Virus record (IMG/VR): IMGVR_UViG_3300026097_001139
Coordinates: 1 to 64,000 of that record
DNA length: 64,000 nucleotides
Strand: one strand, 5' to 3'
DNA from: a virus
Position 1 is the first letter of the stretch, and each line of letters starts with the position of its first letter. The notes under the pieces were generated by a model. The model was not told where the DNA came from. It worked only from the letters and a program-made list of their open reading frames with translations, and did not search any database. Both the position numbers and the translations under genes were made by a program. Shown piece after piece: positions 1 to 64,000 of this stretch.

Positions 1-205
1 CCTGTGGGCCACTGTAGAAGATCGGCATCCTAGAGAAGTAATCGGCAGTGTAAGCGAAGATTTAGCTACACAACTAGAATTACCGTTGGCTGACTTTTCA
101 GACACTGCCAGTGCATTTTTCAAACAGCACTATCGCAGTGACTGGACCAATCGAGGCATAATGGTTCGAGAAATTGATGTAATAAGGCAGATCGAAGGTT
201 GGTAA
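1..205 (+). CDS. C-terminal fragment of an unidentified protein
   Basis: An open frame runs in from the left edge and stops at TAA 203-205, giving the last 67 residues of a protein (start LWATVEDRHP, end IRQIEGW). No family is recognised. The fragment is rich in acidic and aromatic residues, as are the phage proteins downstream. Its stop overlaps the TTG proposed as start of the next gene, so the two are probably cotranscribed. Confidence 0.6.
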   Translation, partial: LWATVEDRHPREVIGSVSEDLATQLELPLADFSDTASAFFKQHYRSDWTNRGIMVREIDVIRQIEGW

Positions 206-1179
206 CAATAAAGTTAATAACTAGCGATAGCTATGTATGGAATAAGTTATCGGTTATTGCACAGTTTACCTCTGCTGTTTGCAACAAGCATCCAGTGTGT
301 ATAGACCTCTTAAATGAAGGTCCTGCTTTTGAGAATCTTGACATTTATCAGTCTATTAGAGACATTTGCGAAACATACAATTACGATCTTGAAAATATAA
401 CAGTTACAACATGCAATCTCTATCAACAACCCATTGACAATATTGAATTTGAAATAACCTTTCCTAACCATTTTGTTTATAACACTGTAAAGTTGTTAGA
501 AAATGTAAACACGGAAAAAAATATTTCAAAAACGTTTGGATTGTTTGTAGGCCGCAGTAACAGTCACAGACTGGATCTAAGCAGTTATCTGTTCAATCAT
601 TATAAAGATCAAACCGATCAGACTTTTCATTATGATCCATCTGACGAATATCACCGAAATAATCTTGGGTTAGACGGTTTGCTAGCAATAGCAGGTGTTG
701 AGGTTAGTACTGAAATATCACAGTTTTTGCAACAATGTCCTATGATCTCTAGTGAATCAGTGACATACCCAATATTGATGGACCAGCACTGTAACATGTA
801 TTCGCGCTATCAAAACTTTTTTACTGAAGTGGTATGCGAAACATCCTACGTAGGTGAAACATTTTTTCCTACTGAAAAAATATGGAGACCTATTGCAATG
901 ATGACACCGTTTATTGTCCAAGGTCCGCAGAATTTTTTACATAGATTACAAAAGCTAGGTTTTAAAACATTTGATCGTTGGTGGGACGAAGGGTATGCAG
1001 AAGATCCGGCTGACTGGCAGACTGTGGAAATTAAAAAAGTGATAAATTTTTTGTCTAATAAAAGTATCAACGAACTGCAGAAGATCTACAATGAAATGCT
1101 TCCTACTCTAGAGCATAACAAAAAACTTTTAATCGACATGAATCAACAATTTGTGGATAGCACTGTATGTACAAATTAG
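199..1179 (+). CDS. Glycosyltransferase-like protein (TEK-motif family)
   Basis: This 326-residue protein has a C-terminal block TEKIWRPI..PFIVQGPQNFL..LGFKTFDRWWDEGY. The block recalls the donor-binding region of fucosyltransferase (GT10)/exostosin-like enzymes, where a TEK motif is followed by a hydrophobic strand and a Gly. Three other proteins in the window share it (19356-20483, 48030-49175, 49176-50321). A role in adding sugar to phage or host surface glycan, or to a small molecule, is inferred. The only usual start is TTG at 199, overlapping the previous stop, with GAAGG just upstream; no in-frame ATG lies near, so the start is uncertain. It overlaps the next radical SAM gene by 13 bp. 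An unrelated family with a convergent motif cannot be excluded. Confidence 0.6.
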   Translation: MVTIKLITSDSYVWNKLSVIAQFTSAVCNKHPVCIDLLNEGPAFENLDIYQSIRDICETYNYDLENITVTTCNLYQQPIDNIEFEITFPNHFVYNTVKLLENVNTEKNISKTFGLFVGRSNSHRLDLSSYLFNHYKDQTDQTFHYDPSDEYHRNNLGLDGLLAIAGVEVSTEISQFLQQCPMISSESVTYPILMDQHCNMYSRYQNFFTEVVCETSYVGETFFPTEKIWRPIAMMTPFIVQGPQNFLHRLQKLGFKTFDRWWDEGYAEDPADWQTVEIKKVINFLSNKSINELQKIYNEMLPTLEHNKKLLIDMNQQFVDSTVCTN

Positions 1180-2018
1180 ATTACAGTGAATTTTATATTA
1201 CCAACGTATGCAATCTCAGCTGCCCTGGATGCAACAGATTTAACAACTACAACTTTCGTGGTCGACAACGCTGGAAAGATTTAGAGTCAACATATAAAGA
1301 GTGGAGTAAAGTGGTCAGTATTCGTCACTGTGCAGTGTTAGGAGGAGAACCACTGTTGAATGCTGATGTTATTGATTGGTGCAGAGGTATACTTAAACTG
1401 TGGCCCAAGACTTATCTAAGATTGATTACCAATGGATACAGAATCGAACACAGACAAGATCTTTACAATCTCAATTTGGAATACAGAGATAGATTCAGTG
1501 TATGGGTAGGTGTACACAATGAAAATCATGTAGACGATATTGTGTCACGTGTAAAAAAATGGCAACAAGGTCCAATAATTGATACAATATACGACGAAGA
1601 TCCTTACAATGTATATAGAATATTGAAAGATGTCAACGGTATTTCTACTCGCATAGAATATAATTGGTGGTTTCACCAAGGAAGCATAATAGATCAAATG
1701 GGCGTAAAGCAACTGCACAACAGTGACAGAGAAGCAGCACACACCAATTGTCATATGAAAAACTGCCATCACTGGATTGATGGCAAGTTATACAAGTGCG
1801 GCGTAGTTGCATTGTTGCCAGAATTTGATAAGCAACATCAGTTGACATTAAGTACTAGTGATAGAGAGCTAATGCAGAGTTATCAACCTCTAACCATTGA
1901 TTCAAATAACAAAAAACAGTTTTTTGCCAATCTCGGCAACAGTATACCGCAGTGCAAGTTTTGCCCACAACAGTACAATGGCGACCAAATCTACGCAGAG
2001 TATAAAAAAAATCTATGA
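1167..2018 (+). CDS. Radical SAM protein with C-terminal twitch/SPASM-like cysteines
   Basis: The protein has 283 residues. C15-x3-C19-x2-C22 is the canonical radical SAM 4Fe-4S motif and GGEP at 59-62 binds the SAM amino group. Near the C-terminus a second set (NCHMKNC, YKCG, CKFC) looks like the auxiliary-cluster ligands of a twitch or SPASM domain. Such enzymes use a 5'-deoxyadenosyl radical to modify peptides, sugars or cofactors; the substrate here is unknown. Unlike the six radical SAM genes that follow, the extra cysteines are C-terminal. It overlaps both neighbours by a few bases, so translation is probably coupled. Confidence 0.88.
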   Translation: MYKLDYSEFYITNVCNLSCPGCNRFNNYNFRGRQRWKDLESTYKEWSKVVSIRHCAVLGGEPLLNADVIDWCRGILKLWPKTYLRLITNGYRIEHRQDLYNLNLEYRDRFSVWVGVHNENHVDDIVSRVKKWQQGPIIDTIYDEDPYNVYRILKDVNGISTRIEYNWWFHQGSIIDQMGVKQLHNSDREAAHTNCHMKNCHHWIDGKLYKCGVVALLPEFDKQHQLTLSTSDRELMQSYQPLTIDSNNKKQFFANLGNSIPQCKFCPQQYNGDQIYAEYKKNL

Positions 2019-3439
2019 AAGGTGATGAAGTAAACAAAGACTTTCGCAGTGGTTTTATTACCAATGCTGAAGACATGAGAGACGCACTGAATCAGGTCGG
2101 ACCCGGCATGTGTCTTGCCAAATGGAAACAGGTCAGTTTACATCTCACCAATGGATATAACAACAGTTGTTATCATCCTCCTTTGCACAGAATCGAATCA
2201 CAAGAACTGGAAAATAATCCCAGTGCACTACACAATACAGCCTGGAAAAAACGACAGCGCAAGCGCATGCTGTCTGGCGATCGTCCAGAAGAATGTAGCT
2301 ATTGTTGGGCCATGGAAGACAATGGCAAACTCAGTGACAGACACTATAGATCAGGAGAACCCTGGGCGGCCAAAGACTTTGACAATATTATTGCCAGCAC
2401 TGGCGATGAAGATGTAAACCCTGCGTATGTAGAAGTAAACTTCAACAGTGCCTGTAATCTACGTTGTAGTTACTGTAGCCCGCAGTTCAGCAGTTCCTGG
2501 ATGGAGGAAACCGAAAAACACGGGGCATGGCCAACCAGTACTCCACACAACGATCCAAAACATTTTCAAGGCGATCGCCGGCCTATCCCAGCAAGAGAAC
2601 ATAACCCATATGTGGAAGCATTTTGGGAATGGTGGCCTGAACTGTATCCTGAACTGGAACATTTTCGCATGACTGGTGGCGAGCCATTAATGGATAAGAA
2701 CACATATCGTGTGTTTGATTATGTATTGGAAAATCCTAATCCCAAGTTGCATCTAAACGTGACCAGTAATTTTAGTGTGGATGAACGTTTGTGGCAAAAA
2801 TACAAAGAACAAGTAAAACGCCTCTGCAACGAAGGGCATGTAGAACACTACATGCAATTTGTCAGTGTAGACGGTTGGGGTAAACAAGCAGAATACATGC
2901 GCAACGGTCTTGACTTTGATCTCATGTGGGACAGATGCAATCAATTTCTCAATGAAATTCCAGAGCGCAGCAGTCTCACTTTTATTGTAACAATGAACAA
3001 TCTCAGTGTGCCCAGCTTGGGTGATCTGTTTGCCGGCATACTAGGACTGAGAAAAGTCTACAGTGAAAGTTATCAACGAGTTTGGTTTGATACACCAGTG
3101 CTGCGTCAGCCGGAATGGCAAAGTCTGCAGATATTGCCTGAAAGTTATGTGCTACAGTTAGAAAGACTGTGGAGTTGGATGATAGCACAAGCTGAAACTC
3201 CGGACACTCGATTAAAAGGATTCAAGGACTATGAAATACAGCGTCTTGATCGTGACATTGCTTGGATGAGAGATGGGCAAAAACTAGACACAGAATATTT
3301 ACATCGTGCTCAGGCAGACTTTTATAGGTTTTTCAATGAACACGATCGCAGAAGAGGCACTGATTTTTTAAAAACTTTTCCAGAAATGCAAGACTGGTGG
3401 AAACTGTGTGAATACAGGAGCAAACGGCATGCAGGATGA
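2015..3439 (+). CDS. Radical SAM protein with N-terminal Cys/His cluster, type A1
   Basis: This 474-residue protein has the radical SAM motif C147-x3-C151-x2-C154 and GGEP at 221-224. About 95 residues upstream of the core lies a signature shared with the genes at 4887, 6236 and 50329: a Cys/His patch (SCYHPPLH, C52), an LHNT motif, a K/R-rich stretch ending RMLSGDRP, and C94-x2-C97 followed by a WAMED-type sequence. These N-terminal cysteines may hold an auxiliary cluster or zinc. The ATG overlaps the preceding stop (ATGA). The C-terminus ends with a D/ERRRGTDF...FPEMQDWW block conserved in the paralogues. The substrate is unknown. Confidence 0.88.
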   Translation: MKGDEVNKDFRSGFITNAEDMRDALNQVGPGMCLAKWKQVSLHLTNGYNNSCYHPPLHRIESQELENNPSALHNTAWKKRQRKRMLSGDRPEECSYCWAMEDNGKLSDRHYRSGEPWAAKDFDNIIASTGDEDVNPAYVEVNFNSACNLRCSYCSPQFSSSWMEETEKHGAWPTSTPHNDPKHFQGDRRPIPAREHNPYVEAFWEWWPELYPELEHFRMTGGEPLMDKNTYRVFDYVLENPNPKLHLNVTSNFSVDERLWQKYKEQVKRLCNEGHVEHYMQFVSVDGWGKQAEYMRNGLDFDLMWDRCNQFLNEIPERSSLTFIVTMNNLSVPSLGDLFAGILGLRKVYSESYQRVWFDTPVLRQPEWQSLQILPESYVLQLERLWSWMIAQAETPDTRLKGFKDYEIQRLDRDIAWMRDGQKLDTEYLHRAQADFYRFFNEHDRRRGTDFLKTFPEMQDWWKLCEYRSKRHAG

Positions 3440-4883
3440 TTTTGACAAATTTATCAACAGTTATGATTTGCGTATATTGCACAGTGGCGGTGATTATGGT
3501 AATTTTTTATTGTGGGCAATGGGATGGTTAGATCAAAAAGAATATCAAACCATCCAACAGGTGCAAACTGAAACTGGCAGTTTTCATCATAATATGGACA
3601 ATTATATAAACCGTGACTATGATTCGTCGCCTGTTGAGTTAGCAAATATTTATAATTCTGCCAGTATTGTTCGCTTGCATTATAATATCAACAATATAGA
3701 AAATGACATTTTATCTATTGCCGATACTGGACCTACTATGTTGATTGATCCAACAAACTGTATTTTGGAAATGTTAAACAATCGAGAAACCAAGATGCTA
3801 CAACAAGCCTCTTGTAAAATAGAAAACATTCAAGATTTGGCTTCGCAAATTCAAACATGGTTAAATGTGTTCGACAAGTGCAGGAATTTACAACATGAAA
3901 ATTTGTATATTGTAAAAATGAAACAGTTGGTTAAGAAACCAGCAATAACCATAAAACAGGCTTATCAATGGTGGAGAAAGCATGATGGAGTAAGGTCCAA
4001 TGATGAAATTAACGACACTGTATCTTACTGGCAAAGCAAACAAAAATTTCTAAATCACGACGAAAGTATACTAGCATTGCTTAGATCAAATGATCCTTTA
4101 TTGACACAAAACATACCTGCATTACAAACTATGCTTATAGATTCTGCAAAAAAACTTCCTAGTAAAACAGATATCGACGATCTTATGTACAGCCAATGCT
4201 TGCAAAAATTGCCACCAGACTGCGCAGAATATAAAAACCTAATAAAAAAGCCAACAGTTAGTAACATGTATCCTGCAGTTTTCTATGCTGCAAAAAATAT
4301 TAAAAATCAAGCTGAGGAAATTTACAAACAGGTAGTCAATCGAGATTTATCTTCATGTATAATAGTGTTACACAATGCTGATTCAGCAGGCCAAACTTTG
4401 GTAAACACACTGAATACTATCACAGACCACAATGAGGATTTATTCTATGGGTTGTCTATAAGTAAATTGTCTAGGCTAACGTTAAACGAATGGATAGGTT
4501 TTTTACGTACACGAGCCAAAAAAATAATCATAATAGATAGGAAAAATTTCGAACTAGAACACGCACTTCGTATATCAGAGTGTACTGCATCTGCCGATAT
4601 CAATGATATTTTTTCTTCACCGGACGATTCTACAGTGTTTGATACTGTATACGACCGTAAAAATACTAAAAAAATTCTATTAAAAGATCTTGTTTATTCT
4701 TTTGAGGAAACGATAAGATTGGTGTGTAATTGGACACAAACTGAAATAACTAAACCTATATGTGCTATCGAGTATTTTAAAAACAACAAATACAATAGCA
4801 TAGATCAAGAATACAATAAGATACATGGCGGATTTTCTTACTATGCCAAATATAAAAAAGCAACAGAATATTTACAGAGTTAA
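3429..4883 (+). CDS. Conserved-type hypothetical protein, AT-rich
   Basis: A protein of about 484 residues that I do not recognise. The start at 3429 is chosen because AGGAG lies 8 bp upstream; an upstream in-frame ATG at 3408 would lengthen the overlap with the radical SAM gene. Near the N-terminus is LHSGGDYGNFLLW, a glycine-rich hydrophobic segment that resembles the opening of some phage P-loop or sulfotransferase-like proteins; this is weak. The C-terminal half has IIVLHNADSAGQ and a KKIIIIDRK strand, suggesting an alpha/beta fold. Its coding sequence is visibly richer in A/T than the flanking radical SAM genes, hinting at separate acquisition. Confidence 0.7.
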   Translation: MQDDFDKFINSYDLRILHSGGDYGNFLLWAMGWLDQKEYQTIQQVQTETGSFHHNMDNYINRDYDSSPVELANIYNSASIVRLHYNINNIENDILSIADTGPTMLIDPTNCILEMLNNRETKMLQQASCKIENIQDLASQIQTWLNVFDKCRNLQHENLYIVKMKQLVKKPAITIKQAYQWWRKHDGVRSNDEINDTVSYWQSKQKFLNHDESILALLRSNDPLLTQNIPALQTMLIDSAKKLPSKTDIDDLMYSQCLQKLPPDCAEYKNLIKKPTVSNMYPAVFYAAKNIKNQAEEIYKQVVNRDLSSCIIVLHNADSAGQTLVNTLNTITDHNEDLFYGLSISKLSRLTLNEWIGFLRTRAKKIIIIDRKNFELEHALRISECTASADINDIFSSPDDSTVFDTVYDRKNTKKILLKDLVYSFEETIRLVCNWTQTEITKPICAIEYFKNNKYNSIDQEYNKIHGGFSYYAKYKKATEYLQS

Positions 4884-4886
4884 AAT

Positions 4887-6239
4887 ATGACAAGACTTAT
4901 AAATGAAACAGACTTGGAATTTCGCAAAAGAGTATTAGATAGTAAAAGCTCTAGCTTTTGTGGTGCCAAGTGGTACAATGCTACTATATGGCTTGGATCA
5001 GGAATGACCACCAGTTGCCACCATCCGCCTGCACATCTTGTACCTATTAAAGATGTAACTGAAAATCCCAAGCTACTACATAACACACCAGAAAAAAAAC
5101 AAGATCGAGAAATGATGCAACGGGGCGAACGTCCTCCAGGTTGTGAGTACTGCTGGAAAATAGAAGACATGGGCCGAGATGCAGTAAGTGACCGTGTGTA
5201 CAAAAGTGTAATCTATGACGACAAAGATTTACAAACTGTATTTGAAACAGACCCAAATGCAGATATTGACTTACAAACACTGGAGATCAGTTTTGACAGA
5301 ACTTGTCAACTTGCATGCAGCTATTGTAATCCTGCATTTTCCAGTACCTGGGTAAAAGATGTAAAACGCAATGGTGCATACAGTGGTCTTGTCAGTGATG
5401 GACGTAATCATTTTACACATCCTCATGACAGTGCGCAACTGTTTACAATCAATGAAGAAAATCCATATGTTGAAGCATTTTTCCGTTGGTGGGAAAGTGA
5501 CCTACATCGTACTCTCAAAGAGCTGAGAATCACAGGTGGAGAACCACTGATGAGTGGCTACACCTGGAGATTGATCGAGTGGTTTAAGCAAAATCGTGGC
5601 AAAAGTAAAACACGTCTTGCTATCAACAGCAACCTAAGTTTACCCACTGAAAAGATTCAAGAATTGCTAGACGCTTGTGAAGACATTGAACTAGATATCT
5701 ATACCAGTAACGAAAGCATGGACCAGCAGGCTGAGTATATTCGACACGGATTGAATTGGAACCAATGGCTGCGTAACATGGACTTATTGGTCCGCAGTCC
5801 GCAAATACGCAGTTTGCATAATATGTGCACAATCAACGCATTGTGTTTGGACAGTTTGCCAGAGTTCTTAGACAAGGTACTGACATGGAAGGCTGAGTTT
5901 GGCAAAGACCGTCCTAATTTTACGTTAAACATTTTGCGCTTTCCTAGTTTTCAAAGTCCATTGATATTCCCTGATGATATCCGCACAAAATACAAACAGG
6001 ACCTTGAAGCTTGGTTAAATACAAACAAGCACAATGAGTTGTTGCATCAACACGAAATCAATCATTTGCAGCGTTTAATAGACTACTTAGATGTTGTAAA
6101 AACTCCGCACTCAGAAACGTTCGAACATCCAAAACTTTTAAATGACTTTAAAAAGTTTTATTCGCAGTACGATGAGCGCAGAGACTTGGATTTTGCTACA
6201 GCATTTCCAAAGCTAAACAGCTGGTATTCCCAACTATGA
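4887..6239 (+). CDS. Radical SAM protein with N-terminal Cys/His cluster, type A2
   Basis: This 450-residue protein has radical SAM cysteines C140-x3-C144-x2-C147 and an ITGGEPLMSG SAM-binding motif. The N-terminal signature is SFCGAKWYNA (C25), TTSCHHPPAH (C44), LHNT, MMQRGERP and C86-x2-C89. It is most similar to the next gene, from which it differs mainly in loops; the two are evidently a tandem duplication. It starts three bases after the preceding stop and overlaps the next ATG. It should need SAM and a reductant, for which metK, fdxA and a ferredoxin reductase are all in this window. The reaction is unknown. Confidence 0.88.
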   Translation: MTRLINETDLEFRKRVLDSKSSSFCGAKWYNATIWLGSGMTTSCHHPPAHLVPIKDVTENPKLLHNTPEKKQDREMMQRGERPPGCEYCWKIEDMGRDAVSDRVYKSVIYDDKDLQTVFETDPNADIDLQTLEISFDRTCQLACSYCNPAFSSTWVKDVKRNGAYSGLVSDGRNHFTHPHDSAQLFTINEENPYVEAFFRWWESDLHRTLKELRITGGEPLMSGYTWRLIEWFKQNRGKSKTRLAINSNLSLPTEKIQELLDACEDIELDIYTSNESMDQQAEYIRHGLNWNQWLRNMDLLVRSPQIRSLHNMCTINALCLDSLPEFLDKVLTWKAEFGKDRPNFTLNILRFPSFQSPLIFPDDIRTKYKQDLEAWLNTNKHNELLHQHEINHLQRLIDYLDVVKTPHSETFEHPKLLNDFKKFYSQYDERRDLDFATAFPKLNSWYSQL

Positions 6240-7654
6240 AAAAAATAAAACTCTATGACAACACTGAATACCGTGAGTGGAAAGATCGAGTTCTGAATAG
6301 CAAAAGTCCCAGCTTTTGTGGCGCCAAGTGGTACAATGCCAGTGTATGGCTTCAGCAAGGCTGGACCACAAGTTGCCATCACAATCCACCGCATGCCATT
6401 GATGTAGAAGAAATCAAAAAAAATCCGCGAGCATTGCATAATACCACAGTTAAGAAAAATGAACGTGCAATGATGCAACGTGGCGAAAAACCAGCCAACT
6501 GTCAGTTTTGCTGGGTCATGGAAGAAACCGACCCGAATAATCTAGCAGACAGATATTGGTTAAGTACCATTGCAAGTGAAGAACAATTGCAAGCAGCATT
6601 TGATGCTCCGGCTGATCAAGATGTTGATTTATTGTATTTAGAAATAGCGTTTGATAGAACCTGTCAGTTGGCCTGTAGTTATTGTTGTCCTAGTATAAGC
6701 AGCAGTTGGGCAACCGACGTGCGCAACAACGGAGCATACGAAGGTTTAGAAACTGATCGCAGGCAACATTACATTTCTCCTTGCGACGACAGCATGACCA
6801 GTCGACCTAACGAAGTAAATGAATATGCAGAAGCATTTTTCAAGTGGTGGGAGGACAGTTTAGCTGGCAGTCTAAAGCAGTTGCGGATTACAGGTGGCGA
6901 ACCAATGATGAGTCCTCACATGTGGAGATTATTAGACTGGCTCGTAGAGAATCCAAACAAGGCAAAGTGCAGAATCGAAATCACTACAAATTTAGCTTAT
7001 GATGACTCAGTAGTAGATAAAATGCTTGATAAAGTGAGCAAAATCGATCTTCCTGTATGGGCATATGTGAGCAGTGAAAGCATCGGAGCCCAGGGCGAGT
7101 ATGTCAGAGACGGGCTTAATTGGAAACAGTGGGAACGTAACATCGATCGATTGATTGCAAGCAAAGACATAGAAGATATCAGTATCATTGGCACAGTTAA
7201 TGCACCAAATGCCGACGGATTTGTTGATTTTTTACGTTGGCTCGTGGAAAAAAAGAAAATAGCAAAACCACTAGGAAAAAATTTAATGTTTACTATTAAT
7301 CCAGTGCGTTTTCCGACATTCCAAAATATTGTAGTGCTGCCAGAAGATATTAGAGAAACCATAGCAGATGAAATTGATGAATTTATGGTTGCCAGTGATG
7401 TTCATAGTGTTATTGATCATTTAGAACGTGACCATATTCAGCGTATAAGCAAATATATTCGTAATGTCGTTAACCCGCATAAGGAAGATGTTACCAAACA
7501 CGACCTTACTCCTTATGAATTGCAACAAGGCAAAAATGACACCGAGCTACTACAAAAAGATTTTAAACGATTTTTTGTGCAGTATGACAAAAGACGAGAT
7601 AAAAATTTTACAGAAACGTTTCCGAGATTGGCTAAATGGTACAACAGTTTATGA
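6236..7654 (+). CDS. Radical SAM protein with N-terminal Cys/His cluster, type A3
   Basis: A 472-residue tandem paralogue of the preceding gene. Both share SFCGAKWYNA near the start (C28), a TTSCHH patch (C47), LHNT, MMQRGE, C-x2-C (C89, C92) and a TCQLACSYC radical SAM motif (C143, C147, C150), followed by RITGGEPMMS. The C-terminal tail FFVQYDKRRDKNF..FPRLAKWY matches the paralogue's tail. ATGA coupling is seen at both ends. Keeping adjacent diverged copies suggests that they act on different sites of one substrate or form a heteromer; this is inference. Confidence 0.88.
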   Translation: MKKIKLYDNTEYREWKDRVLNSKSPSFCGAKWYNASVWLQQGWTTSCHHNPPHAIDVEEIKKNPRALHNTTVKKNERAMMQRGEKPANCQFCWVMEETDPNNLADRYWLSTIASEEQLQAAFDAPADQDVDLLYLEIAFDRTCQLACSYCCPSISSSWATDVRNNGAYEGLETDRRQHYISPCDDSMTSRPNEVNEYAEAFFKWWEDSLAGSLKQLRITGGEPMMSPHMWRLLDWLVENPNKAKCRIEITTNLAYDDSVVDKMLDKVSKIDLPVWAYVSSESIGAQGEYVRDGLNWKQWERNIDRLIASKDIEDISIIGTVNAPNADGFVDFLRWLVEKKKIAKPLGKNLMFTINPVRFPTFQNIVVLPEDIRETIADEIDEFMVASDVHSVIDHLERDHIQRISKYIRNVVNPHKEDVTKHDLTPYELQQGKNDTELLQKDFKRFFVQYDKRRDKNFTETFPRLAKWYNSL

Positions 7655-9357
7655 GCTATGCTAACACGTTGAACAGTATTCAAGAAACATACAGTGTTGT
7701 ATCCACAGTGGATTTGGATTCTTATGCTGACATGCACTATGAAGACATGCAACAGCAATTGGTAGAATTACTTGCACGATTGCGCAAAGACGAATATACA
7801 GATCAAGAAAGGTTGGTGTTTACAACTACCACAGACAGTTATGTGCAACAAGACACAGTAGGCTTAGTTCTGCAAAATTTACAATTAGCCTTAAATCATG
7901 TTGACATCAGCAATTTTTTTGTTATAATAGTAACTAACAGTACACACTGGCAGGAACAACAAGAACGACTTAACAATCTAAGTCATGACCCTGTGCCAGT
8001 TGAATTCATCTACGTAAAAGAAGATGAACATCACAGAAGAATACTAGAACGCTTGCCAACCAGTAAAAAAGACGAATACCGTTACGGTAGTCTCAATCCA
8101 ATTAAAATTGATTTAAAAGACGTAACTGACAGTGAACAGTTTTTGCTGACTGGCAGTAAACGTTTTTGTATCTATCCTTGGATTCATTTACATGCATATC
8201 CCACTGGTGATGTTTATCCTTGCTGTCATGCAGAAATGCGCGAAGGTCCAGCAGGTAATGCCAAGCAAGATACACTAGAGAATATAAACAACAGTGACCG
8301 CATGCGAGAACTTCGCAGAGACATGCTCTCAGAAAAGTCAAACAGCTGGTGTACTAGATGCTACGAACAAGAAGATGCAGGATTTTTTTCTGGTAGACAA
8401 AGTGCTAACAAGCATCATGGTCACCATATCGGGCGAGTCAAAGATACCAATAAAGATGGCAGTGTAGATAAGTTTTCCATGACCTATTGGGATATAAGAT
8501 TCAGTAATTTGTGTAATCTCAGTTGCAGAAGCTGTGGGCATATCTTTTCAAGCAGTTGGTATCAAGATCAAGCCAAGCTTGCAGGCGAAGATTGGAAAAA
8601 AGAAAACAGTGTGCTCATCTATGCAGGCAGACATGAAACTGACATGTGGGAACAGTTGGTTGAGCATATAGACGACGTAGAACAGATATACTTTGCCGGT
8701 GGCGAACCACTGTTGATGATAGAACACTACAATATTCTAGAAGAACTGGAACGTCGCGGCAGATTTGATGTTAGACTGATCTACAACAGCAACTTCACTG
8801 AAGTCAAACTCAAAGACAGACTGGTGTTTGATTACTGGAAAAAGTTCGACAGTGTAGCTGTGGGTGCCAGTTTGGATGCTATGGGCAATCACGCAGAATA
8901 CATTCGCAAAGGCACAACCTGGGCAGACGTAGAACGCAACAGAGAACAGATGTTGAAAATTTGTCCTGATGTTGACTTTTATATCAGTCCCACTCTTAGT
9001 ATAATGAATGCCTGGCACATAACTGATTTTCATCGAGACTGGGTAGAAAAAGGATTGTTGCGTGCGCAGGATCTCAATGTAAACATATTACAGGATCCTA
9101 AACACTATCGAATTGACATAGCTCCGCCTGAATACAAAGCACAGCTACAACACAAATGGGAACAGCACCTTGAATGGCTGAGACCGCAAGATGATTTACA
9201 GCGTGCTACTCAAGGATTTGAGAGTGCAATACGTTTTATGAACAGCACAGATAATACAGCACTTATTAACGAATTTTGGAGCAAGACCAGCCAGCTCGAT
9301 CAAATACGAAAAGAAAACATACTAGAACAAATTCCAGAACTAGAGGCACTACGATGA
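7651..9357 (+). CDS. Twitch-type radical SAM protein with extra N-terminal domain
   Basis: A protein of about 568 residues. The start at 7651 forms an ATGA overlap with the previous stop. Residues 1-150 form an alpha/beta domain with no recognised motif. Then comes FCIYPWIHLHAYPTGDVYPCC (split C173, C191-C192) and C234-x2-C237 in CTRCYEQEDAG, matching the cysteine block of phage proteins called twitch-domain radical SAM. The core motif is C288-x3-C292-x2-C295, with AGGEPLL further on. The auxiliary ligands lie upstream of the core, the reverse of classic SPASM enzymes. It leads a second radical SAM subfamily with the next gene and that at 10983. The substrate is unknown. Confidence 0.87.
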   Translation: MSYANTLNSIQETYSVVSTVDLDSYADMHYEDMQQQLVELLARLRKDEYTDQERLVFTTTTDSYVQQDTVGLVLQNLQLALNHVDISNFFVIIVTNSTHWQEQQERLNNLSHDPVPVEFIYVKEDEHHRRILERLPTSKKDEYRYGSLNPIKIDLKDVTDSEQFLLTGSKRFCIYPWIHLHAYPTGDVYPCCHAEMREGPAGNAKQDTLENINNSDRMRELRRDMLSEKSNSWCTRCYEQEDAGFFSGRQSANKHHGHHIGRVKDTNKDGSVDKFSMTYWDIRFSNLCNLSCRSCGHIFSSSWYQDQAKLAGEDWKKENSVLIYAGRHETDMWEQLVEHIDDVEQIYFAGGEPLLMIEHYNILEELERRGRFDVRLIYNSNFTEVKLKDRLVFDYWKKFDSVAVGASLDAMGNHAEYIRKGTTWADVERNREQMLKICPDVDFYISPTLSIMNAWHITDFHRDWVEKGLLRAQDLNVNILQDPKHYRIDIAPPEYKAQLQHKWEQHLEWLRPQDDLQRATQGFESAIRFMNSTDNTALINEFWSKTSQLDQIRKENILEQIPELEALR

Positions 9358-10577
9358 ATTTACCGCATGAACAATTTTGCGTGCTACCATGGATAAGTTT
9401 AGAAACAAGTCCTATTGGCACAGTGCGCCCTTGTTGCCTTGCAGAAGATGAAATCAAAGACAACAACGGTGAAAAGTTTGAACTTATTGCCAGCGATCTG
9501 GGAGAAATACAGTGTAGCGATTACATGCAGGATCTGCGACAACAGTTCTTGGATGGTAAACAGCCGCGAACCTGTAGGAAATGCTGGAAAGAAGAACGTG
9601 CAGGACGCACCAGCAAGCGTATGCACACGCTGGATCGGTTAAAACATGTGTTACCAGATCAAGAATGGACAGTTGACGCAAAGCCGTTGATGTTTCTTGA
9701 TCTCAAGCTTGGCAACATTTGCAACCTCAAGTGCAGAATCTGTGGTTCGTGGTCTAGTTCACAGTTTGCCGCTGAAGAACTGCAATTTCACAGAAGGGAA
9801 GAAGGTGATCGAAAAGACAGCTATCATTATGAAATGCTGAAAAAGGGAGCCTGGCCAAAAGAAACAGAAACATTCTGGGATCAATTTGACAGCGTAAGCT
9901 CGGATATCCGCTATATCGAATTCACAGGCGGCGAGCCGTTTATGATCAAAGAACACTTTAGAATACTGCAAAGTTTAGTAGATAAAGGCATTGCTGGCAA
10001 TGTGGAAATACACTACAATACCAATGGTACCATCTACCCCGAAGAAGGCGAAGCTCTGTGGAAACATTTTAAGACTGTAGAAATTGCATTCAGCATAGAT
10101 GATGTAGAAGATCGTTTTGAATATCAACGCAGCAATGCAGAATGGCACACTGTAAACGAAAATATTACCAGGTTCCGCGATCTCAAACATAGATATCCAG
10201 GAAAAATACAATTACAAGTGTGTAGCACAGTAAACGTATTCAACGTCTCTTATCTTGAAACGTTGGCTAATTGGATTGACCAACAAGAGTTTGATTTTGT
10301 GTATTGGAATATGATGCACGAAGCCTACTACTTTAGTATCAGTACATTGCCCAGTCGTGCAAAATATGAAATTGAACAAAGACTGCGCAGTGCACAGGTT
10401 AGCTCCAAGCACAAACAAGAGTTTGAAAATATCATAGATTTTATGAACGGCGGACCAAGTCATGATGGACAGATTCTCAGAATGAAAGTGAGAGACCTGG
10501 ATTTCAAACGCAGTCAGGACCTGAGAACGCATCACAGTGAACTAGCAGAGTGGATTGAATACGAGGGCGTACAGTGA
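9354..10577 (+). CDS. Twitch-type radical SAM protein, type B2
   Basis: A protein of 407 residues starting at 9354, where ATGA overlaps the preceding stop; a longer in-frame extension upstream is read by the other gene and is not needed. It opens with FCVLPWISLETSPIGTVRPCC (split C9, C27-C28) and has C74-x2-C77 in CRKCWKEERAG. The radical SAM motif is C123-x3-C127-x2-C130 and the SAM motif is FTGGEPFM. Domain order matches the neighbours at 7651 and 10983 but without the 150-residue N-terminal domain of 7651. It probably takes electrons from ferredoxin. Confidence 0.87.
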   Translation: MNLPHEQFCVLPWISLETSPIGTVRPCCLAEDEIKDNNGEKFELIASDLGEIQCSDYMQDLRQQFLDGKQPRTCRKCWKEERAGRTSKRMHTLDRLKHVLPDQEWTVDAKPLMFLDLKLGNICNLKCRICGSWSSSQFAAEELQFHRREEGDRKDSYHYEMLKKGAWPKETETFWDQFDSVSSDIRYIEFTGGEPFMIKEHFRILQSLVDKGIAGNVEIHYNTNGTIYPEEGEALWKHFKTVEIAFSIDDVEDRFEYQRSNAEWHTVNENITRFRDLKHRYPGKIQLQVCSTVNVFNVSYLETLANWIDQQEFDFVYWNMMHEAYYFSISTLPSRAKYEIEQRLRSAQVSSKHKQEFENIIDFMNGGPSHDGQILRMKVRDLDFKRSQDLRTHHSELAEWIEYEGVQ

Positions 10578-10996
10578 AAGTAGGGTTTACATGCAGTACA
10601 TTTGACCTGTTGCATGCTGGACATGTAGCAATGCTTCGTGAAGCAAAAGAACAATGCGATTATCTAATGGTAGGACTACAGGTTGATCCAAGTCGAGATC
10701 GTCCTAATAAAAACGCACCTGTGCAAACACTGGTAGAAAGATATACACAGCTACAAGCAGTGCGTTATGTAGACGAAATTGTAGTGTACGAAAACGAAAG
10801 AGATTTAGAAGACATTCTGGAAATGATGCACATAGATGTGCGGATTCTAGGCGAAGAATACCGAGAACACGATTTTACCGGAAAGGATATTTGTAAAAAA
10901 CGTGGTATTCAGTTATACTTTAACAAAAGAGAACACCGTTTTAGCAGCAGTGATCTAAGACGAAGAGTAGCCTCTCTAGAAAATGCAAAAACCTAA
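10574..10996 (+). CDS. Cytidylyltransferase-family nucleotidylyltransferase (glycerol-3-phosphate type)
   Basis: A 140-residue protein, near the usual length of the glycerol-3-phosphate cytidylyltransferase (TagD-like) group. The N-terminal FTCSTFDLLHAGH contains the HxGH nucleotide-binding motif (H14, H17). The C-terminal HRFSSSDLRRR sits where the family has its RTxGISTT-type signature and is altered, so the exact substrate is open. It would activate a phosphorylated polyol or sugar as a CDP derivative. GTG at 10574 overlaps the previous TGA. Its position between two radical SAM genes suggests that an activated building block feeds the same pathway. Confidence 0.82.
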   Translation: MKVGFTCSTFDLLHAGHVAMLREAKEQCDYLMVGLQVDPSRDRPNKNAPVQTLVERYTQLQAVRYVDEIVVYENERDLEDILEMMHIDVRILGEEYREHDFTGKDICKKRGIQLYFNKREHRFSSSDLRRRVASLENAKT

Positions 10997-12299
10997 AGAA
11001 AAACCGTCAAGTCTGTGCATGGCACCGTGGACTCACACCTATCTTAGTCCTCAGACAGAACGCAGAATGTGCTGTGCCAGCAGAGAACCTGCACAGAACT
11101 TCAAGCAGTATATCGACACTGATACAGGCACCGGCGAATACAATCCAAGCACACTAGAAGAACATTGGAACAGCGAACACATGAAAAATGTGCGTCGTAG
11201 AATGATGGCAGGCGAAACACTCAACGAGTGCGAAGTGTGCAATAACAAATTGCTGAATACAGATGTATACAGAGACTACTTCTGGCATCTGTTTAAGCAT
11301 CACTACAACGATATTTGGGAAAAAACCGACGAGTCAGGGCATACAGATATGCAACCTGTTAGTTGGGACTATCGTTTTAGTAATCTCTGCAACTTTAAAT
11401 GCAGAACCTGCGGGGACATGTTGAGTTCAGCCTGGGAAACTGAACAGCGTAAAAACAACATGATCAATTGGGACGATCCAAAAAACAACTGGATGCGTCC
11501 CGAAGTCCGCGCAGAAATATCCAAATTTCAAGACACTCAGATTGAAGCCGAGTTTTCACAAGCTGTAGAAGAACACAGAGTGCAAGAAGTTTATTGGGTA
11601 GGCGGAGAACCTTTGATGTACGAGCAACATTGGAGGTACATGTCCAGGATCGTAGAATTGGGAGACGGTCCTGGACTTTATGCTCGATACAATACAAATC
11701 TCAGTAGAGTTGAATACCAAGGCACGCACTTATACAGAGATATTATCAAAAATATAAGAGACTGGCAAATCTGTGCCAGCATCGACGGCACCGGGCCCAT
11801 TGGCGAGTATATTCGCACGGGATTGAATTATCAACAATTTTTAGACAACTTCAAACAAGGCGTTGATATACAGAAAACACGCAGGCAGATGCGATTGGAT
11901 TTTACACTCACGTTGCCGGGCTTGTTTGAAGTGGAGGCAATGCAACAACTTGCAGATGAGCTAGGCGTGGACTTACTTGCAAAAGTAATCTTTGGGTTTT
12001 CGCCTGACATTGTGCTGAGTCCACTGGCACTGCCTAAGGAATTGCTGGACAAACAGATCGATCAACTGGCGCACAGTGTACCTGATGGTGCACTCAAAGA
12101 TGTGCTAGTACAACTGAAAAACAGGCCAACGTTTCAGGAGCAATGGCCTGGTCAGTGGCAATCGGGCTTGGTTGCTGGAAAAAAACGTATACTGCGTTTA
12201 GAGAGTATTCGCAACGACAAGTACACTCTAGACGATATTTTACAGGAACACAATAAGGAAATTTATGACTGGTGGCAATCAATTCCAATTATTGGATAA
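10983..12299 (+). CDS. Twitch-type radical SAM protein, type B3
   Basis: A 438-residue protein with N-terminal LCMAPWTHTYLSP (C12), a CC pair at 30-31, and C83-x2-C86 in CEVCNNK. The radical SAM motif is C136-x3-C140-x2-C143, followed by WVGGEPLMYEQHW. The RFSNLCNFKCRTCG context is typical of phage twitch-domain radical SAM proteins. It overlaps the nucleotidylyltransferase gene by 14 bp and the next gene by 35 bp. It is the third member of the B subfamily in this operon. The function is unknown beyond the class. Confidence 0.87.
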   Translation: MQKPKEKPSSLCMAPWTHTYLSPQTERRMCCASREPAQNFKQYIDTDTGTGEYNPSTLEEHWNSEHMKNVRRRMMAGETLNECEVCNNKLLNTDVYRDYFWHLFKHHYNDIWEKTDESGHTDMQPVSWDYRFSNLCNFKCRTCGDMLSSAWETEQRKNNMINWDDPKNNWMRPEVRAEISKFQDTQIEAEFSQAVEEHRVQEVYWVGGEPLMYEQHWRYMSRIVELGDGPGLYARYNTNLSRVEYQGTHLYRDIIKNIRDWQICASIDGTGPIGEYIRTGLNYQQFLDNFKQGVDIQKTRRQMRLDFTLTLPGLFEVEAMQQLADELGVDLLAKVIFGFSPDIVLSPLALPKELLDKQIDQLAHSVPDGALKDVLVQLKNRPTFQEQWPGQWQSGLVAGKKRILRLESIRNDKYTLDDILQEHNKEIYDWWQSIPIIG

Positions 12300-13362
12300 A
12301 GTTTCAATTGAACTCAAAAATAGAGCAACAGGGTCATTGTTGCCTGTGTATATTGATGTTTATGATAATAGTTTATCACGTAAATGGCTAGATGCACTAA
12401 AAGTAATCCTTAAAGACGATTTGCATTTAGAAAAAAACTACTGTTTCTTTGGATTTCCAGATGGCGAACGCAGTGCAGAATACATCTGTGAACAAATAAA
12501 TCGCAGTATAGCCGCAATCAACGCCAGTGATCTAGATTACAACATACATGACCATTTCACTGTGGAGAATACTATTACCACTGGTCCAGTTGGCGAGGAC
12601 TTGCCTGGGCATAAATTGGTCCAGGAAAAAATGAATTGGTTGCACAGATACTTTGAGGATTTACAAGGAACCAGTGCTGACATCAGTGCTTATTACAAAC
12701 AGGCCAATGATGCAACACGTTGGCACATACGTCAACTGAACTTGTTGTGTCACGAATACGAAAGTCTTGTGTTAAGCATGCGTAAAAAGATTCATGCACC
12801 TGAATGGCGTAGACCTAGTCAGTTAATGTGCTGGCTGAATGCACCGAGATTTACACTGGACGAGAATGATTACGAATTGTTTGGAGTCGACACACTGGCA
12901 AGACCTTTAGGCGGTGTGTTTGTGGGTGTAAACAAAGCTGTTGGTAAACACCACTGGGAAGTGTTTCACGATGAAGGACGCGACAGCAGAATCGATGAAC
13001 TGGTAACAACGTCTTTGAGCAGCCAAACCGAAGCCACTGGGGATTTTGACATTGAATGGGCAAACAATCCTGGCAACTACGAATTCTTTCAACGTGAAAT
13101 GGCAGACTTTCGGACCTGGCTTGTTGCAAATGGCTTTGACCCTGAAGACAAATGTCTAACCATTGGACATCCGCAGATAGGTCAAGTGGATTTAAATGCC
13201 AGCTTTGGCACAGAAGATTTTGAAACAATATGGGCCTTGCTCAACGATCATTTAGATGTGCACAGTGTAAGCACCGCAAATCACCGTGCAGAGTATCCAT
13301 ATCACTGGAGCGATCAAGATTACATGGCTCAACAAATTCGTGCACTGGCTGATCATGTATAA
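12265..13362 (+). CDS. Hypothetical protein in the radical SAM operon
   Basis: A 365-residue protein that I do not recognise. It has no signal peptide or membrane segment. The middle is helical and charged, and the C-terminal third is rich in Asp, Trp and His (for example TIGHPQIGQVDLNASFG and YPYHWSDQDY). It overlaps the preceding radical SAM gene by 35 bp, so translational coupling and a role with that enzyme, as partner or substrate-binding protein, are plausible. An in-frame start a little downstream cannot be excluded. Confidence 0.75.
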   Translation: MTGGNQFQLLDKVSIELKNRATGSLLPVYIDVYDNSLSRKWLDALKVILKDDLHLEKNYCFFGFPDGERSAEYICEQINRSIAAINASDLDYNIHDHFTVENTITTGPVGEDLPGHKLVQEKMNWLHRYFEDLQGTSADISAYYKQANDATRWHIRQLNLLCHEYESLVLSMRKKIHAPEWRRPSQLMCWLNAPRFTLDENDYELFGVDTLARPLGGVFVGVNKAVGKHHWEVFHDEGRDSRIDELVTTSLSSQTEATGDFDIEWANNPGNYEFFQREMADFRTWLVANGFDPEDKCLTIGHPQIGQVDLNASFGTEDFETIWALLNDHLDVHSVSTANHRAEYPYHWSDQDYMAQQIRALADHV

Positions 13363-13383
13363 TTACAGTGCAAGGGGAAAACC

Positions 13384-13512
13384 ATGAACACGTTAAAATA
13401 CATTGTTACATTTCGATGGGTACTTGACATCTATCGTAGAATCAAATTACATATTCTGTACAAGAAAAAACTTAAGGAACTTCGTAAAAGAGATCCTTTC
13501 ATCTACAAATAA
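13384..13512 (+). CDS. Small basic protein, 42 residues
   Basis: ATG at 13384 is preceded by AAGGGG at good spacing and the frame stops at TAA 13510-13512. The product begins MNTLKYIVTFRW and ends KRDPFIYK. It is an amphipathic helix followed by a Lys/Arg-rich tail (KKKLKELRKR), which could associate with a membrane or nucleic acid. Similar tiny proteins occur in marine phages as far as I recall; no function is known. It fills the gap before the carbamoyltransferase gene. Confidence 0.7.
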   Translation: MNTLKYIVTFRWVLDIYRRIKLHILYKKKLKELRKRDPFIYK

Positions 13513-13520
13513 GGCAGTAT

Positions 13521-15038
13521 ATGATACTGGGAATTAGCGCAGGGTTTCACGATGCGGGCGTATGTGTGCTTGACTATGACGGCAATATACACTTTGCATC
13601 TCACAGTGAAAGATTCAGCAAGAAAAAACATGACAAGCATCTGTGCAAGGCGATCCTAGATCGTTGTTTTGAATATCCAATTGAGCATGTTGCATACTAT
13701 GAGCGTCCTTGGATGCACAACATGCAACAATGGATCAGTGGACAATCAGTAAGTCAACACTGGAGTCTCAAAAGCACATTGAAATCAATACTGGGAGATT
13801 ATTGGAATCCACAGTTATCTACCAGTTGTTATCCGCATCATCTCAGTCATGCGGCTGCTGGCTTTCAGACTTCTCCTTATGACGATGCTACAGTAGTTGT
13901 GATTGATGCCATTGGTGAATTAGACACGATCAGTATATATTATGCATACTATGATAACAAAGGTCGTGCTCGTTATAGAAAGCTTTGGGGACAGAGATAT
14001 CCACACAGCATTGGTTTGTTTTACAGTGCGATCACACAGCGTGTTGGTCTGCGTCCAATGGATGAAGAATATATTACCATGGGAATGGCCGCATTTGGAC
14101 ACGAAAAAGCCAAGTCATTGATGACCAGCAATGTGCTCGAAACACAAATGAAACAGCGATATCTTTACAGTGATAACAAATTACAGTTCAAAGAAAACTT
14201 TCACACAGGTATAGATGCCAGTCATTGGGAAGACTACAGCAACGAAGAGATAGCATTTGCAGCTCAAACCATTGCAGAAGAACTTATTCAAGATGTAATG
14301 TATACTGCCGCTCGACTGGGAAACAGTAAAAATTTAGTTTACATGGGAGGAGTGGCACTAAACTGCGTAGCCAATCGCAACATTGGGCTCAACTTCGACA
14401 ATGTGTGGATCATGCCCAATCCTGGTGATGCCGGCAGTGGCTTGGGTTGTGCTGCACTGCATTATGGCAAGCGTGTCAACTGGGAACACCCATACACTGG
14501 CACCTGTATTGAAGGCGAGTATCCTGTAAATGAATTGCTAGATGAATTGTTATCCAATCGCATAGTAGGAGTAGCAGCCGGTGGTGCCGAGTTTGGCCCT
14601 AGAGCACTGGGCAATAGAAGTCTGCTGGCAGATCCTAGAGGCGATGACATTAAAGATCTAGTGAACACTATTAAAAAACGTCAAAAGTTTAGACCATTTG
14701 CTCCAGTGATACTGGAAGAATACGCAGATCAATATTTTGATATGCCTCGAGGATTTTCAAGCAGTCCGTACATGCAGGTAACAGCATACTGCAAACATCC
14801 AGAACTGTTTCCTGCTATTGTACATGTAGATGGCACAAGTCGAGTGCAAACAGTGCCCAAAGACAGTGCCAGTGGCATAAGACAACTACTAGAAAAATGG
14901 TATGTGTTAACAGATTGTCCTATGCTGCTGAATACCAGTTTAAACATTCGCGGAGAGCCAATGATTGACACTGTAGAAGACGCCATAAGATTCGAACAAT
15001 TGTATAACACTCCTGTGTGTACTCCTAAAAAAGGTTAA
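13521..15038 (+). CDS. Carbamoyltransferase, NodU/CmcH family
   Basis: A 505-residue protein. The N-terminal MILGISAGFHDAG and PHHLSHAAAGF (H106, H107, H110) match the Kae1-like, ATP-using half of the family. The C-terminal GGAEFGPRALGNRSLLADPR and FRPFAPVILEE are signatures of the carbamoyltransferase C-terminal domain. Family members make carbamoyl-adenylate from carbamoyl phosphate and transfer the carbamoyl group to a hydroxyl on a sugar or antibiotic. Here a glycan or small-molecule acceptor is inferred. It is slightly shorter than typical members (about 550-600 residues). AAGG precedes the ATG. The ferredoxin reductase gene follows after 8 bp. Confidence 0.93.
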   Translation: MILGISAGFHDAGVCVLDYDGNIHFASHSERFSKKKHDKHLCKAILDRCFEYPIEHVAYYERPWMHNMQQWISGQSVSQHWSLKSTLKSILGDYWNPQLSTSCYPHHLSHAAAGFQTSPYDDATVVVIDAIGELDTISIYYAYYDNKGRARYRKLWGQRYPHSIGLFYSAITQRVGLRPMDEEYITMGMAAFGHEKAKSLMTSNVLETQMKQRYLYSDNKLQFKENFHTGIDASHWEDYSNEEIAFAAQTIAEELIQDVMYTAARLGNSKNLVYMGGVALNCVANRNIGLNFDNVWIMPNPGDAGSGLGCAALHYGKRVNWEHPYTGTCIEGEYPVNELLDELLSNRIVGVAAGGAEFGPRALGNRSLLADPRGDDIKDLVNTIKKRQKFRPFAPVILEEYADQYFDMPRGFSSSPYMQVTAYCKHPELFPAIVHVDGTSRVQTVPKDSASGIRQLLEKWYVLTDCPMLLNTSLNIRGEPMIDTVEDAIRFEQLYNTPVCTPKKG

Positions 15039-15046
15039 ACTAAAAA

Positions 15047-15754
15047 ATGTCAGAACTAGTAGAAATTATTGAAGTAGAACACTACACAGATCGCCTGTTT
15101 AGATTTAGAACAACAAAGCCAAAAGACTTTACTTTTCGGGCCGGTGAGTTTACAATGATAGGAATGGGGGATGATGATCTCATGAGAGCATACAGCATTA
15201 CCAGTGCCCCTGAAGATCCTTTTTTAGAATTTTACAGCATTAAAGTCCCGGACGGTCCGTTGACAAGTAGATTACAGCATGTTAAAATAGGAGATACAAT
15301 TGAAGTAGGTGATCGCCCAACTGGCAGTTTAACTACACAATTTGTAAAGCCTGGCAAAGACTTGTGGTTAATGGCTACCGGCACTGGTATTGCACCTTTT
15401 ATTAGTTTGTTAAGAGACGGTGAGATATTTGACATCTACAACAAAGTACACGTAACATGGACAGTGAGAACACCTGCTGAACTGTTGTGTTATCACGAAT
15501 TTTTACAGGATCTTGATATACATTACTTTCCAACAGTTACCCAAGAAGAATTTGCTAACACGGGACGTATACAAAAATTTATTGAAGCTGGTACCATTAT
15601 GGAAAACAGCAGTCCCGAAACAGATCGTGTAATGTTATGCGGAAGCATGGCTTTCAATAAAGACATGAAACAGTTGTTGCTAGCTGCAGGCTACGAAGAA
15701 GGCAACAAGAAAAATCCAGGTACGTTTGTGCTAGAACGTGCATTTGTAAGCTAG
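15047..15754 (+). CDS. Ferredoxin--NADP reductase-like flavoprotein
   Basis: A 235-residue protein. RAYS at 47-50 is the FAD-binding RxYS motif, GTGIAPF at 112-118 is the NADP-binding glycine loop, VMLCGSMAF is the conserved Cys-Gly segment, and the end ([11 protein letters not shown]) resembles the short C-terminus of bacterial Fpr-type reductases. It should move electrons between NADPH and ferredoxin. The ferredoxin gene follows eight bases later, so the two form an electron-delivery pair. In a phage full of radical SAM genes, the obvious inferred role is reduction of their 4Fe-4S clusters. Confidence 0.9.
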
Positions 15755-15761
15755 GAGAATT

Positions 15762-16103
15762 ATGACACATTTAGTAACTGATAATTGTATCAAATGCAAA
15801 CACACGGATTGTGTTGAAGTATGTCCAGTGGATTGTTTTTATGAAGGTCCGGACTTTCTAGTAATCAATCCTGATGAATGCATTGACTGTGCAGTTTGTA
15901 TTCCAGAGTGTCCTGTTGATGCCATTGTAGCTGAAGATGAAGTGCCCAATGACGGAGTTGATTGGTTTAAAATCAACGCTGAATTAGCTGAAAAATGGGC
16001 AGATAATAACATTACAGAAAAACTAGATCCTTTACCTGATCACGAATCATGGACAGATGTGCCAGGCAAGGTTCAATATATTCAACACTATATGGAAAGT
16101 TAG
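15762..16103 (+). CDS. fdxA: 7Fe ferredoxin (FdxA type)
   Basis: A 113-residue protein with the FdxA arrangement of two clusters: C9, C12, C17, C21 and C25 near the N-terminus and C40-x2-C43-x2-C46-x3-C50 in [14 protein letters not shown]. The sequence [19 protein letters not shown] is close to bacterial FdxA. The length fits the family (about 107-112). TAGGAG precedes the ATG. It is a soluble low-potential electron carrier, and its neighbour is a ferredoxin reductase. It closes the plus-strand operon; the next gene is convergent after two bases. Confidence 0.95.
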
Positions 16104-16105
16104 TA

Positions 16106-17125
16106 TTATTGGTCTCCTGAGCATTGTTGCCCGCAATGCTCGGCGCATGCTACTAACCTGCCGGTTTCGATAGTTTCTTTCCAGGTCGGTGGGATACTTT
16201 TAAACCATTCAACACATTCTTCTAGACTGTATTTAAATAAATCGTTTTTGGCTACTAACTGTTTAATTTGCCCATTTCGATAAATCATATCGCCTGCGCG
16301 ACCCGTGTATGTTTCTGGTGCATTGCCAATGTAGCAGCAAGGATATACTTTGCCATCGCTGCTTACATATATATTTCTATCTTTCATTGCTTCGCAAACA
16401 ATGGTTTTTTGATTATATATTTTTTGAGTATACTTGCTTGGAGAACTATCTATGAACTCTTTTGTAGTAAGGATGTGCTCAACATCAATTTTAAATTCCC
16501 GGCCGATCCAGTATATCACGTTTTTGTTTTTATCTATTACAGGACCATTATCGCGCCTGTGGTCTTTAACTTCAAATTGATCAAACCCTAGTTGTTTGCT
16601 AAGTTCACGTGCTTCTTCGATTTGATGTTGATTATGTTCAAACACCATAAAAACCCAACTAGTTTTACCGCCTGCATTTCTAACTGTTTGTGCATTCTCT
16701 AGTATTGTATTAAAATCAGTATTTCTTCTGTACAGTTTATGAGTATCTTCGAGGCCGTCTATTGCAAAGAAAATTCTGTCTGTCACACTAGCAAGATCTT
16801 TCCAAAAATCTAGATCACGTGCATTGCCGTTTGTGCTTATAATTAAATTAGCGGTTGGATTATGCTTACGAAAGTATTGCATAATAGCAGGCGTGTCGGG
16901 ATTCATTACAATATCGCCAAAGTTGCCGCACACATTTATTTTGTGAAGTTGTGCAATAAACTCTGGTTTAAATATTTGTTTTACTTCCTTTAGCGTCAAG
17001 TTCCGTTCAACATAACCTGCATTAGTAGGGTGCCCGAACACATTTCTCAGGCATAAAGGACACTCTGCGTTGCATAAACTTGATAGTTCTAAGTCTAATC
17101 GGCGTATAAACTTATAGTGATACAT
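16106..17125 (-). CDS. Radical SAM protein with C-terminal SPASM-like cysteines
   Basis: A 339-residue protein. SLCNAECPLC gives C18-x3-C22-x2-C25. The SAM region is unusual: VCGNFGDIVMNP replaces the common GGEP. The C-terminal half contains DGKVYPCCYIG and CAEHCGQQC, typical of SPASM auxiliary-cluster ligands. The stop lies two bases from the convergent fdxA stop, and the ATG shares its A with the TAA of the upstream amidinotransferase. Substrates of this SPASM class are commonly peptides, but sugars are possible here given the neighbours. Confidence 0.88.
   Translation of the reverse strand: MYHYKFIRRLDLELSSLCNAECPLCLRNVFGHPTNAGYVERNLTLKEVKQIFKPEFIAQLHKINVCGNFGDIVMNPDTPAIMQYFRKHNPTANLIISTNGNARDLDFWKDLASVTDRIFFAIDGLEDTHKLYRRNTDFNTILENAQTVRNAGGKTSWVFMVFEHNQHQIEEARELSKQLGFDQFEVKDHRRDNGPVIDKNKNVIYWIGREFKIDVEHILTTKEFIDSSPSKYTQKIYNQKTIVCEAMKDRNIYVSSDGKVYPCCYIGNAPETYTGRAGDMIYRNGQIKQLVAKNDLFKYSLEECVEWFKSIPPTWKETIETGRLVACAEHCGQQCSGDQ
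16119..16141. other. Perfect 8-bp hairpin just past the fdxA stop
   Basis: GAGCATTG and CAATGCTC flank a 7-base loop. It starts 16 bp after the fdxA stop but lies inside the 3' end of the convergent radical SAM gene. No T run follows on either strand, so it is not a standard intrinsic terminator. It could protect the 3' end of the plus-strand transcript or be coincidental. Confidence 0.35.
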
Positions 17126-18162
17126 TACAAATAACTTTCTAAACCACCTTTTCTAGAAAGATCTTGTGTACAGCAGCTGATTCCACCGTCCCAGAAGTAA
17201 CTGTGACGAAGTTCACTTACTATAGGATTTATTTTATGTTTTTCGCAGTAGTCAAATACCTGCTTATTATAGGCTGAGAATATGACATTCTCTTCATCTA
17301 GCACAAGGCAATTAACATCAAACACAGTGTCTTCGACAAATCCAACCCATTGACTTAAATAGCTGTCAACAAAGTTTGAAAATTCTGGAGTAGGTGTCTG
17401 TCCTGTCACATACCAACGCCCGTTAAAGTTTTCCTGTTTAAACTTGCCAACTTCCATAGCCGCCCATATTGAACTGTCCCAAATCTTACAAACGTCCCAA
17501 CCAGGAAAGTCGCCTGCTAGATCCAGCTGGTCGTCCCATTTACTACTTAATAACACACCTGGCTTGAGAATAGCAAACACTGCATCGCCATGGCCATCAG
17601 TTACAGCTTCGTGTATACGATAGTCTGGGCCTAGCACATTGTCAACAATCCAGCGTGTTTGTTCTGGTTTCAAATAGTCTGAATTGTCAAAGAAAACGTC
17701 TTTACCAACACGTACAATACAACTAGCACTGGCTCCGTTGAGCACACAGTTTTCGTCCCATTCTCCTTGGTGCGGATTAATCACTTGATCCGGATTGTGT
17801 TGTTCTAAATCTGCACAGATATTATCCAATTCTTGCACAGGCAGCACACGTAGTAATTTGTCGCCTAGTGTAATCTGCCAGTCTCTTGGCGTAAGAGGCG
17901 GAAGCGGAGCACCTTGATCAGCAATCTGTTGTTCATGAAAACGGTTTACATCGGGTAGGTCTGGTCTACGGACCTTTGCACCATATTCTTCTATGGTCTT
18001 TTGTAGGTTTTCTAGATCTTCGGCACTTTCTTCAAGTATCTGACTGAGTTGATTGAATACTTGTTTGTCTTCGATAAACTCAAAATGTTCTGGTGTAAAC
18101 ACACTGCCTATAATTACTTCTTCCAGTGGTTGCCAACTAGTGTAACTGTTAATTTTACTCAT
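17125..18162 (-). CDS. Amidinotransferase (glycine/inosamine amidinotransferase family)
   Basis: A 345-residue protein in the pentein-fold amidinotransferase family. It begins with NSYTSWQPLEEVIIGS, the usual opening strand. DGHGDAVF carries the catalytic His, and SYFWDGGISCCTQDL near the C-terminus carries the nucleophilic Cys (family: GGGIHCMT). The length is near that of family members. The enzyme would move an amidino group from arginine to an amine acceptor. With a carbamoyltransferase and oxygenases nearby, an aminated sugar or cyclitol acceptor is inferred. Its stop overlaps the start of the radical SAM gene downstream. Confidence 0.85.
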   Translation of the reverse strand: MSKINSYTSWQPLEEVIIGSVFTPEHFEFIEDKQVFNQLSQILEESAEDLENLQKTIEEYGAKVRRPDLPDVNRFHEQQIADQGAPLPPLTPRDWQITLGDKLLRVLPVQELDNICADLEQHNPDQVINPHQGEWDENCVLNGASASCIVRVGKDVFFDNSDYLKPEQTRWIVDNVLGPDYRIHEAVTDGHGDAVFAILKPGVLLSSKWDDQLDLAGDFPGWDVCKIWDSSIWAAMEVGKFKQENFNGRWYVTGQTPTPEFSNFVDSYLSQWVGFVEDTVFDVNCLVLDEENVIFSAYNKQVFDYCEKHKINPIVSELRHSYFWDGGISCCTQDLSRKGGLESYL

Positions 18163-18170
18163 AATTTAAT

Positions 18171-19295
18171 TTATTCTTCCCATACATATGGATCTTTTTT
18201 GCGTACAGCAAAAGTTAGATACGTGTTTATTTTTTCCATGTCATGATCGTTGCGCATTACTAGAAATTCATCAGCAAAGTGCAATTCTATTTTCTGCTGT
18301 AAAGCGAGATTTAACAATTCATTTCTTCGGTGGTATTCATCTGGTAATGAATGTATGCTAGGTAATACTATTCCGTCAGCATCACATGTTTGTAAATACC
18401 ATTCGAGCATCATATGCCAATCGTTGTTGTCAAATTCTCCATCTTCATAAGATAGTTTTATTTTATACATATCACAATAACGGCTGATAGTGCTTCTTTG
18501 CATTGGATAACTAAGATTTTTTCCATATTCGCTAGCCCAACTAACAAAACTAATAAATTTTTTGTCTGACAAATCAATTGGCTGGCTAGTGTAGTAATCG
18601 CCGGGGATCCTAAAAAATCCGCCTGGGCTTCGACGACCGTATTCTTCTCCTTTGAGTAAAATTCTAACGTCGATACTTGCCCTAGTGTAGCCTTCGTTAT
18701 TGTTTACGTTGCCGTGTATATGTTCTTGGAAAAATAAGTGACTTTGTCCGGGGCTCAAATTTACTGGCCAGGCATGCTTTAAACTTTCTTCTTCGAATTT
18801 TTTCATTGACCATTTTTCTAATATTGTTTGACGGGTAATCCTACGGCTATCTTCTAAGTCCAAGATCCACATTGTATTAGTATCTCGAGCCTCAGTTAGA
18901 GGATTCCAAAAGGTTCTGCACCCTCGTCCATTGCCGACAAAGATGCCTTGGTGAAAGATCAGTTTTCTATTTTCTTTGGCTTGATTCGGAATAACAACAC
19001 GCATAGTTGCTTGTCGTTGAATCAAATAAGGCAAATTGTCGATTATAGGTTCAGCATATTCTTTAGCAAAAGAATCAATTAACTCCATCCAGTCTTTACG
19101 TAGGAATGCTGACTGAACATAGTATTGTATTTTTAATATTTCGTCAGGGGTAAATTTTTTGTGAATAGTTTCGAAACAGTTAACACTAGGGTGAATTTCT
19201 TGAACAACTTTTAGGGCCCATTTGGTGAAATCATATCTACCAAGGTCATAATTTAAGGTTTTATTGTTCCAGTGTATTTGATGACTCTTAAGCAT
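18171..19295 (-). CDS. Fe/2OG oxygenase-like fused to sporadic carbohydrate cluster protein; HxG variant
   Basis: A 374-residue two-domain protein. Residues 1 to about 255 resemble the Fe(II)/2-oxoglutarate oxygenase of sporadic carbohydrate clusters. The metal site reads H115-Q-G117 and H194, with Arg at 205/211; the paralogue at 28163 has H-C-D at the first site. Fe/2OG halogenases also have Gly or Ala there. Residues from about 265 to the end (ADGIVLPSIHSLPDEYHRR, then IELHFADEFLVMRND) look like the separate LIC12192-type sporadic carbohydrate protein, so this is a fusion. Family names are from memory. A role in unusual sugar modification is inferred. A small gap separates it from the amidinotransferase. 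Confidence 0.75.
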   Translation of the reverse strand: MLKSHQIHWNNKTLNYDLGRYDFTKWALKVVQEIHPSVNCFETIHKKFTPDEILKIQYYVQSAFLRKDWMELIDSFAKEYAEPIIDNLPYLIQRQATMRVVIPNQAKENRKLIFHQGIFVGNGRGCRTFWNPLTEARDTNTMWILDLEDSRRITRQTILEKWSMKKFEEESLKHAWPVNLSPGQSHLFFQEHIHGNVNNNEGYTRASIDVRILLKGEEYGRRSPGGFFRIPGDYYTSQPIDLSDKKFISFVSWASEYGKNLSYPMQRSTISRYCDMYKIKLSYEDGEFDNNDWHMMLEWYLQTCDADGIVLPSIHSLPDEYHRRNELLNLALQQKIELHFADEFLVMRNDHDMEKINTYLTFAVRKKDPYVWEE

Positions 19296-19355
19296 ACATA
19301 TTCCCTTTTGTAGCTATACTTATTGTAAGTAAAACTTGTATTTTTACTTTCTGGG

Positions 19356-20483
19356 TCATCTATCAATACCCTTTATTTTAAAATCTTTTTTCATTTGCTC
19401 TAGCATCAGTTCTAGCTCTGTCCAGAGCACAGTTTCAAATCCGCCGTTGTAGAAATGTTCGTAATTATGCTGAATAGTCGGCATCATTGCCTTGTACATG
19501 GTTGTTCGTTCATCAATTGTCATACTATCTATCTTTTTGCATAACTCAGCTACTTTTTCTAGTCTACGATAATCATCTGGCTCTTGATCATAGCTTTCGT
19601 CCCAAAAATCGTCGAATGTTCTAAATCCATAAAGCTTGAGATACTCTAAACTGCCTTGTGGAGCAACCAGTATAAATGGCATTTGTAAACAGATTGGCTT
19701 GAATGTTTTTTCTGTAAGATGATGTCTGCGACCAGAATACACTGTTTCTGTAACAACATAGGCAAAACTTTCTGCTGATTCTTCAAACAAACTCAACCAA
19801 CAACTGTGCATAGGATGATCTGTTTCGCCTGGGAATTGCCAAGGTAAATCAGCATCACAAAGTGTCTGTTCAATGTCTGGATAATGTACGCTGAATTTTG
19901 CAGCAATATCTTCTATGTTTGTATTTTCCACCGGACAGGTTCTTGGACAGCTTAACCAAGCATTTTGTATTTTTTGTTTAATAAATTGATACATTAGCAG
20001 CACTCTATGATCACGTTTACCGCCTACGATGCGTGTAGGACATATAAAACTGCGGTTCATGGTCCTGTCTTCTGGTGCAGGCATCAACCATGAACGATTG
20101 TATCCTCGATACCAATCCATGGCTGCCCACCCGTGAAAGAAATAGTAATAATGTTTCCATCCGTAATCATCGCATATTTGTTCAACAAACTCGCTGTTGT
20201 GCTCACTGGTAACAATTGCTTTACCAAATGCTTCCCTGTCAAAGTCAAGATCTCTACTGCGTTCCGCTACCTCGCCAAAAAGTGGTCTGTGTAGGTCCAA
20301 ATGAATTGGCTCTTGGTCGTGAAAGTATATATAATGTAGTTCATGGAGATCATGTCCATAATTATATAAACTATCCGGATCACTTCTTCCGGGAGGATCA
20401 CAGAAATACATTCTGCATAAAGGTATATTTTGTTTTATCCACGGCCAAAACACATTGTTATAAAGTTCGTCAATTCTAATCAT
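19356..20483 (-). CDS. Glycosyltransferase-like protein (TEK-motif family)
   Basis: A 375-residue protein. The C-terminal region VTETVYSGRRHHLTEKTFKP, then PFILVAPQGSLEYLKLYGFRTFDDFWDESYD, matches the block in the genes at 199, 48030 and 49176 and recalls GT10/exostosin donor-site motifs. N-terminal residues include HDQEPIHLDLHR and several Trp/Tyr-rich stretches. Its start codon overlaps the divergent start of the large repeat protein: CAT and ATG share two bases. Any promoter must therefore lie inside the opposite gene. Sugar transfer is inferred; donor and acceptor are unknown. Confidence 0.65.
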   Translation of the reverse strand: MIRIDELYNNVFWPWIKQNIPLCRMYFCDPPGRSDPDSLYNYGHDLHELHYIYFHDQEPIHLDLHRPLFGEVAERSRDLDFDREAFGKAIVTSEHNSEFVEQICDDYGWKHYYYFFHGWAAMDWYRGYNRSWLMPAPEDRTMNRSFICPTRIVGGKRDHRVLLMYQFIKQKIQNAWLSCPRTCPVENTNIEDIAAKFSVHYPDIEQTLCDADLPWQFPGETDHPMHSCWLSLFEESAESFAYVVTETVYSGRRHHLTEKTFKPICLQMPFILVAPQGSLEYLKLYGFRTFDDFWDESYDQEPDDYRRLEKVAELCKKIDSMTIDERTTMYKAMMPTIQHNYEHFYNGGFETVLWTELELMLEQMKKDFKIKGIDR

Positions 20484-23481
20484 GTTTGATATTTTTTACC
20501 TAGGAAATCGTGCACCCAAAGGTGTACATGCTGTTCGTGCTAGAGATATAGATCATGCGTGTGAAATGTCTCGTACTCGATATTATTGGATTGTTGATTA
20601 CTTATCTGATTACAGAGAGTGGGATTTTCTTTGGGAACCAGCACCATGGGAATCACATCAGCGTCATGCTTGGCCTAACCAGCATCAACTAGATGGTGGC
20701 ACATATCTGGTGCCAAAAGCAGGCTTCGCAGAAACCAATTGGCATGAATCGCCCGGTGTGCACAAATACAGCGACCCTGATCTATGGTACATACCAGACT
20801 ACATAGACCCAGCAAGTATTGATTTACAGTGGAGTCCAGATCCAATGGATCCACCTTACATATACGAGTTTCCTGTAGAATGGGGATGGAACAGAATAGG
20901 TGGACCAGAATATAGAATGCCTAATGCTGTGGGTAGAAAATTTGTCAGTGATTTTGTTGCAACAACTCAACATGATAGATCACTGTTTGATATACAGGAT
21001 AATCTAGCTGATGACGATCCACTATTCCGCTGGCGCCCAAATCCAACAGAACCTCCTTACGTGTATGTGTTCGGCAATCAATGGTGGCCGGCTACGCAAA
21101 GAACCAGTGTTACGTATACAGTAGAAGGTGCAACAGAAAAGAAATATGTTGCAGATATTTCCGCCACTCGTATTGCGGACACCGCGCACTATCGTACGCT
21201 GGAAAACTGCAAGTTTGACTACAGTTGGGAGCCAGATCCAGCGGATCCACCTTATGTGTATGTGTTCGGCAATCAATGGTATTCTGGCGAAATCATGCCC
21301 ACTGTGGAGTACAATGTACCTGGTGCCACTGAACGCAAATTCCTGGAATATCCGCAGGCAACACTGTTTGCTACACAAGAAAATTGGTACGTGCCTGATC
21401 ATGAACGTGACTTTGACTTTGACCGCAGTTGGTGCCCAGATCCTGGAGATCCGCCTTACATGTATGTGTTTGGCAATCAGTGGCACAACGCTGAAATAAT
21501 GAGTACCATTGAATATCATGTGCCCGGTGCAACAGAGCGCAAGTTTATGGAAGAGCCTGTTGCTACACTACTTGCTGACCAAGACGGTTGGACAGTGCCC
21601 GAAGAGGTTGATGCAGATGCAGTAGACTTTAGTTGGATACCAGATCCCGGGGATCCTCCTTACATTTATCACTTTGGCACTGAGTATCAAAGCAGTGTAA
21701 ATTTAACCTACACTGTAGAAGGTGCTACGGAAATTAAATTTGCAGGTGACATACCCAAGCGCAAGCCTGATACAAGAGCAGTTAAAACCCTTGATATTTT
21801 TTATATGGATCGTTCTAATGCAGTATCTCGCAGTCGCTTTGAACAGTTACAAGAACGCTACCCTGGCATACAGAAAGCACGATATTTTGGCAGTGTGTTT
21901 GACACTGTAAAGAGATGCGCTGGTAAATCTAAAACCCAGCGTTTTTGGGTAATCGGTAGCGAAAATGACTATTCAGAATTTGACTTTGATTGGCATCCAG
22001 AACCTTGGCAACGGCACATGACTCATGTGTTTGGAAGTCAGTGGAATAAATGGAGCGATACATTCTTAATCAATCGTTGGGAGTTTGACAGACACAGTCG
22101 TTGGGCAAAAAGCATTGAAGAATTTCCAAACTTGAACTTTGTGGAAAATCAAACAGTGCAAGCACCAGCGGACGCTTACAGCATTTACTTAATTGATCAC
22201 GGCAATCCAGAGAGCTTGCAAACATTTGAATACCTTGAACAGAACTACAGAGTGGTTAAACAGGCTAGATATTTTGACAACTATTTAGACACACTAAAAC
22301 GACTTGTTGCTGACGTAGAAGAAGAATACATTTGGGTTGCCAGCTCTGTATGTGACTATAGCCAGTTTGATTTCAGTTGGCAACCCGAAGCATGGCAACG
22401 TGAAATGCTTCATGTGTTTCCTAGTAACGAACAAAAGTTTGGTGATACGTTTTTCTTGCATGTGCCAAGTTTTAAGCGTGGCTGTGATGTTGAGTTATTG
22501 GATTGGTTTGAAACCGTGAACTATGTAGAAGTACAGCAAGCACCTCGATGGCCAATACCAGTGGTAAAACATAATGAATCTACACATGTTATGGCAGTAA
22601 AGAATCACACAGCGCAAGCGCCACTCTCACTGTTTACCAATGAATCTGCTCCAGTGAAATATCCTACGGTGAGTCTATGGCGCCGCGAAACCAAAACTGT
22701 TGTTCCGTTAGACCGCGGTGCCTCCAGTGTAATTGTGCCAAAAGAAGCACATGCCTTAGTTCGAACACAGATATATGACTACCCATACATAGACAAAACA
22801 CATAATACAAATGCAGTTGAGCCACTGGAGATAGTGTTTGTCAGCAACGGAGAAACCGTGGCACAGACGCATTTACAGCGTCTACGTGCGGCTCTGCCCG
22901 GCGATACACAGTTACACGTAGTAGAAGGTGTAAACGGACGACTAGAAGCATATAAACAAGCTGCTAATAGCGTAAAAACCGATTGGTTTATCCTAGTACC
23001 TGCTAAATTGGCGGTTTCTGACGAGTTTGACTGGTTTTGGCAACCAGACCGATTACAACAGCCAAAGCACTATATTTTCCATGCTTACAACCCTGTTACG
23101 GGCTTAGAGTATGGGCACATGGCTGCTGTTGCGTATAATCGTGAACTATTATTACAAAGTGCAGGAGATCAGCTGGATCTAGCCATGGAAAAAGCACACG
23201 AAGTAGTTCCAGTTCTAAGCGGCGTTGCAGAATACGGCGATGACATAACAGAGTGGCGCACAGCTTTTCGTGAAGTGCTAAAGTTGCGTGCAAGTTTGCC
23301 TGATATTGAAAATGAGTACAGACTTGGTGTTTGGAAGGAGTGCACTAGTAAGGTAACCCAAGAAGCAGTAGTTGCGGCAATGGAATACTATGACAGTGTT
23401 AATGGCAACGTAGACAAGCTACAAAATTCCTTTAGTTGGGATTGGGTAAACCGCCATTACGAAAAATTGAGTGCCAACTAA
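20482..23481 (+). CDS. Large repeat protein with glycosyltransferase-like modules
   Basis: A 999-residue protein in three parts. Residues from about 115 to 435 are five tandem units of some 65 residues, each with a WxPDPxDPPYxYxFGNQW core and a VPGATExKF segment. Residues about 437-560 and 566-690 are two copies of a module beginning LDIFYMD/YSIYLIDHGN and ending HVFGSQW..DTF; a related copy opens the protein. From about 782 a module (LEIVFVSNGE, later DWFILVPAK and EFDWFWQPD) resembles the glycosyltransferase-2-like domain of marine phage proteins. No strong ribosome-binding site precedes the ATG. Carbohydrate binding or transfer on a surface glycan is inferred. Its 3' end overlaps the convergent gene by 50 bp. 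Confidence 0.75.
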   Translation: MFDIFYLGNRAPKGVHAVRARDIDHACEMSRTRYYWIVDYLSDYREWDFLWEPAPWESHQRHAWPNQHQLDGGTYLVPKAGFAETNWHESPGVHKYSDPDLWYIPDYIDPASIDLQWSPDPMDPPYIYEFPVEWGWNRIGGPEYRMPNAVGRKFVSDFVATTQHDRSLFDIQDNLADDDPLFRWRPNPTEPPYVYVFGNQWWPATQRTSVTYTVEGATEKKYVADISATRIADTAHYRTLENCKFDYSWEPDPADPPYVYVFGNQWYSGEIMPTVEYNVPGATERKFLEYPQATLFATQENWYVPDHERDFDFDRSWCPDPGDPPYMYVFGNQWHNAEIMSTIEYHVPGATERKFMEEPVATLLADQDGWTVPEEVDADAVDFSWIPDPGDPPYIYHFGTEYQSSVNLTYTVEGATEIKFAGDIPKRKPDTRAVKTLDIFYMDRSNAVSRSRFEQLQERYPGIQKARYFGSVFDTVKRCAGKSKTQRFWVIGSENDYSEFDFDWHPEPWQRHMTHVFGSQWNKWSDTFLINRWEFDRHSRWAKSIEEFPNLNFVENQTVQAPADAYSIYLIDHGNPESLQTFEYLEQNYRVVKQARYFDNYLDTLKRLVADVEEEYIWVASSVCDYSQFDFSWQPEAWQREMLHVFPSNEQKFGDTFFLHVPSFKRGCDVELLDWFETVNYVEVQQAPRWPIPVVKHNESTHVMAVKNHTAQAPLSLFTNESAPVKYPTVSLWRRETKTVVPLDRGASSVIVPKEAHALVRTQIYDYPYIDKTHNTNAVEPLEIVFVSNGETVAQTHLQRLRAALPGDTQLHVVEGVNGRLEAYKQAANSVKTDWFILVPAKLAVSDEFDWFWQPDRLQQPKHYIFHAYNPVTGLEYGHMAAVAYNRELLLQSAGDQLDLAMEKAHEVVPVLSGVAEYGDDITEWRTAFREVLKLRASLPDIENEYRLGVWKECTSKVTQEAVVAAMEYYDSVNGNVDKLQNSFSWDWVNRHYEKLSAN
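20827..21780 (+). repeat. Five tandem coding repeats of about 195 bp
   Basis: Five in-frame units encode the PDPxDPPYxYxFGNQW/PGATE motif. Units start near 20827, 21025, 21220, 21420 and 21630. Units 2-4 are the most alike, sharing stretches such as ccttatgtgtatgtgttcgg, which points to expansion by duplication. The first unit has lost the FGNQW and PGATE consensus. Such arrays usually build elongated binding domains. Confidence 0.85.
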
Positions 23482-24298
23482 TGTTATTTTGATATGCATT
23501 TATTTTTTTGCTCAAAAAAACTGTATCAGGTAGACACTTTGGGTTAATGCCAGGAAATTCAGACCCTGGATTGTAACCTGGATCGAGTACCACTTTTTTT
23601 ATGCTGTCTAGGATTTCTTGTTCGTGTTCAATAATACGTTGTTCTATTGAAGAAAAATCATAATCAAACACTTGTTTCAGCCATGTTAGTGATTGTAGCG
23701 GAAATGGATGCAAATCCATAAATTTTTCTTTGAAGATTTTTTTTAATTGTTTTTCTGACTCCTTAACACTGAACCCTATAACTTTGTTAATACTCGGTAA
23801 TAACCGACTATATGTATCTTTATACACTTTTAATAGAACTTCTCTTTCTGGCGGAGGATGACCTACGGGCATAGTAAGTTCGTTAAATGACGAATGGTGT
23901 ATCTGTGCTTCGGTATTGTCTAAATAGGCCATTGTTGTGGTAATTAGATTAAGTTGATTGATCATTTTGCCAATGAGATAATCAGAAATTTCGATTGTAG
24001 GATCTCGTTCCCACTTTAAACATGATTTGCCATTGTGATTGTGTAAGTTTTCGTGTCTGTTTGGCTCAGTCCAAACAACTATTACTAAATCATCTTTTGT
24101 AAATTTGTGCAATTTATTTGCAAGCACAACTTGATTAGCAATGTATTGATTTGCACATGCGCAACGGCCGTAGTTATATGTTTTTATATCAGTGGCAAAT
24201 TGAATAATTTCTGGCCACATAGACCACCAATAACTGGTGAGACTACACCCAAATGCAAATATTCGCTCCGGTTTTTTATTATACAGAGGAGTTGACAT
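23432..24298 (-). CDS. SGNH-hydrolase-like protein
   Basis: A 288-residue protein opening RIFAFGCSLTSYWWSMWPE, the block-I nucleophile region of a phage SGNH-like family in which GCS replaces GDS. VIVVWTEPNR resembles the block with the conserved Asn. It may remove or add acyl groups on glycans; activity is not shown. The gene overlaps the convergent repeat protein by 50 bp and the ThyX stop by 20 bp. It belongs with three other SGNH-like genes in the window (52406, 57449, 58141). Confidence 0.65.
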   Translation of the reverse strand: MSTPLYNKKPERIFAFGCSLTSYWWSMWPEIIQFATDIKTYNYGRCACANQYIANQVVLANKLHKFTKDDLVIVVWTEPNRHENLHNHNGKSCLKWERDPTIEISDYLIGKMINQLNLITTTMAYLDNTEAQIHHSSFNELTMPVGHPPPEREVLLKVYKDTYSRLLPSINKVIGFSVKESEKQLKKIFKEKFMDLHPFPLQSLTWLKQVFDYDFSSIEQRIIEHEQEILDSIKKVVLDPGYNPGSEFPGINPKCLPDTVFLSKKINAYQNNISWHSIFRNGGLPNPN

Positions 24299-24968
24299 AC
24301 TGTGAACTCAACGGAAAGATTTCTGCGATAACCTGTGCAACAGCTCGGGCAATTTCCATGTGTTCTTTTTGTGTACCATTTGCGGCCCGGAGTTCGATAT
24401 AGTGGATCCAGCTACGCAGTGTGCCATTCATGTACATGCGACTTTTAGTAAGTCCTTCGGGTAATACTGCACGAGCCTGTTCTTTTGCAATGTTATTTTC
24501 AATGGCCCAGCGATATGCTTTACGAGCTTCGATAATCACACGCTCTTGTGCCAGTGCCCATTCTGTAGCCAGCTCTGTGTCAAGTCTGTTGTCTTCGTCT
24601 AGCTCGATTGAATTTTGACGATTTGTTGTATCCTGTAGTCTGCATTCACGAATTTCGAACTCTAAATCCTTCACTGGATCTGCATAACGCTGTGAAAACT
24701 CTTGGAAGCTGAAACTGCGATGACGTAGGATTTGTCTAGCAATGTCTCGTGTGGTTTCGATCTCTAAGCAAGCAGATACCATTTCAAACGGCGACCAGTG
24801 TGCATGCTTTGCAAGGTAGTTGAGTAGGCGAGTAGAGGTCTCTGTATTAAATTGATTCGATGGATTAGATACTCTAGCCGCATACGCAATAAGATCTTGC
24901 ACATCTTCAATACCTTCGTGTTCAAAGTCAGAGCTTGGTTGACTGTAACTTACAAGTTTTACTTTCAT
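24279..24968 (-). CDS. thyX: Flavin-dependent thymidylate synthase ThyX
   Basis: A 229-residue protein of normal ThyX length. R82-H-R-x7-S92 is the ThyX signature, with S92 activating dUMP. ETTRDIARQILRHR and ARAVLPEGLTKSRMYMNGTLR are also typical. It makes dTMP from dUMP with methylene-tetrahydrofolate and NADPH through FAD. Phages carry it to feed DNA synthesis. It forms a unit with small genes upstream, overlapping the next start by four bases. Confidence 0.96.
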   Translation of the reverse strand: MKVKLVSYSQPSSDFEHEGIEDVQDLIAYAARVSNPSNQFNTETSTRLLNYLAKHAHWSPFEMVSACLEIETTRDIARQILRHRSFSFQEFSQRYADPVKDLEFEIRECRLQDTTNRQNSIELDEDNRLDTELATEWALAQERVIIEARKAYRWAIENNIAKEQARAVLPEGLTKSRMYMNGTLRSWIHYIELRAANGTQKEHMEIARAVAQVIAEIFPLSSQYVNSSV

Positions 24969-25267
24969 AATTTTTCTAATAATTCGTCTGTTAAAGGTTG
25001 GACCATTTCAGCAACACGTTCAACATCAAGCGTGAACTTGATGCTGACAATTTCGCTGTCTAGTTCTATCATGGTTGTGTTTACATGATCTTCCACATCT
25101 TCGTAGCTTAACCCGTCAGTGATTAATTTTGTGACATTGATAGTTTTTTGTCGACGGCCTTCTAGCTTGAGTAGAATTTTAGCAATGCATTCAATGGGAA
25201 TAGTTGTGACTTCAATTTCTTGAATCAAGCTTTCCCATCGTTCAACAAAGTCATCACTGAGATACAT
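24965..25267 (-). CDS. Small acidic hypothetical protein
   Basis: A 100-residue protein with no recognised family. It is acidic and predicted largely helical (ERWESLIQEIEV, ADELLEKL-like end). It overlaps thyX by four bases and the upstream gene by 14 bp, so it is part of one operon. Confidence 0.7.
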   Translation of the reverse strand: MYLSDDFVERWESLIQEIEVTTIPIECIAKILLKLEGRRQKTINVTKLITDGLSYEDVEDHVNTTMIELDSEIVSIKFTLDVERVAEMVQPLTDELLEKL

Positions 25268-25895
25268 CGGCGGTCTTTTTCTTTCTAGTGGTAGTACGCT
25301 TTGGCTTCAATGCCTTAGCTTCGCTTTTCAATCGCTTGGCTTCCTCTAGTAGACCTTTTGCTTCTGCTTCCATTTTGGCAGCTTGACTTTCGAAATTTTC
25401 AGCTAATGCCGAGTCAGACAGTCCTTCGTTTTGCTTCATTGTGTTGTTTGCGGCTTCTACAATTTCTTGTGCTCTGCGCTGTGCACCGGGATCAACTAAG
25501 CCGCTGTTTTGATCAATTTCGGCTAGTTTTTGCACTGCTTCGCCGCCCTGTTCCAATTGATCTAGAATTGTGTTAAGCTCATCTAGTCTAACAGTGTTGT
25601 TTGGGCTAGGTGTCATGATCACTTGATTACTAGACACTTTCTTGATTTTACCTTCAACATGCAACACTTCCAGGATCGGACGGCCGTCCGGACTCATTGC
25701 TCGCTGAAGTGCTTCACCTAGATCAAGTGCTTGTTGCCCTGGCTCGCTTTCTACAGCTCGCATGAGTGCGTCCTGCATTTCTGTTTTAAGTGTTTCTGTG
25801 TAGCACACCAGTGCCATGTGATCTTCATTGGGCACTTTTCTAAACACCACAGCAACTTTGCGGTCACCGTGTTTTCCAATATGTTTTACAAACAT
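25254..25895 (-). CDS. Phage hypothetical protein with coiled-coil tail
   Basis: A 213-residue protein. The N-terminal half (KHIGKHGDRKVAVVFRKVP, then YTETLKTEMQDALMRAVES) is a globular alpha/beta-like region. From about residue 150 it becomes an Ala/Glu/Lys heptad stretch (AAKMEAEAKGLLEEAKRLK), probably a coiled coil, and ends in a basic PKRTTTRKKK tail that could bind nucleic acid. AAGGAG precedes the ATG. I recall similar proteins in T4-like marine phages, without a known function. Confidence 0.75.
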   Translation of the reverse strand: MFVKHIGKHGDRKVAVVFRKVPNEDHMALVCYTETLKTEMQDALMRAVESEPGQQALDLGEALQRAMSPDGRPILEVLHVEGKIKKVSSNQVIMTPSPNNTVRLDELNTILDQLEQGGEAVQKLAEIDQNSGLVDPGAQRRAQEIVEAANNTMKQNEGLSDSALAENFESQAAKMEAEAKGLLEEAKRLKSEAKALKPKRTTTRKKKTADVSQ

Positions 25896-25898
25896 GTA

Positions 25899-26147
25899 TT
25901 ACTCCTTAGATGTTTTTTTAGCAGAACGTGTAACCGACTGTTCAGGTTCGGCTTGTTCTTGTGAAATTTCTGCCTGTGGATTTGACGCCAGCGATGACAA
26001 GAATAGGTTCAGTTTGTCATAGACAACGCCAACTGTGGACATTTCGTCTGGCTGGATAGCGCCGCGCTGACTCACTACTTCGATAATACTCTTGATTACT
26101 GCAAGGTCTTCGACTTTTAAATTGATTTCTGATTCAGTGTTTTCCAT
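25899..26147 (-). CDS. Small phage hypothetical protein
   Basis: An 82-residue acidic protein, helical in its first two thirds (EDLAVIKSIIEVVSQRGAI) and low in complexity at the end. The residues VVSQRGAIQPDEM suggest a compact helical domain. It lies four bases upstream of the coiled-coil protein gene and is probably cotranscribed with it. The function is unknown. Confidence 0.7.
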   Translation of the reverse strand: MENTESEINLKVEDLAVIKSIIEVVSQRGAIQPDEMSTVGVVYDKLNLFLSSLASNPQAEISQEQAEPEQSVTRSAKKTSKE

Positions 26148-26187
26148 AGTACGTTATTTAACCGCCTGTATGCCCGTGTGATAATTT

Positions 26188-27447
26188 TTACTGTGATTCG
26201 TATTTGGCCCAAGTGCCAAAAGGAGGCTGTGGATCATCGTTGCTGTGAATAATCCAAACAGTATCGCAGTAGTTTGGATCTCCCCAGCTACCAAATGGAT
26301 ATCCGTCTGTGAACACCACCAGTTTTTTAGGTTCAATGTCTGCTTCCTTGAGATAGTTGAATATACACTCAAAACTAGTGCCACCCCATCCCTGACACTG
26401 ATACTCGGTGATGTCTGCGATGTTATCACTGTTGAAGTCTTGTGGATTGTAAACTTCTGTGTCAAAAGTAAACAAGTGAATTCTATAGTCAGTGAACGTA
26501 TCCATAATGCCTTGCACTTCGCTCAAGAAGTCACGGCCTTGTTCCTCAGAGATACTGCCGCTCATGTCAATTGCTACAGCAATATCAATAGCATCTGTGG
26601 TATCCATGCCTGGTAAAATAGCATCCATATGCCAACTGCGACGACTAACCTTTGAAAATGTGTAATCGTTCTTGATAATGCTTTGCAACTGCTGTTGTAA
26701 CAATTCACGCCAATTCATTTTAGGTTCAGTGAGATTCTGAATCATGCGTTGAACGTTGCCTGGAATTTCACCTGCCTTGGCAGTTTGAGCGGCACTGATC
26801 ATTGCTTCTTTGATTTCGTCTTTGATCTGTTGCCGTTCTTCTTCAGTGAGCTTAACAGGACCGGGCTTGTCGCCTTCCCCTTCTTCACCATTGCCAGCAC
26901 CTTCCATGATGTCTTCTAAGTGTTCATCTAACACTTTGTCTAACATTTTTTGTGCAGATGATTCGTCTGCATTTTCCAGCAAATCGTCGTATACTTGCTC
27001 AAAACTCCAATCTTCGTACTTGGCATCATACAAGCACTCTACAGTGGTAATAAATTCACCTACATTGTGTTTTTTAAGGTCACTGTTAACACAGTAGTCT
27101 TGTGCAATGTTGCTTAACATCCTGTCGCGGTCGCCTGTGCGAGCTAAGTGATCATATACTACATGTAGAACTTCGTGGCCGAATAAAAACTCGACTTCAC
27201 GCGGCTTAAGCATTTTGATAAATCTTGTATTGTAATAAAAGTGACGACCATCAGTAGCGGCAGTAGGGCACCATTCATCGGCATTTACCAGCTTGAGTCG
27301 GGTAGCAAGATTGCCAAAAAAGCTTGCACGGAGGAGCATGCCAATTCGTGCGCCTACAAGTATTTCTCGAACTTCTCTGTCCAGTGCTGGATCAGTAGGT
27401 CCGATGAGATCGGCAAATTTATTTTTGTCTTCTGCGGTTGTCGACAT
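26188..27447 (-). CDS. Metallopeptidase-like (DUF2201) protein with VWA domain
   Basis: A 419-residue protein. HEVLHVVYDH at about residue 90 is a zinc HExxH-type motif of the DUF2201/CoxE-like group. An acidic hinge follows, and IAVAIDMSGSISEEQG gives a DxSxS metal-ion-dependent adhesion site of a von Willebrand A-like domain. VWA proteins of this kind work with MoxR-type AAA ATPases, and such an ATPase lies at 29362-30462. The pair may act as a remodelling or inhibitory complex. GAGGAGCAAGC precedes the ATG and a strong sigma-70 promoter sits at 27474-27502. The catalytic role is inferred. Confidence 0.88.
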   Translation of the reverse strand: MSTTAEDKNKFADLIGPTDPALDREVREILVGARIGMLLRASFFGNLATRLKLVNADEWCPTAATDGRHFYYNTRFIKMLKPREVEFLFGHEVLHVVYDHLARTGDRDRMLSNIAQDYCVNSDLKKHNVGEFITTVECLYDAKYEDWSFEQVYDDLLENADESSAQKMLDKVLDEHLEDIMEGAGNGEEGEGDKPGPVKLTEEERQQIKDEIKEAMISAAQTAKAGEIPGNVQRMIQNLTEPKMNWRELLQQQLQSIIKNDYTFSKVSRRSWHMDAILPGMDTTDAIDIAVAIDMSGSISEEQGRDFLSEVQGIMDTFTDYRIHLFTFDTEVYNPQDFNSDNIADITEYQCQGWGGTSFECIFNYLKEADIEPKKLVVFTDGYPFGSWGDPNYCDTVWIIHSNDDPQPPFGTWAKYESQ

Positions 27448-27473
27448 GCTTGCTCCTCACTTTCTATACATAT

Positions 27474-27502
27474 AGTATAGTTGATTGGCGTTTATTTGTC
27501 AA
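27474..27502 (-). promoter_or_regulatory. Sigma-70 promoter for the VWA/metallopeptidase gene
   Basis: On the minus strand TTGACA (27497-27502) and TATACT (27474-27479) are separated by exactly 17 bp. The start codon is 27 bp beyond the -10 box. The spacer end and -10 share AATCAACTAT with the promoter of the MoxR-type gene. Confidence 0.85.
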
Positions 27503-27522
27503 GTTAAAACCTGATATAACCC

Positions 27523-27879
27523 TTATCCACATGCCAGTCTAAATAAACTTAATTCTCTATCACTGGCAATATAAATTCTCAAATCTCTGTAAGCATTGCT
27601 CCAGCTCCAGTGATTATTGACTGCCAGGGGCAGTGAGTTATCAAAATTTCCCGGACCTTGTGGTAGATTAAATTGATTACGCATAGAATAATGTGTTTTT
27701 ATTTCTTGCCATATTCGAATTTCGGCACTAAATCCGTAGGTATCAATAAACCATTGTTGAGCTTCTATAAAATGTAAAGGACCTTGATTTATTGTAATTC
27801 TAGCAGGAAAACTTATATGATATTTAAACCATTCAAAATAGTTAAACCTTTTATCAAGGCGTTGCACAGTGTATTTCAC
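27523..27879 (-). CDS. Hypothetical protein
   Basis: A 118-residue protein, rich in Phe, Tyr and Trp, with FEWFKYHISFPARITINQGP and WQEIKTHYSMRNQF. It starts at GTG 27879, with AGGA 7 bp upstream. No family is recognised, although its composition resembles the neighbouring gene at 27900. The sigma-70 promoter that follows belongs to the next gene. Confidence 0.65.
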   Translation of the reverse strand: MKYTVQRLDKRFNYFEWFKYHISFPARITINQGPLHFIEAQQWFIDTYGFSAEIRIWQEIKTHYSMRNQFNLPQGPGNFDNSLPLAVNNHWSWSNAYRDLRIYIASDRELSLFRLACG

Positions 27880-27899
27880 GGTCTAGTCCTAAATATTGT

Positions 27900-28172
27900 T
27901 TAATATTTAAGCTGAAACAGTACCGCGTCATGTGCGCACTTAAAGACAAATCGTACTCGCCATTCCGGTGTTTGAGTGTAGTTGTTGTACACAGCTACAC
28001 TGTTCCACCACCAGCGTTTTCCTTTGGTACCAAACTCCTGGCGAATCTTCCATAAATTTTTTTTCAGTAGTTCGTCATTGTTGTTATAATAACGTTCAAC
28101 TGCTGGCAGTGTGCTGTCTTTCCACTCGTCTGGCGTTATAGTTAGTGATCTATTATTGTCCACTATTCCCAT
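27900..28172 (-). CDS. Hypothetical protein, Trp-rich
   Basis: About 90 residues if ATG 28172 is used; an in-frame ATG at 28193 would add seven. It contains KRWWWNSVAVYNN and WRVRFVFKCAHDAVLF. The shorter start overlaps the stop of the oxygenase fusion gene, typical of this genome. The function is unknown. Confidence 0.65.
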   Translation of the reverse strand: MGIVDNNRSLTITPDEWKDSTLPAVERYYNNNDELLKKNLWKIRQEFGTKGKRWWWNSVAVYNNYTQTPEWRVRFVFKCAHDAVLFQLKY

Positions 28173-29290
28173 GGGAAATCGCCATCTTGCCATACAGCAT
28201 ATTTGTAATATTCATTTACCGTTTGTATATCGTCTGTAGTTTCTATACACAATTCTTCGTTGGCAAAAAATAATTTCATGTTATTTTCTATTGCAAAATT
28301 GCATAAAAATTCCCTGCGATCTTGGTCTTCTGGCAGTGCAAAAATACTCAACATTATTATACCGTCAAATCTTTTAGTTATAAAGTTTTCAAGTCCCGGA
28401 AGCCAATCTATAAACAATGGTTCGTGAATTTGTTGTGGTAAAAAATCAACGCTTGCATCTGATAGATCAAACTTTCTTGAATATGAATCTATAAAAGCTC
28501 TTTGCATGCCGAAAGGAATGTGTTTGGTAAATGCAGTACTGCGATTCAAGTAAACCAATAAATTAGAATTTTTGTCAATTTGTTTGCGTTGAGAATAGTC
28601 CCCGGGCAATCTAAAATACCCGCCAGGTACTCTTTGGAATGTTTCGTGACCTCTTATTAAGAATCTTGCATCGAAACTAAAACGAGTCTTTTGTGTAGTG
28701 TTGTTAATAGATCCGTGAACCCTTTCTTGATCAAATAACAAAAATTCTCCCGGACTTAAACACTTGTTCTTTGATAATTTATAGCATTCTTCGTCGAATT
28801 TTTTTGCAGGCCACCGGTTTTCTATAAATTTTGATACTAGATCTCTACTAGGATCTAGATCTGCAATATAAAGTGAATTTGAATCGTACGCATCTGTAAG
28901 AGGTATCCAAGCAGTCATACTGCCTCGTCCACCGCCTACAAGTGCGTCGCAGTGGAAATTAACACGCTGTCCGTGTGCTTCTTGACCAGGAATGACTACC
29001 CTTAGATTAGGTTGCCGTTGTACTAGATAATCGGTATGTTCAATTAAAGGTGCTACGTTATCGGCAAAAAACTTATCCAGCATGCTCATGTATTTTGTGC
29101 ATTTACTGGTTTTATCTTGCACATATCTGGCTACTTGTGCAATCTCTTTTACTGACAAGACTTTGTGTATAGTACTTAGATCAGATACATTGGGCCACTT
29201 TTGTTGAATTGTGTCGAGTGTCCAAGTGGTAAAATCCAATTTTGCTGTATCATAAGACCCAACAAAGTCTTGCGGGATATTATAAATCAT
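28163..29290 (-). CDS. Fe/2OG oxygenase-like fused to sporadic carbohydrate cluster protein; HxD form
   Basis: A 375-residue paralogue of 18171-19295 with the same two-domain order. The metal site is H113-C-D115 with H192 and Arg at 203/209, a complete Fe(II)/2-oxoglutarate facial triad. The C-terminal half (FDGIIMLSIFALPEDQDRREF, split around the Leu, then KLFFANEELCIETTDD) matches the separate LIC12192-type sporadic carbohydrate protein. A hydroxylation or related oxidation of a sugar is inferred. GGAG lies six bases before the ATG, directly after the terminator U tract. It lies between the two halves of the VWA/MoxR pair. Family names are from memory. Confidence 0.8.
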   Translation of the reverse strand: MIYNIPQDFVGSYDTAKLDFTTWTLDTIQQKWPNVSDLSTIHKVLSVKEIAQVARYVQDKTSKCTKYMSMLDKFFADNVAPLIEHTDYLVQRQPNLRVVIPGQEAHGQRVNFHCDALVGGGRGSMTAWIPLTDAYDSNSLYIADLDPSRDLVSKFIENRWPAKKFDEECYKLSKNKCLSPGEFLLFDQERVHGSINNTTQKTRFSFDARFLIRGHETFQRVPGGYFRLPGDYSQRKQIDKNSNLLVYLNRSTAFTKHIPFGMQRAFIDSYSRKFDLSDASVDFLPQQIHEPLFIDWLPGLENFITKRFDGIIMLSIFALPEDQDRREFLCNFAIENNMKLFFANEELCIETTDDIQTVNEYYKYAVWQDGDFPWE

Positions 29291-29298
29291 TGGAACTC

Positions 29299-29355
29299 CA
29301 AAAAAAACAGGGCTGGTCCAACATACGCCCTATGTTATTTACCGGACCAGCCCTG
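29299..29355 (-). terminator. Intrinsic terminator downstream of the MoxR-type gene
   Basis: CAGGGCTGGTCC (29308-29319) pairs perfectly over 12 bp with GGACCAGCCCTG (29344-29355). A nested 6-bp stem AACATA/TATGTT caps it. On the minus strand eight Ts follow (A run 29300-29307). It should end transcripts of the ATPase gene before the oxygenase gene. Confidence 0.88.
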
Positions 29356-29361
29356 ACCTGG

Positions 29362-30462
29362 TTACGATTCGTTTGCGGCTAAAATGTATTTGCCGTAACG
29401 TTCGTGAAACTCGTCGAAGTTTTTAAGTTTGGTAGGTTGAACAGGAAGTTGATAGTTGTTAAGAGCAACTCGGGCACCCATAACAACCAATTCAGTTTCG
29501 AAGTTATCCATCATAAAGCGGAAGAACAGGTCGGCCATTTTGTGGAACTGTTTGTCGTCTACACTGTCGCTGTCGATAGCTTCGCGCAGTTCATAGCACA
29601 TGGCAATAACTAAGCTGTACATTGCGCTAATCTCATTGATCTCCAGTGTTTTAACCTTGCCGGCTAAAATATCAGTAGGGTTAGGCATTTGGCTTGCGAC
29701 CTTGCGATGTGCCATAAACTTCACAGCAAGACCTTCGCCTACAGTACCGGCAATGAGATCAGTGAGGCTTTGCTCATCAAGATCGTTGTCTTCAATCAGC
29801 TCACTTACAAAGGTCCACGAACGTGGCGTAGCAAATGCTCTGCTGGCTGCTTTTGCGTCAAAATCATAGAGATCTTGTTTAGCAAACGAAACGTAACCAA
29901 TTACGTCTTTGTGAATGCCATTTTCGGTGGCCCAGTCTAGCCAGTTGGTATAATCCACGCGCATTTCCACGTGTACAAAGCGATTGGCAAGCGGTGTAGG
30001 CATGCGATATGTTACGCCTTTGTCGCTTTCGCGGTTGCCAGCGGCTACCACTACTACATTATCTGGCAACTTGTATTGTCCAATGCGACGGTTGAGAATC
30101 AACTGATATGCAGCGGCCTGTACACTGGGCGCAGCTACGTTCATTTCGTCTAAGAATAATACAACAACTGGATATTGACTGGCTAGCTCTTCTGTTGGAA
30201 GATCCACTGGCGGAGCCCATTCCATTTTGCCAGACTCTTTGCTGTAATAAGGCATGCCTCGCACATCAGTTGGATCCATTAGACCCAAACGTAGATCAAG
30301 AAGCAGACCACCTGATTCACTAGCAATGTCTTCTACAAGTTCTGATTTACCAATACCTGGAGGACCCCAGAGAAAGATAGGACGCTTTTTAGCAAAGCAT
30401 TTTTTGATAAGTTTGCGAGCACCAGTACTGGTGACACTGCGATGTTCTGTTGCGGTGGACAT
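29362..30462 (-). CDS. MoxR-type AAA+ ATPase
   Basis: A 366-residue protein. LWGPPGIGKSELV is the Walker A motif, VVLFLDEMNVA the Walker B, and VVAAGNRES the sensor 1 region. GMPYYSKESGKMEW and PTPLANRFVHVEM are usual for the MoxR group. It probably remodels a target protein with the VWA/metallopeptidase partner at 26188. AAGGA precedes the ATG. It has its own sigma-70 promoter and is followed by a strong terminator, so it forms a single-gene transcription unit. Confidence 0.93.
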   Translation of the reverse strand: MSTATEHRSVTSTGARKLIKKCFAKKRPIFLWGPPGIGKSELVEDIASESGGLLLDLRLGLMDPTDVRGMPYYSKESGKMEWAPPVDLPTEELASQYPVVVLFLDEMNVAAPSVQAAAYQLILNRRIGQYKLPDNVVVVAAGNRESDKGVTYRMPTPLANRFVHVEMRVDYTNWLDWATENGIHKDVIGYVSFAKQDLYDFDAKAASRAFATPRSWTFVSELIEDNDLDEQSLTDLIAGTVGEGLAVKFMAHRKVASQMPNPTDILAGKVKTLEINEISAMYSLVIAMCYELREAIDSDSVDDKQFHKMADLFFRFMMDNFETELVVMGARVALNNYQLPVQPTKLKNFDEFHERYGKYILAANES

Positions 30463-30494
30463 AGGGCGTATCCTTTTTTAGTGAATGTACAATT

Positions 30495-30523
30495 ATAATA
30501 GTTGATTACGCCCTTCGTGTCAA
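30495..30523 (-). promoter_or_regulatory. Sigma-70 promoter for the MoxR-type gene
   Basis: TTGACA (30518-30523) and TATTAT (30495-30500) on the minus strand are 17 bp apart; an overlapping TATAAT lies three bases further on. The -10 box is 33 bp before the start codon, and the -35 abuts the stop of the tail fibre gene. Confidence 0.85.
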
Positions 30524-30524
30524 C

Positions 30525-32966
30525 CTATAGTAACAAATATTCTGCTACAGTGTCACTTATGTTGCGCATGTATATCCAACGTGGATTGATAGGTTGATCT
30601 TTGCGCACTCGTAGTTTTCCTAACAAACCAATTGGAGCCCATTCCTGTCTTTTACTGCGAGGTGTGTATTCTACCTCAGGATCATAGTTAGGATTGACCT
30701 TTGGTGTCTGAAATGGTCTTCCGTCTTCGTCGTGGGTGGTTGCTGTGGCACCTTCAGGGATTTCCACGTCGTCTAAACTGGTTGCAGTTTGCTCTACTTG
30801 CTTGCCTTTCACAGTTTCTTTCCAGGAATATATGGTGTATTCTTGCATCACAGGACGACCAAAATCATCTGTGAGATACTTGCCTTGCCAGCTGTTTTCA
30901 GGTGCGTCACCTAGCACTCCTGGTACTGCACTTACTACACCAATTGGAGTCTCGTCTGATTGTGCAAGTCTGATTTTGTTAGCCTCTAGCACCACAGACA
31001 TGCCAACTCTGTCCTCATCATCAGGATTGCCGTCGACCCATTCGAAAAATTCTGCATAGTCGCCGGCTGGTGTTGCCGCTACGCCGTCAAAACGCACATT
31101 CCCGCCGCTGTCTACCTGAAATACTGGATCTTGCGTAGGGCTGAATGCATCACTGTATGCACGGAAATGAATGTAAGGTTTACCTTTTAGTGCACCCACT
31201 TCGCTCTGCACGGCTGCACCGGTAAAGTTTGCATTAAGTGCCTGTGCTCTAACACCAACACCGAATCCTGTTGTGCTTGCATTGGTAGCACCTAGCACAG
31301 CACTACCGCCAATGGCGCCTGCTCCATAGTCGTATGAAGCAAATACACTGCCTGCTGCAGGAACTGGTGTTTGATCTGAGTCGCCATTGATACCCAAAGA
31401 TTCTTTATAAAAGCGTATACTATCTACATCGTCTTCAAAAGCAACTGCAATGTAAGGTTGATTTTCTGCTGGATTACTATCGTACCAGAAGCCGTTGTCT
31501 TCCGGGTAGGTAAATCTGTATGCACCGGCAACAATGTTGTCAACGCCAGTAAATGTTTTTCTGCCAGTAACAGTTTGTTCATCGGCTAACACCATGTCGC
31601 CGTCGCCACCGCCACCACCGCCAGTGGCACTGATGGTTACATCTCCAGTGGCACTGGATACACTTATACCTGAGCCTGCATTGATACTGGTTACGCCACT
31701 GCCAGTGGCACTGATGGTTACTGTGCCGCCGCTTTCTGATACGTCAATGCCTGATCCTGCATTGATGCCAAGCACCCCGGTGTTTGTTACTGTGATAGTA
31801 CCTGACCCTGTAATTGGCGAGCCTGACACCGAAATTCCAGCACCTCCGGCTACTCCTACACTGCTCACAGTGCCGTCTCCTGTTCCGCCGGTATAGCCAA
31901 TGGAAATAGCCCCTGCAGAGTTTGTCACAGATATACTGCCTGAACCTGATATAGTGCCTTTGCTTAGTCCGCCGTTGTCACCTATCAGTAACTGTCCGTT
32001 GCCGTACACTGTTTCGCCAGTGCCACCGTTTGTCACTGCTACAATGCCGTTGACATTGTTGGCAATGCCAGCCAAATTGGCTGTGATAACATTGGCATTG
32101 AAACTGCCTGCTGAATCTCTTGCAACCACAGTGTTTGCAAGGTTGCTGTCACTGGCATTCACGCTCCAGGTTTGCGCAGTGTTGGCGTTGTATACATTGC
32201 CGCTGATATAACTGCCAGGCGTTAAAGCATTTTCCAGTGTGCCCAAGATGCTTGCATCGCTGGCATAGGTCATGCCCTTTACAAGTTCTGTAAAACCAGT
32301 TGGACGATCCTCTGGAAGAATTATGAAATCTCTCTTGGCAACAACAGCTATAACAATGTTGTTAACCTTGCCAAGAATCACTGGCTCTGGATCTCCGTTG
32401 AGATCTCTTAGACTGGCACTTTCCCACAGTGTTCCCGGAAATCCAGTGGCAGCCGGAGGACCAATCAAGGACCAACTTGCACCGTCGCTGATGAAAAGCT
32501 GTTGTGATGTTTCATTGAAATAGAAGTCACCAGCCAGTCCAGCATCCGGGGCACTGGTTACAAAAGGCACACGATTATTTGTGATCCACTCTAATCCTCG
32601 GTCTGTCTCTGCGTATACCTTGACTTGAAAATTCACAGTGTCTAGCCATAACTCTCCAACCTTGGCTTCGACACTAGGAGCTGTGTTGCTCACATACAAC
32701 CCGCTGACGTTTTTCCATTGAACACCTGTGTAGGTCTTTATGCATCCGTCTGATGTGTCATACCAGATTTGTCCTTCCAATGGATTTTCTGGGCTGTTTG
32801 CGTCAGCAAAGTTTTCTAAATGCTTTACAAGATTCTCAGTTTCGATTTCGCCGTAGGGTGTGACATTTTTTCCTACTAGGCTTAAACTGGTAGCTTCTGT
32901 ATCGGTAGTACCGTCCGGAATGACAGCAACTATTTCTCCGCGAGTGTTATTAATGATATATGGCAT
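30525..32966 (-). CDS. Tail fibre protein with C-terminal Peptidase_G2-like domain
   Basis: An 813-residue structural protein. Residues about 1-190 carry three related modules with QIWYDTSD, GELWLDT and GDFYFNE, typical of T4-like marine phage fibres. The middle is Gly/Ser/Thr-rich with two copies of INAGSGI..VTISATG. The C-terminal 180 residues include GDYAEFFEW, MSVVLEANKIRLA and APIGLLGKLRV, which fit the self-cleaving Peptidase_G2 chaperone domain. It would bind a host receptor. CAGGAG precedes the ATG and a GGCTAAATA box lies 18 bp upstream, possibly a late promoter. Confidence 0.88.
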   Translation of the reverse strand: MPYIINNTRGEIVAVIPDGTTDTEATSLSLVGKNVTPYGEIETENLVKHLENFADANSPENPLEGQIWYDTSDGCIKTYTGVQWKNVSGLYVSNTAPSVEAKVGELWLDTVNFQVKVYAETDRGLEWITNNRVPFVTSAPDAGLAGDFYFNETSQQLFISDGASWSLIGPPAATGFPGTLWESASLRDLNGDPEPVILGKVNNIVIAVVAKRDFIILPEDRPTGFTELVKGMTYASDASILGTLENALTPGSYISGNVYNANTAQTWSVNASDSNLANTVVARDSAGSFNANVITANLAGIANNVNGIVAVTNGGTGETVYGNGQLLIGDNGGLSKGTISGSGSISVTNSAGAISIGYTGGTGDGTVSSVGVAGGAGISVSGSPITGSGTITVTNTGVLGINAGSGIDVSESGGTVTISATGSGVTSINAGSGISVSSATGDVTISATGGGGGGDGDMVLADEQTVTGRKTFTGVDNIVAGAYRFTYPEDNGFWYDSNPAENQPYIAVAFEDDVDSIRFYKESLGINGDSDQTPVPAAGSVFASYDYGAGAIGGSAVLGATNASTTGFGVGVRAQALNANFTGAAVQSEVGALKGKPYIHFRAYSDAFSPTQDPVFQVDSGGNVRFDGVAATPAGDYAEFFEWVDGNPDDEDRVGMSVVLEANKIRLAQSDETPIGVVSAVPGVLGDAPENSWQGKYLTDDFGRPVMQEYTIYSWKETVKGKQVEQTATSLDDVEIPEGATATTHDEDGRPFQTPKVNPNYDPEVEYTPRSKRQEWAPIGLLGKLRVRKDQPINPRWIYMRNISDTVAEYLLL

Positions 32967-32983
32967 TCGTGACTCCTGTTACA

Positions 32984-32992
32984 TATTTAGCC
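32984..32992 (-). promoter_or_regulatory. Possible late promoter box (GGCTAAATA)
   Basis: On the minus strand GGCTAAATA lies 18 bp upstream of the tail fibre start. It is one base from the core of the T4 late box TATAAATA. Similar boxes lie at 35769-35777 and 46676-46683. A structural gene is where a late promoter is expected, but one short motif is weak evidence. Confidence 0.35.
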
Positions 32993-32998
32993 TAGACG

Positions 32999-33706
32999 CT
33001 AGACCGGCTTGTGCAATACTAGATGGAGGTTGCCGTTGAGATCGTTGCGAATGCCGCTGTGAATATCTCGTGGCAGTTGATGATCAACCACTATGGATCG
33101 GTTGCTCCATAAATTGAGAATTTCCAGAGCAAATTTTCCGGCATAAGCTAAATCAGGTATGCTAACACTGCGACTGTCAGTGTACATCAACCATGTTTCG
33201 ATGTTGGTGCTGATCCATGCTCGTCCTCCTGGTTTCAGCATGTCGTAAATCCATTCAATTCGGTTGTTCATTTCTGCAATGCTGGCAAAGTGAATACTGT
33301 TTACTGCTACGATTTTATCAAACAAGTTTTTTCTTTTACAACAAAACTCTTGATCAAACGTGTCAACAATGTCGGGATTCATATCCTCCCAACTGTCCAT
33401 GCCAATCAAATTTGGAAAGTACTGCTTCCATGGATGTAATCCACAGCCAATATCTATAGCTGTGTCACTGTCTTGTATATTCAATTGACCAAGATAGTAC
33501 CAGCTCTGCATATCAGTAATTTTATGATTCAAACAAAATTCTCTTGAATGGATATACACTGTGTCATTTAAGTATGCCCGTAAAAAAGTTAGGTCTTGAT
33601 AGCTCCAGCAATAATGGTCTGTGTTGTTTTTTATCTGATCAGATTGCGGTAAAATATCCCAGCTTTGTTGCCAATACTGTATGTTGTAAGGGCGTTTGAC
33701 TGTCAT
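32999..33706 (-). CDS. SAM-dependent methyltransferase
   Basis: A 235-residue class I methyltransferase fold. AIDIGCGLHPW is motif I (SAM-binding Gly loop), LFDKIVAVNSIHF is motif IV and MLKPGGRAWIST is motif VI. The substrate is not apparent. It overlaps the B12-type radical SAM gene by four bases, so it may methylate the same product. The metK gene in this window could supply SAM. Confidence 0.85.
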   Translation of the reverse strand: MTVKRPYNIQYWQQSWDILPQSDQIKNNTDHYCWSYQDLTFLRAYLNDTVYIHSREFCLNHKITDMQSWYYLGQLNIQDSDTAIDIGCGLHPWKQYFPNLIGMDSWEDMNPDIVDTFDQEFCCKRKNLFDKIVAVNSIHFASIAEMNNRIEWIYDMLKPGGRAWISTNIETWLMYTDSRSVSIPDLAYAGKFALEILNLWSNRSIVVDHQLPRDIHSGIRNDLNGNLHLVLHKPV

Positions 33707-35238
33707 GGAGTCCAGTTGAGTTTGTTGTTTATATAATTTGTTAAGATTCTGTCAATACGTGGATTATTCTTAGTGTGCTTTACTGTGTTATGTACTTGTC
33801 TTGACATACTAAACACTTCGTCTAATGGCAAGTAACTATGAGTATTAAGACTCCAATTATTCAGTTTATAACTTGAATTTTCCATCTGCTCTTTAGCATA
33901 AAGATCTGTAATTTCGTCGCATTCATGTACATTTGTTAAGTCACTTTCCCACATCCTTACCTTAGCACTGTATCCGACCGGTTCTGCAAACTCACTTTCT
34001 TTAGGACCATTTGAAAATGCATGTGCTGACTTTTGTTGTGCCATGTGGTCTCTTTCTGTTGGAAGTTCTCGGTAACCATACTTTTCGTAATTTTCGCATA
34101 GTTTACTTTTCTTTACTAAATCACCTAATACCAGTTCAAGTGTAAAGGCTTGCAAACTTTGATCAGACCAATGTTTTTTTGCCCAGTCCAGTGTGCCGAG
34201 CATGCTGTCAACTGGTTCTGCTGGCAAGCCATTGATCAACCCAATGGTACCGCTATAATAGCCTTTTTTATTGTTGTAGAAATAATTCTTTACATCAAGT
34301 AAACCTTGTTTCAATTTGTCTGGGTCATATCCCTTGCCTATTAACTTTCCAGCTTCTTTGTGAAAAGTTTCGATACCATAGTAGTGTCCAACAAAGTTCA
34401 TTCTGGCCAGTTCTTCGCGATCTTTGGGTCTTGCTACCAGCAGATCGGCACGAATAAAACCAGTGAACATTGTTTCGAAGTCTAATCGTTCAACTACATC
34501 TGCAAACTTGGTAATTTTCTCTGTTCGGTCATTGAATGTTTCGTCTGCTACAGCGTATCGTGTTACACCAAATCTATCGTATGCATTTTTTATGTCTTCC
34601 TCAAAATCATCAGCGTCACGAGTGTAGTCGCCTTTAACACCTAGTATTGGATAGTTACAAAATGCACATTGAAATTTGCAACCTCGAGAAAACTCTAGTG
34701 TTAATGCTTCTTCTGACGTTATAAAGTCTCTATCTTCGTATATTACTTTGAGAGAACGCATAGGGTATGCTGGGTATTGGTCGTTGCAATCAAGAACCTT
34801 GCGATTCAACTTATCTAACATGAGAAAAACAGGACGTGGCCCATTGCTGAATTCATATTCAAGTAGTTTAACTATACCAAGTTCTCCGTACCCATACAAA
34901 TAGTAGTCAACATTGTTGCTTTTAAAGTCTGGGCCAACTGCAGACCCAATCACAGTCATTATATCGGGATTTTTTGATTTGATATATTCAAGTAATCTTT
35001 CCCAACGCGGAACCCATTTCATCCACATAAGGCTAAGGCCAATCCATTTCACTGACGTGATGTCTCGGCTATCAACAAATTGTCTAAGTTGTTCATCGCT
35101 CCATTGATGGACATATTCCACCACTTCCACATCCCAATTGTGATTAGTTCTCAAATAATGGGCAATCCGGTGACTTCCCGATAATCGCGCATTAAAAATT
35201 TCGTGTCCAGGTTGGAAGAGTATTGCTCTATTTTTCAT
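33703..35238 (-). CDS. B12-binding-type radical SAM protein
   Basis: A 511-residue protein. Residues 1-130 look like a Rossmann-type cobalamin-binding domain (VKWIGLSLMWMKWVPRW, then DYYLYGYGE), though the classic DxHxxG is not evident. The radical SAM motif is C187-x3-C191-x2-C194 (SRGCKFQCAFCNYP). YAVADETFND and HYYGIETFHKEAGKLIGKGY are typical of B12 radical SAM methylases. It may methylate an unactivated carbon. It overlaps the methyltransferase and the YkuK-like gene by four bases at each end. Confidence 0.85.
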   Translation of the reverse strand: MKNRAILFQPGHEIFNARLSGSHRIAHYLRTNHNWDVEVVEYVHQWSDEQLRQFVDSRDITSVKWIGLSLMWMKWVPRWERLLEYIKSKNPDIMTVIGSAVGPDFKSNNVDYYLYGYGELGIVKLLEYEFSNGPRPVFLMLDKLNRKVLDCNDQYPAYPMRSLKVIYEDRDFITSEEALTLEFSRGCKFQCAFCNYPILGVKGDYTRDADDFEEDIKNAYDRFGVTRYAVADETFNDRTEKITKFADVVERLDFETMFTGFIRADLLVARPKDREELARMNFVGHYYGIETFHKEAGKLIGKGYDPDKLKQGLLDVKNYFYNNKKGYYSGTIGLINGLPAEPVDSMLGTLDWAKKHWSDQSLQAFTLELVLGDLVKKSKLCENYEKYGYRELPTERDHMAQQKSAHAFSNGPKESEFAEPVGYSAKVRMWESDLTNVHECDEITDLYAKEQMENSSYKLNNWSLNTHSYLPLDEVFSMSRQVHNTVKHTKNNPRIDRILTNYINNKLNWTP

Positions 35239-35705
35239 TTAAATAAAATTACACTTGTTAGTTTGTCGGCTGCTGAACTTGCTGCCCATGCTTCCGGTTT
35301 GACTTTAGGTTCCGTGTTACACGTACCCTTGATGTATCCAACCGCTTGTTGAATTACAACACTACTGGCATATTTATCAGAAGTGTTTATGTCTAGGTGT
35401 ACTTCGATGTCTTGAACTATGTAAGGATTGAGTCTTTGGTACATATTACTGGCTTTATATACCTCGGTCATCAATCGCAATGCCGGCCGATTAATCCTTT
35501 TATCAAAATCACGTTCACGAGTAACTTCGCCGAATATTTTGCATCCATTGCAACCATTGATGTGTACTACTACTGCAACAGTATACTCTGCATACCATAT
35601 ATTGTTTTTAAAAATGCGAGCAGAGTCTGCTCCGAGATATATTTTAGTTTCCGGGCTTTGCGAATTGATATAGTCAATGACCTGGTCTAGGTTTATATCA
35701 CGCAC
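35235..35705 (-). CDS. RNase H-like YkuK (DUF458) family protein
   Basis: A 156-residue protein. KIYLGADSARIF and YTVAVVVHINGCNGC match the opening strands of the YkuK/DUF458 family, which has an RNase H-like fold. The Asp in GADS and the Glu/Asp in DIEVHLDIN could be metal ligands. GTG 35705 is chosen because no ATG lies upstream in frame; the site before it (GGTAGAG) is poor. The role is unknown. Confidence 0.75.
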   Translation of the reverse strand: MRDINLDQVIDYINSQSPETKIYLGADSARIFKNNIWYAEYTVAVVVHINGCNGCKIFGEVTRERDFDKRINRPALRLMTEVYKASNMYQRLNPYIVQDIEVHLDINTSDKYASSVVIQQAVGYIKGTCNTEPKVKPEAWAASSAADKLTSVILFK

Positions 35706-35750
35706 TGCCCGCTCTACCTTTGCCGGGCAACATTGTAAAGAGACATTGAA

Positions 35751-35777
35751 TACTCCTGTTGCTTGGAGTATTTAGCC
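35751..35777 (-). promoter_or_regulatory. TAAATA box and hairpin covering an SD-like site
   Basis: On the minus strand GGCTAAATA (35777-35769) overlaps a 6-bp hairpin, TACTCC (35770-35765) with GGAGTA (35756-35751). GGAG within the stem is a good ribosome-binding site for a 10-codon ORF (35746 to 35714, MSLYNVARQR). This could be a late promoter with translational control; evidence is motif only. Confidence 0.3.
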
Positions 35778-35787
35778 AATGCCAGTG

Positions 35788-36522
35788 CTAGTTACTCCAA
35801 ACATCGGCATAGTAGCCTTTGCCATTGGTATCTCCGCCGTTATTCTCAACTTCAACACCATTGTAATAGACATCAGTGATAGTGTCTTCACCATTCAAGT
35901 ATTCTACAACATGAATTTTTAGTTTGCGTGGATCAAACTTTTCACCTCCAGTTATATGTATAACACCATCAAAAAACGTGCCTTTCTCTGCGCTGTACAT
36001 CTGGGCTATGTATTCCACATCTTCCACTGGTTCATCACAACAGGAGTGTTCATTTATTTCAATAGCATCGTCGCCAGACTCTTCATATACTTGATCCACA
36101 AGAGCAGTTAATTCCGTGTAGGTGACTACAGTATTAAGGTGTGTTGAATTGTAATCATCGCCGTCTACTTCGGCAACTTCGATCCACGCACTGTCGTAAT
36201 TAACGCCGAATGTGTGCTCAATCTCGTTTGGCGGTTCATACCATGGTCTTGGGTCGCCATCTTCGTCGACCATAAATTGAGCAGATTTTGGTATTTCACT
36301 GATGTATTCGAAAGCAAAATCACCGTCTTCTGATCCTATCATATATTGAACTAGATCATATTCACCGTGTTCTTCTTTTACACCGTTCCAAAATTCATGT
36401 GCTTGTTTGTTAATAGACAGGTATACAGATTCGCCACCGTATCCATTAATAGTAATACGATAGTAGCGATCTGGATTTTTAATTGCTTCGACCAGTTGCT
36501 CTTTCTCTTCAATTGTTGCCAT
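35788..36522 (-). CDS. Acidic hypothetical protein
   Basis: A protein of about 244 residues from ATG 36522, with TGGGG in front and partial overlap with the upstream gene's end; a longer in-frame start at 36561 lies inside that gene. It is strongly acidic (many Asp/Glu) with repeats of Tyr and Trp. No known family is seen, and no signal peptide. Confidence 0.7.
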   Translation of the reverse strand: MATIEEKEQLVEAIKNPDRYYRITINGYGGESVYLSINKQAHEFWNGVKEEHGEYDLVQYMIGSEDGDFAFEYISEIPKSAQFMVDEDGDPRPWYEPPNEIEHTFGVNYDSAWIEVAEVDGDDYNSTHLNTVVTYTELTALVDQVYEESGDDAIEINEHSCCDEPVEDVEYIAQMYSAEKGTFFDGVIHITGGEKFDPRKLKIHVVEYLNGEDTITDVYYNGVEVENNGGDTNGKGYYADVWSN

Positions 36523-36526
36523 GCTT

Positions 36527-37393
36527 TTACCCCAATGGTTTTGGTGGGTTGAATACACCATTACTTAGACTAGCAACTATAACATCGTTCACTACAAAAT
36601 GTCTACCGGTCCATTCTATAACAAATTCCTTTTTGTATTCTTCTAATTGGGTGTGGTGTTCCATTAATTGAATACCAGTAATTGAACTATAACTGACTGT
36701 AATTTTATTATATAAGGATAAATTAAATATTTCAGACAATGTGACACTGTTCATTGAACATACAGTATTATCTTTGTGATTGTCAATGCCAAAGTAACTT
36801 AACCAATGATTAAATTTTGTAGGAAATAACAAAGTACAAGGTATATTGTTTGGTAAAAAAAGAGTAGAAATAAGCCTATAGTTACCTGGATGAATCATCA
36901 AGAAATTTTTCTTTTTTGCTCCTAAACTAAAAGGAGTTCTAAAAAAATCTGGAGGATTTGTGTAGAATTGATATAATTTTACCAGGTTATATACAGTATC
37001 TTTGTCAGTGTTATCGTGCTTAGGTGTATAGTCAACTGGAAACCGGAATACTCTTGGTGATTGGTCAGTTTTTAAAAGAGATTGCATGGTATTTGAAAAT
37101 TTATGCAGTAGAGGTAGTCGGCTTACCTGGTTGTAAAAATTTTTAAATTTTCCAGTGTCGGTTTGAACTACAAAGCTATCTTTTCCTGCAAAATGGCATA
37201 CCTGCTTCATGTATTCAACAACTTCTTGAGTGTACCCTGGTGCTTTTTCATGCATTATAGTATGCAACGGATTGGGCTGTCGTAAAAGATTACTTCCTAC
37301 ATATGTGTCGATTTGATCTGGACATTTCCACGAAAAAGTGTAATTCTTGTTGCTACTACCTTGTAGTTGGTTACTTTTCCTGAATGTGTTCAT
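36527..37393 (-). CDS. HPG-motif hypothetical protein, copy 1
   Basis: A 288-residue protein. Conserved with the next gene are PPDFFRTPFS, IHPGNYRLIST, IPCTLLFPTKF, and a C-terminal EFVIEWTGRHFVVNDVIVASLSNG with an alternating beta pattern. The end of both proteins looks like a small all-beta domain. I do not recognise the family; the IHPGNYR motif may mark an active or binding site. It lies six bases downstream of its paralogue. Confidence 0.7.
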   Translation of the reverse strand: MNTFRKSNQLQGSSNKNYTFSWKCPDQIDTYVGSNLLRQPNPLHTIMHEKAPGYTQEVVEYMKQVCHFAGKDSFVVQTDTGKFKNFYNQVSRLPLLHKFSNTMQSLLKTDQSPRVFRFPVDYTPKHDNTDKDTVYNLVKLYQFYTNPPDFFRTPFSLGAKKKNFLMIHPGNYRLISTLFLPNNIPCTLLFPTKFNHWLSYFGIDNHKDNTVCSMNSVTLSEIFNLSLYNKITVSYSSITGIQLMEHHTQLEEYKKEFVIEWTGRHFVVNDVIVASLSNGVFNPPKPLG

Positions 37394-37399
37394 ATTTTT

Positions 37400-38215
37400 T
37401 TATCTTGCCGGCTCCAACGGAACAAAAATGCCATTTTTCAGTGTTGCAACTATAATATCATTCACTATAAATTGAGTCCCTGTCCACTCAATTTTATATT
37501 CTTTTTTGTATTCAGGGAGGATAGGATGATGTTCAACAATCTGAATACCAGTGATATGGCTATACCTTATATCGGCCTGCGGCTGAATAGTATCAAGATT
37601 GATTGCTTTTTCTAGAAGTTTGTATGGTGCTTGTAATATAGTCATTGTACGTTCGAAAGAAAAAGGCAGAATACTGTGCAAAACAACGTCGTTGGTTTTA
37701 AAAAAAAGAGTACAAGGAATAGGATCTTGCAAAAACATTGTTGACATAAGCCTATAATTCCCTGGATGAATAAAAATTTTGTGACCTGAAACACTATTAC
37801 CCCCGATGCTAAAAGGAGTTCTAAAAAAATCAGGAGGGTTAACAATAAACTCGTAAAGTTTTGTTAGATTATACAAGTTAGATTTAGTTGCTTGTCCAGA
37901 CGGAATAAAATTGGGCTCGTAGCGGTATACTCTAGATTTTTCTGTCGGTGCTAATTTTTTTAGTGAATAATGGAAGCGGCGTGCAACTGAATTTGATGTG
38001 CTATCGAAAAACTGCTTTAGTGAATGTGTGTCGGTGCACACAATATAACTATCCGTATTTGCAAATCTACAGCATGCTTTAAGGTAATTTGGAATAAGGG
38101 TTTTTTTATCAGTGCCGAAAGATCGTCGAATAGTTAAATCTTCAGTGTCAACTGTGCTACCATTTGGTAGATACAATCTATCCGGGGTTAAAAATTTTAA
38201 TTTTAAATCCGTCAT
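37400..38215 (-). CDS. HPG-motif hypothetical protein, copy 2
   Basis: A 271-residue paralogue of the preceding entry with PPDFFRTPFSIGG, IHPGNYRLMST, IPCTLFF and YKIEWTGTQFIVNDIIVATL. The N-terminal thirds diverge strongly, so the duplication is old. ATGA coupling links it to the radical SAM gene upstream (overlap at 38212-38215), which suggests a shared pathway. The function is unknown. Confidence 0.7.
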   Translation of the reverse strand: MTDLKLKFLTPDRLYLPNGSTVDTEDLTIRRSFGTDKKTLIPNYLKACCRFANTDSYIVCTDTHSLKQFFDSTSNSVARRFHYSLKKLAPTEKSRVYRYEPNFIPSGQATKSNLYNLTKLYEFIVNPPDFFRTPFSIGGNSVSGHKIFIHPGNYRLMSTMFLQDPIPCTLFFKTNDVVLHSILPFSFERTMTILQAPYKLLEKAINLDTIQPQADIRYSHITGIQIVEHHPILPEYKKEYKIEWTGTQFIVNDIIVATLKNGIFVPLEPAR

Positions 38216-39177
38216 TGGTACTCACTGAGTTTAAATCCTGTGCCTAGCATGTAGTTGACACTGGCAGTAGGATCATTACTCCACACCAGCACTTCTGGAT
38301 CGTCGTAGAGAAAATCACAGTTTTTACAGTATTCAATGTCGTCAAATCTGCCTTCTCTGTGCGCAGATCTCAACTGTTCATATTCATCGCCCCAGTAGAT
38401 ATCTTCGAAACTTTGATCTTCGAAGTGACCCAGCACACTGAGTGCTTCGTTAGGCGGGCCCATGGTTTGACAGCATGGAGTAACTGCACCTTGTTTGCCG
38501 TCTAATCCCCCTGCTCTCACTGTGAGTTCAGGAGCAAAAGGTCTGCCGCAGGTTTTTCTTTTCTCAGGGTTGCGTAAGTACAGTGGCTGATAGTTGCCAC
38601 TCCAGTTGTGCATTTTCCAGATATATCCTATGCAGCCCACTGAGTCTATGAATGCAGTTTTATACTGCTCTATTTCGTAGTCTATTTGACTGTTGTCCAG
38701 TATAAGATGATAACTGCTGAGTTCACAGGCACTGCGGTGACGTTGTATACACTGTTTGGTTTCTATGGCATTGTCACGTATTTCGTAAAAACGATCTTGA
38801 CTCATCCACTGCTTGTACAGAGCAGGAGTGTATCCTATACAGCTAAAGCGAATAAAATCGATGCCAGCGACGACTACGTCATTGAGAAAATCACCTGTTA
38901 AATTTGTACCGTTGCAGTACATGAAACTCTTTAGACCGCGGCGTGTGCAAGCCTCGATGTATTCAGGCAAGTCTTTGGCAAGAGTAGGCTCACCAGATCC
39001 CTCCAGGTTAATGATCGGAGTGCCGTATTTTGCTACAACCTGATCCAGCACAGACTCAAATAAATCAAGTGGCATTTTGCGAGTAAAATTTTGCCCGCGA
39101 CCTGTGCTTTGTGGACACATATCACAGGAATAGTTACACCCGCCAAATACTTCAAGGACAACTCGTTCTAGCTTCAT
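38212..39177 (-). CDS. Radical SAM/SPASM-type protein
   Basis: A 321-residue protein. C14-x3-C18-x2-C21 (FGGCNYSCDMCPQS) is the radical SAM motif; NLEGSGEPTLA carries the GxGEP-type SAM site. VTPCCQTMGP and YCKNCDFLY in the C-terminal third are SPASM-like cysteines. It is not of the N-terminal Cys/His type. There is no ribosome-binding site, and TATAAATA sits 6 bp before the ATG, so the message could be nearly leaderless. It is coupled to the HPG pair downstream. Confidence 0.88.
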   Translation of the reverse strand: MKLERVVLEVFGGCNYSCDMCPQSTGRGQNFTRKMPLDLFESVLDQVVAKYGTPIINLEGSGEPTLAKDLPEYIEACTRRGLKSFMYCNGTNLTGDFLNDVVVAGIDFIRFSCIGYTPALYKQWMSQDRFYEIRDNAIETKQCIQRHRSACELSSYHLILDNSQIDYEIEQYKTAFIDSVGCIGYIWKMHNWSGNYQPLYLRNPEKRKTCGRPFAPELTVRAGGLDGKQGAVTPCCQTMGPPNEALSVLGHFEDQSFEDIYWGDEYEQLRSAHREGRFDDIEYCKNCDFLYDDPEVLVWSNDPTASVNYMLGTGFKLSEYQ

Positions 39178-39183
39178 GGAAAG

Positions 39184-39191
39184 TATTTATA
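39184..39191 (-). promoter_or_regulatory. Exact T4 late-promoter box TATAAATA
   Basis: TATAAATA on the minus strand matches the T4 late promoter consensus exactly and lies in an intergenic gap before the radical SAM gene. It is only 6 bp from the ATG, which would leave a leader of a few bases. That spacing makes it uncertain. Confidence 0.4.
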
Positions 39192-39210
39192 CGGTGTCAA
39201 TTGTGCTCCG

Positions 39211-39489
39211 CTAGCATTCTACTTCGGCACCGTAGCCGTCTTCTGTGCTGTACAGTCTCACAATTGGCTTGCCATCAATCTTCATTCCTACGGAAACATA
39301 TGGCCCGCCACTGGGATCAAACATACCAAGGTCGTCCATGTTGAGGCTGTCCTGTCCCTCTTTGCCGCCTAGACGACTGTACTTTAAACTGTCGCCGGTC
39401 ATGCGAAACTGATACCGGTTTTCCGCAAGTACAACCCAGGTATATTCATCGCCGTATCTATTAGAATAAACTTTGCCTGCTTCAAACAT
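39211..39489 (-). CDS. Hypothetical protein
   Basis: A 92-residue protein with a beta-rich pattern (YTWVVLAENRYQFRM, then VSVGMKIDGKPIVRLY) and a KVYSNRYGDEYTW opening. It overlaps the stop of the next upstream gene by one base. No family is recognised. Confidence 0.65.
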   Translation of the reverse strand: MFEAGKVYSNRYGDEYTWVVLAENRYQFRMTGDSLKYSRLGGKEGQDSLNMDDLGMFDPSGGPYVSVGMKIDGKPIVRLYSTEDGYGAEVEC

Positions 39490-39806
39490 TACAACTCCAC
39501 TATCTCTACACTGTCACCGAACCGTTCTTTCAGTTGATTCCAAACACCAGCATTGCTCATACGTAATCCTTGAGATTCTTTCAACAAACGGTATGTGCTA
39601 CCACTTTCTGTGGTTGCAGTAATCCATTCACTGTCAATGTCGATTTCTAAAATTTTAATAGGACTGCTCAAACGCCAACTATCACCGTCAAGATATCCAC
39701 CACTCCAACCTGACAGAATCTTTTGAAACTGTTTGCCACCGTGGTTGACTTCGATAATCACCCAAGAGTTTGGAGCAATATCCTGTTCTGGTTCAAGGTT
39801 CATCAT
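39489..39806 (-). CDS. Hypothetical protein
   Basis: About 105 residues starting at ATG 39806, with AAGGA upstream; in-frame ATG 39803 and ATG 39830 are alternatives. It contains NSWVIIEVNHGGKQFQKIL and a Trp/Ser-rich middle, with beta character. It overlaps the 3' end of a broken frame upstream. Confidence 0.65.
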   Translation of the reverse strand: MMNLEPEQDIAPNSWVIIEVNHGGKQFQKILSGWSGGYLDGDSWRLSSPIKILEIDIDSEWITATTESGSTYRLLKESQGLRMSNAGVWNQLKERFGDSVEIVEL

Positions 39807-39994
39807 CTTTCCGGTATTCCTTATCCACATCTTCTATAAAACGTTTAACATACCCCATTGCCTCATCTGCGAGTTCAGGAGATACATCGTAAGTTTCTAT
39901 TATAGTCTCTAAATTTGTTTCAAACTGTTCTATAAGTTATTCTATTGTCAGCAAAGTCTAAGCACCAGCGGAATATTTTACGAATCTTTATCAT
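39793..39994 (-). pseudogene. Small frameshifted gene
   Basis: From ATG 39994 the frame reads MIKIRKIFRWCLDFADNRIT and then stops at 39920. In another frame reading continues IEQFETNLETIIETYDVS.. to TGA 39793, an acidic helical sequence with ordinary coding character. Removing seven bases (ACTTATA) at the junction would join the two as DNR-IEQ. It is a broken gene, a programmed shift, or a sequence error. The ATG overlaps the stop of the upstream gene. Confidence 0.5.
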
Positions 39995-40206
39995 ACTTGA
40001 TCCATTGTGCGTTCGTGTTCTTCTTCATAGTAGATAGGATCCATTTCTAAACTGGCAGAATAGTCGAATATATTATAACCTTGAAGAGCGTACCAAGTGG
40101 CTCGCTTAGGTGTCATAATTAGCAATTTGTCTCGCACACTTCCAGCACTTGCCACACGAGAGTGCGGTTCAAATCTTTCAATGCTGTAGAGCCTATGTTC
40201 AATCAC
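39991..40206 (-). CDS. Small hypothetical protein
   Basis: A 71-residue protein, MIEHRLYSIERFEPH.., acidic at the C-terminus. Its ATG overlaps the stop of the UDP-sugar dehydrogenase gene by four bases and its stop overlaps the next ATG. No family is recognised. Confidence 0.65.
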   Translation of the reverse strand: MIEHRLYSIERFEPHSRVASAGSVRDKLLIMTPKRATWYALQGYNIFDYSASLEMDPIYYEEEHERTMDQV

Positions 40207-40967
40207 AGTTCGGGTCCTTGCTTGCGAATCTGTTTATTATATGCTATTGCTTCTTCAATCAGCGTGAACGGCACATTTCTATCTCTACAGAGTTTTACCA
40301 TTGCGGCGGTATCTTTAGGAAAACAATGTCCTCCCCAACCTCGTTGTTCTGTGACATATGAATGATCAGAATTAATTCTACTATCTCTACAAACGCTTTC
40401 TCGAACATTTGAAAAATCAGCACCAACAGTTTCACACAAGTCATACAGTTGATTGAAAAAACTTACCTTCGTTGCTAGATAACTGTTTTCAGCATATTTT
40501 ACAATGCTTGCTTCGATGTCTGATATTAAGTAACATTCGATATTTGGGAAGGCGATGTTCCATACCCTTTTCCAGAAGTCTTGATCTCCGCCACCTAGGA
40601 TTACAAAATCTTGATTTTTAAAATCTTCATCTGCTGTATTTTGTCTTAAAAATTCAGGGGAGTATGTTATAGCATGTTCTGGGAATTGTTTCTGGATCGA
40701 AATCACTCCATCTATGTCAACGGCACTTTTTATTACAACAGGGATCTCCGGTGAAACAGTTTCTAGGACACTCACAATCCTGGAATAATCACAACTTCCG
40801 TCGGAACTCTCAGGGGTATTTACACAAATCACTACACCTATTACATCTGTATAATTAGCAACCGTTTCTGGACCTAGTTTAGGATCTACAACAACAATTT
40901 CCATGTGTTGTTTAAACTTATTTGCTACTGCGTGTCCGACAGATCCGTACCCAGCAATTGCTATCAT
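40203..40967 (-). CDS. UDP-glucose/GDP-mannose dehydrogenase family, short form
   Basis: A 254-residue protein. GYGSVG at 6-11 is the NAD-binding loop, YSPEFLRQ and VKYAENSYLATKVSFFNQ are typical, and GGHCFPKD near residue 212 carries the catalytic Cys. Family enzymes oxidise UDP-glucose to UDP-glucuronate or GDP-mannose to its uronate. Full-length members are about 390-450 residues with a C-terminal UDP-binding domain that is missing here, so it may be a partial enzyme, act with another protein, or use a different substrate. A sugar-acid supply for the decoration genes is inferred. Confidence 0.85.
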   Translation of the reverse strand: MIAIAGYGSVGHAVANKFKQHMEIVVVDPKLGPETVANYTDVIGVVICVNTPESSDGSCDYSRIVSVLETVSPEIPVVIKSAVDIDGVISIQKQFPEHAITYSPEFLRQNTADEDFKNQDFVILGGGDQDFWKRVWNIAFPNIECYLISDIEASIVKYAENSYLATKVSFFNQLYDLCETVGADFSNVRESVCRDSRINSDHSYVTEQRGWGGHCFPKDTAAMVKLCRDRNVPFTLIEEAIAYNKQIRKQGPEL

Positions 40968-40968
40968 C

Positions 40969-41442
40969 TTATTTCCTTGTGCAATCCATTTTGTGGATAT
41001 GTTCTTTGTTTTCTCTCAAATCAGTTACCAATCCGCACTCATAACACTTAAACCAAACATCATCTGCCCAACGAATCTTTCTACCACTGTGTTGTTCATA
41101 CTTTGCGATGATGTCGTCGAACTCCCACAGTTCTTCTGTTTCAAAGTCATCTAACCAATCACCAAAGTGATTCCAATCTTCCGTTCGCATAGGTGCAACA
41201 TCGTATTCGTGCCAACCGTTCCAATAATCATCGCCTGGAACATTCCGAATGTCGATACGACCTGTTGAATAATCTTCGGTGACTTCTTGTCGTTCAAAAG
41301 TGTCACCAACTTTATACCTACCCTTCTCGACAAGCACACTGCCCTCTTGAACGACATGTGTCACTGTTTTGGTAAGTCCACGCTCCTCATACCACTGCAT
41401 ATTAGCAACTCCCATCCAGTTAGTTGAATAACTTATAGCCAT
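40969..41442 (-). CDS. Hypothetical protein with C-terminal zinc-ribbon-like site
   Basis: A protein of about 157 residues. ATG 41442 overlaps the upstream stop with AAGG in front; ATG 41400 with GGGAG at 8 bp is an equally good alternative. The C-terminus FKCYECGLVTDL..HIHKMDC could bind zinc (C-x2-C, H-x-H, C). The middle is Asp/Trp-rich. No family is recognised. Confidence 0.65.
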   Translation of the reverse strand: MAISYSTNWMGVANMQWYEERGLTKTVTHVVQEGSVLVEKGRYKVGDTFERQEVTEDYSTGRIDIRNVPGDDYWNGWHEYDVAPMRTEDWNHFGDWLDDFETEELWEFDDIIAKYEQHSGRKIRWADDVWFKCYECGLVTDLRENKEHIHKMDCTRK

Positions 41443-41708
41443 CACTCACCTTTCCAGTTGATCAACACCTGTAAACATTCCCATTCACCGTAAGTGAGAC
41501 TAAACCGTTCAGTGCTGTTTTTGCGGTCAATCACAATGTCGCATCCTTCGCCATTGCTCCACTCAGTGACTTCCATGTAGTCATTCTCGCCAGCATGGAA
41601 ACAGTAGGGTTTGAGTTGAGAGAATACTGCTCGTCTTTGTGATACTTCAATGCTCACGCCTTCTCTCCACAAAAATCTTAAGTGTACCACCATCGTCCTG
41701 AAAATCAT
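41442..41708 (-). CDS. Small hypothetical protein
   Basis: 88 residues if ATG 41708 is used. The region overlaps the upstream gene, and ATG 41693 or a GTG at the upstream stop are also possible. The C-terminal part SFSL-like ERFSLTYGEWECLQVLINW is helix/strand-like. No function is known. Confidence 0.5.
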   Translation of the reverse strand: MIFRTMVVHLRFLWREGVSIEVSQRRAVFSQLKPYCFHAGENDYMEVTEWSNGEGCDIVIDRKNSTERFSLTYGEWECLQVLINWKGE

Positions 41709-41838
41709 AGCGCAAGCTCTCGCCTGATCGAAAGTGGCGTGTATAACTGCGACCGTCTTCGTCGATTACTTCCAGTCGGTTAACCTTTGCTAATTTCTCT
41801 GTGGCAAGTTCTAACGCCATTTCATGTAGGTCCATCAT
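41647..41838 (-). CDS. Small hypothetical protein
   Basis: A 63-residue protein: an acidic amphipathic helix (LHEMALELATEKLAKVNRLE) followed by a beta-rich half. It overlaps the next upstream gene by four bases. Confidence 0.6.
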   Translation of the reverse strand: MMDLHEMALELATEKLAKVNRLEVIDEDGRSYTRHFRSGESLRYDFQDDGGTLKIFVERRREH

Positions 41839-42032
41839 TTGTCTCCAAATACATCAGGTGCAGATTCTGCCGCACGTTGCATATCATAGTCCAGGGGATA
41901 GTGCTTCAAACACCTGCGTGCCTGTTCTCTAACATACTTGGGCACACGCGGCGTTTTCTTTGGATCTAGCAAGTCTTTCAAAAACTGTTCTGTGTTAATT
42001 ACAGCATGTTTCCTTTCGACAGGCAGTGTCAT
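41835..42032 (-). CDS. Small hypothetical protein
   Basis: A 65-residue protein, basic in the middle (KKTPRVPKYVREQARRCLK). It follows clpP two bases later and overlaps the following ATG. No function is known. Confidence 0.6.
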   Translation of the reverse strand: MTLPVERKHAVINTEQFLKDLLDPKKTPRVPKYVREQARRCLKHYPLDYDMQRAAESAPDVFGDK

Positions 42033-42034
42033 AT

Positions 42035-42655
42035 CTAGGGTCTCTTCTCTACCACTTGATCTGCTAGTCCATATTCCACAGCTTCTTGAGCACTGAGAAA
42101 AGTATCAAACTTCATGTCTTCGTATAAGTCATCGTAGGTTTTACCTGCTGTGTTATGCACAGCATACAGTTCAGTTAACCTTTTGTTGATTCTCTTGCTT
42201 TCATCTAGATGTCGCTTTTGATCCTCAAACTCAAGCTCTTGTACGTGCACACTGCCTGACGTGCCGCGTGTACCAGAACTTACCCTGTGGATCATTGTGC
42301 GTGACTCGGGTAATACATAGCGTTTACCGGGCGCACCTGCCATTGCCAGGAACGATCCCATGCTGGCAGCCTGGCCCATTACATAGGTTGCTACATCAGG
42401 CTTGATAAACTGCATGGTATCATATATGCTTAATCCAGCAGTAACGCCGCCGCCTGGACTGTTGATAAACAAGCTGATTTCTTTTTCAGGATTTTCGCTT
42501 TCTAAAAATAACAACTGTGCTACCACAGTGTTCGCCATGTGATCTTCAACTACGCCGTTGAGCATCACAATGCGTTCTTTGAGCAGTCTACTGTAGATGT
42601 CATAAGCACGTTCGCCTTTGGCTGTGCTTTCTACTACCATTGGAATTAAAGACAT
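42035..42655 (-). CDS. clpP: ATP-dependent Clp protease proteolytic subunit
   Basis: A 206-residue protein with the start at 42655 because AGGAAA lies upstream and the [10 protein letters not shown] opening matches the family; longer in-frame ATGs would run through the tRNA. The triad is S98 in GQAASMGS, H123 in TMIHR, and an Asp in KFDTFLSA. It is nearly the size of cellular ClpP. It needs a Clp ATPase, which the host would supply unless one is encoded elsewhere. Phage ClpP may help prohead maturation or host-protein turnover. Two tRNA genes lie just upstream. Confidence 0.95.
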
Positions 42656-42670
42656 GTTTTTCCTTATAGT

Positions 42671-42745
42671 TGGAGCTACGGACAGGACTTGCACCTGCAT
42701 AAAACGGATTTGCAGTCCGTCGCCTAACTGTTCAGCCACCGTAGC
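42671..42745 (-). tRNA. tRNA-Cys (GCA)
   Basis: A cloverleaf can be drawn: acceptor GCTACGG/CCGTAGC, anticodon stem ACGGA/TCCGT with loop CTGCAAA, so anticodon GCA. The discriminator is T, typical of tRNA-Cys, and CCA is encoded. The T arm is weaker than usual. Confidence 0.93.
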
Positions 42746-42749
42746 ATGC

Positions 42750-42823
42750 TGGCACCGGATGACGGAATCGAACCGCCGCCAAGGGTTTTGGAGACCCCTG
42801 TCATACCATTAGACCAATCCGGC
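42750..42823 (-). tRNA. tRNA-Trp (CCA)
   Basis: Acceptor GCCGGAT/ATCCGGT, anticodon stem GGGGT/ACCCT with loop CTCCAAA, so anticodon CCA. The discriminator is G and CCA is encoded. It lies five bases from tRNA-Cys. Its first base overlaps the stop of the upstream gene. Confidence 0.93.
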
Positions 42824-43023
42824 TATTTTTGTTCAACTTTTTGCAATTGCTCAACCATGTTCAAAAACTGATCAAACATTTGGTTGGTTTTGTCCTTGCC
42901 TGCAGGAATACAAATTGCCTTAGCATCGTGCACTCGCACCTGCTCAAGTGCTTCCTGACAAACATCTTTGCTAGCATATGACATTTCCAGTCCTAACGCA
43001 ACCGATAAGAGCAAATAGGTCAT
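42823..43023 (-). CDS. Small protein with probable signal sequence
   Basis: A 66-residue protein. MTYLLLSVALGLEMSYA is a hydrophobic start that could be a signal peptide or anchor; Cys and charged residues follow (DVCQEALEQV, ICIPAGK). Its stop abuts tRNA-Trp and it overlaps the next gene by four bases. The function is unknown. Confidence 0.6.
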   Translation of the reverse strand: MTYLLLSVALGLEMSYASKDVCQEALEQVRVHDAKAICIPAGKDKTNQMFDQFLNMVEQLQKVEQK

Positions 43024-43259
43024 ACCACTGGCACCTCATGGTTGAATGCTTTGATGATGGCTTCTTGTTCAACCTGCTTTGCACGACTGTTAAAGGTGTC
43101 AATCAAACTGTCCATCATGAAGTCGCTGAGTGCGTCACTGCATCCCAGCAGTGCGCCTTGTAAATTTGCCGTGGCGTACAAATAAGCGTCGCCGCCATAG
43201 AGATTTTTCTGTGCAGCTATCATGCGTTCAATTGCCGCTGACAGTTGGTCTTTTTTCAT
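43020..43259 (-). CDS. Small hypothetical protein
   Basis: A 79-residue mostly helical protein (MKKDQLSAAIERMIAAQ, then DALSDFMMDSLIDTF). Both ends overlap neighbours by four bases, so it is part of a chain of small early-type genes. No family is recognised. Confidence 0.65.
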   Translation of the reverse strand: MKKDQLSAAIERMIAAQKNLYGGDAYLYATANLQGALLGCSDALSDFMMDSLIDTFNSRAKQVEQEAIIKAFNHEVPVV

Positions 43260-43459
43260 CGTGTTACCTCTTTGATTGAGTTTTGCAACTCTTTGTCAAT
43301 TACTTTTTTGAATTTTCTATATCGCTTGCCAAATGTCATGGGCTTGGAGAACACATCAATTTCTCCTGAGTCTCTTCGATAGGCAAACATTTTGTCACCT
43401 TTAACCAAGTAGGTGTGGCAACGCAGACCAACAGTTTGTTCCAGCAATGCTTCCATCAT
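43256..43459 (-). CDS. Small basic hypothetical protein
   Basis: A 67-residue Lys/Arg-rich protein (KPMTFGKRYRKFKKVIDK). Overlaps with neighbours are four bases at both ends. It might bind nucleic acid or a host protein. No function is known. Confidence 0.6.
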   Translation of the reverse strand: MMEALLEQTVGLRCHTYLVKGDKMFAYRRDSGEIDVFSKPMTFGKRYRKFKKVIDKELQNSIKEVTR

Positions 43460-43848
43460 GCCGCCTCCAAATCAAAGTATTCTTCATAGGGCAGAGGCTC
43501 AACATCATCTGGCAAGCCTTTTTTGCACTCTGCTTCCCAAGCCTCTGCGGCCTGCTCTTCCTCGAACTGAATACGCAGTTGAGCGCAGATGTTATCGTAG
43601 GTAGCCTCCATGTCCTCGATGCTCATCTCATCCCAGTCAAGGCGCAAGCGGCAACCGTAGAGGTCCTTGCTCGCATCGCTGATACCATTGATCAACTCGT
43701 TGCGACGGAAGTCCTCTACAGTGTAGATGCCCATGTCATACCAATGACTCATATCGTCTGTGTACTTAGACATCCACAGACTAGGCTCCTGTTCCATCAT
43801 CAGGTCAGCCTTAGCATTCAAACTCTCAATGTATTGTAACAAAGTCAT
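43456..43848 (-). CDS. Acidic hypothetical protein
   Basis: A 130-residue acidic protein, helical throughout (ESLNAKADLMMEQEP, then EEEQAAEAWEAECKKG). CAAGGAGAG precedes the ATG, a strong site. Its ATG overlaps the stop of the 51-residue gene upstream. No family is recognised. Confidence 0.7.
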   Translation of the reverse strand: MTLLQYIESLNAKADLMMEQEPSLWMSKYTDDMSHWYDMGIYTVEDFRRNELINGISDASKDLYGCRLRLDWDEMSIEDMEATYDNICAQLRIQFEEEQAAEAWEAECKKGLPDDVEPLPYEEYFDLEAA

Positions 43849-44000
43849 ACTAGCTCTCCTTGATATTCTTTGATTTCAATAACTCGGTTGATCCACTGTG
43901 GTAGCAACGAAAACCCTTGTTGATTTGCACTCACGCACAAGCTGAACTTGTCGTTGAAAAAAACAAAAGTTTTGACCATTTGTGGTTTGCGCTTTACCAT
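43845..44000 (-). CDS. Small protein, 51 residues
   Basis: ATG 44000 overlaps the preceding stop (ATGGTAA), and the frame ends at TGA 43845-43847 overlapping the next ATG. The product opens MVKRKPQMVKTFVFFNDKF and holds a basic N-terminus and an amphipathic helix. The overlaps are the main evidence that it is translated. Confidence 0.6.
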   Translation of the reverse strand: MVKRKPQMVKTFVFFNDKFSLCVSANQQGFSLLPQWINRVIEIKEYQGELV

Positions 44001-44107
44001 TTTGTAAACAATTCGCCTTTAACAGCAAGAGCAATTACCAGTCCAAGGACCGTGACTGCAAGACCAATTTCATCGGCATATGTAGTCTGGTAAACAAAAT
44101 TAGGCAT
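43994..44107 (-). CDS. Small single-pass membrane protein, 37 residues
   Basis: ATG 44107 is preceded by GGAG at 7 bp. The product has an acidic N-terminus, one hydrophobic segment (EIGLAVTVLGLVIALAV) and a short basic tail, consistent with a one-helix membrane protein. It is the first gene behind the promoter at 44139-44167. Confidence 0.65.
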   Translation of the reverse strand: MPNFVYQTTYADEIGLAVTVLGLVIALAVKGELFTKW

Positions 44108-44138
44108 TTGTGTACTCCATATCAAACCCTACATATAC

Positions 44139-44167
44139 ATAATACTAAAGCAGCGATGGTGTGTCAA
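44139..44167 (-). promoter_or_regulatory. Sigma-70 promoter for the small-gene operon
   Basis: TTGACA (44162-44167) and TATTAT (44139-44144) on the minus strand, 17 bp apart, in the gap before the 37-residue gene. Transcription would run through the small genes and possibly the tRNAs. Confidence 0.85.
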
Positions 44168-44200
44168 CCTTTTTATCAAAAAGAGTTAAATTTTTAGTAA

Positions 44201-44785
44201 TCAAGCAACCACAAGTTCGTAGATTTCCTTCCAGTTACGCACCCGGGTGATATTGAGATTGGTTGAATCAAACTCCAGGTTATGCCCGTGATCCATAAGC
44301 AAGCTGCGTAGCCCGCAACGTGATCCCTCCACAGCATTTTCTGGTTTGTCTTCTACCCACCAACAACCAGTGTTGGTATACTCGTCCAGTGCTTCGTCTT
44401 TGTCTGCACCAGTGTCCAGGTACACATAACGTTCAAACACACTGTCGCCAAACATTTCGCGAAGATTTTTGGTACGCAAGTGTTGTGCATACACTTCGTT
44501 GCTGAGACTGGTGATAGCATGGAAAATATAACCGTGTTCTTGATGCAGTTTTTTCACATAGTGAATTGCATCACGCAAAGGCGGTAGTTTGCGTATCTGT
44601 GCACTTTCGTTGAACATGCGAATCAAGCGTTTTGCTTCACTGCTTTCAATGCCATACTTGATGTGCATTTTGTATTGACCCAGTGATTTCACAGTGTAAC
44701 CGTGACGCTTCATCCACTGATCGAACGCATATTCCCAGTCCAGTAATACACCGTCGCAGTCTACCAATATTACTTTGTCTTTCAT
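44201..44785 (-). CDS. HAD-superfamily phosphatase
   Basis: A 194-residue protein. VILVDCDGVLLDW holds the HAD nucleophile pair D9 and D11; ITSLSNEV (motif II Ser) and CWWVEDKPENA (motif IV acidic pair) complete the fold. It resembles small 5'-nucleotidase-type phosphatases. It could dephosphorylate nucleotides or sugar phosphates. It overlaps the upstream gene by four bases. Confidence 0.85.
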   Translation of the reverse strand: MKDKVILVDCDGVLLDWEYAFDQWMKRHGYTVKSLGQYKMHIKYGIESSEAKRLIRMFNESAQIRKLPPLRDAIHYVKKLHQEHGYIFHAITSLSNEVYAQHLRTKNLREMFGDSVFERYVYLDTGADKDEALDEYTNTGCWWVEDKPENAVEGSRCGLRSLLMDHGHNLEFDSTNLNITRVRNWKEIYELVVA

Positions 44786-44964
44786 TGTTCTTCCAAGATT
44801 ACTTTGAATTGATTGTAGCTTGCACGTAGTTCACGCAACAGCATGCCTCTTGTGCTTGGCGATATTGTTTCCAAGAAAAGATCATGCACTGGTTCTGGAT
44901 CACCGTGATGGTCGCCAATGCGATCAATCAGTTCTTTTACTAGTTGATCTGATGTTGCATTCAT
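44782..44964 (-). CDS. Small acidic hypothetical protein
   Basis: A 60-residue helical protein (DQLVKELIDRIGDHHGD, then PSTRGMLLRELRASYN). GGAG precedes the ATG. No family is recognised. Confidence 0.65.
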   Translation of the reverse strand: MNATSDQLVKELIDRIGDHHGDPEPVHDLFLETISPSTRGMLLRELRASYNQFKVILEEQ

Positions 44965-44977
44965 ATATATGCTCCTG

Positions 44978-45349
44978 TTAAGCTACATGCACACTGTAGC
45001 TGTTTGTGCGCGGTTTATAAACAAGTGTGTACCCTAGTTGCTCCAACTGCTGTATTGCACGCTGTTTGCGAATTTTGTGTTCCGATACAGTGTACTGCAC
45101 AACACGATCATATTTTACTTCCGTGTGGGCTGGTTTGCGGCGTGTTGCTGGACGAGCAGTTTGGTATGCATTGGTGTAAGAAAAAACTAGGTTGCGAAGG
45201 ATATTGTCAACAGCAGCTACGTTTGCTTGATGTGAAGCACTGTCAAAAAGTGTGCGATTAGCGCGATATGCAGCACGAGCACGACTGTTAATGTCCATTA
45301 CAGCAAAACGCTTGTTTACGGACTCGTTTGTGTCTTTTACTTGCAACAT
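44978..45349 (-). CDS. Small basic hypothetical protein
   Basis: The start at 45349 is chosen because GAGGA lies 8 bp upstream and because the in-frame ATG at 45379 is only three bases from the -10 box of the promoter. That gives about 123 residues. The protein is basic (RATRRKPAHTEVKYDR, then HKIRKQRAIQQLEQLG), so nucleic-acid binding is possible. No family is recognised. Confidence 0.65.
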   Translation of the reverse strand: MLQVKDTNESVNKRFAVMDINSRARAAYRANRTLFDSASHQANVAAVDNILRNLVFSYTNAYQTARPATRRKPAHTEVKYDRVVQYTVSEHKIRKQRAIQQLEQLGYTLVYKPRTNSYSVHVA

Positions 45350-45381
45350 GCAGTTGATCCTCATAACTTCACTGTACATAT

Positions 45382-45410
45382 AGTATATGATCAGTTTGCA
45401 AAAAGGTCAA
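45382..45410 (-). promoter_or_regulatory. Sigma-70 promoter
   Basis: TTGACC (45405-45410) and TATACT (45382-45387) on the minus strand with a 17-bp spacer. The -10 is followed by ATATG as at 27474. It drives the basic-protein gene and those downstream, including the HAD phosphatase. Confidence 0.82.
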
Positions 45411-45422
45411 CCTTTTTGAATT

Positions 45423-45626
45423 TTAGAGTTGAGGATCCGATCCTGGATATACATATTGCTCTGGATCAAAGTCTGATGCGCCACTGGCTGGCCCAAACAA
45501 AGCATCAGCTTCGTCTTTTACCCAGGTCAAGCTTACATCCAACTTTTTGGCAATCTGCTCCTGTGTGAGCTTGCCTTCGCGTAGAAGTTCTTGTATTTCA
45601 AATATTGTTGCACTCATAGCACTCAT
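45423..45626 (-). CDS. Small HTH-like protein
   Basis: The start at 45626 is chosen from GGGAG at about 6 bp; an upstream in-frame ATG at 45656 would precede the likely transcript start. The 67-residue product has LREGKLTQEQIAKKLDVSLTWV (split LREGKL..WV), matching a helix-turn-helix. It may be a regulator. The tail is acidic. Confidence 0.6.
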   Translation of the reverse strand: MSAMSATIFEIQELLREGKLTQEQIAKKLDVSLTWVKDEADALFGPASGASDFDPEQYVYPGSDPQL

Positions 45627-45658
45627 AAAAATCTCCCAGTACACAACATAATACATGT

Positions 45659-45687
45659 AGTATACTTGGGAGATCCATCATTGTCAA
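45659..45687 (-). promoter_or_regulatory. Sigma-70 promoter for the HTH-like gene
   Basis: TTGACA (45682-45687) and TATACT (45659-45664) with a 17-bp spacer on the minus strand. Its -35 overlaps the 3' end of the TRAP-type gene. Confidence 0.85.
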
Positions 45688-46643
45688 TGGGTATTTTCGA
45701 TACTGTCTACCAGTCCTGGAGAAAACACAGTTTTTGCATGTGTCTTGCGGATTTCCGCTGCACGAGCATGCAATTCTGCTTCTTCTTCTTCGCTTAGGTA
45801 AACAATGTTAACACCTTCGCTTTCTAGCTTGCGTAGGTTTGTTTCGCCGTCTTTCAAGCTCAGTGCACGTTCGTTCCGCGCTGCTTGAATTGCCGCTTTG
45901 ATGAACACATCCTGCACTGCCTGTGGCAAGCTGTTGAACCAATCTTGGTTAACAACAATGCTTGTAAGGAACAAACTGTGCTCAGTGTGAACAATACTTT
46001 CGATCCACTCGTCACAACGATCAGGATAAATTCTCTGCGTTACGTATTCTGCAGCCTGTACTTTACCATTTTTAGCTAGTTCCCAAGTTTGCTCTGTGTC
46101 AGCCGGAACAGCTTCGCCGCCTAGCATTTCAATAGCTTCTTGAGCTTGTTGACTTAGTCCTGCACGAATTGGCAAACCAGCTAGTTCGCCCAAGCTGGTT
46201 ACACGCTGACTGCTTGGTAGCAATCTGTAACCACCACTGTAGGTGTAGGCTAGTCCTTTGATGCCACTGTCTTTGTCAAACTTGTTAAGAAGTTCTTCGC
46301 CAATTTCACCTTCTAGAACTTTTGCCGCATGCTCGTGATCGCGGAAAAGATAAGGCAAGTCAAGTACATGCATTTCTGGATTGAACTGACGTGCAAGACT
46401 GGTTGTTTGCATCTGTGCAATCTGCACCTCGCCACTCTGTAGCAGTCTCCAGAGGTTGTGTCTATTAACTGGCACTTTTGCTTGGTGCTTTGCGTTGTAT
46501 TCGTCGTCAGTGAGCACCTCGACATTGATGTCAAGATCGTCGCCTGCGTACTCTTTGACTAGGTTAGCAAAGTCTTCTGCTACTCTGTAAAAGAGGTATT
46601 TTGGTTCATGGGCAATAACCCAAGTTAGGTTGTAAGTTGTCAT
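45684..46643 (-). CDS. TRAP-type solute-binding protein (DctP family)
   Basis: A 319-residue protein from ATG 46643, with AGAGAGAG upstream. It has the DctP fold sequence: LLQSGEVQIAQMQTTSLA, VLDLPYLFRDHEHAAKVL, LGELAGLPIRAG, and VVNQDWFNSLPQAVQDVF. In cells these periplasmic proteins bind carboxylates for TRAP transporters. No clear signal peptide is seen; the N-terminus MTTYNLTWVIAHEP starts directly with the first strand. Either an upstream signal is lost or the phage protein works in the cytoplasm. No membrane subunits lie nearby. Confidence 0.82.
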   Translation of the reverse strand: MTTYNLTWVIAHEPKYLFYRVAEDFANLVKEYAGDDLDINVEVLTDDEYNAKHQAKVPVNRHNLWRLLQSGEVQIAQMQTTSLARQFNPEMHVLDLPYLFRDHEHAAKVLEGEIGEELLNKFDKDSGIKGLAYTYSGGYRLLPSSQRVTSLGELAGLPIRAGLSQQAQEAIEMLGGEAVPADTEQTWELAKNGKVQAAEYVTQRIYPDRCDEWIESIVHTEHSLFLTSIVVNQDWFNSLPQAVQDVFIKAAIQAARNERALSLKDGETNLRKLESEGVNIVYLSEEEEAELHARAAEIRKTHAKTVFSPGLVDSIENTH

Positions 46644-46675
46644 AAGATCTCTCTCTAATATTGCAATACGAATGG

Positions 46676-46683
46676 TATTTAGC
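46676..46683 (-). promoter_or_regulatory. Possible late promoter box (GCTAAATA)
   Basis: GCTAAATA lies 33 bp before the TRAP-type gene start, in the gap between it and the sulfotransferase. It is close to the T4 late box TATAAATA and is a sister of those at 32984 and 35769. Confidence 0.3.
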
Positions 46684-46687
46684 AAGG

Positions 46688-47290
46688 TTAATATTCAAAC
46701 CCCAGGTATTCAAAGTCATCATGCCAGAATTCTTGTACAAGTAATTTGTGTTTATCTGTTAGTCTAGTGGTAATCTGTTTAGACACGTTTACTTTGCGCA
46801 GGGAATAATCTGCTTCGCCAAAGTATTTGGTCATTAGTTCTTCATAGTCATTATCAAGTGAAGATTTGTTTAACACAATATTACAGTGTTTTGCCCAATA
46901 CCACTGGGGTGCAAAAAACGCACCACAAGAACTAGTTTCAGTAATTGCTTTTATATGATCGACAAGCCATTGTGCAAAGTCTAGTTCAGATTTAAATTCA
47001 AGTTCGTTGCTTTTGCGTGCATAATCTCTGTGTAAGTACCTCCAAGCACTTGCAAATCTATCATATGGATGTTGTACTACACAAAATCGATCTTTTGCTA
47101 ATAGTTGTTTTTGAAATTCTGACAAATGAAACAAACTTGGATGCTGATTCTCGTCTGTAGTGTGCCAGTACATATCAAGCACCCGGTGCCTGTCATTTAG
47201 TTGTAGATTATGTACTATAGCACTTGATGCATTTTTGGTAATAGCAAAAAACGTTAACTGCGGTGTATCATTGCAAGAAAGCGTATACAT
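46688..47290 (-). CDS. Sulfotransferase-family protein, copy 1
   Basis: A 200-residue protein. FFAITKNASSAI is the 5' phosphosulfate-binding loop region and FCVVQHPYDRFASAW the 3' phosphate-binding region of PAPS-dependent sulfotransferases. It is short for the family (usually 250-300). It may sulfate a glycan or small molecule. AGAAG weakly precedes the ATG. It is a tandem paralogue of the next gene. Confidence 0.82.
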   Translation of the reverse strand: MYTLSCNDTPQLTFFAITKNASSAIVHNLQLNDRHRVLDMYWHTTDENQHPSLFHLSEFQKQLLAKDRFCVVQHPYDRFASAWRYLHRDYARKSNELEFKSELDFAQWLVDHIKAITETSSCGAFFAPQWYWAKHCNIVLNKSSLDNDYEELMTKYFGEADYSLRKVNVSKQITTRLTDKHKLLVQEFWHDDFEYLGFEY

Positions 47291-47321
47291 GCTTCTACTT
47301 ATAGTTTACAACTTAGCCACA

Positions 47322-47933
47322 TTAATATTCAAACCCTAGGTATTCAAAGTCATCTGCGTATATTTTTTGGATTATTTTTTTGTGATAATGTTTTAACTCG
47401 ACACTGTTTTTACTGTTTAAAACATTTTTCCTAGGTAAATTGTAAATGCCAGGCATTACATACTTTTTTAGTAAATTGTTGAAATCTTTGTCAAGATTAT
47501 TAAAGTCGAGGTAGATATTGCAATGTTGTGCCCAGTGCCATTGTGGTGCATAAAAATAAAAAAAATTCGGGTCGAAAGTAGCGTGTTTATAATCCATGTG
47601 TTTTTCATAAAATCGTTTAAGGAGAAATTCCTCAAACGATTCATCTGAATCATACGAGTCAATATGTATTACAGAATATTGCCATAGACTTTTTGCACGC
47701 TCGTAAGGATGTCGTAAAACACATACTCGGTTATTTGCTAATGCTGGATACTCTAAATCTGATAAATTGTTTATACTTGCATGAGGTTTATAGCAAACTT
47801 GTTTGGTTTTGTATTTTTCGTGTGAGCTAAATGGAAAAGCATAATACAGTGCTGCAGATATTGATACACTAGCAGTTTTTGGAATCCAGAAAAATGTTAA
47901 GATAGGTTGATCGTTTCGTAAAATTGTATCCAC
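47322..47933 (-). CDS. Sulfotransferase-family protein, copy 2
   Basis: A 203-residue protein with FFWIPKTASVSI and RVCVLRHPYERAKSLW at the two PAPS-binding regions, and a FAPQWHWAQHCNIYLD segment shared with copy 1. It is AT-rich. GTG 47933 is the start, one base after AGGAG, which is unusually close; the true start may differ. Its coding sequence and that of copy 1 end with the same EYLGFEY tail. Confidence 0.82.
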   Translation of the reverse strand: MDTILRNDQPILTFFWIPKTASVSISAALYYAFPFSSHEKYKTKQVCYKPHASINNLSDLEYPALANNRVCVLRHPYERAKSLWQYSVIHIDSYDSDESFEEFLLKRFYEKHMDYKHATFDPNFFYFYAPQWHWAQHCNIYLDFNNLDKDFNNLLKKYVMPGIYNLPRKNVLNSKNSVELKHYHKKIIQKIYADDFEYLGFEY

Positions 47934-48029
47934 GCTCCTATTTATTAAAATTAAAATAGTAAAAACGAAAAAAAATAAATATTAGTATGTTGCCGTTTAT
48001 CAATAAATTACACCGTGTGATTACTACAT
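47934..48029. other. Divergent AT-rich intergenic region
   Basis: A 96-base gap between divergent genes, almost entirely A/T. No convincing -35/-10 pair is visible for either direction. TAATAAATA-like boxes occur on both strands and could be late-type promoters. I see no gene or terminator. Confidence 0.4.
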
Positions 48030-49175
48030 ATGATCCCGTTAGTTCCTAAAAGCAAATCATTAAATATCGATCAATTTTTTTCTATTCTTCATACATGGGA
48101 AAACTACCGAGACGTGTACAAATATTCCAGTAATCATTTATATACAAAATTCTCTTCTGACAGACAGTTTCCAATTTTTGATTTTTCCGAATCGGCTGAT
48201 GTAATAAATTCAGATCAATCAAGCATCAAATTTCTTATAGAATTAAAAGAAGGAAGCCAAAAAATTCCAGACTGGATTGTTAGCGTCAATGACCTAGATT
48301 CATCAGTCCACTATGTCATCATAACACCAGATAAATTCAATGCAGAGCAATTAATTTTAAAAAACCAATTATCAGAAAAACTCAACTACTCAGTAGTTTG
48401 GTTTCCTTACCATTTATATTGTTTAACGCCCGGCGACTTTTTTGCACCATTGTATAACTTTTGTTCAATGGACAATAACAAGTTTTACAATTTTTCAAAA
48501 GAAAAAGAAATCAGTTTTTTAGCAATGTCAGGTACCAATCGGCCCGAGCGGACATACTTTACTATAAAGTTAAAGAAAAATTTTGGTGATTGCAGTGCTA
48601 TTAGTTATAATGGACAAACATACGGTGTTACTGAAATTTTTGAAAAAGACTTTCAATTTCCGAGGGAAGTTCATCATTCGTCACTGGATTCAGGTGTAAG
48701 GACTGGAAATATATTTTCAGCTGGGGGTATAAAACAAGACGTTGGACATGCTGTGTCTGTAGATTTATTTGATTCAGCATACCTACAAATAGTAAGCGAA
48801 ACGCAAGCAGGTATTGACACTCATGACAATTTCTTTGTAACAGAAAAAACCACAAAAGTTTTGTTCACTGGAATGCCTTTTGTAATCTTTGGCGCACGCG
48901 ACTATTTGAAAAATCTTAGAGAACTTGGGTTTATGACATATGAGTCCTTGTGGAGTGAAGAATATGATTCTTTACCTAGTTGGCGGCAACGAGTAGGTGC
49001 AATTATTTCTTTACTTCACAAACTTAAAGAATTTGATTGGCAAGCAGCACTGCCAACTCTCAGAGAAATCCACTATAACAATCTCATGGTTTTAGCAAAT
49101 AGAAATAAAATTTTCCACAACTGTTTGCTTGAAGCTGAAAATTCAATAGCAAAAATTATCAAGGAACATGGATAA
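48030..49175 (+). CDS. Glycosyltransferase-like protein (TEK-motif family), tandem copy 1
   Basis: A 381-residue protein. The C-terminal part FFVTEKTTKVLFTGMPFVIFG, then NLRELGFMTYESLWSEEYDSLP (split at the Leu), is the block shared with the next gene and with 199 and 19356. The N-terminal half has SADVINSDQSSIKFLI. No clear ribosome-binding site precedes it. Sugar transfer is inferred. It stops immediately before the next ATG (TAAATG). Confidence 0.65.
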   Translation: MIPLVPKSKSLNIDQFFSILHTWENYRDVYKYSSNHLYTKFSSDRQFPIFDFSESADVINSDQSSIKFLIELKEGSQKIPDWIVSVNDLDSSVHYVIITPDKFNAEQLILKNQLSEKLNYSVVWFPYHLYCLTPGDFFAPLYNFCSMDNNKFYNFSKEKEISFLAMSGTNRPERTYFTIKLKKNFGDCSAISYNGQTYGVTEIFEKDFQFPREVHHSSLDSGVRTGNIFSAGGIKQDVGHAVSVDLFDSAYLQIVSETQAGIDTHDNFFVTEKTTKVLFTGMPFVIFGARDYLKNLRELGFMTYESLWSEEYDSLPSWRQRVGAIISLLHKLKEFDWQAALPTLREIHYNNLMVLANRNKIFHNCLLEAENSIAKIIKEHG

Positions 49176-50321
49176 ATGACACATCTTCCATTTAAGTATT
49201 CCAGCAACATTGACAAAAGGAAGCATATCCAAGATTTAACAAATGCATATGATGTATGGCACGAAAACTCTAATTTGTATACAAATGCACACAGGATTCC
49301 TGATTGTTTTTTAGATAAAAAATACCCAGCGTATCACGCTCAAGAATCGGCTGATGTGATTAATGCAGATCGATCTAAGATTAAATTTTTTATAATAATC
49401 CAAGAGAGCTTGAGATTTATTGATAATAAAAAACCAGAATTAACTATACCTAGCTTGTCATATTTAAAAGCTGACTGTACATATATCTTCATTACCGGGG
49501 ACAACTTTAACGCTGATGATTTTCCTATTTACAATGGTAATGGCGAAAAATTATCTTATATAAACATTTACTTTCCATGGTGGATTTATTGGTTAACTCC
49601 GGTTGATTTTTCTGATCCTACGTATAACTACTCGTTGACTGGATATAACAAATTTTATGATTTTTACAGTAAAAAAACTGTAGATTTTATTTCATTAATG
49701 GGCACAATGCGACCAGAAAGACAATACCTTGTTAGAAAATTATACCCAAAATTATACAAAAAAATATGTGCAGTTTCGATTGCTGATGAATTGCTTGGTC
49801 ACACAGAGATCTTTGATCACGACTTTGATTACACTCCTCAACAGTTCTGGGGAGATCGATCGGTATTTAAAAAATTATCAGTGGCCCACAGTCTGCCAAT
49901 TGATCTTTATAATCAAGCTAAATTAAATTTAGTAGTTGAAACACAAATTGCTTATGATAGTGTGGATAATTTTTTTGTAACAGAAAAAACCATAAAATCA
50001 CTGTTTACTGGGATTCCGTTTATACTTTATGGCGCCAAAAACTTTTTATCGAATCTACGCAAAATAGGATTCAAAACCTACAGTACATTGTGGAATGAAG
50101 ATTATGATTCGTTGCCTACACACAAAGAACGTGCTAAAGCTATTGTAAAACTTATATCAAATCTTGAAAATTTTGACTGGCAAGCAGCAATACCAGAACT
50201 CGAACGCATACATTATCACAATTTAAAATTACTCAATAATAGAAATAAAATTGTAACACCTGCTTTTTTAAACTTAGAACACAAGATAATAGAAATTATT
50301 AACCAAGTAGAATCTGCATAA
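49176..50321 (+). CDS. Glycosyltransferase-like protein (TEK-motif family), tandem copy 2
   Basis: A 381-residue paralogue of the preceding gene: SADVINADRSKIKFFI, MGTMRPERQYL, FFVTEKTIKSLFTGIPFILYG and NLRKIGFKTYSTLWNEDYDS. The identical length and alignable blocks show a tandem duplication. The pair may add successive sugars. It is AT-rich like its twin. The radical SAM gene follows after seven bases. Confidence 0.65.
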   Translation: MTHLPFKYSSNIDKRKHIQDLTNAYDVWHENSNLYTNAHRIPDCFLDKKYPAYHAQESADVINADRSKIKFFIIIQESLRFIDNKKPELTIPSLSYLKADCTYIFITGDNFNADDFPIYNGNGEKLSYINIYFPWWIYWLTPVDFSDPTYNYSLTGYNKFYDFYSKKTVDFISLMGTMRPERQYLVRKLYPKLYKKICAVSIADELLGHTEIFDHDFDYTPQQFWGDRSVFKKLSVAHSLPIDLYNQAKLNLVVETQIAYDSVDNFFVTEKTIKSLFTGIPFILYGAKNFLSNLRKIGFKTYSTLWNEDYDSLPTHKERAKAIVKLISNLENFDWQAAIPELERIHYHNLKLLNNRNKIVTPAFLNLEHKIIEIINQVESA

Positions 50322-50328
50322 TTACACT

Positions 50329-51585
50329 ATGTCAAAAAAATTTCCAGTGAAAGGCGATACAGCCTGCTTGTTAAAATGGGCCTGGAGTACTGTATATCTC
50401 GGTCAAGGCACTAGCAGCAGTTGCCATAGAACAGATCAAGCACCTATTCCCTTAGACAACTTTGCCAGTTTCCATAATCTTCCCAACAAAGTTCGCGCTA
50501 GGGAGATGATGCGGCGCGGAGAATGGCCGCAAGAAGGTTGCCAATACTGCGAAAAGATCGAAGCCGCAGGAGGAGTCAGTGACAGACTGTATCAACTTCA
50601 AGCTGGGCACGATCTTGATAGAACTCCCGAGGAATTGTATGAAGATCCTGAAACCAACGAAGTAGTGCCTACAATACTGGAAGTTTATTTTAACAATGTA
50701 TGTAATATGGCATGTCTCTATTGCGGAGGGCACTTTAGTACCAAGTGGGAAGAAGAAACCAAACGCTTCGGGGAGTTCAAACACGGAAGTGTAGAAATCG
50801 CTAATTGGAGTCAGAAAAATGAAAATTATGATCAACAGTTGGCTGACTTTTGGCAGTATCTACACGAACACGACAGATATAAAAAAATACGATACTACCA
50901 GATACTAGGCGGCGAGCCGTTTTTTCAAAAGGAATTTGATCTCAGCATAGACTTTTGGGAGAGTCATCCCAATCCGGAGCTCACGTTCAACGTCATTACC
51001 AATCTCAAAGTAGCACCCAAAAAGTTTCGCTCCTATATAGATCGATTCGAGCAAATGGTAGAAAACGGCGCACTTAAAAGATTGCAAATCACAGGCAGTT
51101 TAGACAGCTGGGGACCACAAGAAGAGTACGTTCGCTGGGGACTGGACCTCCAAGAATGGGAAGAAAACTTTACATATTTGTTAGACAAACCCTGGGTGGT
51201 GCAGTGTGTAAATGCCGCTATCAGTCCTCTTACAATAAAAACTGCTCCTGAATTAGTAAAAAAAATCAACGAATGGAACGAGATTCGCCCGCCGCACAAT
51301 CCTGTTAATTACAGTTTTATGACAGTGATGGCGCCCCCGCATATGGATCCTGCAATCTTCGGCGCAGGAGTGTTTGAAGATGATTTAGATGCTGTCATAG
51401 CCGAAATGAAAGATCACAATGCACAAGAACATATGCAAGGCATAAAAAAACAAATAAGTAACAGTATACGCAGAGTTGATAGGATTCGAGATTTACAGGC
51501 CTACCTTGATGAAATTGATCGGAGGAGAGGCACAGATTGGCGATCTCTATTTCCTTGGCTAGATTGTGAATGGAGACAGGAATAA
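50329..51585 (+). CDS. Radical SAM protein with N-terminal Cys/His cluster, type A4
   Basis: A 418-residue protein of the same class as 2015, 4887 and 6236. The N-terminal signature is TSSSCHRTDQ (C32), REMMRRGEWP and C71-x2-C74 in CQYCEKIEA. The core is C125-x3-C129-x2-C132 and LGGEPFFQ. The FNNVCNMACLYC context and the end EIDRRRGTDW..FPWLDCEW match the paralogues. It lies some 43 kb from the main cluster with the glycosyltransferase-like pair, so the class is dispersed. Confidence 0.88.
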   Translation: MSKKFPVKGDTACLLKWAWSTVYLGQGTSSSCHRTDQAPIPLDNFASFHNLPNKVRAREMMRRGEWPQEGCQYCEKIEAAGGVSDRLYQLQAGHDLDRTPEELYEDPETNEVVPTILEVYFNNVCNMACLYCGGHFSTKWEEETKRFGEFKHGSVEIANWSQKNENYDQQLADFWQYLHEHDRYKKIRYYQILGGEPFFQKEFDLSIDFWESHPNPELTFNVITNLKVAPKKFRSYIDRFEQMVENGALKRLQITGSLDSWGPQEEYVRWGLDLQEWEENFTYLLDKPWVVQCVNAAISPLTIKTAPELVKKINEWNEIRPPHNPVNYSFMTVMAPPHMDPAIFGAGVFEDDLDAVIAEMKDHNAQEHMQGIKKQISNSIRRVDRIRDLQAYLDEIDRRRGTDWRSLFPWLDCEWRQE

Positions 51586-51620
51586 TCAATACCGAAATGC
51601 ATTTAACAGATGAGTAAACC

Positions 51621-52265
51621 ATGTACGACTACTTTAACACTGTAGATAATATTTCTTTTGAGCTTAAACCTATAGATAGCAAGGTTTTACAAATATCTTT
51701 TGACAACGGACACTCACAGTCGGAAATTATTGCTGAGCTAGAAAAAGAAACTTGGAATCCATACGGCGTTGAAACCAAAATAGATCATGACATGTGGGGT
51801 GGGTATCGCTACAAGGTGCACAGACCGGCAAGTCCTATGCTACAACAAACAGTACGCTATTTTGGTACAGATCAAGCAAAACGCAAAGTAATTGATGCAC
51901 TGTACGCTCAGAAAGAAGAATTCACAAGCCGATGGGGCATGACACCTGACATGATGATGGATAACAGCCAACTCCATGCAGAGTTTACATTGGACAAGCC
52001 TGGGTTTGAAAATGGTATTCACTGTGATTATAGATTGCTAATTGGCACCGGCATGGTGTACTTTACAGATCACGATAGCATAGATCACTGTACTTTTTTC
52101 TACGATGATCCGAAAAGGAATAATCCACTTCAAGTACCTAGTGATTTCGGACAAGGGTGGTTTCACGCCAACGACTGGAACACCTGGCACGACGGCTGGA
52201 ACCGTACCAGCCAAGATAGATATAGCATGTTATTGGGTCTAACAGTATTATTAAAAAATAGGTAA
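51621..52265 (+). CDS. Fe(II)/2OG oxygenase-like protein
   Basis: A 214-residue protein. H134-C-D136 in GIHCDYR, H190 in WNTWHDGW and Arg195 or Arg200 in NRTSQDR could form the iron and 2-oxoglutarate site of an oxygenase. The barrel-like strands LLIGTGMVYFTD and MLLGLTVLL support this. The substrate is unknown; the radical SAM gene precedes it. A 35-base gap lies between them. Confidence 0.65.
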   Translation: MYDYFNTVDNISFELKPIDSKVLQISFDNGHSQSEIIAELEKETWNPYGVETKIDHDMWGGYRYKVHRPASPMLQQTVRYFGTDQAKRKVIDALYAQKEEFTSRWGMTPDMMMDNSQLHAEFTLDKPGFENGIHCDYRLLIGTGMVYFTDHDSIDHCTFFYDDPKRNNPLQVPSDFGQGWFHANDWNTWHDGWNRTSQDRYSMLLGLTVLLKNR

Positions 52266-52268
52266 ATT

Positions 52269-52409
52269 ATGGCAGGAAAGAAAAATTCAACAGCAGGCAC
52301 ACTAATTGCCGAGCGCAGAGTAAAAAAACGTACCAGTATTGGGCATAGTCCTTGTAGCAGTTATAAAGGAAAAAACTCAGTTAAGAAACGCTATCGAGGG
52401 CAAGGTTGA
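52269..52409 (+). CDS. Small basic protein, 46 residues
   Basis: ATG 52269 to TGA 52407-52409. The product begins MAGKKNSTAGTLIAERRVKKR and is strongly basic with several Lys/Arg clusters, so nucleic-acid binding is likely. I recall similar tiny proteins in marine phages. Its stop overlaps the TTG start of the next gene. Confidence 0.7.
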   Translation: MAGKKNSTAGTLIAERRVKKRTSIGHSPCSSYKGKNSVKKRYRGQG

Positions 52410-53128
52410 CAAGGAAAAAAATATTAATAGTCGGCGACAGTTGGGCCGAGTCTATGTGGCGAATATCTGGTACAAAAACACTTGTCGATGATCATATAAC
52501 TGGAATGCTTGAACAACACGGACACATAGTTTATAATTTTGGTTTTGTAGGACGTGGAAATGTAGAGTCATGGGAGAGCGCAGATAAATTCTTTACAGAA
52601 AACAAAGCAAACGGATATTGCTTGCCTGATTTTGTAATTTGGTTTCATACTGACGTTTTACGTGACTACGCAAGTGAACTTGTTGATATTAAAAAAAACA
52701 ATAAACCATGGACACTGACGCATTTAGTTACAAAGTCTGCAGAAAGAGCCTATGGTAAGATTTGCAAAATAATAAAAAGCCACAAACTGACCAATCTTAT
52801 ATTGATAGAAGGTCAAGCTCCGACAGTTGAGCCAGAATTTTCAGAATATATCGACAAACCTTTACATACTGTTAAAAACTGGAGAAGTAAAATTGTAAAT
52901 AAACACGATTTGCCCGAATCACAGTTGTTGACAGACGTCACGTTGTTCGAGTATGGCGAAAATCTTGATAGTATAGAATTCAGAACAACCGAACTAGAAA
53001 AAATCTCAAAAATCCGCGAGGCAATGACCAATAGCTTGCTATTCCCAGACGATGCACATCCAGGACGCAAAGCACATGAGCAACTTACCCAGCAAGTGTT
53101 AGACGTTATCCGTAAAACAAATTACTGA
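52406..53128 (+). CDS. SGNH-hydrolase-like protein
   Basis: A 240-residue protein starting at TTG 52406, which overlaps the previous TGA. KILIVGDSWAESMW is the GDS-type nucleophile block and DDAHPGRKAHEQL holds the D-x-x-H catalytic pair, so a serine esterase/lipase-type activity is plausible, perhaps on acetylated glycans. It overlaps the convergent VCBS gene by 23 bp. Confidence 0.72.
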   Translation: MTRKKILIVGDSWAESMWRISGTKTLVDDHITGMLEQHGHIVYNFGFVGRGNVESWESADKFFTENKANGYCLPDFVIWFHTDVLRDYASELVDIKKNNKPWTLTHLVTKSAERAYGKICKIIKSHKLTNLILIEGQAPTVEPEFSEYIDKPLHTVKNWRSKIVNKHDLPESQLLTDVTLFEYGENLDSIEFRTTELEKISKIREAMTNSLLFPDDAHPGRKAHEQLTQQVLDVIRKTNY

Positions 53129-54869
53129 GACTCGCAGTGCCAAGGTTGTAATAGTCAACAGCTAACAATGCAATATCGCCCTGTGAGTACACGCCACTGT
53201 CAATGGCATTACTCCAATATGCCAAGTCGCCAGTGCTGATTTCTGTTCCAAACAGTTCTTTCCAGATTTTTTGCATCAACACACTGCTGTCGTCGCCACT
53301 GGTGAAAGAAGCGGCAGCAGCTGCAATCTCCTGCTTGCTCATGCCTTGATTGAGAAAATCCACACCAGTTTGCACTAGACCAAACTGTTGCTGTTCTTGA
53401 TCTGTAAACAGTGTGTCTATGAGCTTGACCACCCAGCCTTGATCACTGCTGAGTGGTTCATGTTCCACATCGTCAACCAGCTGTTGCATGGTCAATGACC
53501 CTAGGTACACCGTGGCACGCTCACCCACATTCATTTCCCACCAACCTGTGTCCACAGGTGTTTCTTGTCCAAGCTGGATGAGATCAACAAGCCCATCATT
53601 GTTCACGTCGTGATATACATTGAGGTTGTGCTCTTCAACGCCGTCTGTGAGTTGCACACCGTTTTCACTGTAGGCAAATTCGCCGTCAACCGGCGTAAAG
53701 CTAAAATTGGTATTGGTTGCTTGACGAAAACTGCCATCGCCATTGTTTAGCCAGAAAACCTCGTGTGCCTGTTGCCATTCTGAGTCGTTGTGAAATTCTA
53801 TCCTGCGCTTGTCGATGATAAAGTCGATGTAGCCATCTTGGTTCAAGTCATCAAACTGCAAGTGCCCACTGACCGCATCTTGTGTATTTGGAAAAACCTG
53901 ATGTTCTACAAATTCACTGCGGTCATTTTGCAACAGAACCTGATAGTAGTCTGGAGACCCTGTGAGCCCACCGTCCCAATAAGCTTCGTAGATCACAATC
54001 AAGTCTTTAAGTCCGTCGTTGTTGACATCAATGTTGTAGTGATCAACTGCGCCACGTCGTGGCAATTGATCATAGCGACTGCTGAATTCAAACTGCTGTG
54101 ATTCTGGGTTGTATTCCCAAATTTCGTTGGCAGTGTTTGCATTTTCGTTAGCATAAAATCCCAGTGCTATGCCAGTGTTGCCGTTGGCTAACTCTACAAA
54201 TCCTGTACCACTGGTTGGCTTGGCAGCATTGCCCTGGAACAAATCATCGTGTGTGGTCCAAGTGCCATCGCCATTGTTTTCATGAATCACAGCTGCTTCA
54301 CTGGAACTCTGATAGCCGAAGGTGGCTGTAGCAATGTCTAAATCACCATCTCTGTCGTAGTCAAAGAAGTCCGCAATATGATTGTAAGCTCTGGTATCAC
54401 TGCCAAAAAAACCATCTGCCCAGCGCAGCCCTGACGCAGTGTTTTCTATGAAATGCAACTCACTGCCTGGCTTCTGGTCCGGAGTTGGATACAGTGTAGG
54501 ATTTTCGAAACCAGGGTCAACAACCACGGCGTCGTCATCACCATCACCATCGAAATCTCCTACCATCATGTCTCGAGGAAATGCATACACGTTGCTGTTT
54601 TCATGATTTTCCATGATCTCAGCACCTTTTTCTTCATAGGTGCCAGTGCTGGCGTTCCACACCCAAACCAAGGGCTTGTTGTGAAAGCTTTCTCTCAGTG
54701 GTGCGTTGCCCTGGTTTGGAAACGTGATCAGGTCTGTGTAACCATCGCCATTGGCATCCAGCCTGGCAATGTATTCTTGAGTGAAAACTGTTTGATCATC
54801 GTTGGCTCTTTCGGTGATGTTCCAGTTCTCATAGAACAAATTGGTGCTGTGATAGTTGAATGTCTTCAT
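53106..54869 (-). CDS. VCBS/FG-GAP repeat protein with DUF4214-like end
   Basis: A protein of about 587 residues from ATG 54869, with GGAG at 6 bp. At least five calcium-loop motifs such as DANGDGYTDL, DFDGDGDDDAVV, DYDRDGDLD and DVNNDGLKDL mark VCBS/FG-GAP propeller repeats. The last 110 residues (LFTDQEQQQFGLV, DYYNLGTASL) resemble DUF4214. Such proteins are extracellular adhesins, so this may be a virion surface or receptor-binding protein. No signal peptide is evident. Confidence 0.8.
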   Translation of the reverse strand: MKTFNYHSTNLFYENWNITERANDDQTVFTQEYIARLDANGDGYTDLITFPNQGNAPLRESFHNKPLVWVWNASTGTYEEKGAEIMENHENSNVYAFPRDMMVGDFDGDGDDDAVVVDPGFENPTLYPTPDQKPGSELHFIENTASGLRWADGFFGSDTRAYNHIADFFDYDRDGDLDIATATFGYQSSSEAAVIHENNGDGTWTTHDDLFQGNAAKPTSGTGFVELANGNTGIALGFYANENANTANEIWEYNPESQQFEFSSRYDQLPRRGAVDHYNIDVNNDGLKDLIVIYEAYWDGGLTGSPDYYQVLLQNDRSEFVEHQVFPNTQDAVSGHLQFDDLNQDGYIDFIIDKRRIEFHNDSEWQQAHEVFWLNNGDGSFRQATNTNFSFTPVDGEFAYSENGVQLTDGVEEHNLNVYHDVNNDGLVDLIQLGQETPVDTGWWEMNVGERATVYLGSLTMQQLVDDVEHEPLSSDQGWVVKLIDTLFTDQEQQQFGLVQTGVDFLNQGMSKQEIAAAAASFTSGDDSSVLMQKIWKELFGTEISTGDLAYWSNAIDSGVYSQGDIALLAVDYYNLGTASLSNLFYG

Positions 54870-55069
54870 CAGTGACTCCACCTTGTTGTAGTGTCGGAAA
54901 ATGTTAATCCAGGATTTTGGGCGTAATGTGCTTCAAGTTCTCGTGCAAATACAAGTTCTTGTGCCTTGAATGCAAGAAACACAACTTCTTGATCTGTCAA
55001 GTAGTCAGCACTGATATCTCCGCACAGCACTGCCTCAGCCACTGCTAACCGGTTGTCTGATAATTTCAA
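54869..55069 (-). CDS. Small acidic protein upstream of the VCBS gene
   Basis: A 66-residue acidic helical protein (VAEAVLCGDISADYL, then FKAQELVFARELEAHY). TTG 55069 is the start with GAGGA upstream. Its stop overlaps the ATG of the VCBS gene (TGATG), so the two are translationally coupled. It may be a chaperone or a virion component. Confidence 0.62.
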   Translation of the reverse strand: MKLSDNRLAVAEAVLCGDISADYLTDQEVVFLAFKAQELVFARELEAHYAQNPGLTFSDTTTRWSH

Positions 55070-55100
55070 GGTGTCTAGTCCTCTATTTCAGTTTAGTACT

Positions 55101-55129
55101 AGTTTACTTGAAATTGTGTACACTGTCAA
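55101..55129 (-). promoter_or_regulatory. Sigma-70 promoter for the VCBS gene pair
   Basis: TTGACA (55124-55129) and TAAACT (55101-55106) with a 17-bp spacer on the minus strand. It overlaps the 3' end of the gene at 55104. Confidence 0.82.
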
Positions 55130-55490
55130 GCCATAGATCTGCTGAATCATAAAGACTCAGCATGCTTGCAGTTTTTTCGTCAAACACCACAAGACACATG
55201 GTTTTGGGATTGCCGCGAGACACAAACCCATAAGGCCCTACTACATGTCGGCTTACTGCAAGAAGATCTTTAGGTCTTTTATCAATTGTGGTGAAAGGAA
55301 TGTACCAATGAGGACGTTTAAGGTCTTTGGTGAATACTTTTATACCCGGCCATGCAAGATGTAGATTGTTATTGTCTCTTTTGTCTTGCCACCATCTAGC
55401 CCAAGCTTCTGTCCAGGAACAATCTTTGGATTGCCATTGATCAAATGCTTCCCAAAATATTTCATTTTTCGGGGTAGATTTGTTCGCCAT
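55104..55490 (-). CDS. Hypothetical protein
   Basis: About 128 residues from ATG 55490, overlapping the end of the upstream gene. It contains WARWWQDKRDNNNLHLAWPG and a C-terminal beta-rich part (GPYGFVSRGNPKTMCLVVFD). No family is recognised. The sigma-70 promoter of the next gene sits in its 3' end. Confidence 0.65.
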   Translation of the reverse strand: MANKSTPKNEIFWEAFDQWQSKDCSWTEAWARWWQDKRDNNNLHLAWPGIKVFTKDLKRPHWYIPFTTIDKRPKDLLAVSRHVVGPYGFVSRGNPKTMCLVVFDEKTASMLSLYDSADLWLDSVHNFK

Positions 55491-55755
55491 CACGCAAGAG
55501 GTATACAGAGAACAAGTCTGTATCAAATTGGTTGTTGAGTTTTTTTGCCAGGTTTATGGCATGTCCAGGATTGCTAAAGCTCACTTTTTTATATTTAGGC
55601 CCTGGGTATTGTGTAAGCAGATTAGATGTTTTAAGGTTAATAGGAGTACCATCGTAGAACACTGCCCAGATACCGTCGCTAGCAAGAACTTGCTCGTTTT
55701 TATAACTGTCTTTGTTGGCCTTTTCGGCTAACACCTGTGGTTTTGGTCTACTCAA
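55462..55755 (-). CDS. Phage hypothetical protein
   Basis: A 97-residue protein starting at TTG 55755, with AGGA at 7 bp. WAVFYDGTPINLKTSNLL and KYKKVSFSNPGHAINLAKKL are its notable stretches. I recall relatives in T4-like marine phages; no function is known. It lies in the exonuclease operon. Confidence 0.7.
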   Translation of the reverse strand: MSRPKPQVLAEKANKDSYKNEQVLASDGIWAVFYDGTPINLKTSNLLTQYPGPKYKKVSFSNPGHAINLAKKLNNQFDTDLFSVYLLRDGEQIYPEK

Positions 55756-55779
55756 TTTGATATCCTGTAAGCATATTTA

Positions 55780-55983
55780 TTACCACTTTCCGCCTTGTAG
55801 CTGGACTTCAATGGTTTCCATTTGCTCTTTTTTACTTTGTTTTAGTTCATCTAAGTCACTTAGCAGTTTAAGCAGTTCAGTTTGCAAGTTTTTAGCATCG
55901 CGCAATGGCCAAGTAAAATCCTTGGCCTGTTTATTTTCCAATGTTTGCACTCGTTCTGCAAACCTTTTGATATACAAGCTCAT
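55780..55983 (-). CDS. Small coiled-coil protein
   Basis: A 67-residue protein with heptad character throughout (RFAERVQTLENKQ, then LLKLLSDLDELKQSKKEQ), predicted coiled coil. It overlaps the next upstream gene by four bases. The function is unknown. Confidence 0.65.
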   Translation of the reverse strand: MSLYIKRFAERVQTLENKQAKDFTWPLRDAKNLQTELLKLLSDLDELKQSKKEQMETIEVQLQGGKW

Positions 55984-56444
55984 ATTCTATCCTTGATGCT
56001 GCTGATTATTTCTTCTTTGGTGCGAAATGGTCCTCTGTGTTCATACCGATCTAGCATGATCAATTTCGGACATAGTATGGTTTTCCATTTGGTTTTTTGT
56101 TTTACCTGATACCATCCCGCTGCAAACCAACTTTTGCTGTGCTCACCTTTGGTAAAAATTGGCAATTGATCAACAACATTGAACAATGGATTGTATGGTT
56201 TACAGTTGGTTGGATACCCGTGTACTTGATGTTCTTGGTTTTGTATTTCCGGATCGCTGTCTACAAAACTAATAGGTGTAGACAGTCGTTCATTGATCAT
56301 GTTCAGTGTTTTAAACTGTTCGATGCGTCCTTGCACTTTGAGGTTGTACACACCTTCACTGTTGAGCTCAATCTCGCCCACTTTATCTGTATCGTTTTGC
56401 AGTATCCAATAGCGATCAGCTACCACTGTCTTAGCTCTTAACAT
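55980..56444 (-). CDS. Phage hypothetical protein
   Basis: A 154-residue protein. YWILQNDTDKVGEIEL and WYQVKQKTKWKTILCPK give a beta-rich pattern. I recall similar proteins beside RNase H in T4-like phages. It overlaps the exonuclease gene by 14 bp. The function is unknown. Confidence 0.7.
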   Translation of the reverse strand: MLRAKTVVADRYWILQNDTDKVGEIELNSEGVYNLKVQGRIEQFKTLNMINERLSTPISFVDSDPEIQNQEHQVHGYPTNCKPYNPLFNVVDQLPIFTKGEHSKSWFAAGWYQVKQKTKWKTILCPKLIMLDRYEHRGPFRTKEEIISSIKDRI

Positions 56445-57441
56445 TCAATAAATCTCCTTGGTATTTGGCTGTTAGCCATTTAGCAAATTGTTCTGCACTT
56501 TCGCTGAGCTTTGCTAAGTTGTGCTTGCCGCAAAATTTCATAAATCTCACGCCTACCTGTGGCACTTCCTTTTGTTCTAATTCTTGCACAATAGCTACAT
56601 CAACCGCGTCCTTGATCTGTTGCGGTTGTGCTGTTAAGTCAATGAGAGCACGATTGCGTTCATAATCGTCTAGTACACGATGTTCTTCGCCGTTGTGATC
56701 AGTCCATCGACTTAGCATGAGATTGTTCCATGCATAGCCACGCTTTTCGCGATCTTCGTATGCTTCTAACAACCCCACCTTGTTTTTGGTGCCTTTTTTG
56801 CGTACACCGGGATATGCTGAAAAGATATTGTCACTGCTGTCGCCTCTCATGCATTTTTCGAAAAGCAACCAGCCTGGATCAGGTGTTTCCTTGGGAGCCT
56901 TGGTTTTCTTGTCAATGACAGGTTTTCCTTTGCCATCAAATACACCGTCTGTGGTGATCAATTGATCTGCAATACCATTGTACTGTGTAACACGATTGTT
57001 CAGCAATTGTACAAAGTCTGTGTCGCTGCTGACAATAACATGTTGATCTTCCGGATGCAGATCAATCCATCTTGCAATTACATCATCCGCTTCTGCTTCT
57101 GGTTGACGGATAACACTGCAATTGGTCTGTGTACGCAGATACTCAATGAGATTGTCAAGAGTTTCCCAAAACATCTTGTCCTCTTCTAGTTCTGCGTCTG
57201 TGAGTGCTGCTCTTGCTACACTGCGATTCTTTTTGTATGGTTCGTAAACGTCTTTACGCCAACTACGACCTTCGAGTGCAAATACCACATGATCTGCGCC
57301 AAATTGTTGAAATACCTTGTTTACACTGCTCATTGTGACATGCAGTGCCCAGCCTACTTTTTCTTCAGCATCAGCGGCTCTATATGCTGTGTGCCTTGCA
57401 CGAAAAAACATGTTAGCAGTGTCAATAAGCAAATATTTCAT
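56431..57441 (-). CDS. rnh: T4 RNase H-like 5'-3' exonuclease
   Basis: A 336-residue FEN/T4 RNase H protein. MKYLLIDTANMFFRA is the first metal-binding Asp, EAEADDV the acidic cluster, VSSDTDFVQ the next pair and RGDSSDN the last. It removes RNA primers and flaps during phage DNA replication. Length is close to T4 RNase H (305). It lies in an operon with other small T4-like genes. Confidence 0.95.
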   Translation of the reverse strand: MKYLLIDTANMFFRARHTAYRAADAEEKVGWALHVTMSSVNKVFQQFGADHVVFALEGRSWRKDVYEPYKKNRSVARAALTDAELEEDKMFWETLDNLIEYLRTQTNCSVIRQPEAEADDVIARWIDLHPEDQHVIVSSDTDFVQLLNNRVTQYNGIADQLITTDGVFDGKGKPVIDKKTKAPKETPDPGWLLFEKCMRGDSSDNIFSAYPGVRKKGTKNKVGLLEAYEDREKRGYAWNNLMLSRWTDHNGEEHRVLDDYERNRALIDLTAQPQQIKDAVDVAIVQELEQKEVPQVGVRFMKFCGKHNLAKLSESAEQFAKWLTAKYQGDLLNVKS

Positions 57442-57448
57442 ACTATAC

Positions 57449-58144
57449 CTAATATAGATTGTTAGTTCTTATATACTGTAACACAATGTCAGCCCAATGT
57501 CTATGACCATCTTCGCCATAATGATAACTGTCAGGGTTCACTGTGCGCATACCAGCATCTTGTAATTGATTATGAAAGGTGCCTGCATCCGAGTATGGGT
57601 CCATGTAACTACTACCCCAGTCTTTTTGCTGTTTTATATTGCTAAAACTGGTATTGCCATTAAAAAACACATGATCGATTCCAGCTTCATTTAGTTCCTC
57701 GTGAAAGTTCCAAATTTTTTCGTGTGCCTCGATAGTTTTTTGTTGCCAGTCCACATCTATTACGTATTGCTTATAGCGTTCTCTGTGACTTTCTGGCACT
57801 TCGTCTACGCCGCTGGCGTTAACTTGATAGTATACGTCGTCAATTAGCCACTCTTCTCGTTCCCAAGTGCTCCACTGAATTATTACCAATGCCTGGTCGC
57901 GATTGCGTTCCATCCACTTGCGTGTAGTGCGGATGATCCTGTCATTACTACTGGCACTTTCGGCATCGCACATGAATTTACAAGCTAGCACTGTAGCTAA
58001 CTGTCTCCCCCAACTCACAGACAGATTAGCAGGATGCGGACGACGCAACAAATGACCGTATTCTGGGTCATCTTCTGCAAATGCTGCTGGGTGTACTGCT
58101 TCTGCGGCAGCTGTATGACTGTCGCCATTTACATACAGTATCAT
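57449..58144 (-). CDS. SGNH-hydrolase-like protein, tandem copy 1
   Basis: A 231-residue protein. LYVNGDSHTAAAE is the nucleophile block, VIIQWSTWERE fits the block holding a conserved Asn or Trp, and SYHYGEDGHRHWA holds the D-x-x-H pair. Esterase activity on an unknown substrate is inferred. It overlaps its tandem partner by four bases. Confidence 0.72.
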   Translation of the reverse strand: MILYVNGDSHTAAAEAVHPAAFAEDDPEYGHLLRRPHPANLSVSWGRQLATVLACKFMCDAESASSNDRIIRTTRKWMERNRDQALVIIQWSTWEREEWLIDDVYYQVNASGVDEVPESHRERYKQYVIDVDWQQKTIEAHEKIWNFHEELNEAGIDHVFFNGNTSFSNIKQQKDWGSSYMDPYSDAGTFHNQLQDAGMRTVNPDSYHYGEDGHRHWADIVLQYIRTNNLY

Positions 58145-58815
58145 AAAATGCCTTCTCGTGTAGCATGGCTAAGCAGTCTATCTGCCCAAGCACGCTGGGC
58201 ATCGCTGTCATAGTGATGCTGACCTGGTGTAATTTCTTTGTATCCGTTCTTGCCACACCATTTAATATAGGTCTCGCCGATGGTGTAAGGTTCAACAAAA
58301 CTGCCGTGCCAATCCAGTTGATAGGCTTTTGAATAAATTCTAAATGTGTGAAAAGCATGGAAAAATATATGCGGAATTTTCATCCACTGCAACATAGTAT
58401 GCAAATTATAATACTTTTCATGCCAATACCATGCTTGACTTTCGTGGAAAGGTTTAGTAGTTTGCTGAAATTCCTTCCAATGATTATATCTGTTACGTAA
58501 TCCACTGCCGTCGATCATCGAATCGTCGACCATTTCAAGATTGTTTACCTGCATGTATTGTAATTCGCCGTACCACGGTACTAACCATTCGCCTCGGCCC
58601 ATTTCTGTAACACCAATAACAACAAAATCCGGCGTATTGTTTTGCAAGTATTCCATTGTAGTACGATAGATATAATCGTTGCTGGCACCTGTAAAGGCAT
58701 GATTTATAGTTTTGTTTGCTCTTAGTCTGCGTGATATTGTGCTAGCAATTGTAGGTTTGCCTGATTCTATTTCCGCACCGGCCATGTTGCTGTCGCCGTT
58801 GAAGTATATGTGCAT
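58141..58815 (-). CDS. SGNH-hydrolase-like protein, tandem copy 2
   Basis: A 224-residue protein. MHIYFNGDSNMAGAE is the nucleophile block, FVVIGVTEMGRGEW is block III, and GQHHYDSDAQRAWA replaces the partner's D-x-x-H with a changed spacing, so activity is less certain. It overlaps both neighbours by one to four bases. The tandem pair may be two subunits or two specificities. Confidence 0.7.
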   Translation of the reverse strand: MHIYFNGDSNMAGAEIESGKPTIASTISRRLRANKTINHAFTGASNDYIYRTTMEYLQNNTPDFVVIGVTEMGRGEWLVPWYGELQYMQVNNLEMVDDSMIDGSGLRNRYNHWKEFQQTTKPFHESQAWYWHEKYYNLHTMLQWMKIPHIFFHAFHTFRIYSKAYQLDWHGSFVEPYTIGETYIKWCGKNGYKEITPGQHHYDSDAQRAWADRLLSHATREGIL

Positions 58816-59186
58816 TATGTTACCTCTGTGTATCCGTCGCCAAGATCTCGTTTATTGCTAGGACCCTGTTGTGCTTGATCCTGTTCCCAGGTTTCCATAA
58901 CAACGTGTCTACACACGTTCTGAAACCATTGATCTACAATGTCAGCATCTGTCTTACCCTGATAACCTGCTCTAACTAGATTAGCAACAAACTTATCATT
59001 CCAGTCTAGTTCAAACGCTCCTTGACTGGGGTCCATTTCATCCAGTTCTAATCCAAGCACCGCTACATAAGGATCACCGCGCTCTGTGGCCAGTTCTTTT
59101 TCGGATTTCTTTGGTGTCTTTTTAGGTTTCTCTTGTGCTTCCGGTGTCTTAACAGGTTTTTTCTTTCCAAAAATTTTCTCAAACAT
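58815..59186 (-). CDS. Phage hypothetical protein with Lys-rich N-terminus
   Basis: A 123-residue protein. Residues 1-40 are Lys/Pro-rich and probably disordered (KKPVKTPEAQEKPKK); the rest is acidic and helical (GYQGKTDADIVDQWFQNV). I recall relatives in T4-like marine phages. The function is unknown. It overlaps the next gene by eight bases. Confidence 0.7.
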   Translation of the reverse strand: MFEKIFGKKKPVKTPEAQEKPKKTPKKSEKELATERGDPYVAVLGLELDEMDPSQGAFELDWNDKFVANLVRAGYQGKTDADIVDQWFQNVCRHVVMETWEQDQAQQGPSNKRDLGDGYTEVT

Positions 59187-60597
59187 ATTCAGGATCCTCT
59201 TCTATCTTAAACAAGTATAACAGCAACGGCATACTTGGTTTTTGTCCATGTAGGTATTCAGTGTAAGGCACTTGTTTGATATCGTCTAGAAGATTAGGAA
59301 TATCGAACTCTTGTTCTAGGACATTGTTGAGATTACTGGTATCCAAGTCATCAAATAAAGCCAAAAACATTTGATTGGTGAGATAGTTTCCTACCACGTA
59401 AAACTCTCTGCTGTTGTAGTGCTTTTCTAAAAAGCCCTGTACATCTAAGACTTTTATTTTTTTATCACCCTTGATAACAGCGTCGGTTCTGCCTCTCCAC
59501 CACATTACCCCGTCGATGATTTCCAGTTTGTCTCCGACCTTGTACCACCGGTCACTGCCGATGGTTCTACAATCAAATGTTTGGTCGTCGATGTGAATTT
59601 CTGAACTGGGATTTTGTATTGGGAACCTATTTGGATTGTATGTGTCCGCATTATCTAGATCAGTGACACTTAAATAGAGATTACCTACTTCTGTGTTGCC
59701 GAAGTTATGATATACACGTCGAGGTTTTGTTTTTGTAAGCAGTTGTTTCATTTCGTCATTGGTTGGACCAAGTATGGTAACCAAATCGATATCATGATCA
59801 AACTCAAGATCTAAATCTGGAAGCCTGCGTATCCAATTGTAAACAACCATCCATTTTGTAATTTGATTTTTATTACAGTATTCGACGGCCTTGGTTAGAA
59901 ATTCGTCTCTACTTTCTTTCAAATGTGTTTTTTGTATACAGTGATGCTTGCTGGTCATCATCCAGCTGGGCAAACCAAAATTCAGAAACAAACTACCGTG
60001 ATGCATAGTCTTGTGATGCAAGACCACGTCTTGGTTGTTGTGATCATACATTTCGATAATGGCTTTGGCGTTTTCTTGCACACTGTGATGTGAAATTTCT
60101 AACACTTTTGGAAAACCCGTTGTACCACTGGTATGTGTTTTTACCGCGGCTGTGGTAGGCTGTATTTCTACGTCTGGTATCTTGCGAGTTGCTTTCTGTA
60201 TAGGCTTGATGCCGTCCTGTGTCAAAATTCTTTGAGCATGAATTATAGGACGTTTCAGCTCCAGCCTGTTGATTTCATAGTCCGTAGCATCTGTAACATA
60301 ACAGTCAATGTATTCATAAAAATCTCTCCATGCAGGATGATTTGCTTGCAGTATGTTAAATTCGTGCTGTGCTGTTGCCATGCCTAGTCGCCATGCTGCC
60401 ATGACCACCGGGTACACAATTTCAAGATTGTTTGGATTAAGCAACACGCTTTTGCCTAGTGTGTTGCCATCAAATGCAAGATAAAACTGCTCCATGTAGT
60501 ATTCAACTAAATCGTTGATCTGTTCTGGATATAGTATCTGATCATTGTGTTGAATTGTAATATCTGATCTACACAGATATGCAGTATTAGTAATCAT
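59179..60597 (-). CDS. ANL-superfamily adenylate-forming enzyme
   Basis: About 472 residues from ATG 60597, whose codon overlaps the metK stop; the in-frame extension beyond it lies inside metK. TSGTTGFPK at about 156-164 is the AMP-binding P-loop. RWYKVGDKLEI and WWRGRTDAVIKGDKKIKV match motifs A7/A8 of acyl-CoA synthetases and NRPS adenylation domains. It would activate a carboxylate as acyl-AMP. The substrate and acceptor are unknown. It is coupled to metK and lies 1.1 kb from a degenerate paralogue. Confidence 0.88.
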   Translation of the reverse strand: MITNTAYLCRSDITIQHNDQILYPEQINDLVEYYMEQFYLAFDGNTLGKSVLLNPNNLEIVYPVVMAAWRLGMATAQHEFNILQANHPAWRDFYEYIDCYVTDATDYEINRLELKRPIIHAQRILTQDGIKPIQKATRKIPDVEIQPTTAAVKTHTSGTTGFPKVLEISHHSVQENAKAIIEMYDHNNQDVVLHHKTMHHGSLFLNFGLPSWMMTSKHHCIQKTHLKESRDEFLTKAVEYCNKNQITKWMVVYNWIRRLPDLDLEFDHDIDLVTILGPTNDEMKQLLTKTKPRRVYHNFGNTEVGNLYLSVTDLDNADTYNPNRFPIQNPSSEIHIDDQTFDCRTIGSDRWYKVGDKLEIIDGVMWWRGRTDAVIKGDKKIKVLDVQGFLEKHYNSREFYVVGNYLTNQMFLALFDDLDTSNLNNVLEQEFDIPNLLDDIKQVPYTEYLHGQKPSMPLLLYLFKIEEDPEYV

Positions 60598-61687
60598 AAA
60601 GATCCAGCATCTCCCACGGTAAATCTGCTTTTCCAAAATGCCCATAGTTGGTAGTAGTGCGATAGATCGGACGGAACAATTGGAATTGATCAATGATACC
60701 CTTTGGTGTAAGATCTACATACTCTCGAATGTTGTTTGTTAGTTTCTCGTTATCCCCGTTGCTTTGGACATACACACTCATTGGTTCTGTTTCGCCAATA
60801 GCATATGCAATCTGCACAGTGCATTCACTTGCTTCGCCGCTGGCTACAACGTTCTTCGCCAACCATCTAGCCATATATGCTGCACTGCGATCTACTTTAC
60901 TAGGATCCTTGCCGCTGAATGCTCCGCCACCGTGTGGGCTGTACCCACCGTAGGTGTCTACAATAATTTTACGTCCAGTTACCCCTGCATCTCCGTCTGG
61001 CCCGCCGATGACAAATCGTCCTGTTGGGTTGATATAAAACCAGGTGCTGTCCAATAGATGCGGGGGAATGACACTGCGGATAATTTTTTCTACTTCGTGT
61101 TTGACAAATGCCTGCTCAGTTTCTTCTGTGTGCTGTGTACTGCACACAATGCGATCAATACCAACTGGTTTTCCATTGTTGTCGTATTGCATGGTTACCT
61201 GACTTTTATTATCTGGGCCTAACCAGTCATAACCCGGCATTTGTTTACGGTAATCTGTCAAGGCTTGAGTGATTACATGACTCCAGTAGATAGCACTGGG
61301 CATGTACTCTTTGGTTTCGTCGCAGGCATACCCAAACATAAGTCCTTGATCGCCTGCACCAAATGTGTCTGTGCCTAGTGCAATGTCTGAGCTTTGGTCG
61401 TGCATGAGATTGCTGAATTCAAAATTCCTCCAATGAAATCCTTCTTGCTCGTAGCCAATTTCTTTTACAGTGTCACGAATTTTGGCTTCTACATAGTTCC
61501 AGTCTAGGTCCGGGCACTTGTACTCGCCTCCAATGATAACTCTGTTTGTGGTTACCATGGTTTCGCATGCACATCGCATGCTTTCGTCTTGATAGTCCAT
61601 GATACAGTCAAGCACAGTGTCGCTGATTGCATCTGCAATTTTATCAGGATGGCCTTCGCTTACGCTTTCACTTGTGAAATAATACAT
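60587..61687 (-). CDS. metK: S-adenosylmethionine synthetase
   Basis: A 366-residue protein, slightly shorter than the bacterial 380-odd. SESVSEGHPDKIADAISD is the N-terminal ATP site, GAGDQG the ATP-binding signature and GGGAFSGKDPSKVDRS the P-loop/methionine site. It makes SAM from methionine and ATP. A phage-borne SAM supply is unusual, and it fits with twelve radical SAM genes and a methyltransferase in this window. It sits between two ANL-type genes. Confidence 0.95.
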   Translation of the reverse strand: MYYFTSESVSEGHPDKIADAISDTVLDCIMDYQDESMRCACETMVTTNRVIIGGEYKCPDLDWNYVEAKIRDTVKEIGYEQEGFHWRNFEFSNLMHDQSSDIALGTDTFGAGDQGLMFGYACDETKEYMPSAIYWSHVITQALTDYRKQMPGYDWLGPDNKSQVTMQYDNNGKPVGIDRIVCSTQHTEETEQAFVKHEVEKIIRSVIPPHLLDSTWFYINPTGRFVIGGPDGDAGVTGRKIIVDTYGGYSPHGGGAFSGKDPSKVDRSAAYMARWLAKNVVASGEASECTVQIAYAIGETEPMSVYVQSNGDNEKLTNNIREYVDLTPKGIIDQFQLFRPIYRTTTNYGHFGKADLPWEMLDLYDY

Positions 61688-61709
61688 TGTTTACCTTTTT
61701 GTTAGAGAT

Positions 61710-63074
61710 TTATTTACTTGCCAGAGATAAGAGCAAGTTTTGGTTGGGCTTCGGTTGATTGTCTTCTAGTTGGATATAATGAATGGAATCTAAGCAATTT
61801 TTGATATTATCTTCAATATCAATAAAGTTGCTGTATATGTGTTTATTTATCTCGTTAATATCTAGTTTATCTGCGCCGAAAACAAAAAAATGCAGTCTTT
61901 TGTTGATATAGTCAGGAACAATAGAATAGGACACATCCAAATAATCAGATAAAAATTCGCGCAAGCGACTAAGATCTATTAAATGATTCTGTTTCTGGAA
62001 TAGTGTCAACGGATTACTGATATAATATCCTGTTTTGTTTTTGGTAATCGTGTGCCGTAATTTGCTGGTACTGTTGTTTCTTTTAATAACAGTTCCATCT
62101 ACACAGTGTGTAAATTCTATATCTGTGTCAACGTCTTGCATGCCAAAAGGCACATATGATTCAATCAAGTGTTTGTCTATACAATTTGAAGCATACACTC
62201 CAGTTGAAGCTGTGTAATAAAAGCAGGTAATACTCGTTGCACCATGATCAGTAATTAGCGATTGTGCTGTAGGAATGTCTAGATCGGCACAGGTAACAAA
62301 CACAAATTCTGTGCTGAACTCACTGGGTAATGCTTGATTTAAATTTTTTACACTTGATAGATATATGTGAGTGGCACCGATTTTTTTACAAAATAAGAAT
62401 TTCTTATACAAATAATTTGTCAAGGTTGTATTGGCAGCAATGTCTGTGTCGTAATAGTGTGTTTTGCAATTAACCAATGCAGGTAACGTATATGAAATTA
62501 AACTTTGCAACAATGTTCTTGTAGGATGCACTGGCATATCGCTGTCGGTGAACCCAATAGACTTGTTGGTGTACAAGCACTGGTCTAGGATATCTTTGTG
62601 CGTGAGATATACCAGTCCACTGGGATAAACACTGTCATCGCACTGCGTTATAAAGGCATTTTGATTGATGTTTTTTGATTCCGGGAACACAGAGTGTACG
62701 TTTTCCCACGGTTGAACCACAAAAGATTCTTTAGTAGGAATAACTTGATCTGTTAAGCCAGTGTAATCTACAATTGTTCCAATCACGCAATCAATAAAAC
62801 TATAAAAGTTTCGATCGTGTTTTGATAGTTTTTTTGCATTCGGCATTGCACCGTAGTACACAGGAATACCGTGAGCCCAGCAAGCAGTCATTGCCGCTGT
62901 TGCTGTGAATAAATGATTGGTGTTAATGTACACACACTGTGGTTTTACTGATAAACTCTCTAACTGCTCGTAGTAATAATTTTCTGCAAGAGTTAAATGA
63001 TCTCGAGTGTAAATCTTGCCTGAAAAATCAATAAATGTAAGATCTTTATGGAAAAAATCACTTACGCAATTCAT
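61710..63074 (-). CDS. Degenerate ANL-family paralogue
   Basis: About 454 residues from ATG 63074, which overlaps the QueE stop (TGATG). The N-terminal half (TFIDFSGKIYTRDHLTL, CVYINTNHLF) and the fold order match the active ANL gene at 59179. In place of the TSGTTG P-loop the region reads QCDDSVYPSGLVYLTHKD, and the GKTD-type motif is missing, so ATP-dependent activation is doubtful. It may be a pseudoenzyme partner. It is AT-rich and more diverged than its twin. Confidence 0.7.
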   Translation of the reverse strand: MNCVSDFFHKDLTFIDFSGKIYTRDHLTLAENYYYEQLESLSVKPQCVYINTNHLFTATAAMTACWAHGIPVYYGAMPNAKKLSKHDRNFYSFIDCVIGTIVDYTGLTDQVIPTKESFVVQPWENVHSVFPESKNINQNAFITQCDDSVYPSGLVYLTHKDILDQCLYTNKSIGFTDSDMPVHPTRTLLQSLISYTLPALVNCKTHYYDTDIAANTTLTNYLYKKFLFCKKIGATHIYLSSVKNLNQALPSEFSTEFVFVTCADLDIPTAQSLITDHGATSITCFYYTASTGVYASNCIDKHLIESYVPFGMQDVDTDIEFTHCVDGTVIKRNNSTSKLRHTITKNKTGYYISNPLTLFQKQNHLIDLSRLREFLSDYLDVSYSIVPDYINKRLHFFVFGADKLDINEINKHIYSNFIDIEDNIKNCLDSIHYIQLEDNQPKPNQNLLLSLASK

Positions 63075-63943
63075 CAAGTTCCCCATGCGTTTCCAAAGAT
63101 GTCGACGTGGAGACGGGGCGAATATCTCCATCCCCGCTCCATTGCGAGCTCTGCCACTCTCTGTGTGTTGAGACTGTATTCTTCGCTACGACCGCCCAAT
63201 GGCATAACATACACCGGGCACTGGATATTCTCTGCGGCATACTGTGATACAGCAGTGCCAACTTCGTCCACGTCCACTGCATCAGCAACCACAAACTTAA
63301 AATAAATGTCACTGTTGTTAACATCAGCATAAGACCTAGCGACTTCAGGGCATATCGCATCATCCCAGGACTCCCCACTGACTGTGAGCTTGGGAGAGCA
63401 ACTCCAGGTGAGTTTAAAACTTCTTTCTGCTTCCAGGCAATCAAGTAATTCTCTCTGAAGAGGCTGTGTGCAATTTGTCTCAATCGTGACATTTTTCAAA
63501 TCCTGCATCTTGGGATGTGCAAATAGTTCAGGCCAAAACCGTTGCCACAGCATGGGCTCGCCGCCTGTTAGTATGAGATGGACATCCTGTCCGCTGGACA
63601 TGGTCCAACAACCTTCGGGCGTGAGACTGAGCAAGTGTTCTACTACTTCGTCTACGGTTTTATTCATCATGAATTTTTTAAATTCAGGATAGATACTAGC
63701 GTATGTATCACAGCCTGTGTGCACTATGGGTAATTCTTCAAAGGATATATCCCGCTTGTGCACGTCAGTGGCAATTAAGTCTGCTACTTCTGGATTGTAT
63801 TTTTCGCGTTGCCATCCTCTATCTAGACCGAACCCTTGACATCTAAAGTTGCAACCAAAGGTACGCAGGAACACACTGGGCACTCCTACGTATTGTCCTT
63901 CACCTTGTACGCTGTAGAATGCTTCGCTGTAACGTAGATTCAT
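63074..63943 (-). CDS. queE: 7-carboxy-7-deazaguanine synthase, phage form
   Basis: A 289-residue radical SAM protein. It opens YSEAFYSVQGEGQYVGVPSVF, the QueE signature. The cluster motif is C31-x3-C35 with the third Cys probably C78, in TGCDTYAS, giving C-x3-C-x42-C; standard QueE has a short final spacer. LTGGEPMLW is the SAM site. QueE makes 7-carboxy-7-deazaguanine, a precursor of queuosine and of deazaguanine DNA modification in phages. QueD, FolE, QueC or transglycosylase partners are not in this window. Confidence 0.9.
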   Translation of the reverse strand: MNLRYSEAFYSVQGEGQYVGVPSVFLRTFGCNFRCQGFGLDRGWQREKYNPEVADLIATDVHKRDISFEELPIVHTGCDTYASIYPEFKKFMMNKTVDEVVEHLLSLTPEGCWTMSSGQDVHLILTGGEPMLWQRFWPELFAHPKMQDLKNVTIETNCTQPLQRELLDCLEAERSFKLTWSCSPKLTVSGESWDDAICPEVARSYADVNNSDIYFKFVVADAVDVDEVGTAVSQYAAENIQCPVYVMPLGGRSEEYSLNTQRVAELAMERGWRYSPRLHVDIFGNAWGT

Positions 63944-63999
63944 TTCCTGTTATACTTCACTGTGTATTCTTGACCATTGGTCCAAAACGTGATGGTAGA
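63940..63999 (-). CDS. C-terminal fragment of the gene upstream of queE
   Basis: A frame open to the right edge reads STITFWTNGQEYTVKYNRK and stops at TGA overlapping the queE ATG (ATGA), the usual coupling here. A second frame is also open to TAA at 63950, so the choice rests on the overlap. Too short to identify. Confidence 0.4.
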   Translation of the reverse strand, partial: STITFWTNGQEYTVKYNRK

Positions 64000-64000
64000 A

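Follow-up and report, generated by a model that had tools for sequence, protein, structure and literature searches.

Natural Fe/2OG halogenases are recognised by an HXG/A motif, which is accepted as their signature (PMC12871659, PMC12346261, PMC8407142), and a single D157G change conferred chlorinating activity on SadA (PMC8407142). Human AspH hydroxylates without halogenating, and the water in its vacant site does not give way to halide (PMC10947486, PMC13168262). Cellular TIGR04324 proteins were collected by family search from a phylum sample and from the order of a Pelagibacter MAG; all 14 used for the tree and comparison carry HxD. In these organisms TIGR04323 is an adjacent, unfused gene, and the two are accompanied by genes for DegT-like aminotransferases, for NAD-dependent epimerases and for a split transketolase (neighbours assigned by reading their sequences). 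We describe here a viral relative in which both domains are fused and the HxD motif reads HQG. A literature search found no description of the HQG oxygenase family.

The HQG gene and its HxD paralogue

The window, which is the whole 64,000-nt stretch analysed, is part of an 88,386-base virus record. It contains the HQG gene and a paralogue (Table 1). Family profile searches matched the HQG protein to TIGR04324 (sporadic carbohydrate cluster 2OG-Fe(II) oxygenase; E=1.3e-19, 70.8 bits) and, within the same ORF, to TIGR04323 (LIC12192 family; E=6.7e-13, score 48.7), in agreement with the original prediction of an oxygenase fusion. Both scores miss the curated cutoffs (150 and 55, respectively), and the protein is a homologue that falls outside the curated TIGR04324 subfamily.

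The paralogue has the same TIGR04324/TIGR04323 arrangement and is 36-38% identical to the HQG protein in pairwise alignment. Around the motif, KLIFHQGIFVGNGRG of the HQG protein aligns with RVNFHCDALVGGGRG of the paralogue; likewise FHQGIFVGNGRG aligns with FHCDALVGGGRG across the motif, followed by the H194/H192 and R205/R203 pairs. The motif region is free of gaps, so the HxD register is correct and misregistration was rejected. Codons were read directly for the HQG gene (H115 18951-18953, Q116 18948-18950, G117 18945-18947 (GGC), H194 18714-18716, R205 18681-18683) and for the paralogue (H113 28952-28954, D115 28946-28948, H192 28715-28717, R203 28682-28684). Codons and alignment together confirmed what had been proposed for this pair, namely that Asp is replaced by Gly (H115-Q-G117) with His194 and the Arg retained, and that the paralogue keeps an ordinary H113-C-D115...H192 site. 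The paralogue has L and R where the HQG protein has H186 and H192.

Table 1. Features of the HQG locus, with positions in the window
Feature	Position	Strand	Basis
HQG oxygenase fusion protein, 374 aa	18171..19295	-	ORF; TIGR04324 and TIGR04323 matches; AF2 model
Predicted N-terminal PhyH-like Fe/2OG oxygenase domain, residues 28-212	18660..19214	-	TIGR04324; Foldseek PDB matches
C-terminal TIGR04323 (LIC12192) domain, predicted resolvase-like fold, residues 258-361	18213..18524	-	Profile match; Foldseek BFVD
H115-Q116-G117, altered HxD motif	18945..18953	-	Codons; invariant in 85 distinct viral proteins
H192-I193-H194, distal iron His and extra clade-specific His192	18714..18722	-	Codons; alignments
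H186, second clade-specific His	18738..18740	-	Codons; alignments
R205, 2OG-carboxylate arginine, 11 residues past distal His	18681..18683	-	Invariant; EctD spacing
Paralogue, ordinary H113-C-D115...H192 site	28163..29290	-	Family matches; alignment; codons
Amidinotransferase-like protein, next gene in same-strand run	17125..18162	-	phmmer
Radical SAM/SPASM protein, 1-base overlap with amidinotransferase gene	16106..17125	-	Pfam
Unannotated protein, upstream of HQG gene, same strand	19356..20483	-	Viral locus comparison

Conservation of the altered site

A first search of viral contigs returned 68 relatives; a second, whose alignment also took in HxD relatives, yielded 200, and 80 of these were retained. 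HQG was present in 138 aligned viral rows, together with H186, Q190-E191-H192-x-H194-G and R205. After deduplication all 85 distinct HQG proteins kept the motif, both iron histidines and R205. The only non-HQG rows were the window paralogue (listed twice), a near relative of it on two contigs (HCD) and one distant HKD protein. Loss or variation of the Gly in relatives, which the original prediction had named as evidence against itself, was thus not observed beyond these few rows. Mean pairwise identity among the 85 proteins was 62% (minimum 30%) and all four glycine codons (GGT, GGC, GGA, GGG) were used at G117, a pattern of purifying selection and not of the recent spread of a single allele. 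The HQG site is the product of neither chance nor decay, and a degenerate pseudo-enzyme was rejected on the grounds of this invariance despite codon variation.

The new observation here is that HQG is tied to H186 and H192 (H192-x-H194), both absent from every HxD relative. At the H192 position HxD relatives carry L, I, C or R. Residues fixed in HQG proteins and different in the HCD proteins and nearly all cellular ones were N11, Q116, G117, N122, P177, H186 and H192, suggesting that the whole metal surroundings changed as a package. The G117 change had been recognised correctly from the window, but the covarying positions, above all H186 and H192, had been missed along with Q116, N122, N11 and P177. 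Some retrieval patterns touched the H192 region (FFQEHIHG in the first search; [HL][LI]FxQ[EN][HLR]xHG, allowing H, L or R, in the second). None contained HQG, so its invariance is not a search artefact; some spanned H186-H194, so that of H192 may be overstated. E191 was kept in all viral members, including the HxD paralogue.

Carriers of the HQG gene were many uncultured aquatic phages, represented by viral contigs; a search of INPHARED phages with the HQG protein of the window gave no match. Ten other viral records, which may be fragments, had either the HQG protein only (8/10) or the HCD protein only (2/10), and in none of these possibly incomplete records were both found. Scans for further HCD relatives recovered only the two known contigs. 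Three viral contigs (L030, L111 and L114) each carry two HQG copies close to an epimerase gene; the copies diverge from each other and lie on opposite strands. In the tree, the split between viral fused proteins and their cellular counterparts had 100/100 support. The HCD pair was nested inside HQG on a branch of 1.41, but a single HQG clade was not rejected (AU p=0.058), so that Asp in the HCD copies was either retained or regained. Scanning cellular contigs for HQG with clade-specific patterns gave one contig only, in the Pelagibacter MAG; its adjacent genes match viral loci, so it is probably phage DNA.

Predicted fold

The AlphaFold2 model of the HQG protein (43-row alignment) had a pLDDT of 93 and a pTM of 0.90, and is predicted to adopt the PhyH-like, double-stranded beta-helix fold of Fe/2OG enzymes. 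Foldseek searches of the PDB returned CurA halogenase (E=1.9e-8), PtlH hydroxylase (3.8e-8), GriE, SnoN and SyrB2, with TM-scores of only 0.3-0.4 over the query. As a control, an AF2 model of the HxD paralogue was searched in the same way and matched ThoJ at rank 1, CurA-Hal at ranks 2-5 and SyrB2 at rank 8. Because the paralogue finds the same halogenases, these matches are a signal of the PhyH-like superfamily and silent on halogenation, and the top CurA-Hal match was discarded as halogenase evidence. In PDB profile searches the best match was PtlH (E=0.00027), followed only by a weak one to CytC3 (E=1.7), with no characterised halogenase below E=1; the paralogue alone gave no match in a PDB sequence search. 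Residues 115-116 and 193-196 form short strands in the model.

The C-terminal TIGR04323 domain matched serine recombinases in the BFVD viral structure library, and cellular TIGR04323 proteins gave weak Pfam matches to Resolvase and Pox_F16. The domain thus seems to fold like a serine recombinase, which would not be expected of the partner of a sugar-cluster oxygenase.

Gene neighbourhood

The amidinotransferase-like protein matched AGAT, StrB1-type and SxtG structures by phmmer (E to 5.6e-14). A comparison of 32 sequences showed its H191, D193 and C330 to be invariant, and the enzyme is therefore probably active. The protein encoded upstream of the HQG gene was without match in family searches and had counterparts in 14 of 82 related viral loci. 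Within three genes of viral HQG genes (86 contexts) we found an NAD-dependent epimerase/dehydratase in 50, a small PF05118-like oxygenase in 39, the amidinotransferase in 30 and a truncated DegT aminotransferase in 24. Most copies of the small oxygenase keep HxD, suggesting that loss of the Asp is specific to the HQG gene. The virus record that contains the window has its own epimerase (55% identity), at positions 71164-72099 of that record; a short query found no PF05118-like oxygenase in this genome. The neighbours point to a phage sugar pathway with amino, perhaps guanidino, substituents.

Radical SAM genes are unusually many in the window: seven lie in 1167-12299 (+) by Pfam, several with SPASM, and further ones at 16106-17125 and 38212-39177 (-) and 50329-51585 (+). 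Among the 82 related viral loci, about 13-17 have homologues close to the HQG gene. A NodU/NolO-type carbamoyltransferase gene (13521-15754, +) adjoins a ferredoxin-NADP reductase-like gene and is possibly part of the same sugar chemistry or of a DNA modification chemistry. A 999-aa protein with repeated 'PDPxDPPYxYxFGNQW'-like segments (20482-23481, +) gave no convincing family match and has homologues in 11 of the 82 loci. A ThyX-type thymidylate synthase gene lies at 24279-24968 (-).

Candidate functions of the HQG protein

Retention of H115, H194 and R205 implies Fe(II) and 2OG, and the HQG protein is best read as active and as a member of an HxG branch of the PhyH-like Fe/2OG enzymes that is restricted to phages and serves a phage sugar pathway. 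This branch, related to TIGR04324, lacks the carboxylate iron ligand and has its metal surroundings rebuilt with H186 and H192. Iron would be held by H115 and H194, and 2OG by the metal and R205. The substrate, a product of the epimerase/dehydratase, aminotransferase and amidinotransferase encoded nearby, would most likely be a nucleotide-sugar, or a sugar with an amino or guanidino group. An outside ligand would fill the place of Asp117, and chloride would be the single likeliest one, making the protein a radical halogenase; we give this reading a probability of roughly 40%. It is favoured by the invariance of HQG, both histidines and R205 across 85 distinct proteins whose codons vary synonymously, by the PhyH-like fold of a high-confidence model, by cellular relatives that carry HxD in sugar clusters, by the viral neighbours within three genes and by an Asp loss specific to the HQG gene. 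Halogenation itself is made plausible by the HXG/A signature and the SadA D157G precedent. The fold, as modelled, speaks for a halogenase no more strongly than it does for the ordinary paralogue, sequence kinship to a characterised halogenase is lacking (CytC3 E=1.7) and Foldseek does not discriminate. In no halogenase known to us do two additional conserved histidines lie close to the vacant site, and H186 and H192 could themselves be ligands. The earlier suggestion of a halogenase thus keeps its conserved HxG in a PhyH-like fold, but HxG is insufficient by the example of AspH, which carries it and does not halogenate (PMC13168262), and the fold match adds nothing specific.

That same example suggests a two-histidine oxygenase with water in the vacant site, oxidising the sugar or its substituent without halogen, which we consider somewhat unlikely here. 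AspH binds water tightly in the vacant site of its HXG...H centre (PMC10947486, PMC13168262), FIH remains partly active when its Asp is changed to Gly (PMC10947486), the cellular HxD relatives presumably act as oxygenases on sugars, and the polar H186, H192, N122 and Q116 could hold a water. AspH is, however, the sole well-characterised natural case, and most characterised natural HxG/A Fe/2OG enzymes are halogenases (PMC8407142). The signature pointed out originally is real, but a further option two residues before the distal histidine was not considered: H192 could fill the place of Asp117 from the distal His strand, giving an H115/H192/H194 site. The residue two positions past the distal His is turned to the 2OG carboxylate in EctD and PhyH (PMC2871039), so that the residue two before that His would point toward the vacant or substrate side of the metal. 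If 115 pairs antiparallel with 194, as the modelled strands may allow, 117 would lie opposite 192. HQG and H192 also occur together in 85/85 distinct proteins, with L, I, C or R in HxD relatives, and an HxH on a strand can chelate a single metal, as in carbonic anhydrase and cupins. With such a site the protein could still use 2OG, as an oxygenase with a new triad, or be a dioxygenase that does not depend on it. We hold the three-histidine site to be improbable; the kept R205 argues for 2OG use, the invariance of H192 is perhaps overstated by search patterns that touch its region, and only one or two evolutionary events underlie the covariation. That this widespread phage family either became a viral Fe/2OG radical halogenase for sugars made by the phage, or else moved its third ligand to His192 in a natural three-histidine centre, falls a little short of an even bet. 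A dead protein was another of the original options. Retained for binding or regulation while the HxD paralogue carries out the chemistry, it would fit the lost Asp and the paralogue in this genome. We regard it as very unlikely, given strict conservation of the iron His, 2OG Arg and Gly across the 85 viral proteins and viral records with the HQG protein only. Barely credible is a misaligned HxD or another carboxylate as third ligand: the motif alignment is gap-free, and E191, although kept throughout the viral members, does not make up for the lost Asp because the HxD paralogue has it too.

Significance and comparison with known systems

If the HQG protein halogenates, it would represent a family spread over many aquatic phages, probably acting on sugar-pathway intermediates; to our knowledge, no Fe/2OG halogenase family has been described in viruses before. 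If the site is a two- or three-histidine one, the family would be a natural experiment on what beyond the Asp-to-Gly change decides between hydroxylation and halogenation, a live question in enzyme engineering. The HxD paralogue encoded by the same genome and the 85 natural homologues with HQG allow a direct test.

The HQG protein shares with TIGR04324 and its TIGR04323 partner both domain matches, H115, H194, R205 and the sugar-gene context. Unlike the cellular members, which are HxD and encoded by two adjacent genes, it is fused, carries HQG, H186 and H192, and scores below the cutoffs. PtlH, GriE and SnoN have a PhyH-like fold, with PtlH as the best PDB sequence-profile match, and keep a carboxylate iron ligand. 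CurA-Hal, SyrB2 and CytC3 share the fold, the HxG/A...H motif and the 2OG Arg, but identity is only 10-14% and no sequence match is significant; at the positions of H192 and H186 in the HQG family, CytC3 has T and V. In contrast to PhyH-like halogenases, the HQG gene has no carrier-protein context. The H194/R205 spacing equals that of His248/Arg259 in EctD (PMC2871039). Human AspH (PF05118) resembles the HQG protein in its HXG...H two-histidine Fe/2OG site (PMC10947486) but belongs to another subfamily, and the PF05118-like neighbour of the HQG gene is itself HxD. VirX1 of cyanophage Syn10 is likewise a halogenase from a marine phage (PMC8407142), but it is flavin-dependent and unrelated in fold and chemistry.
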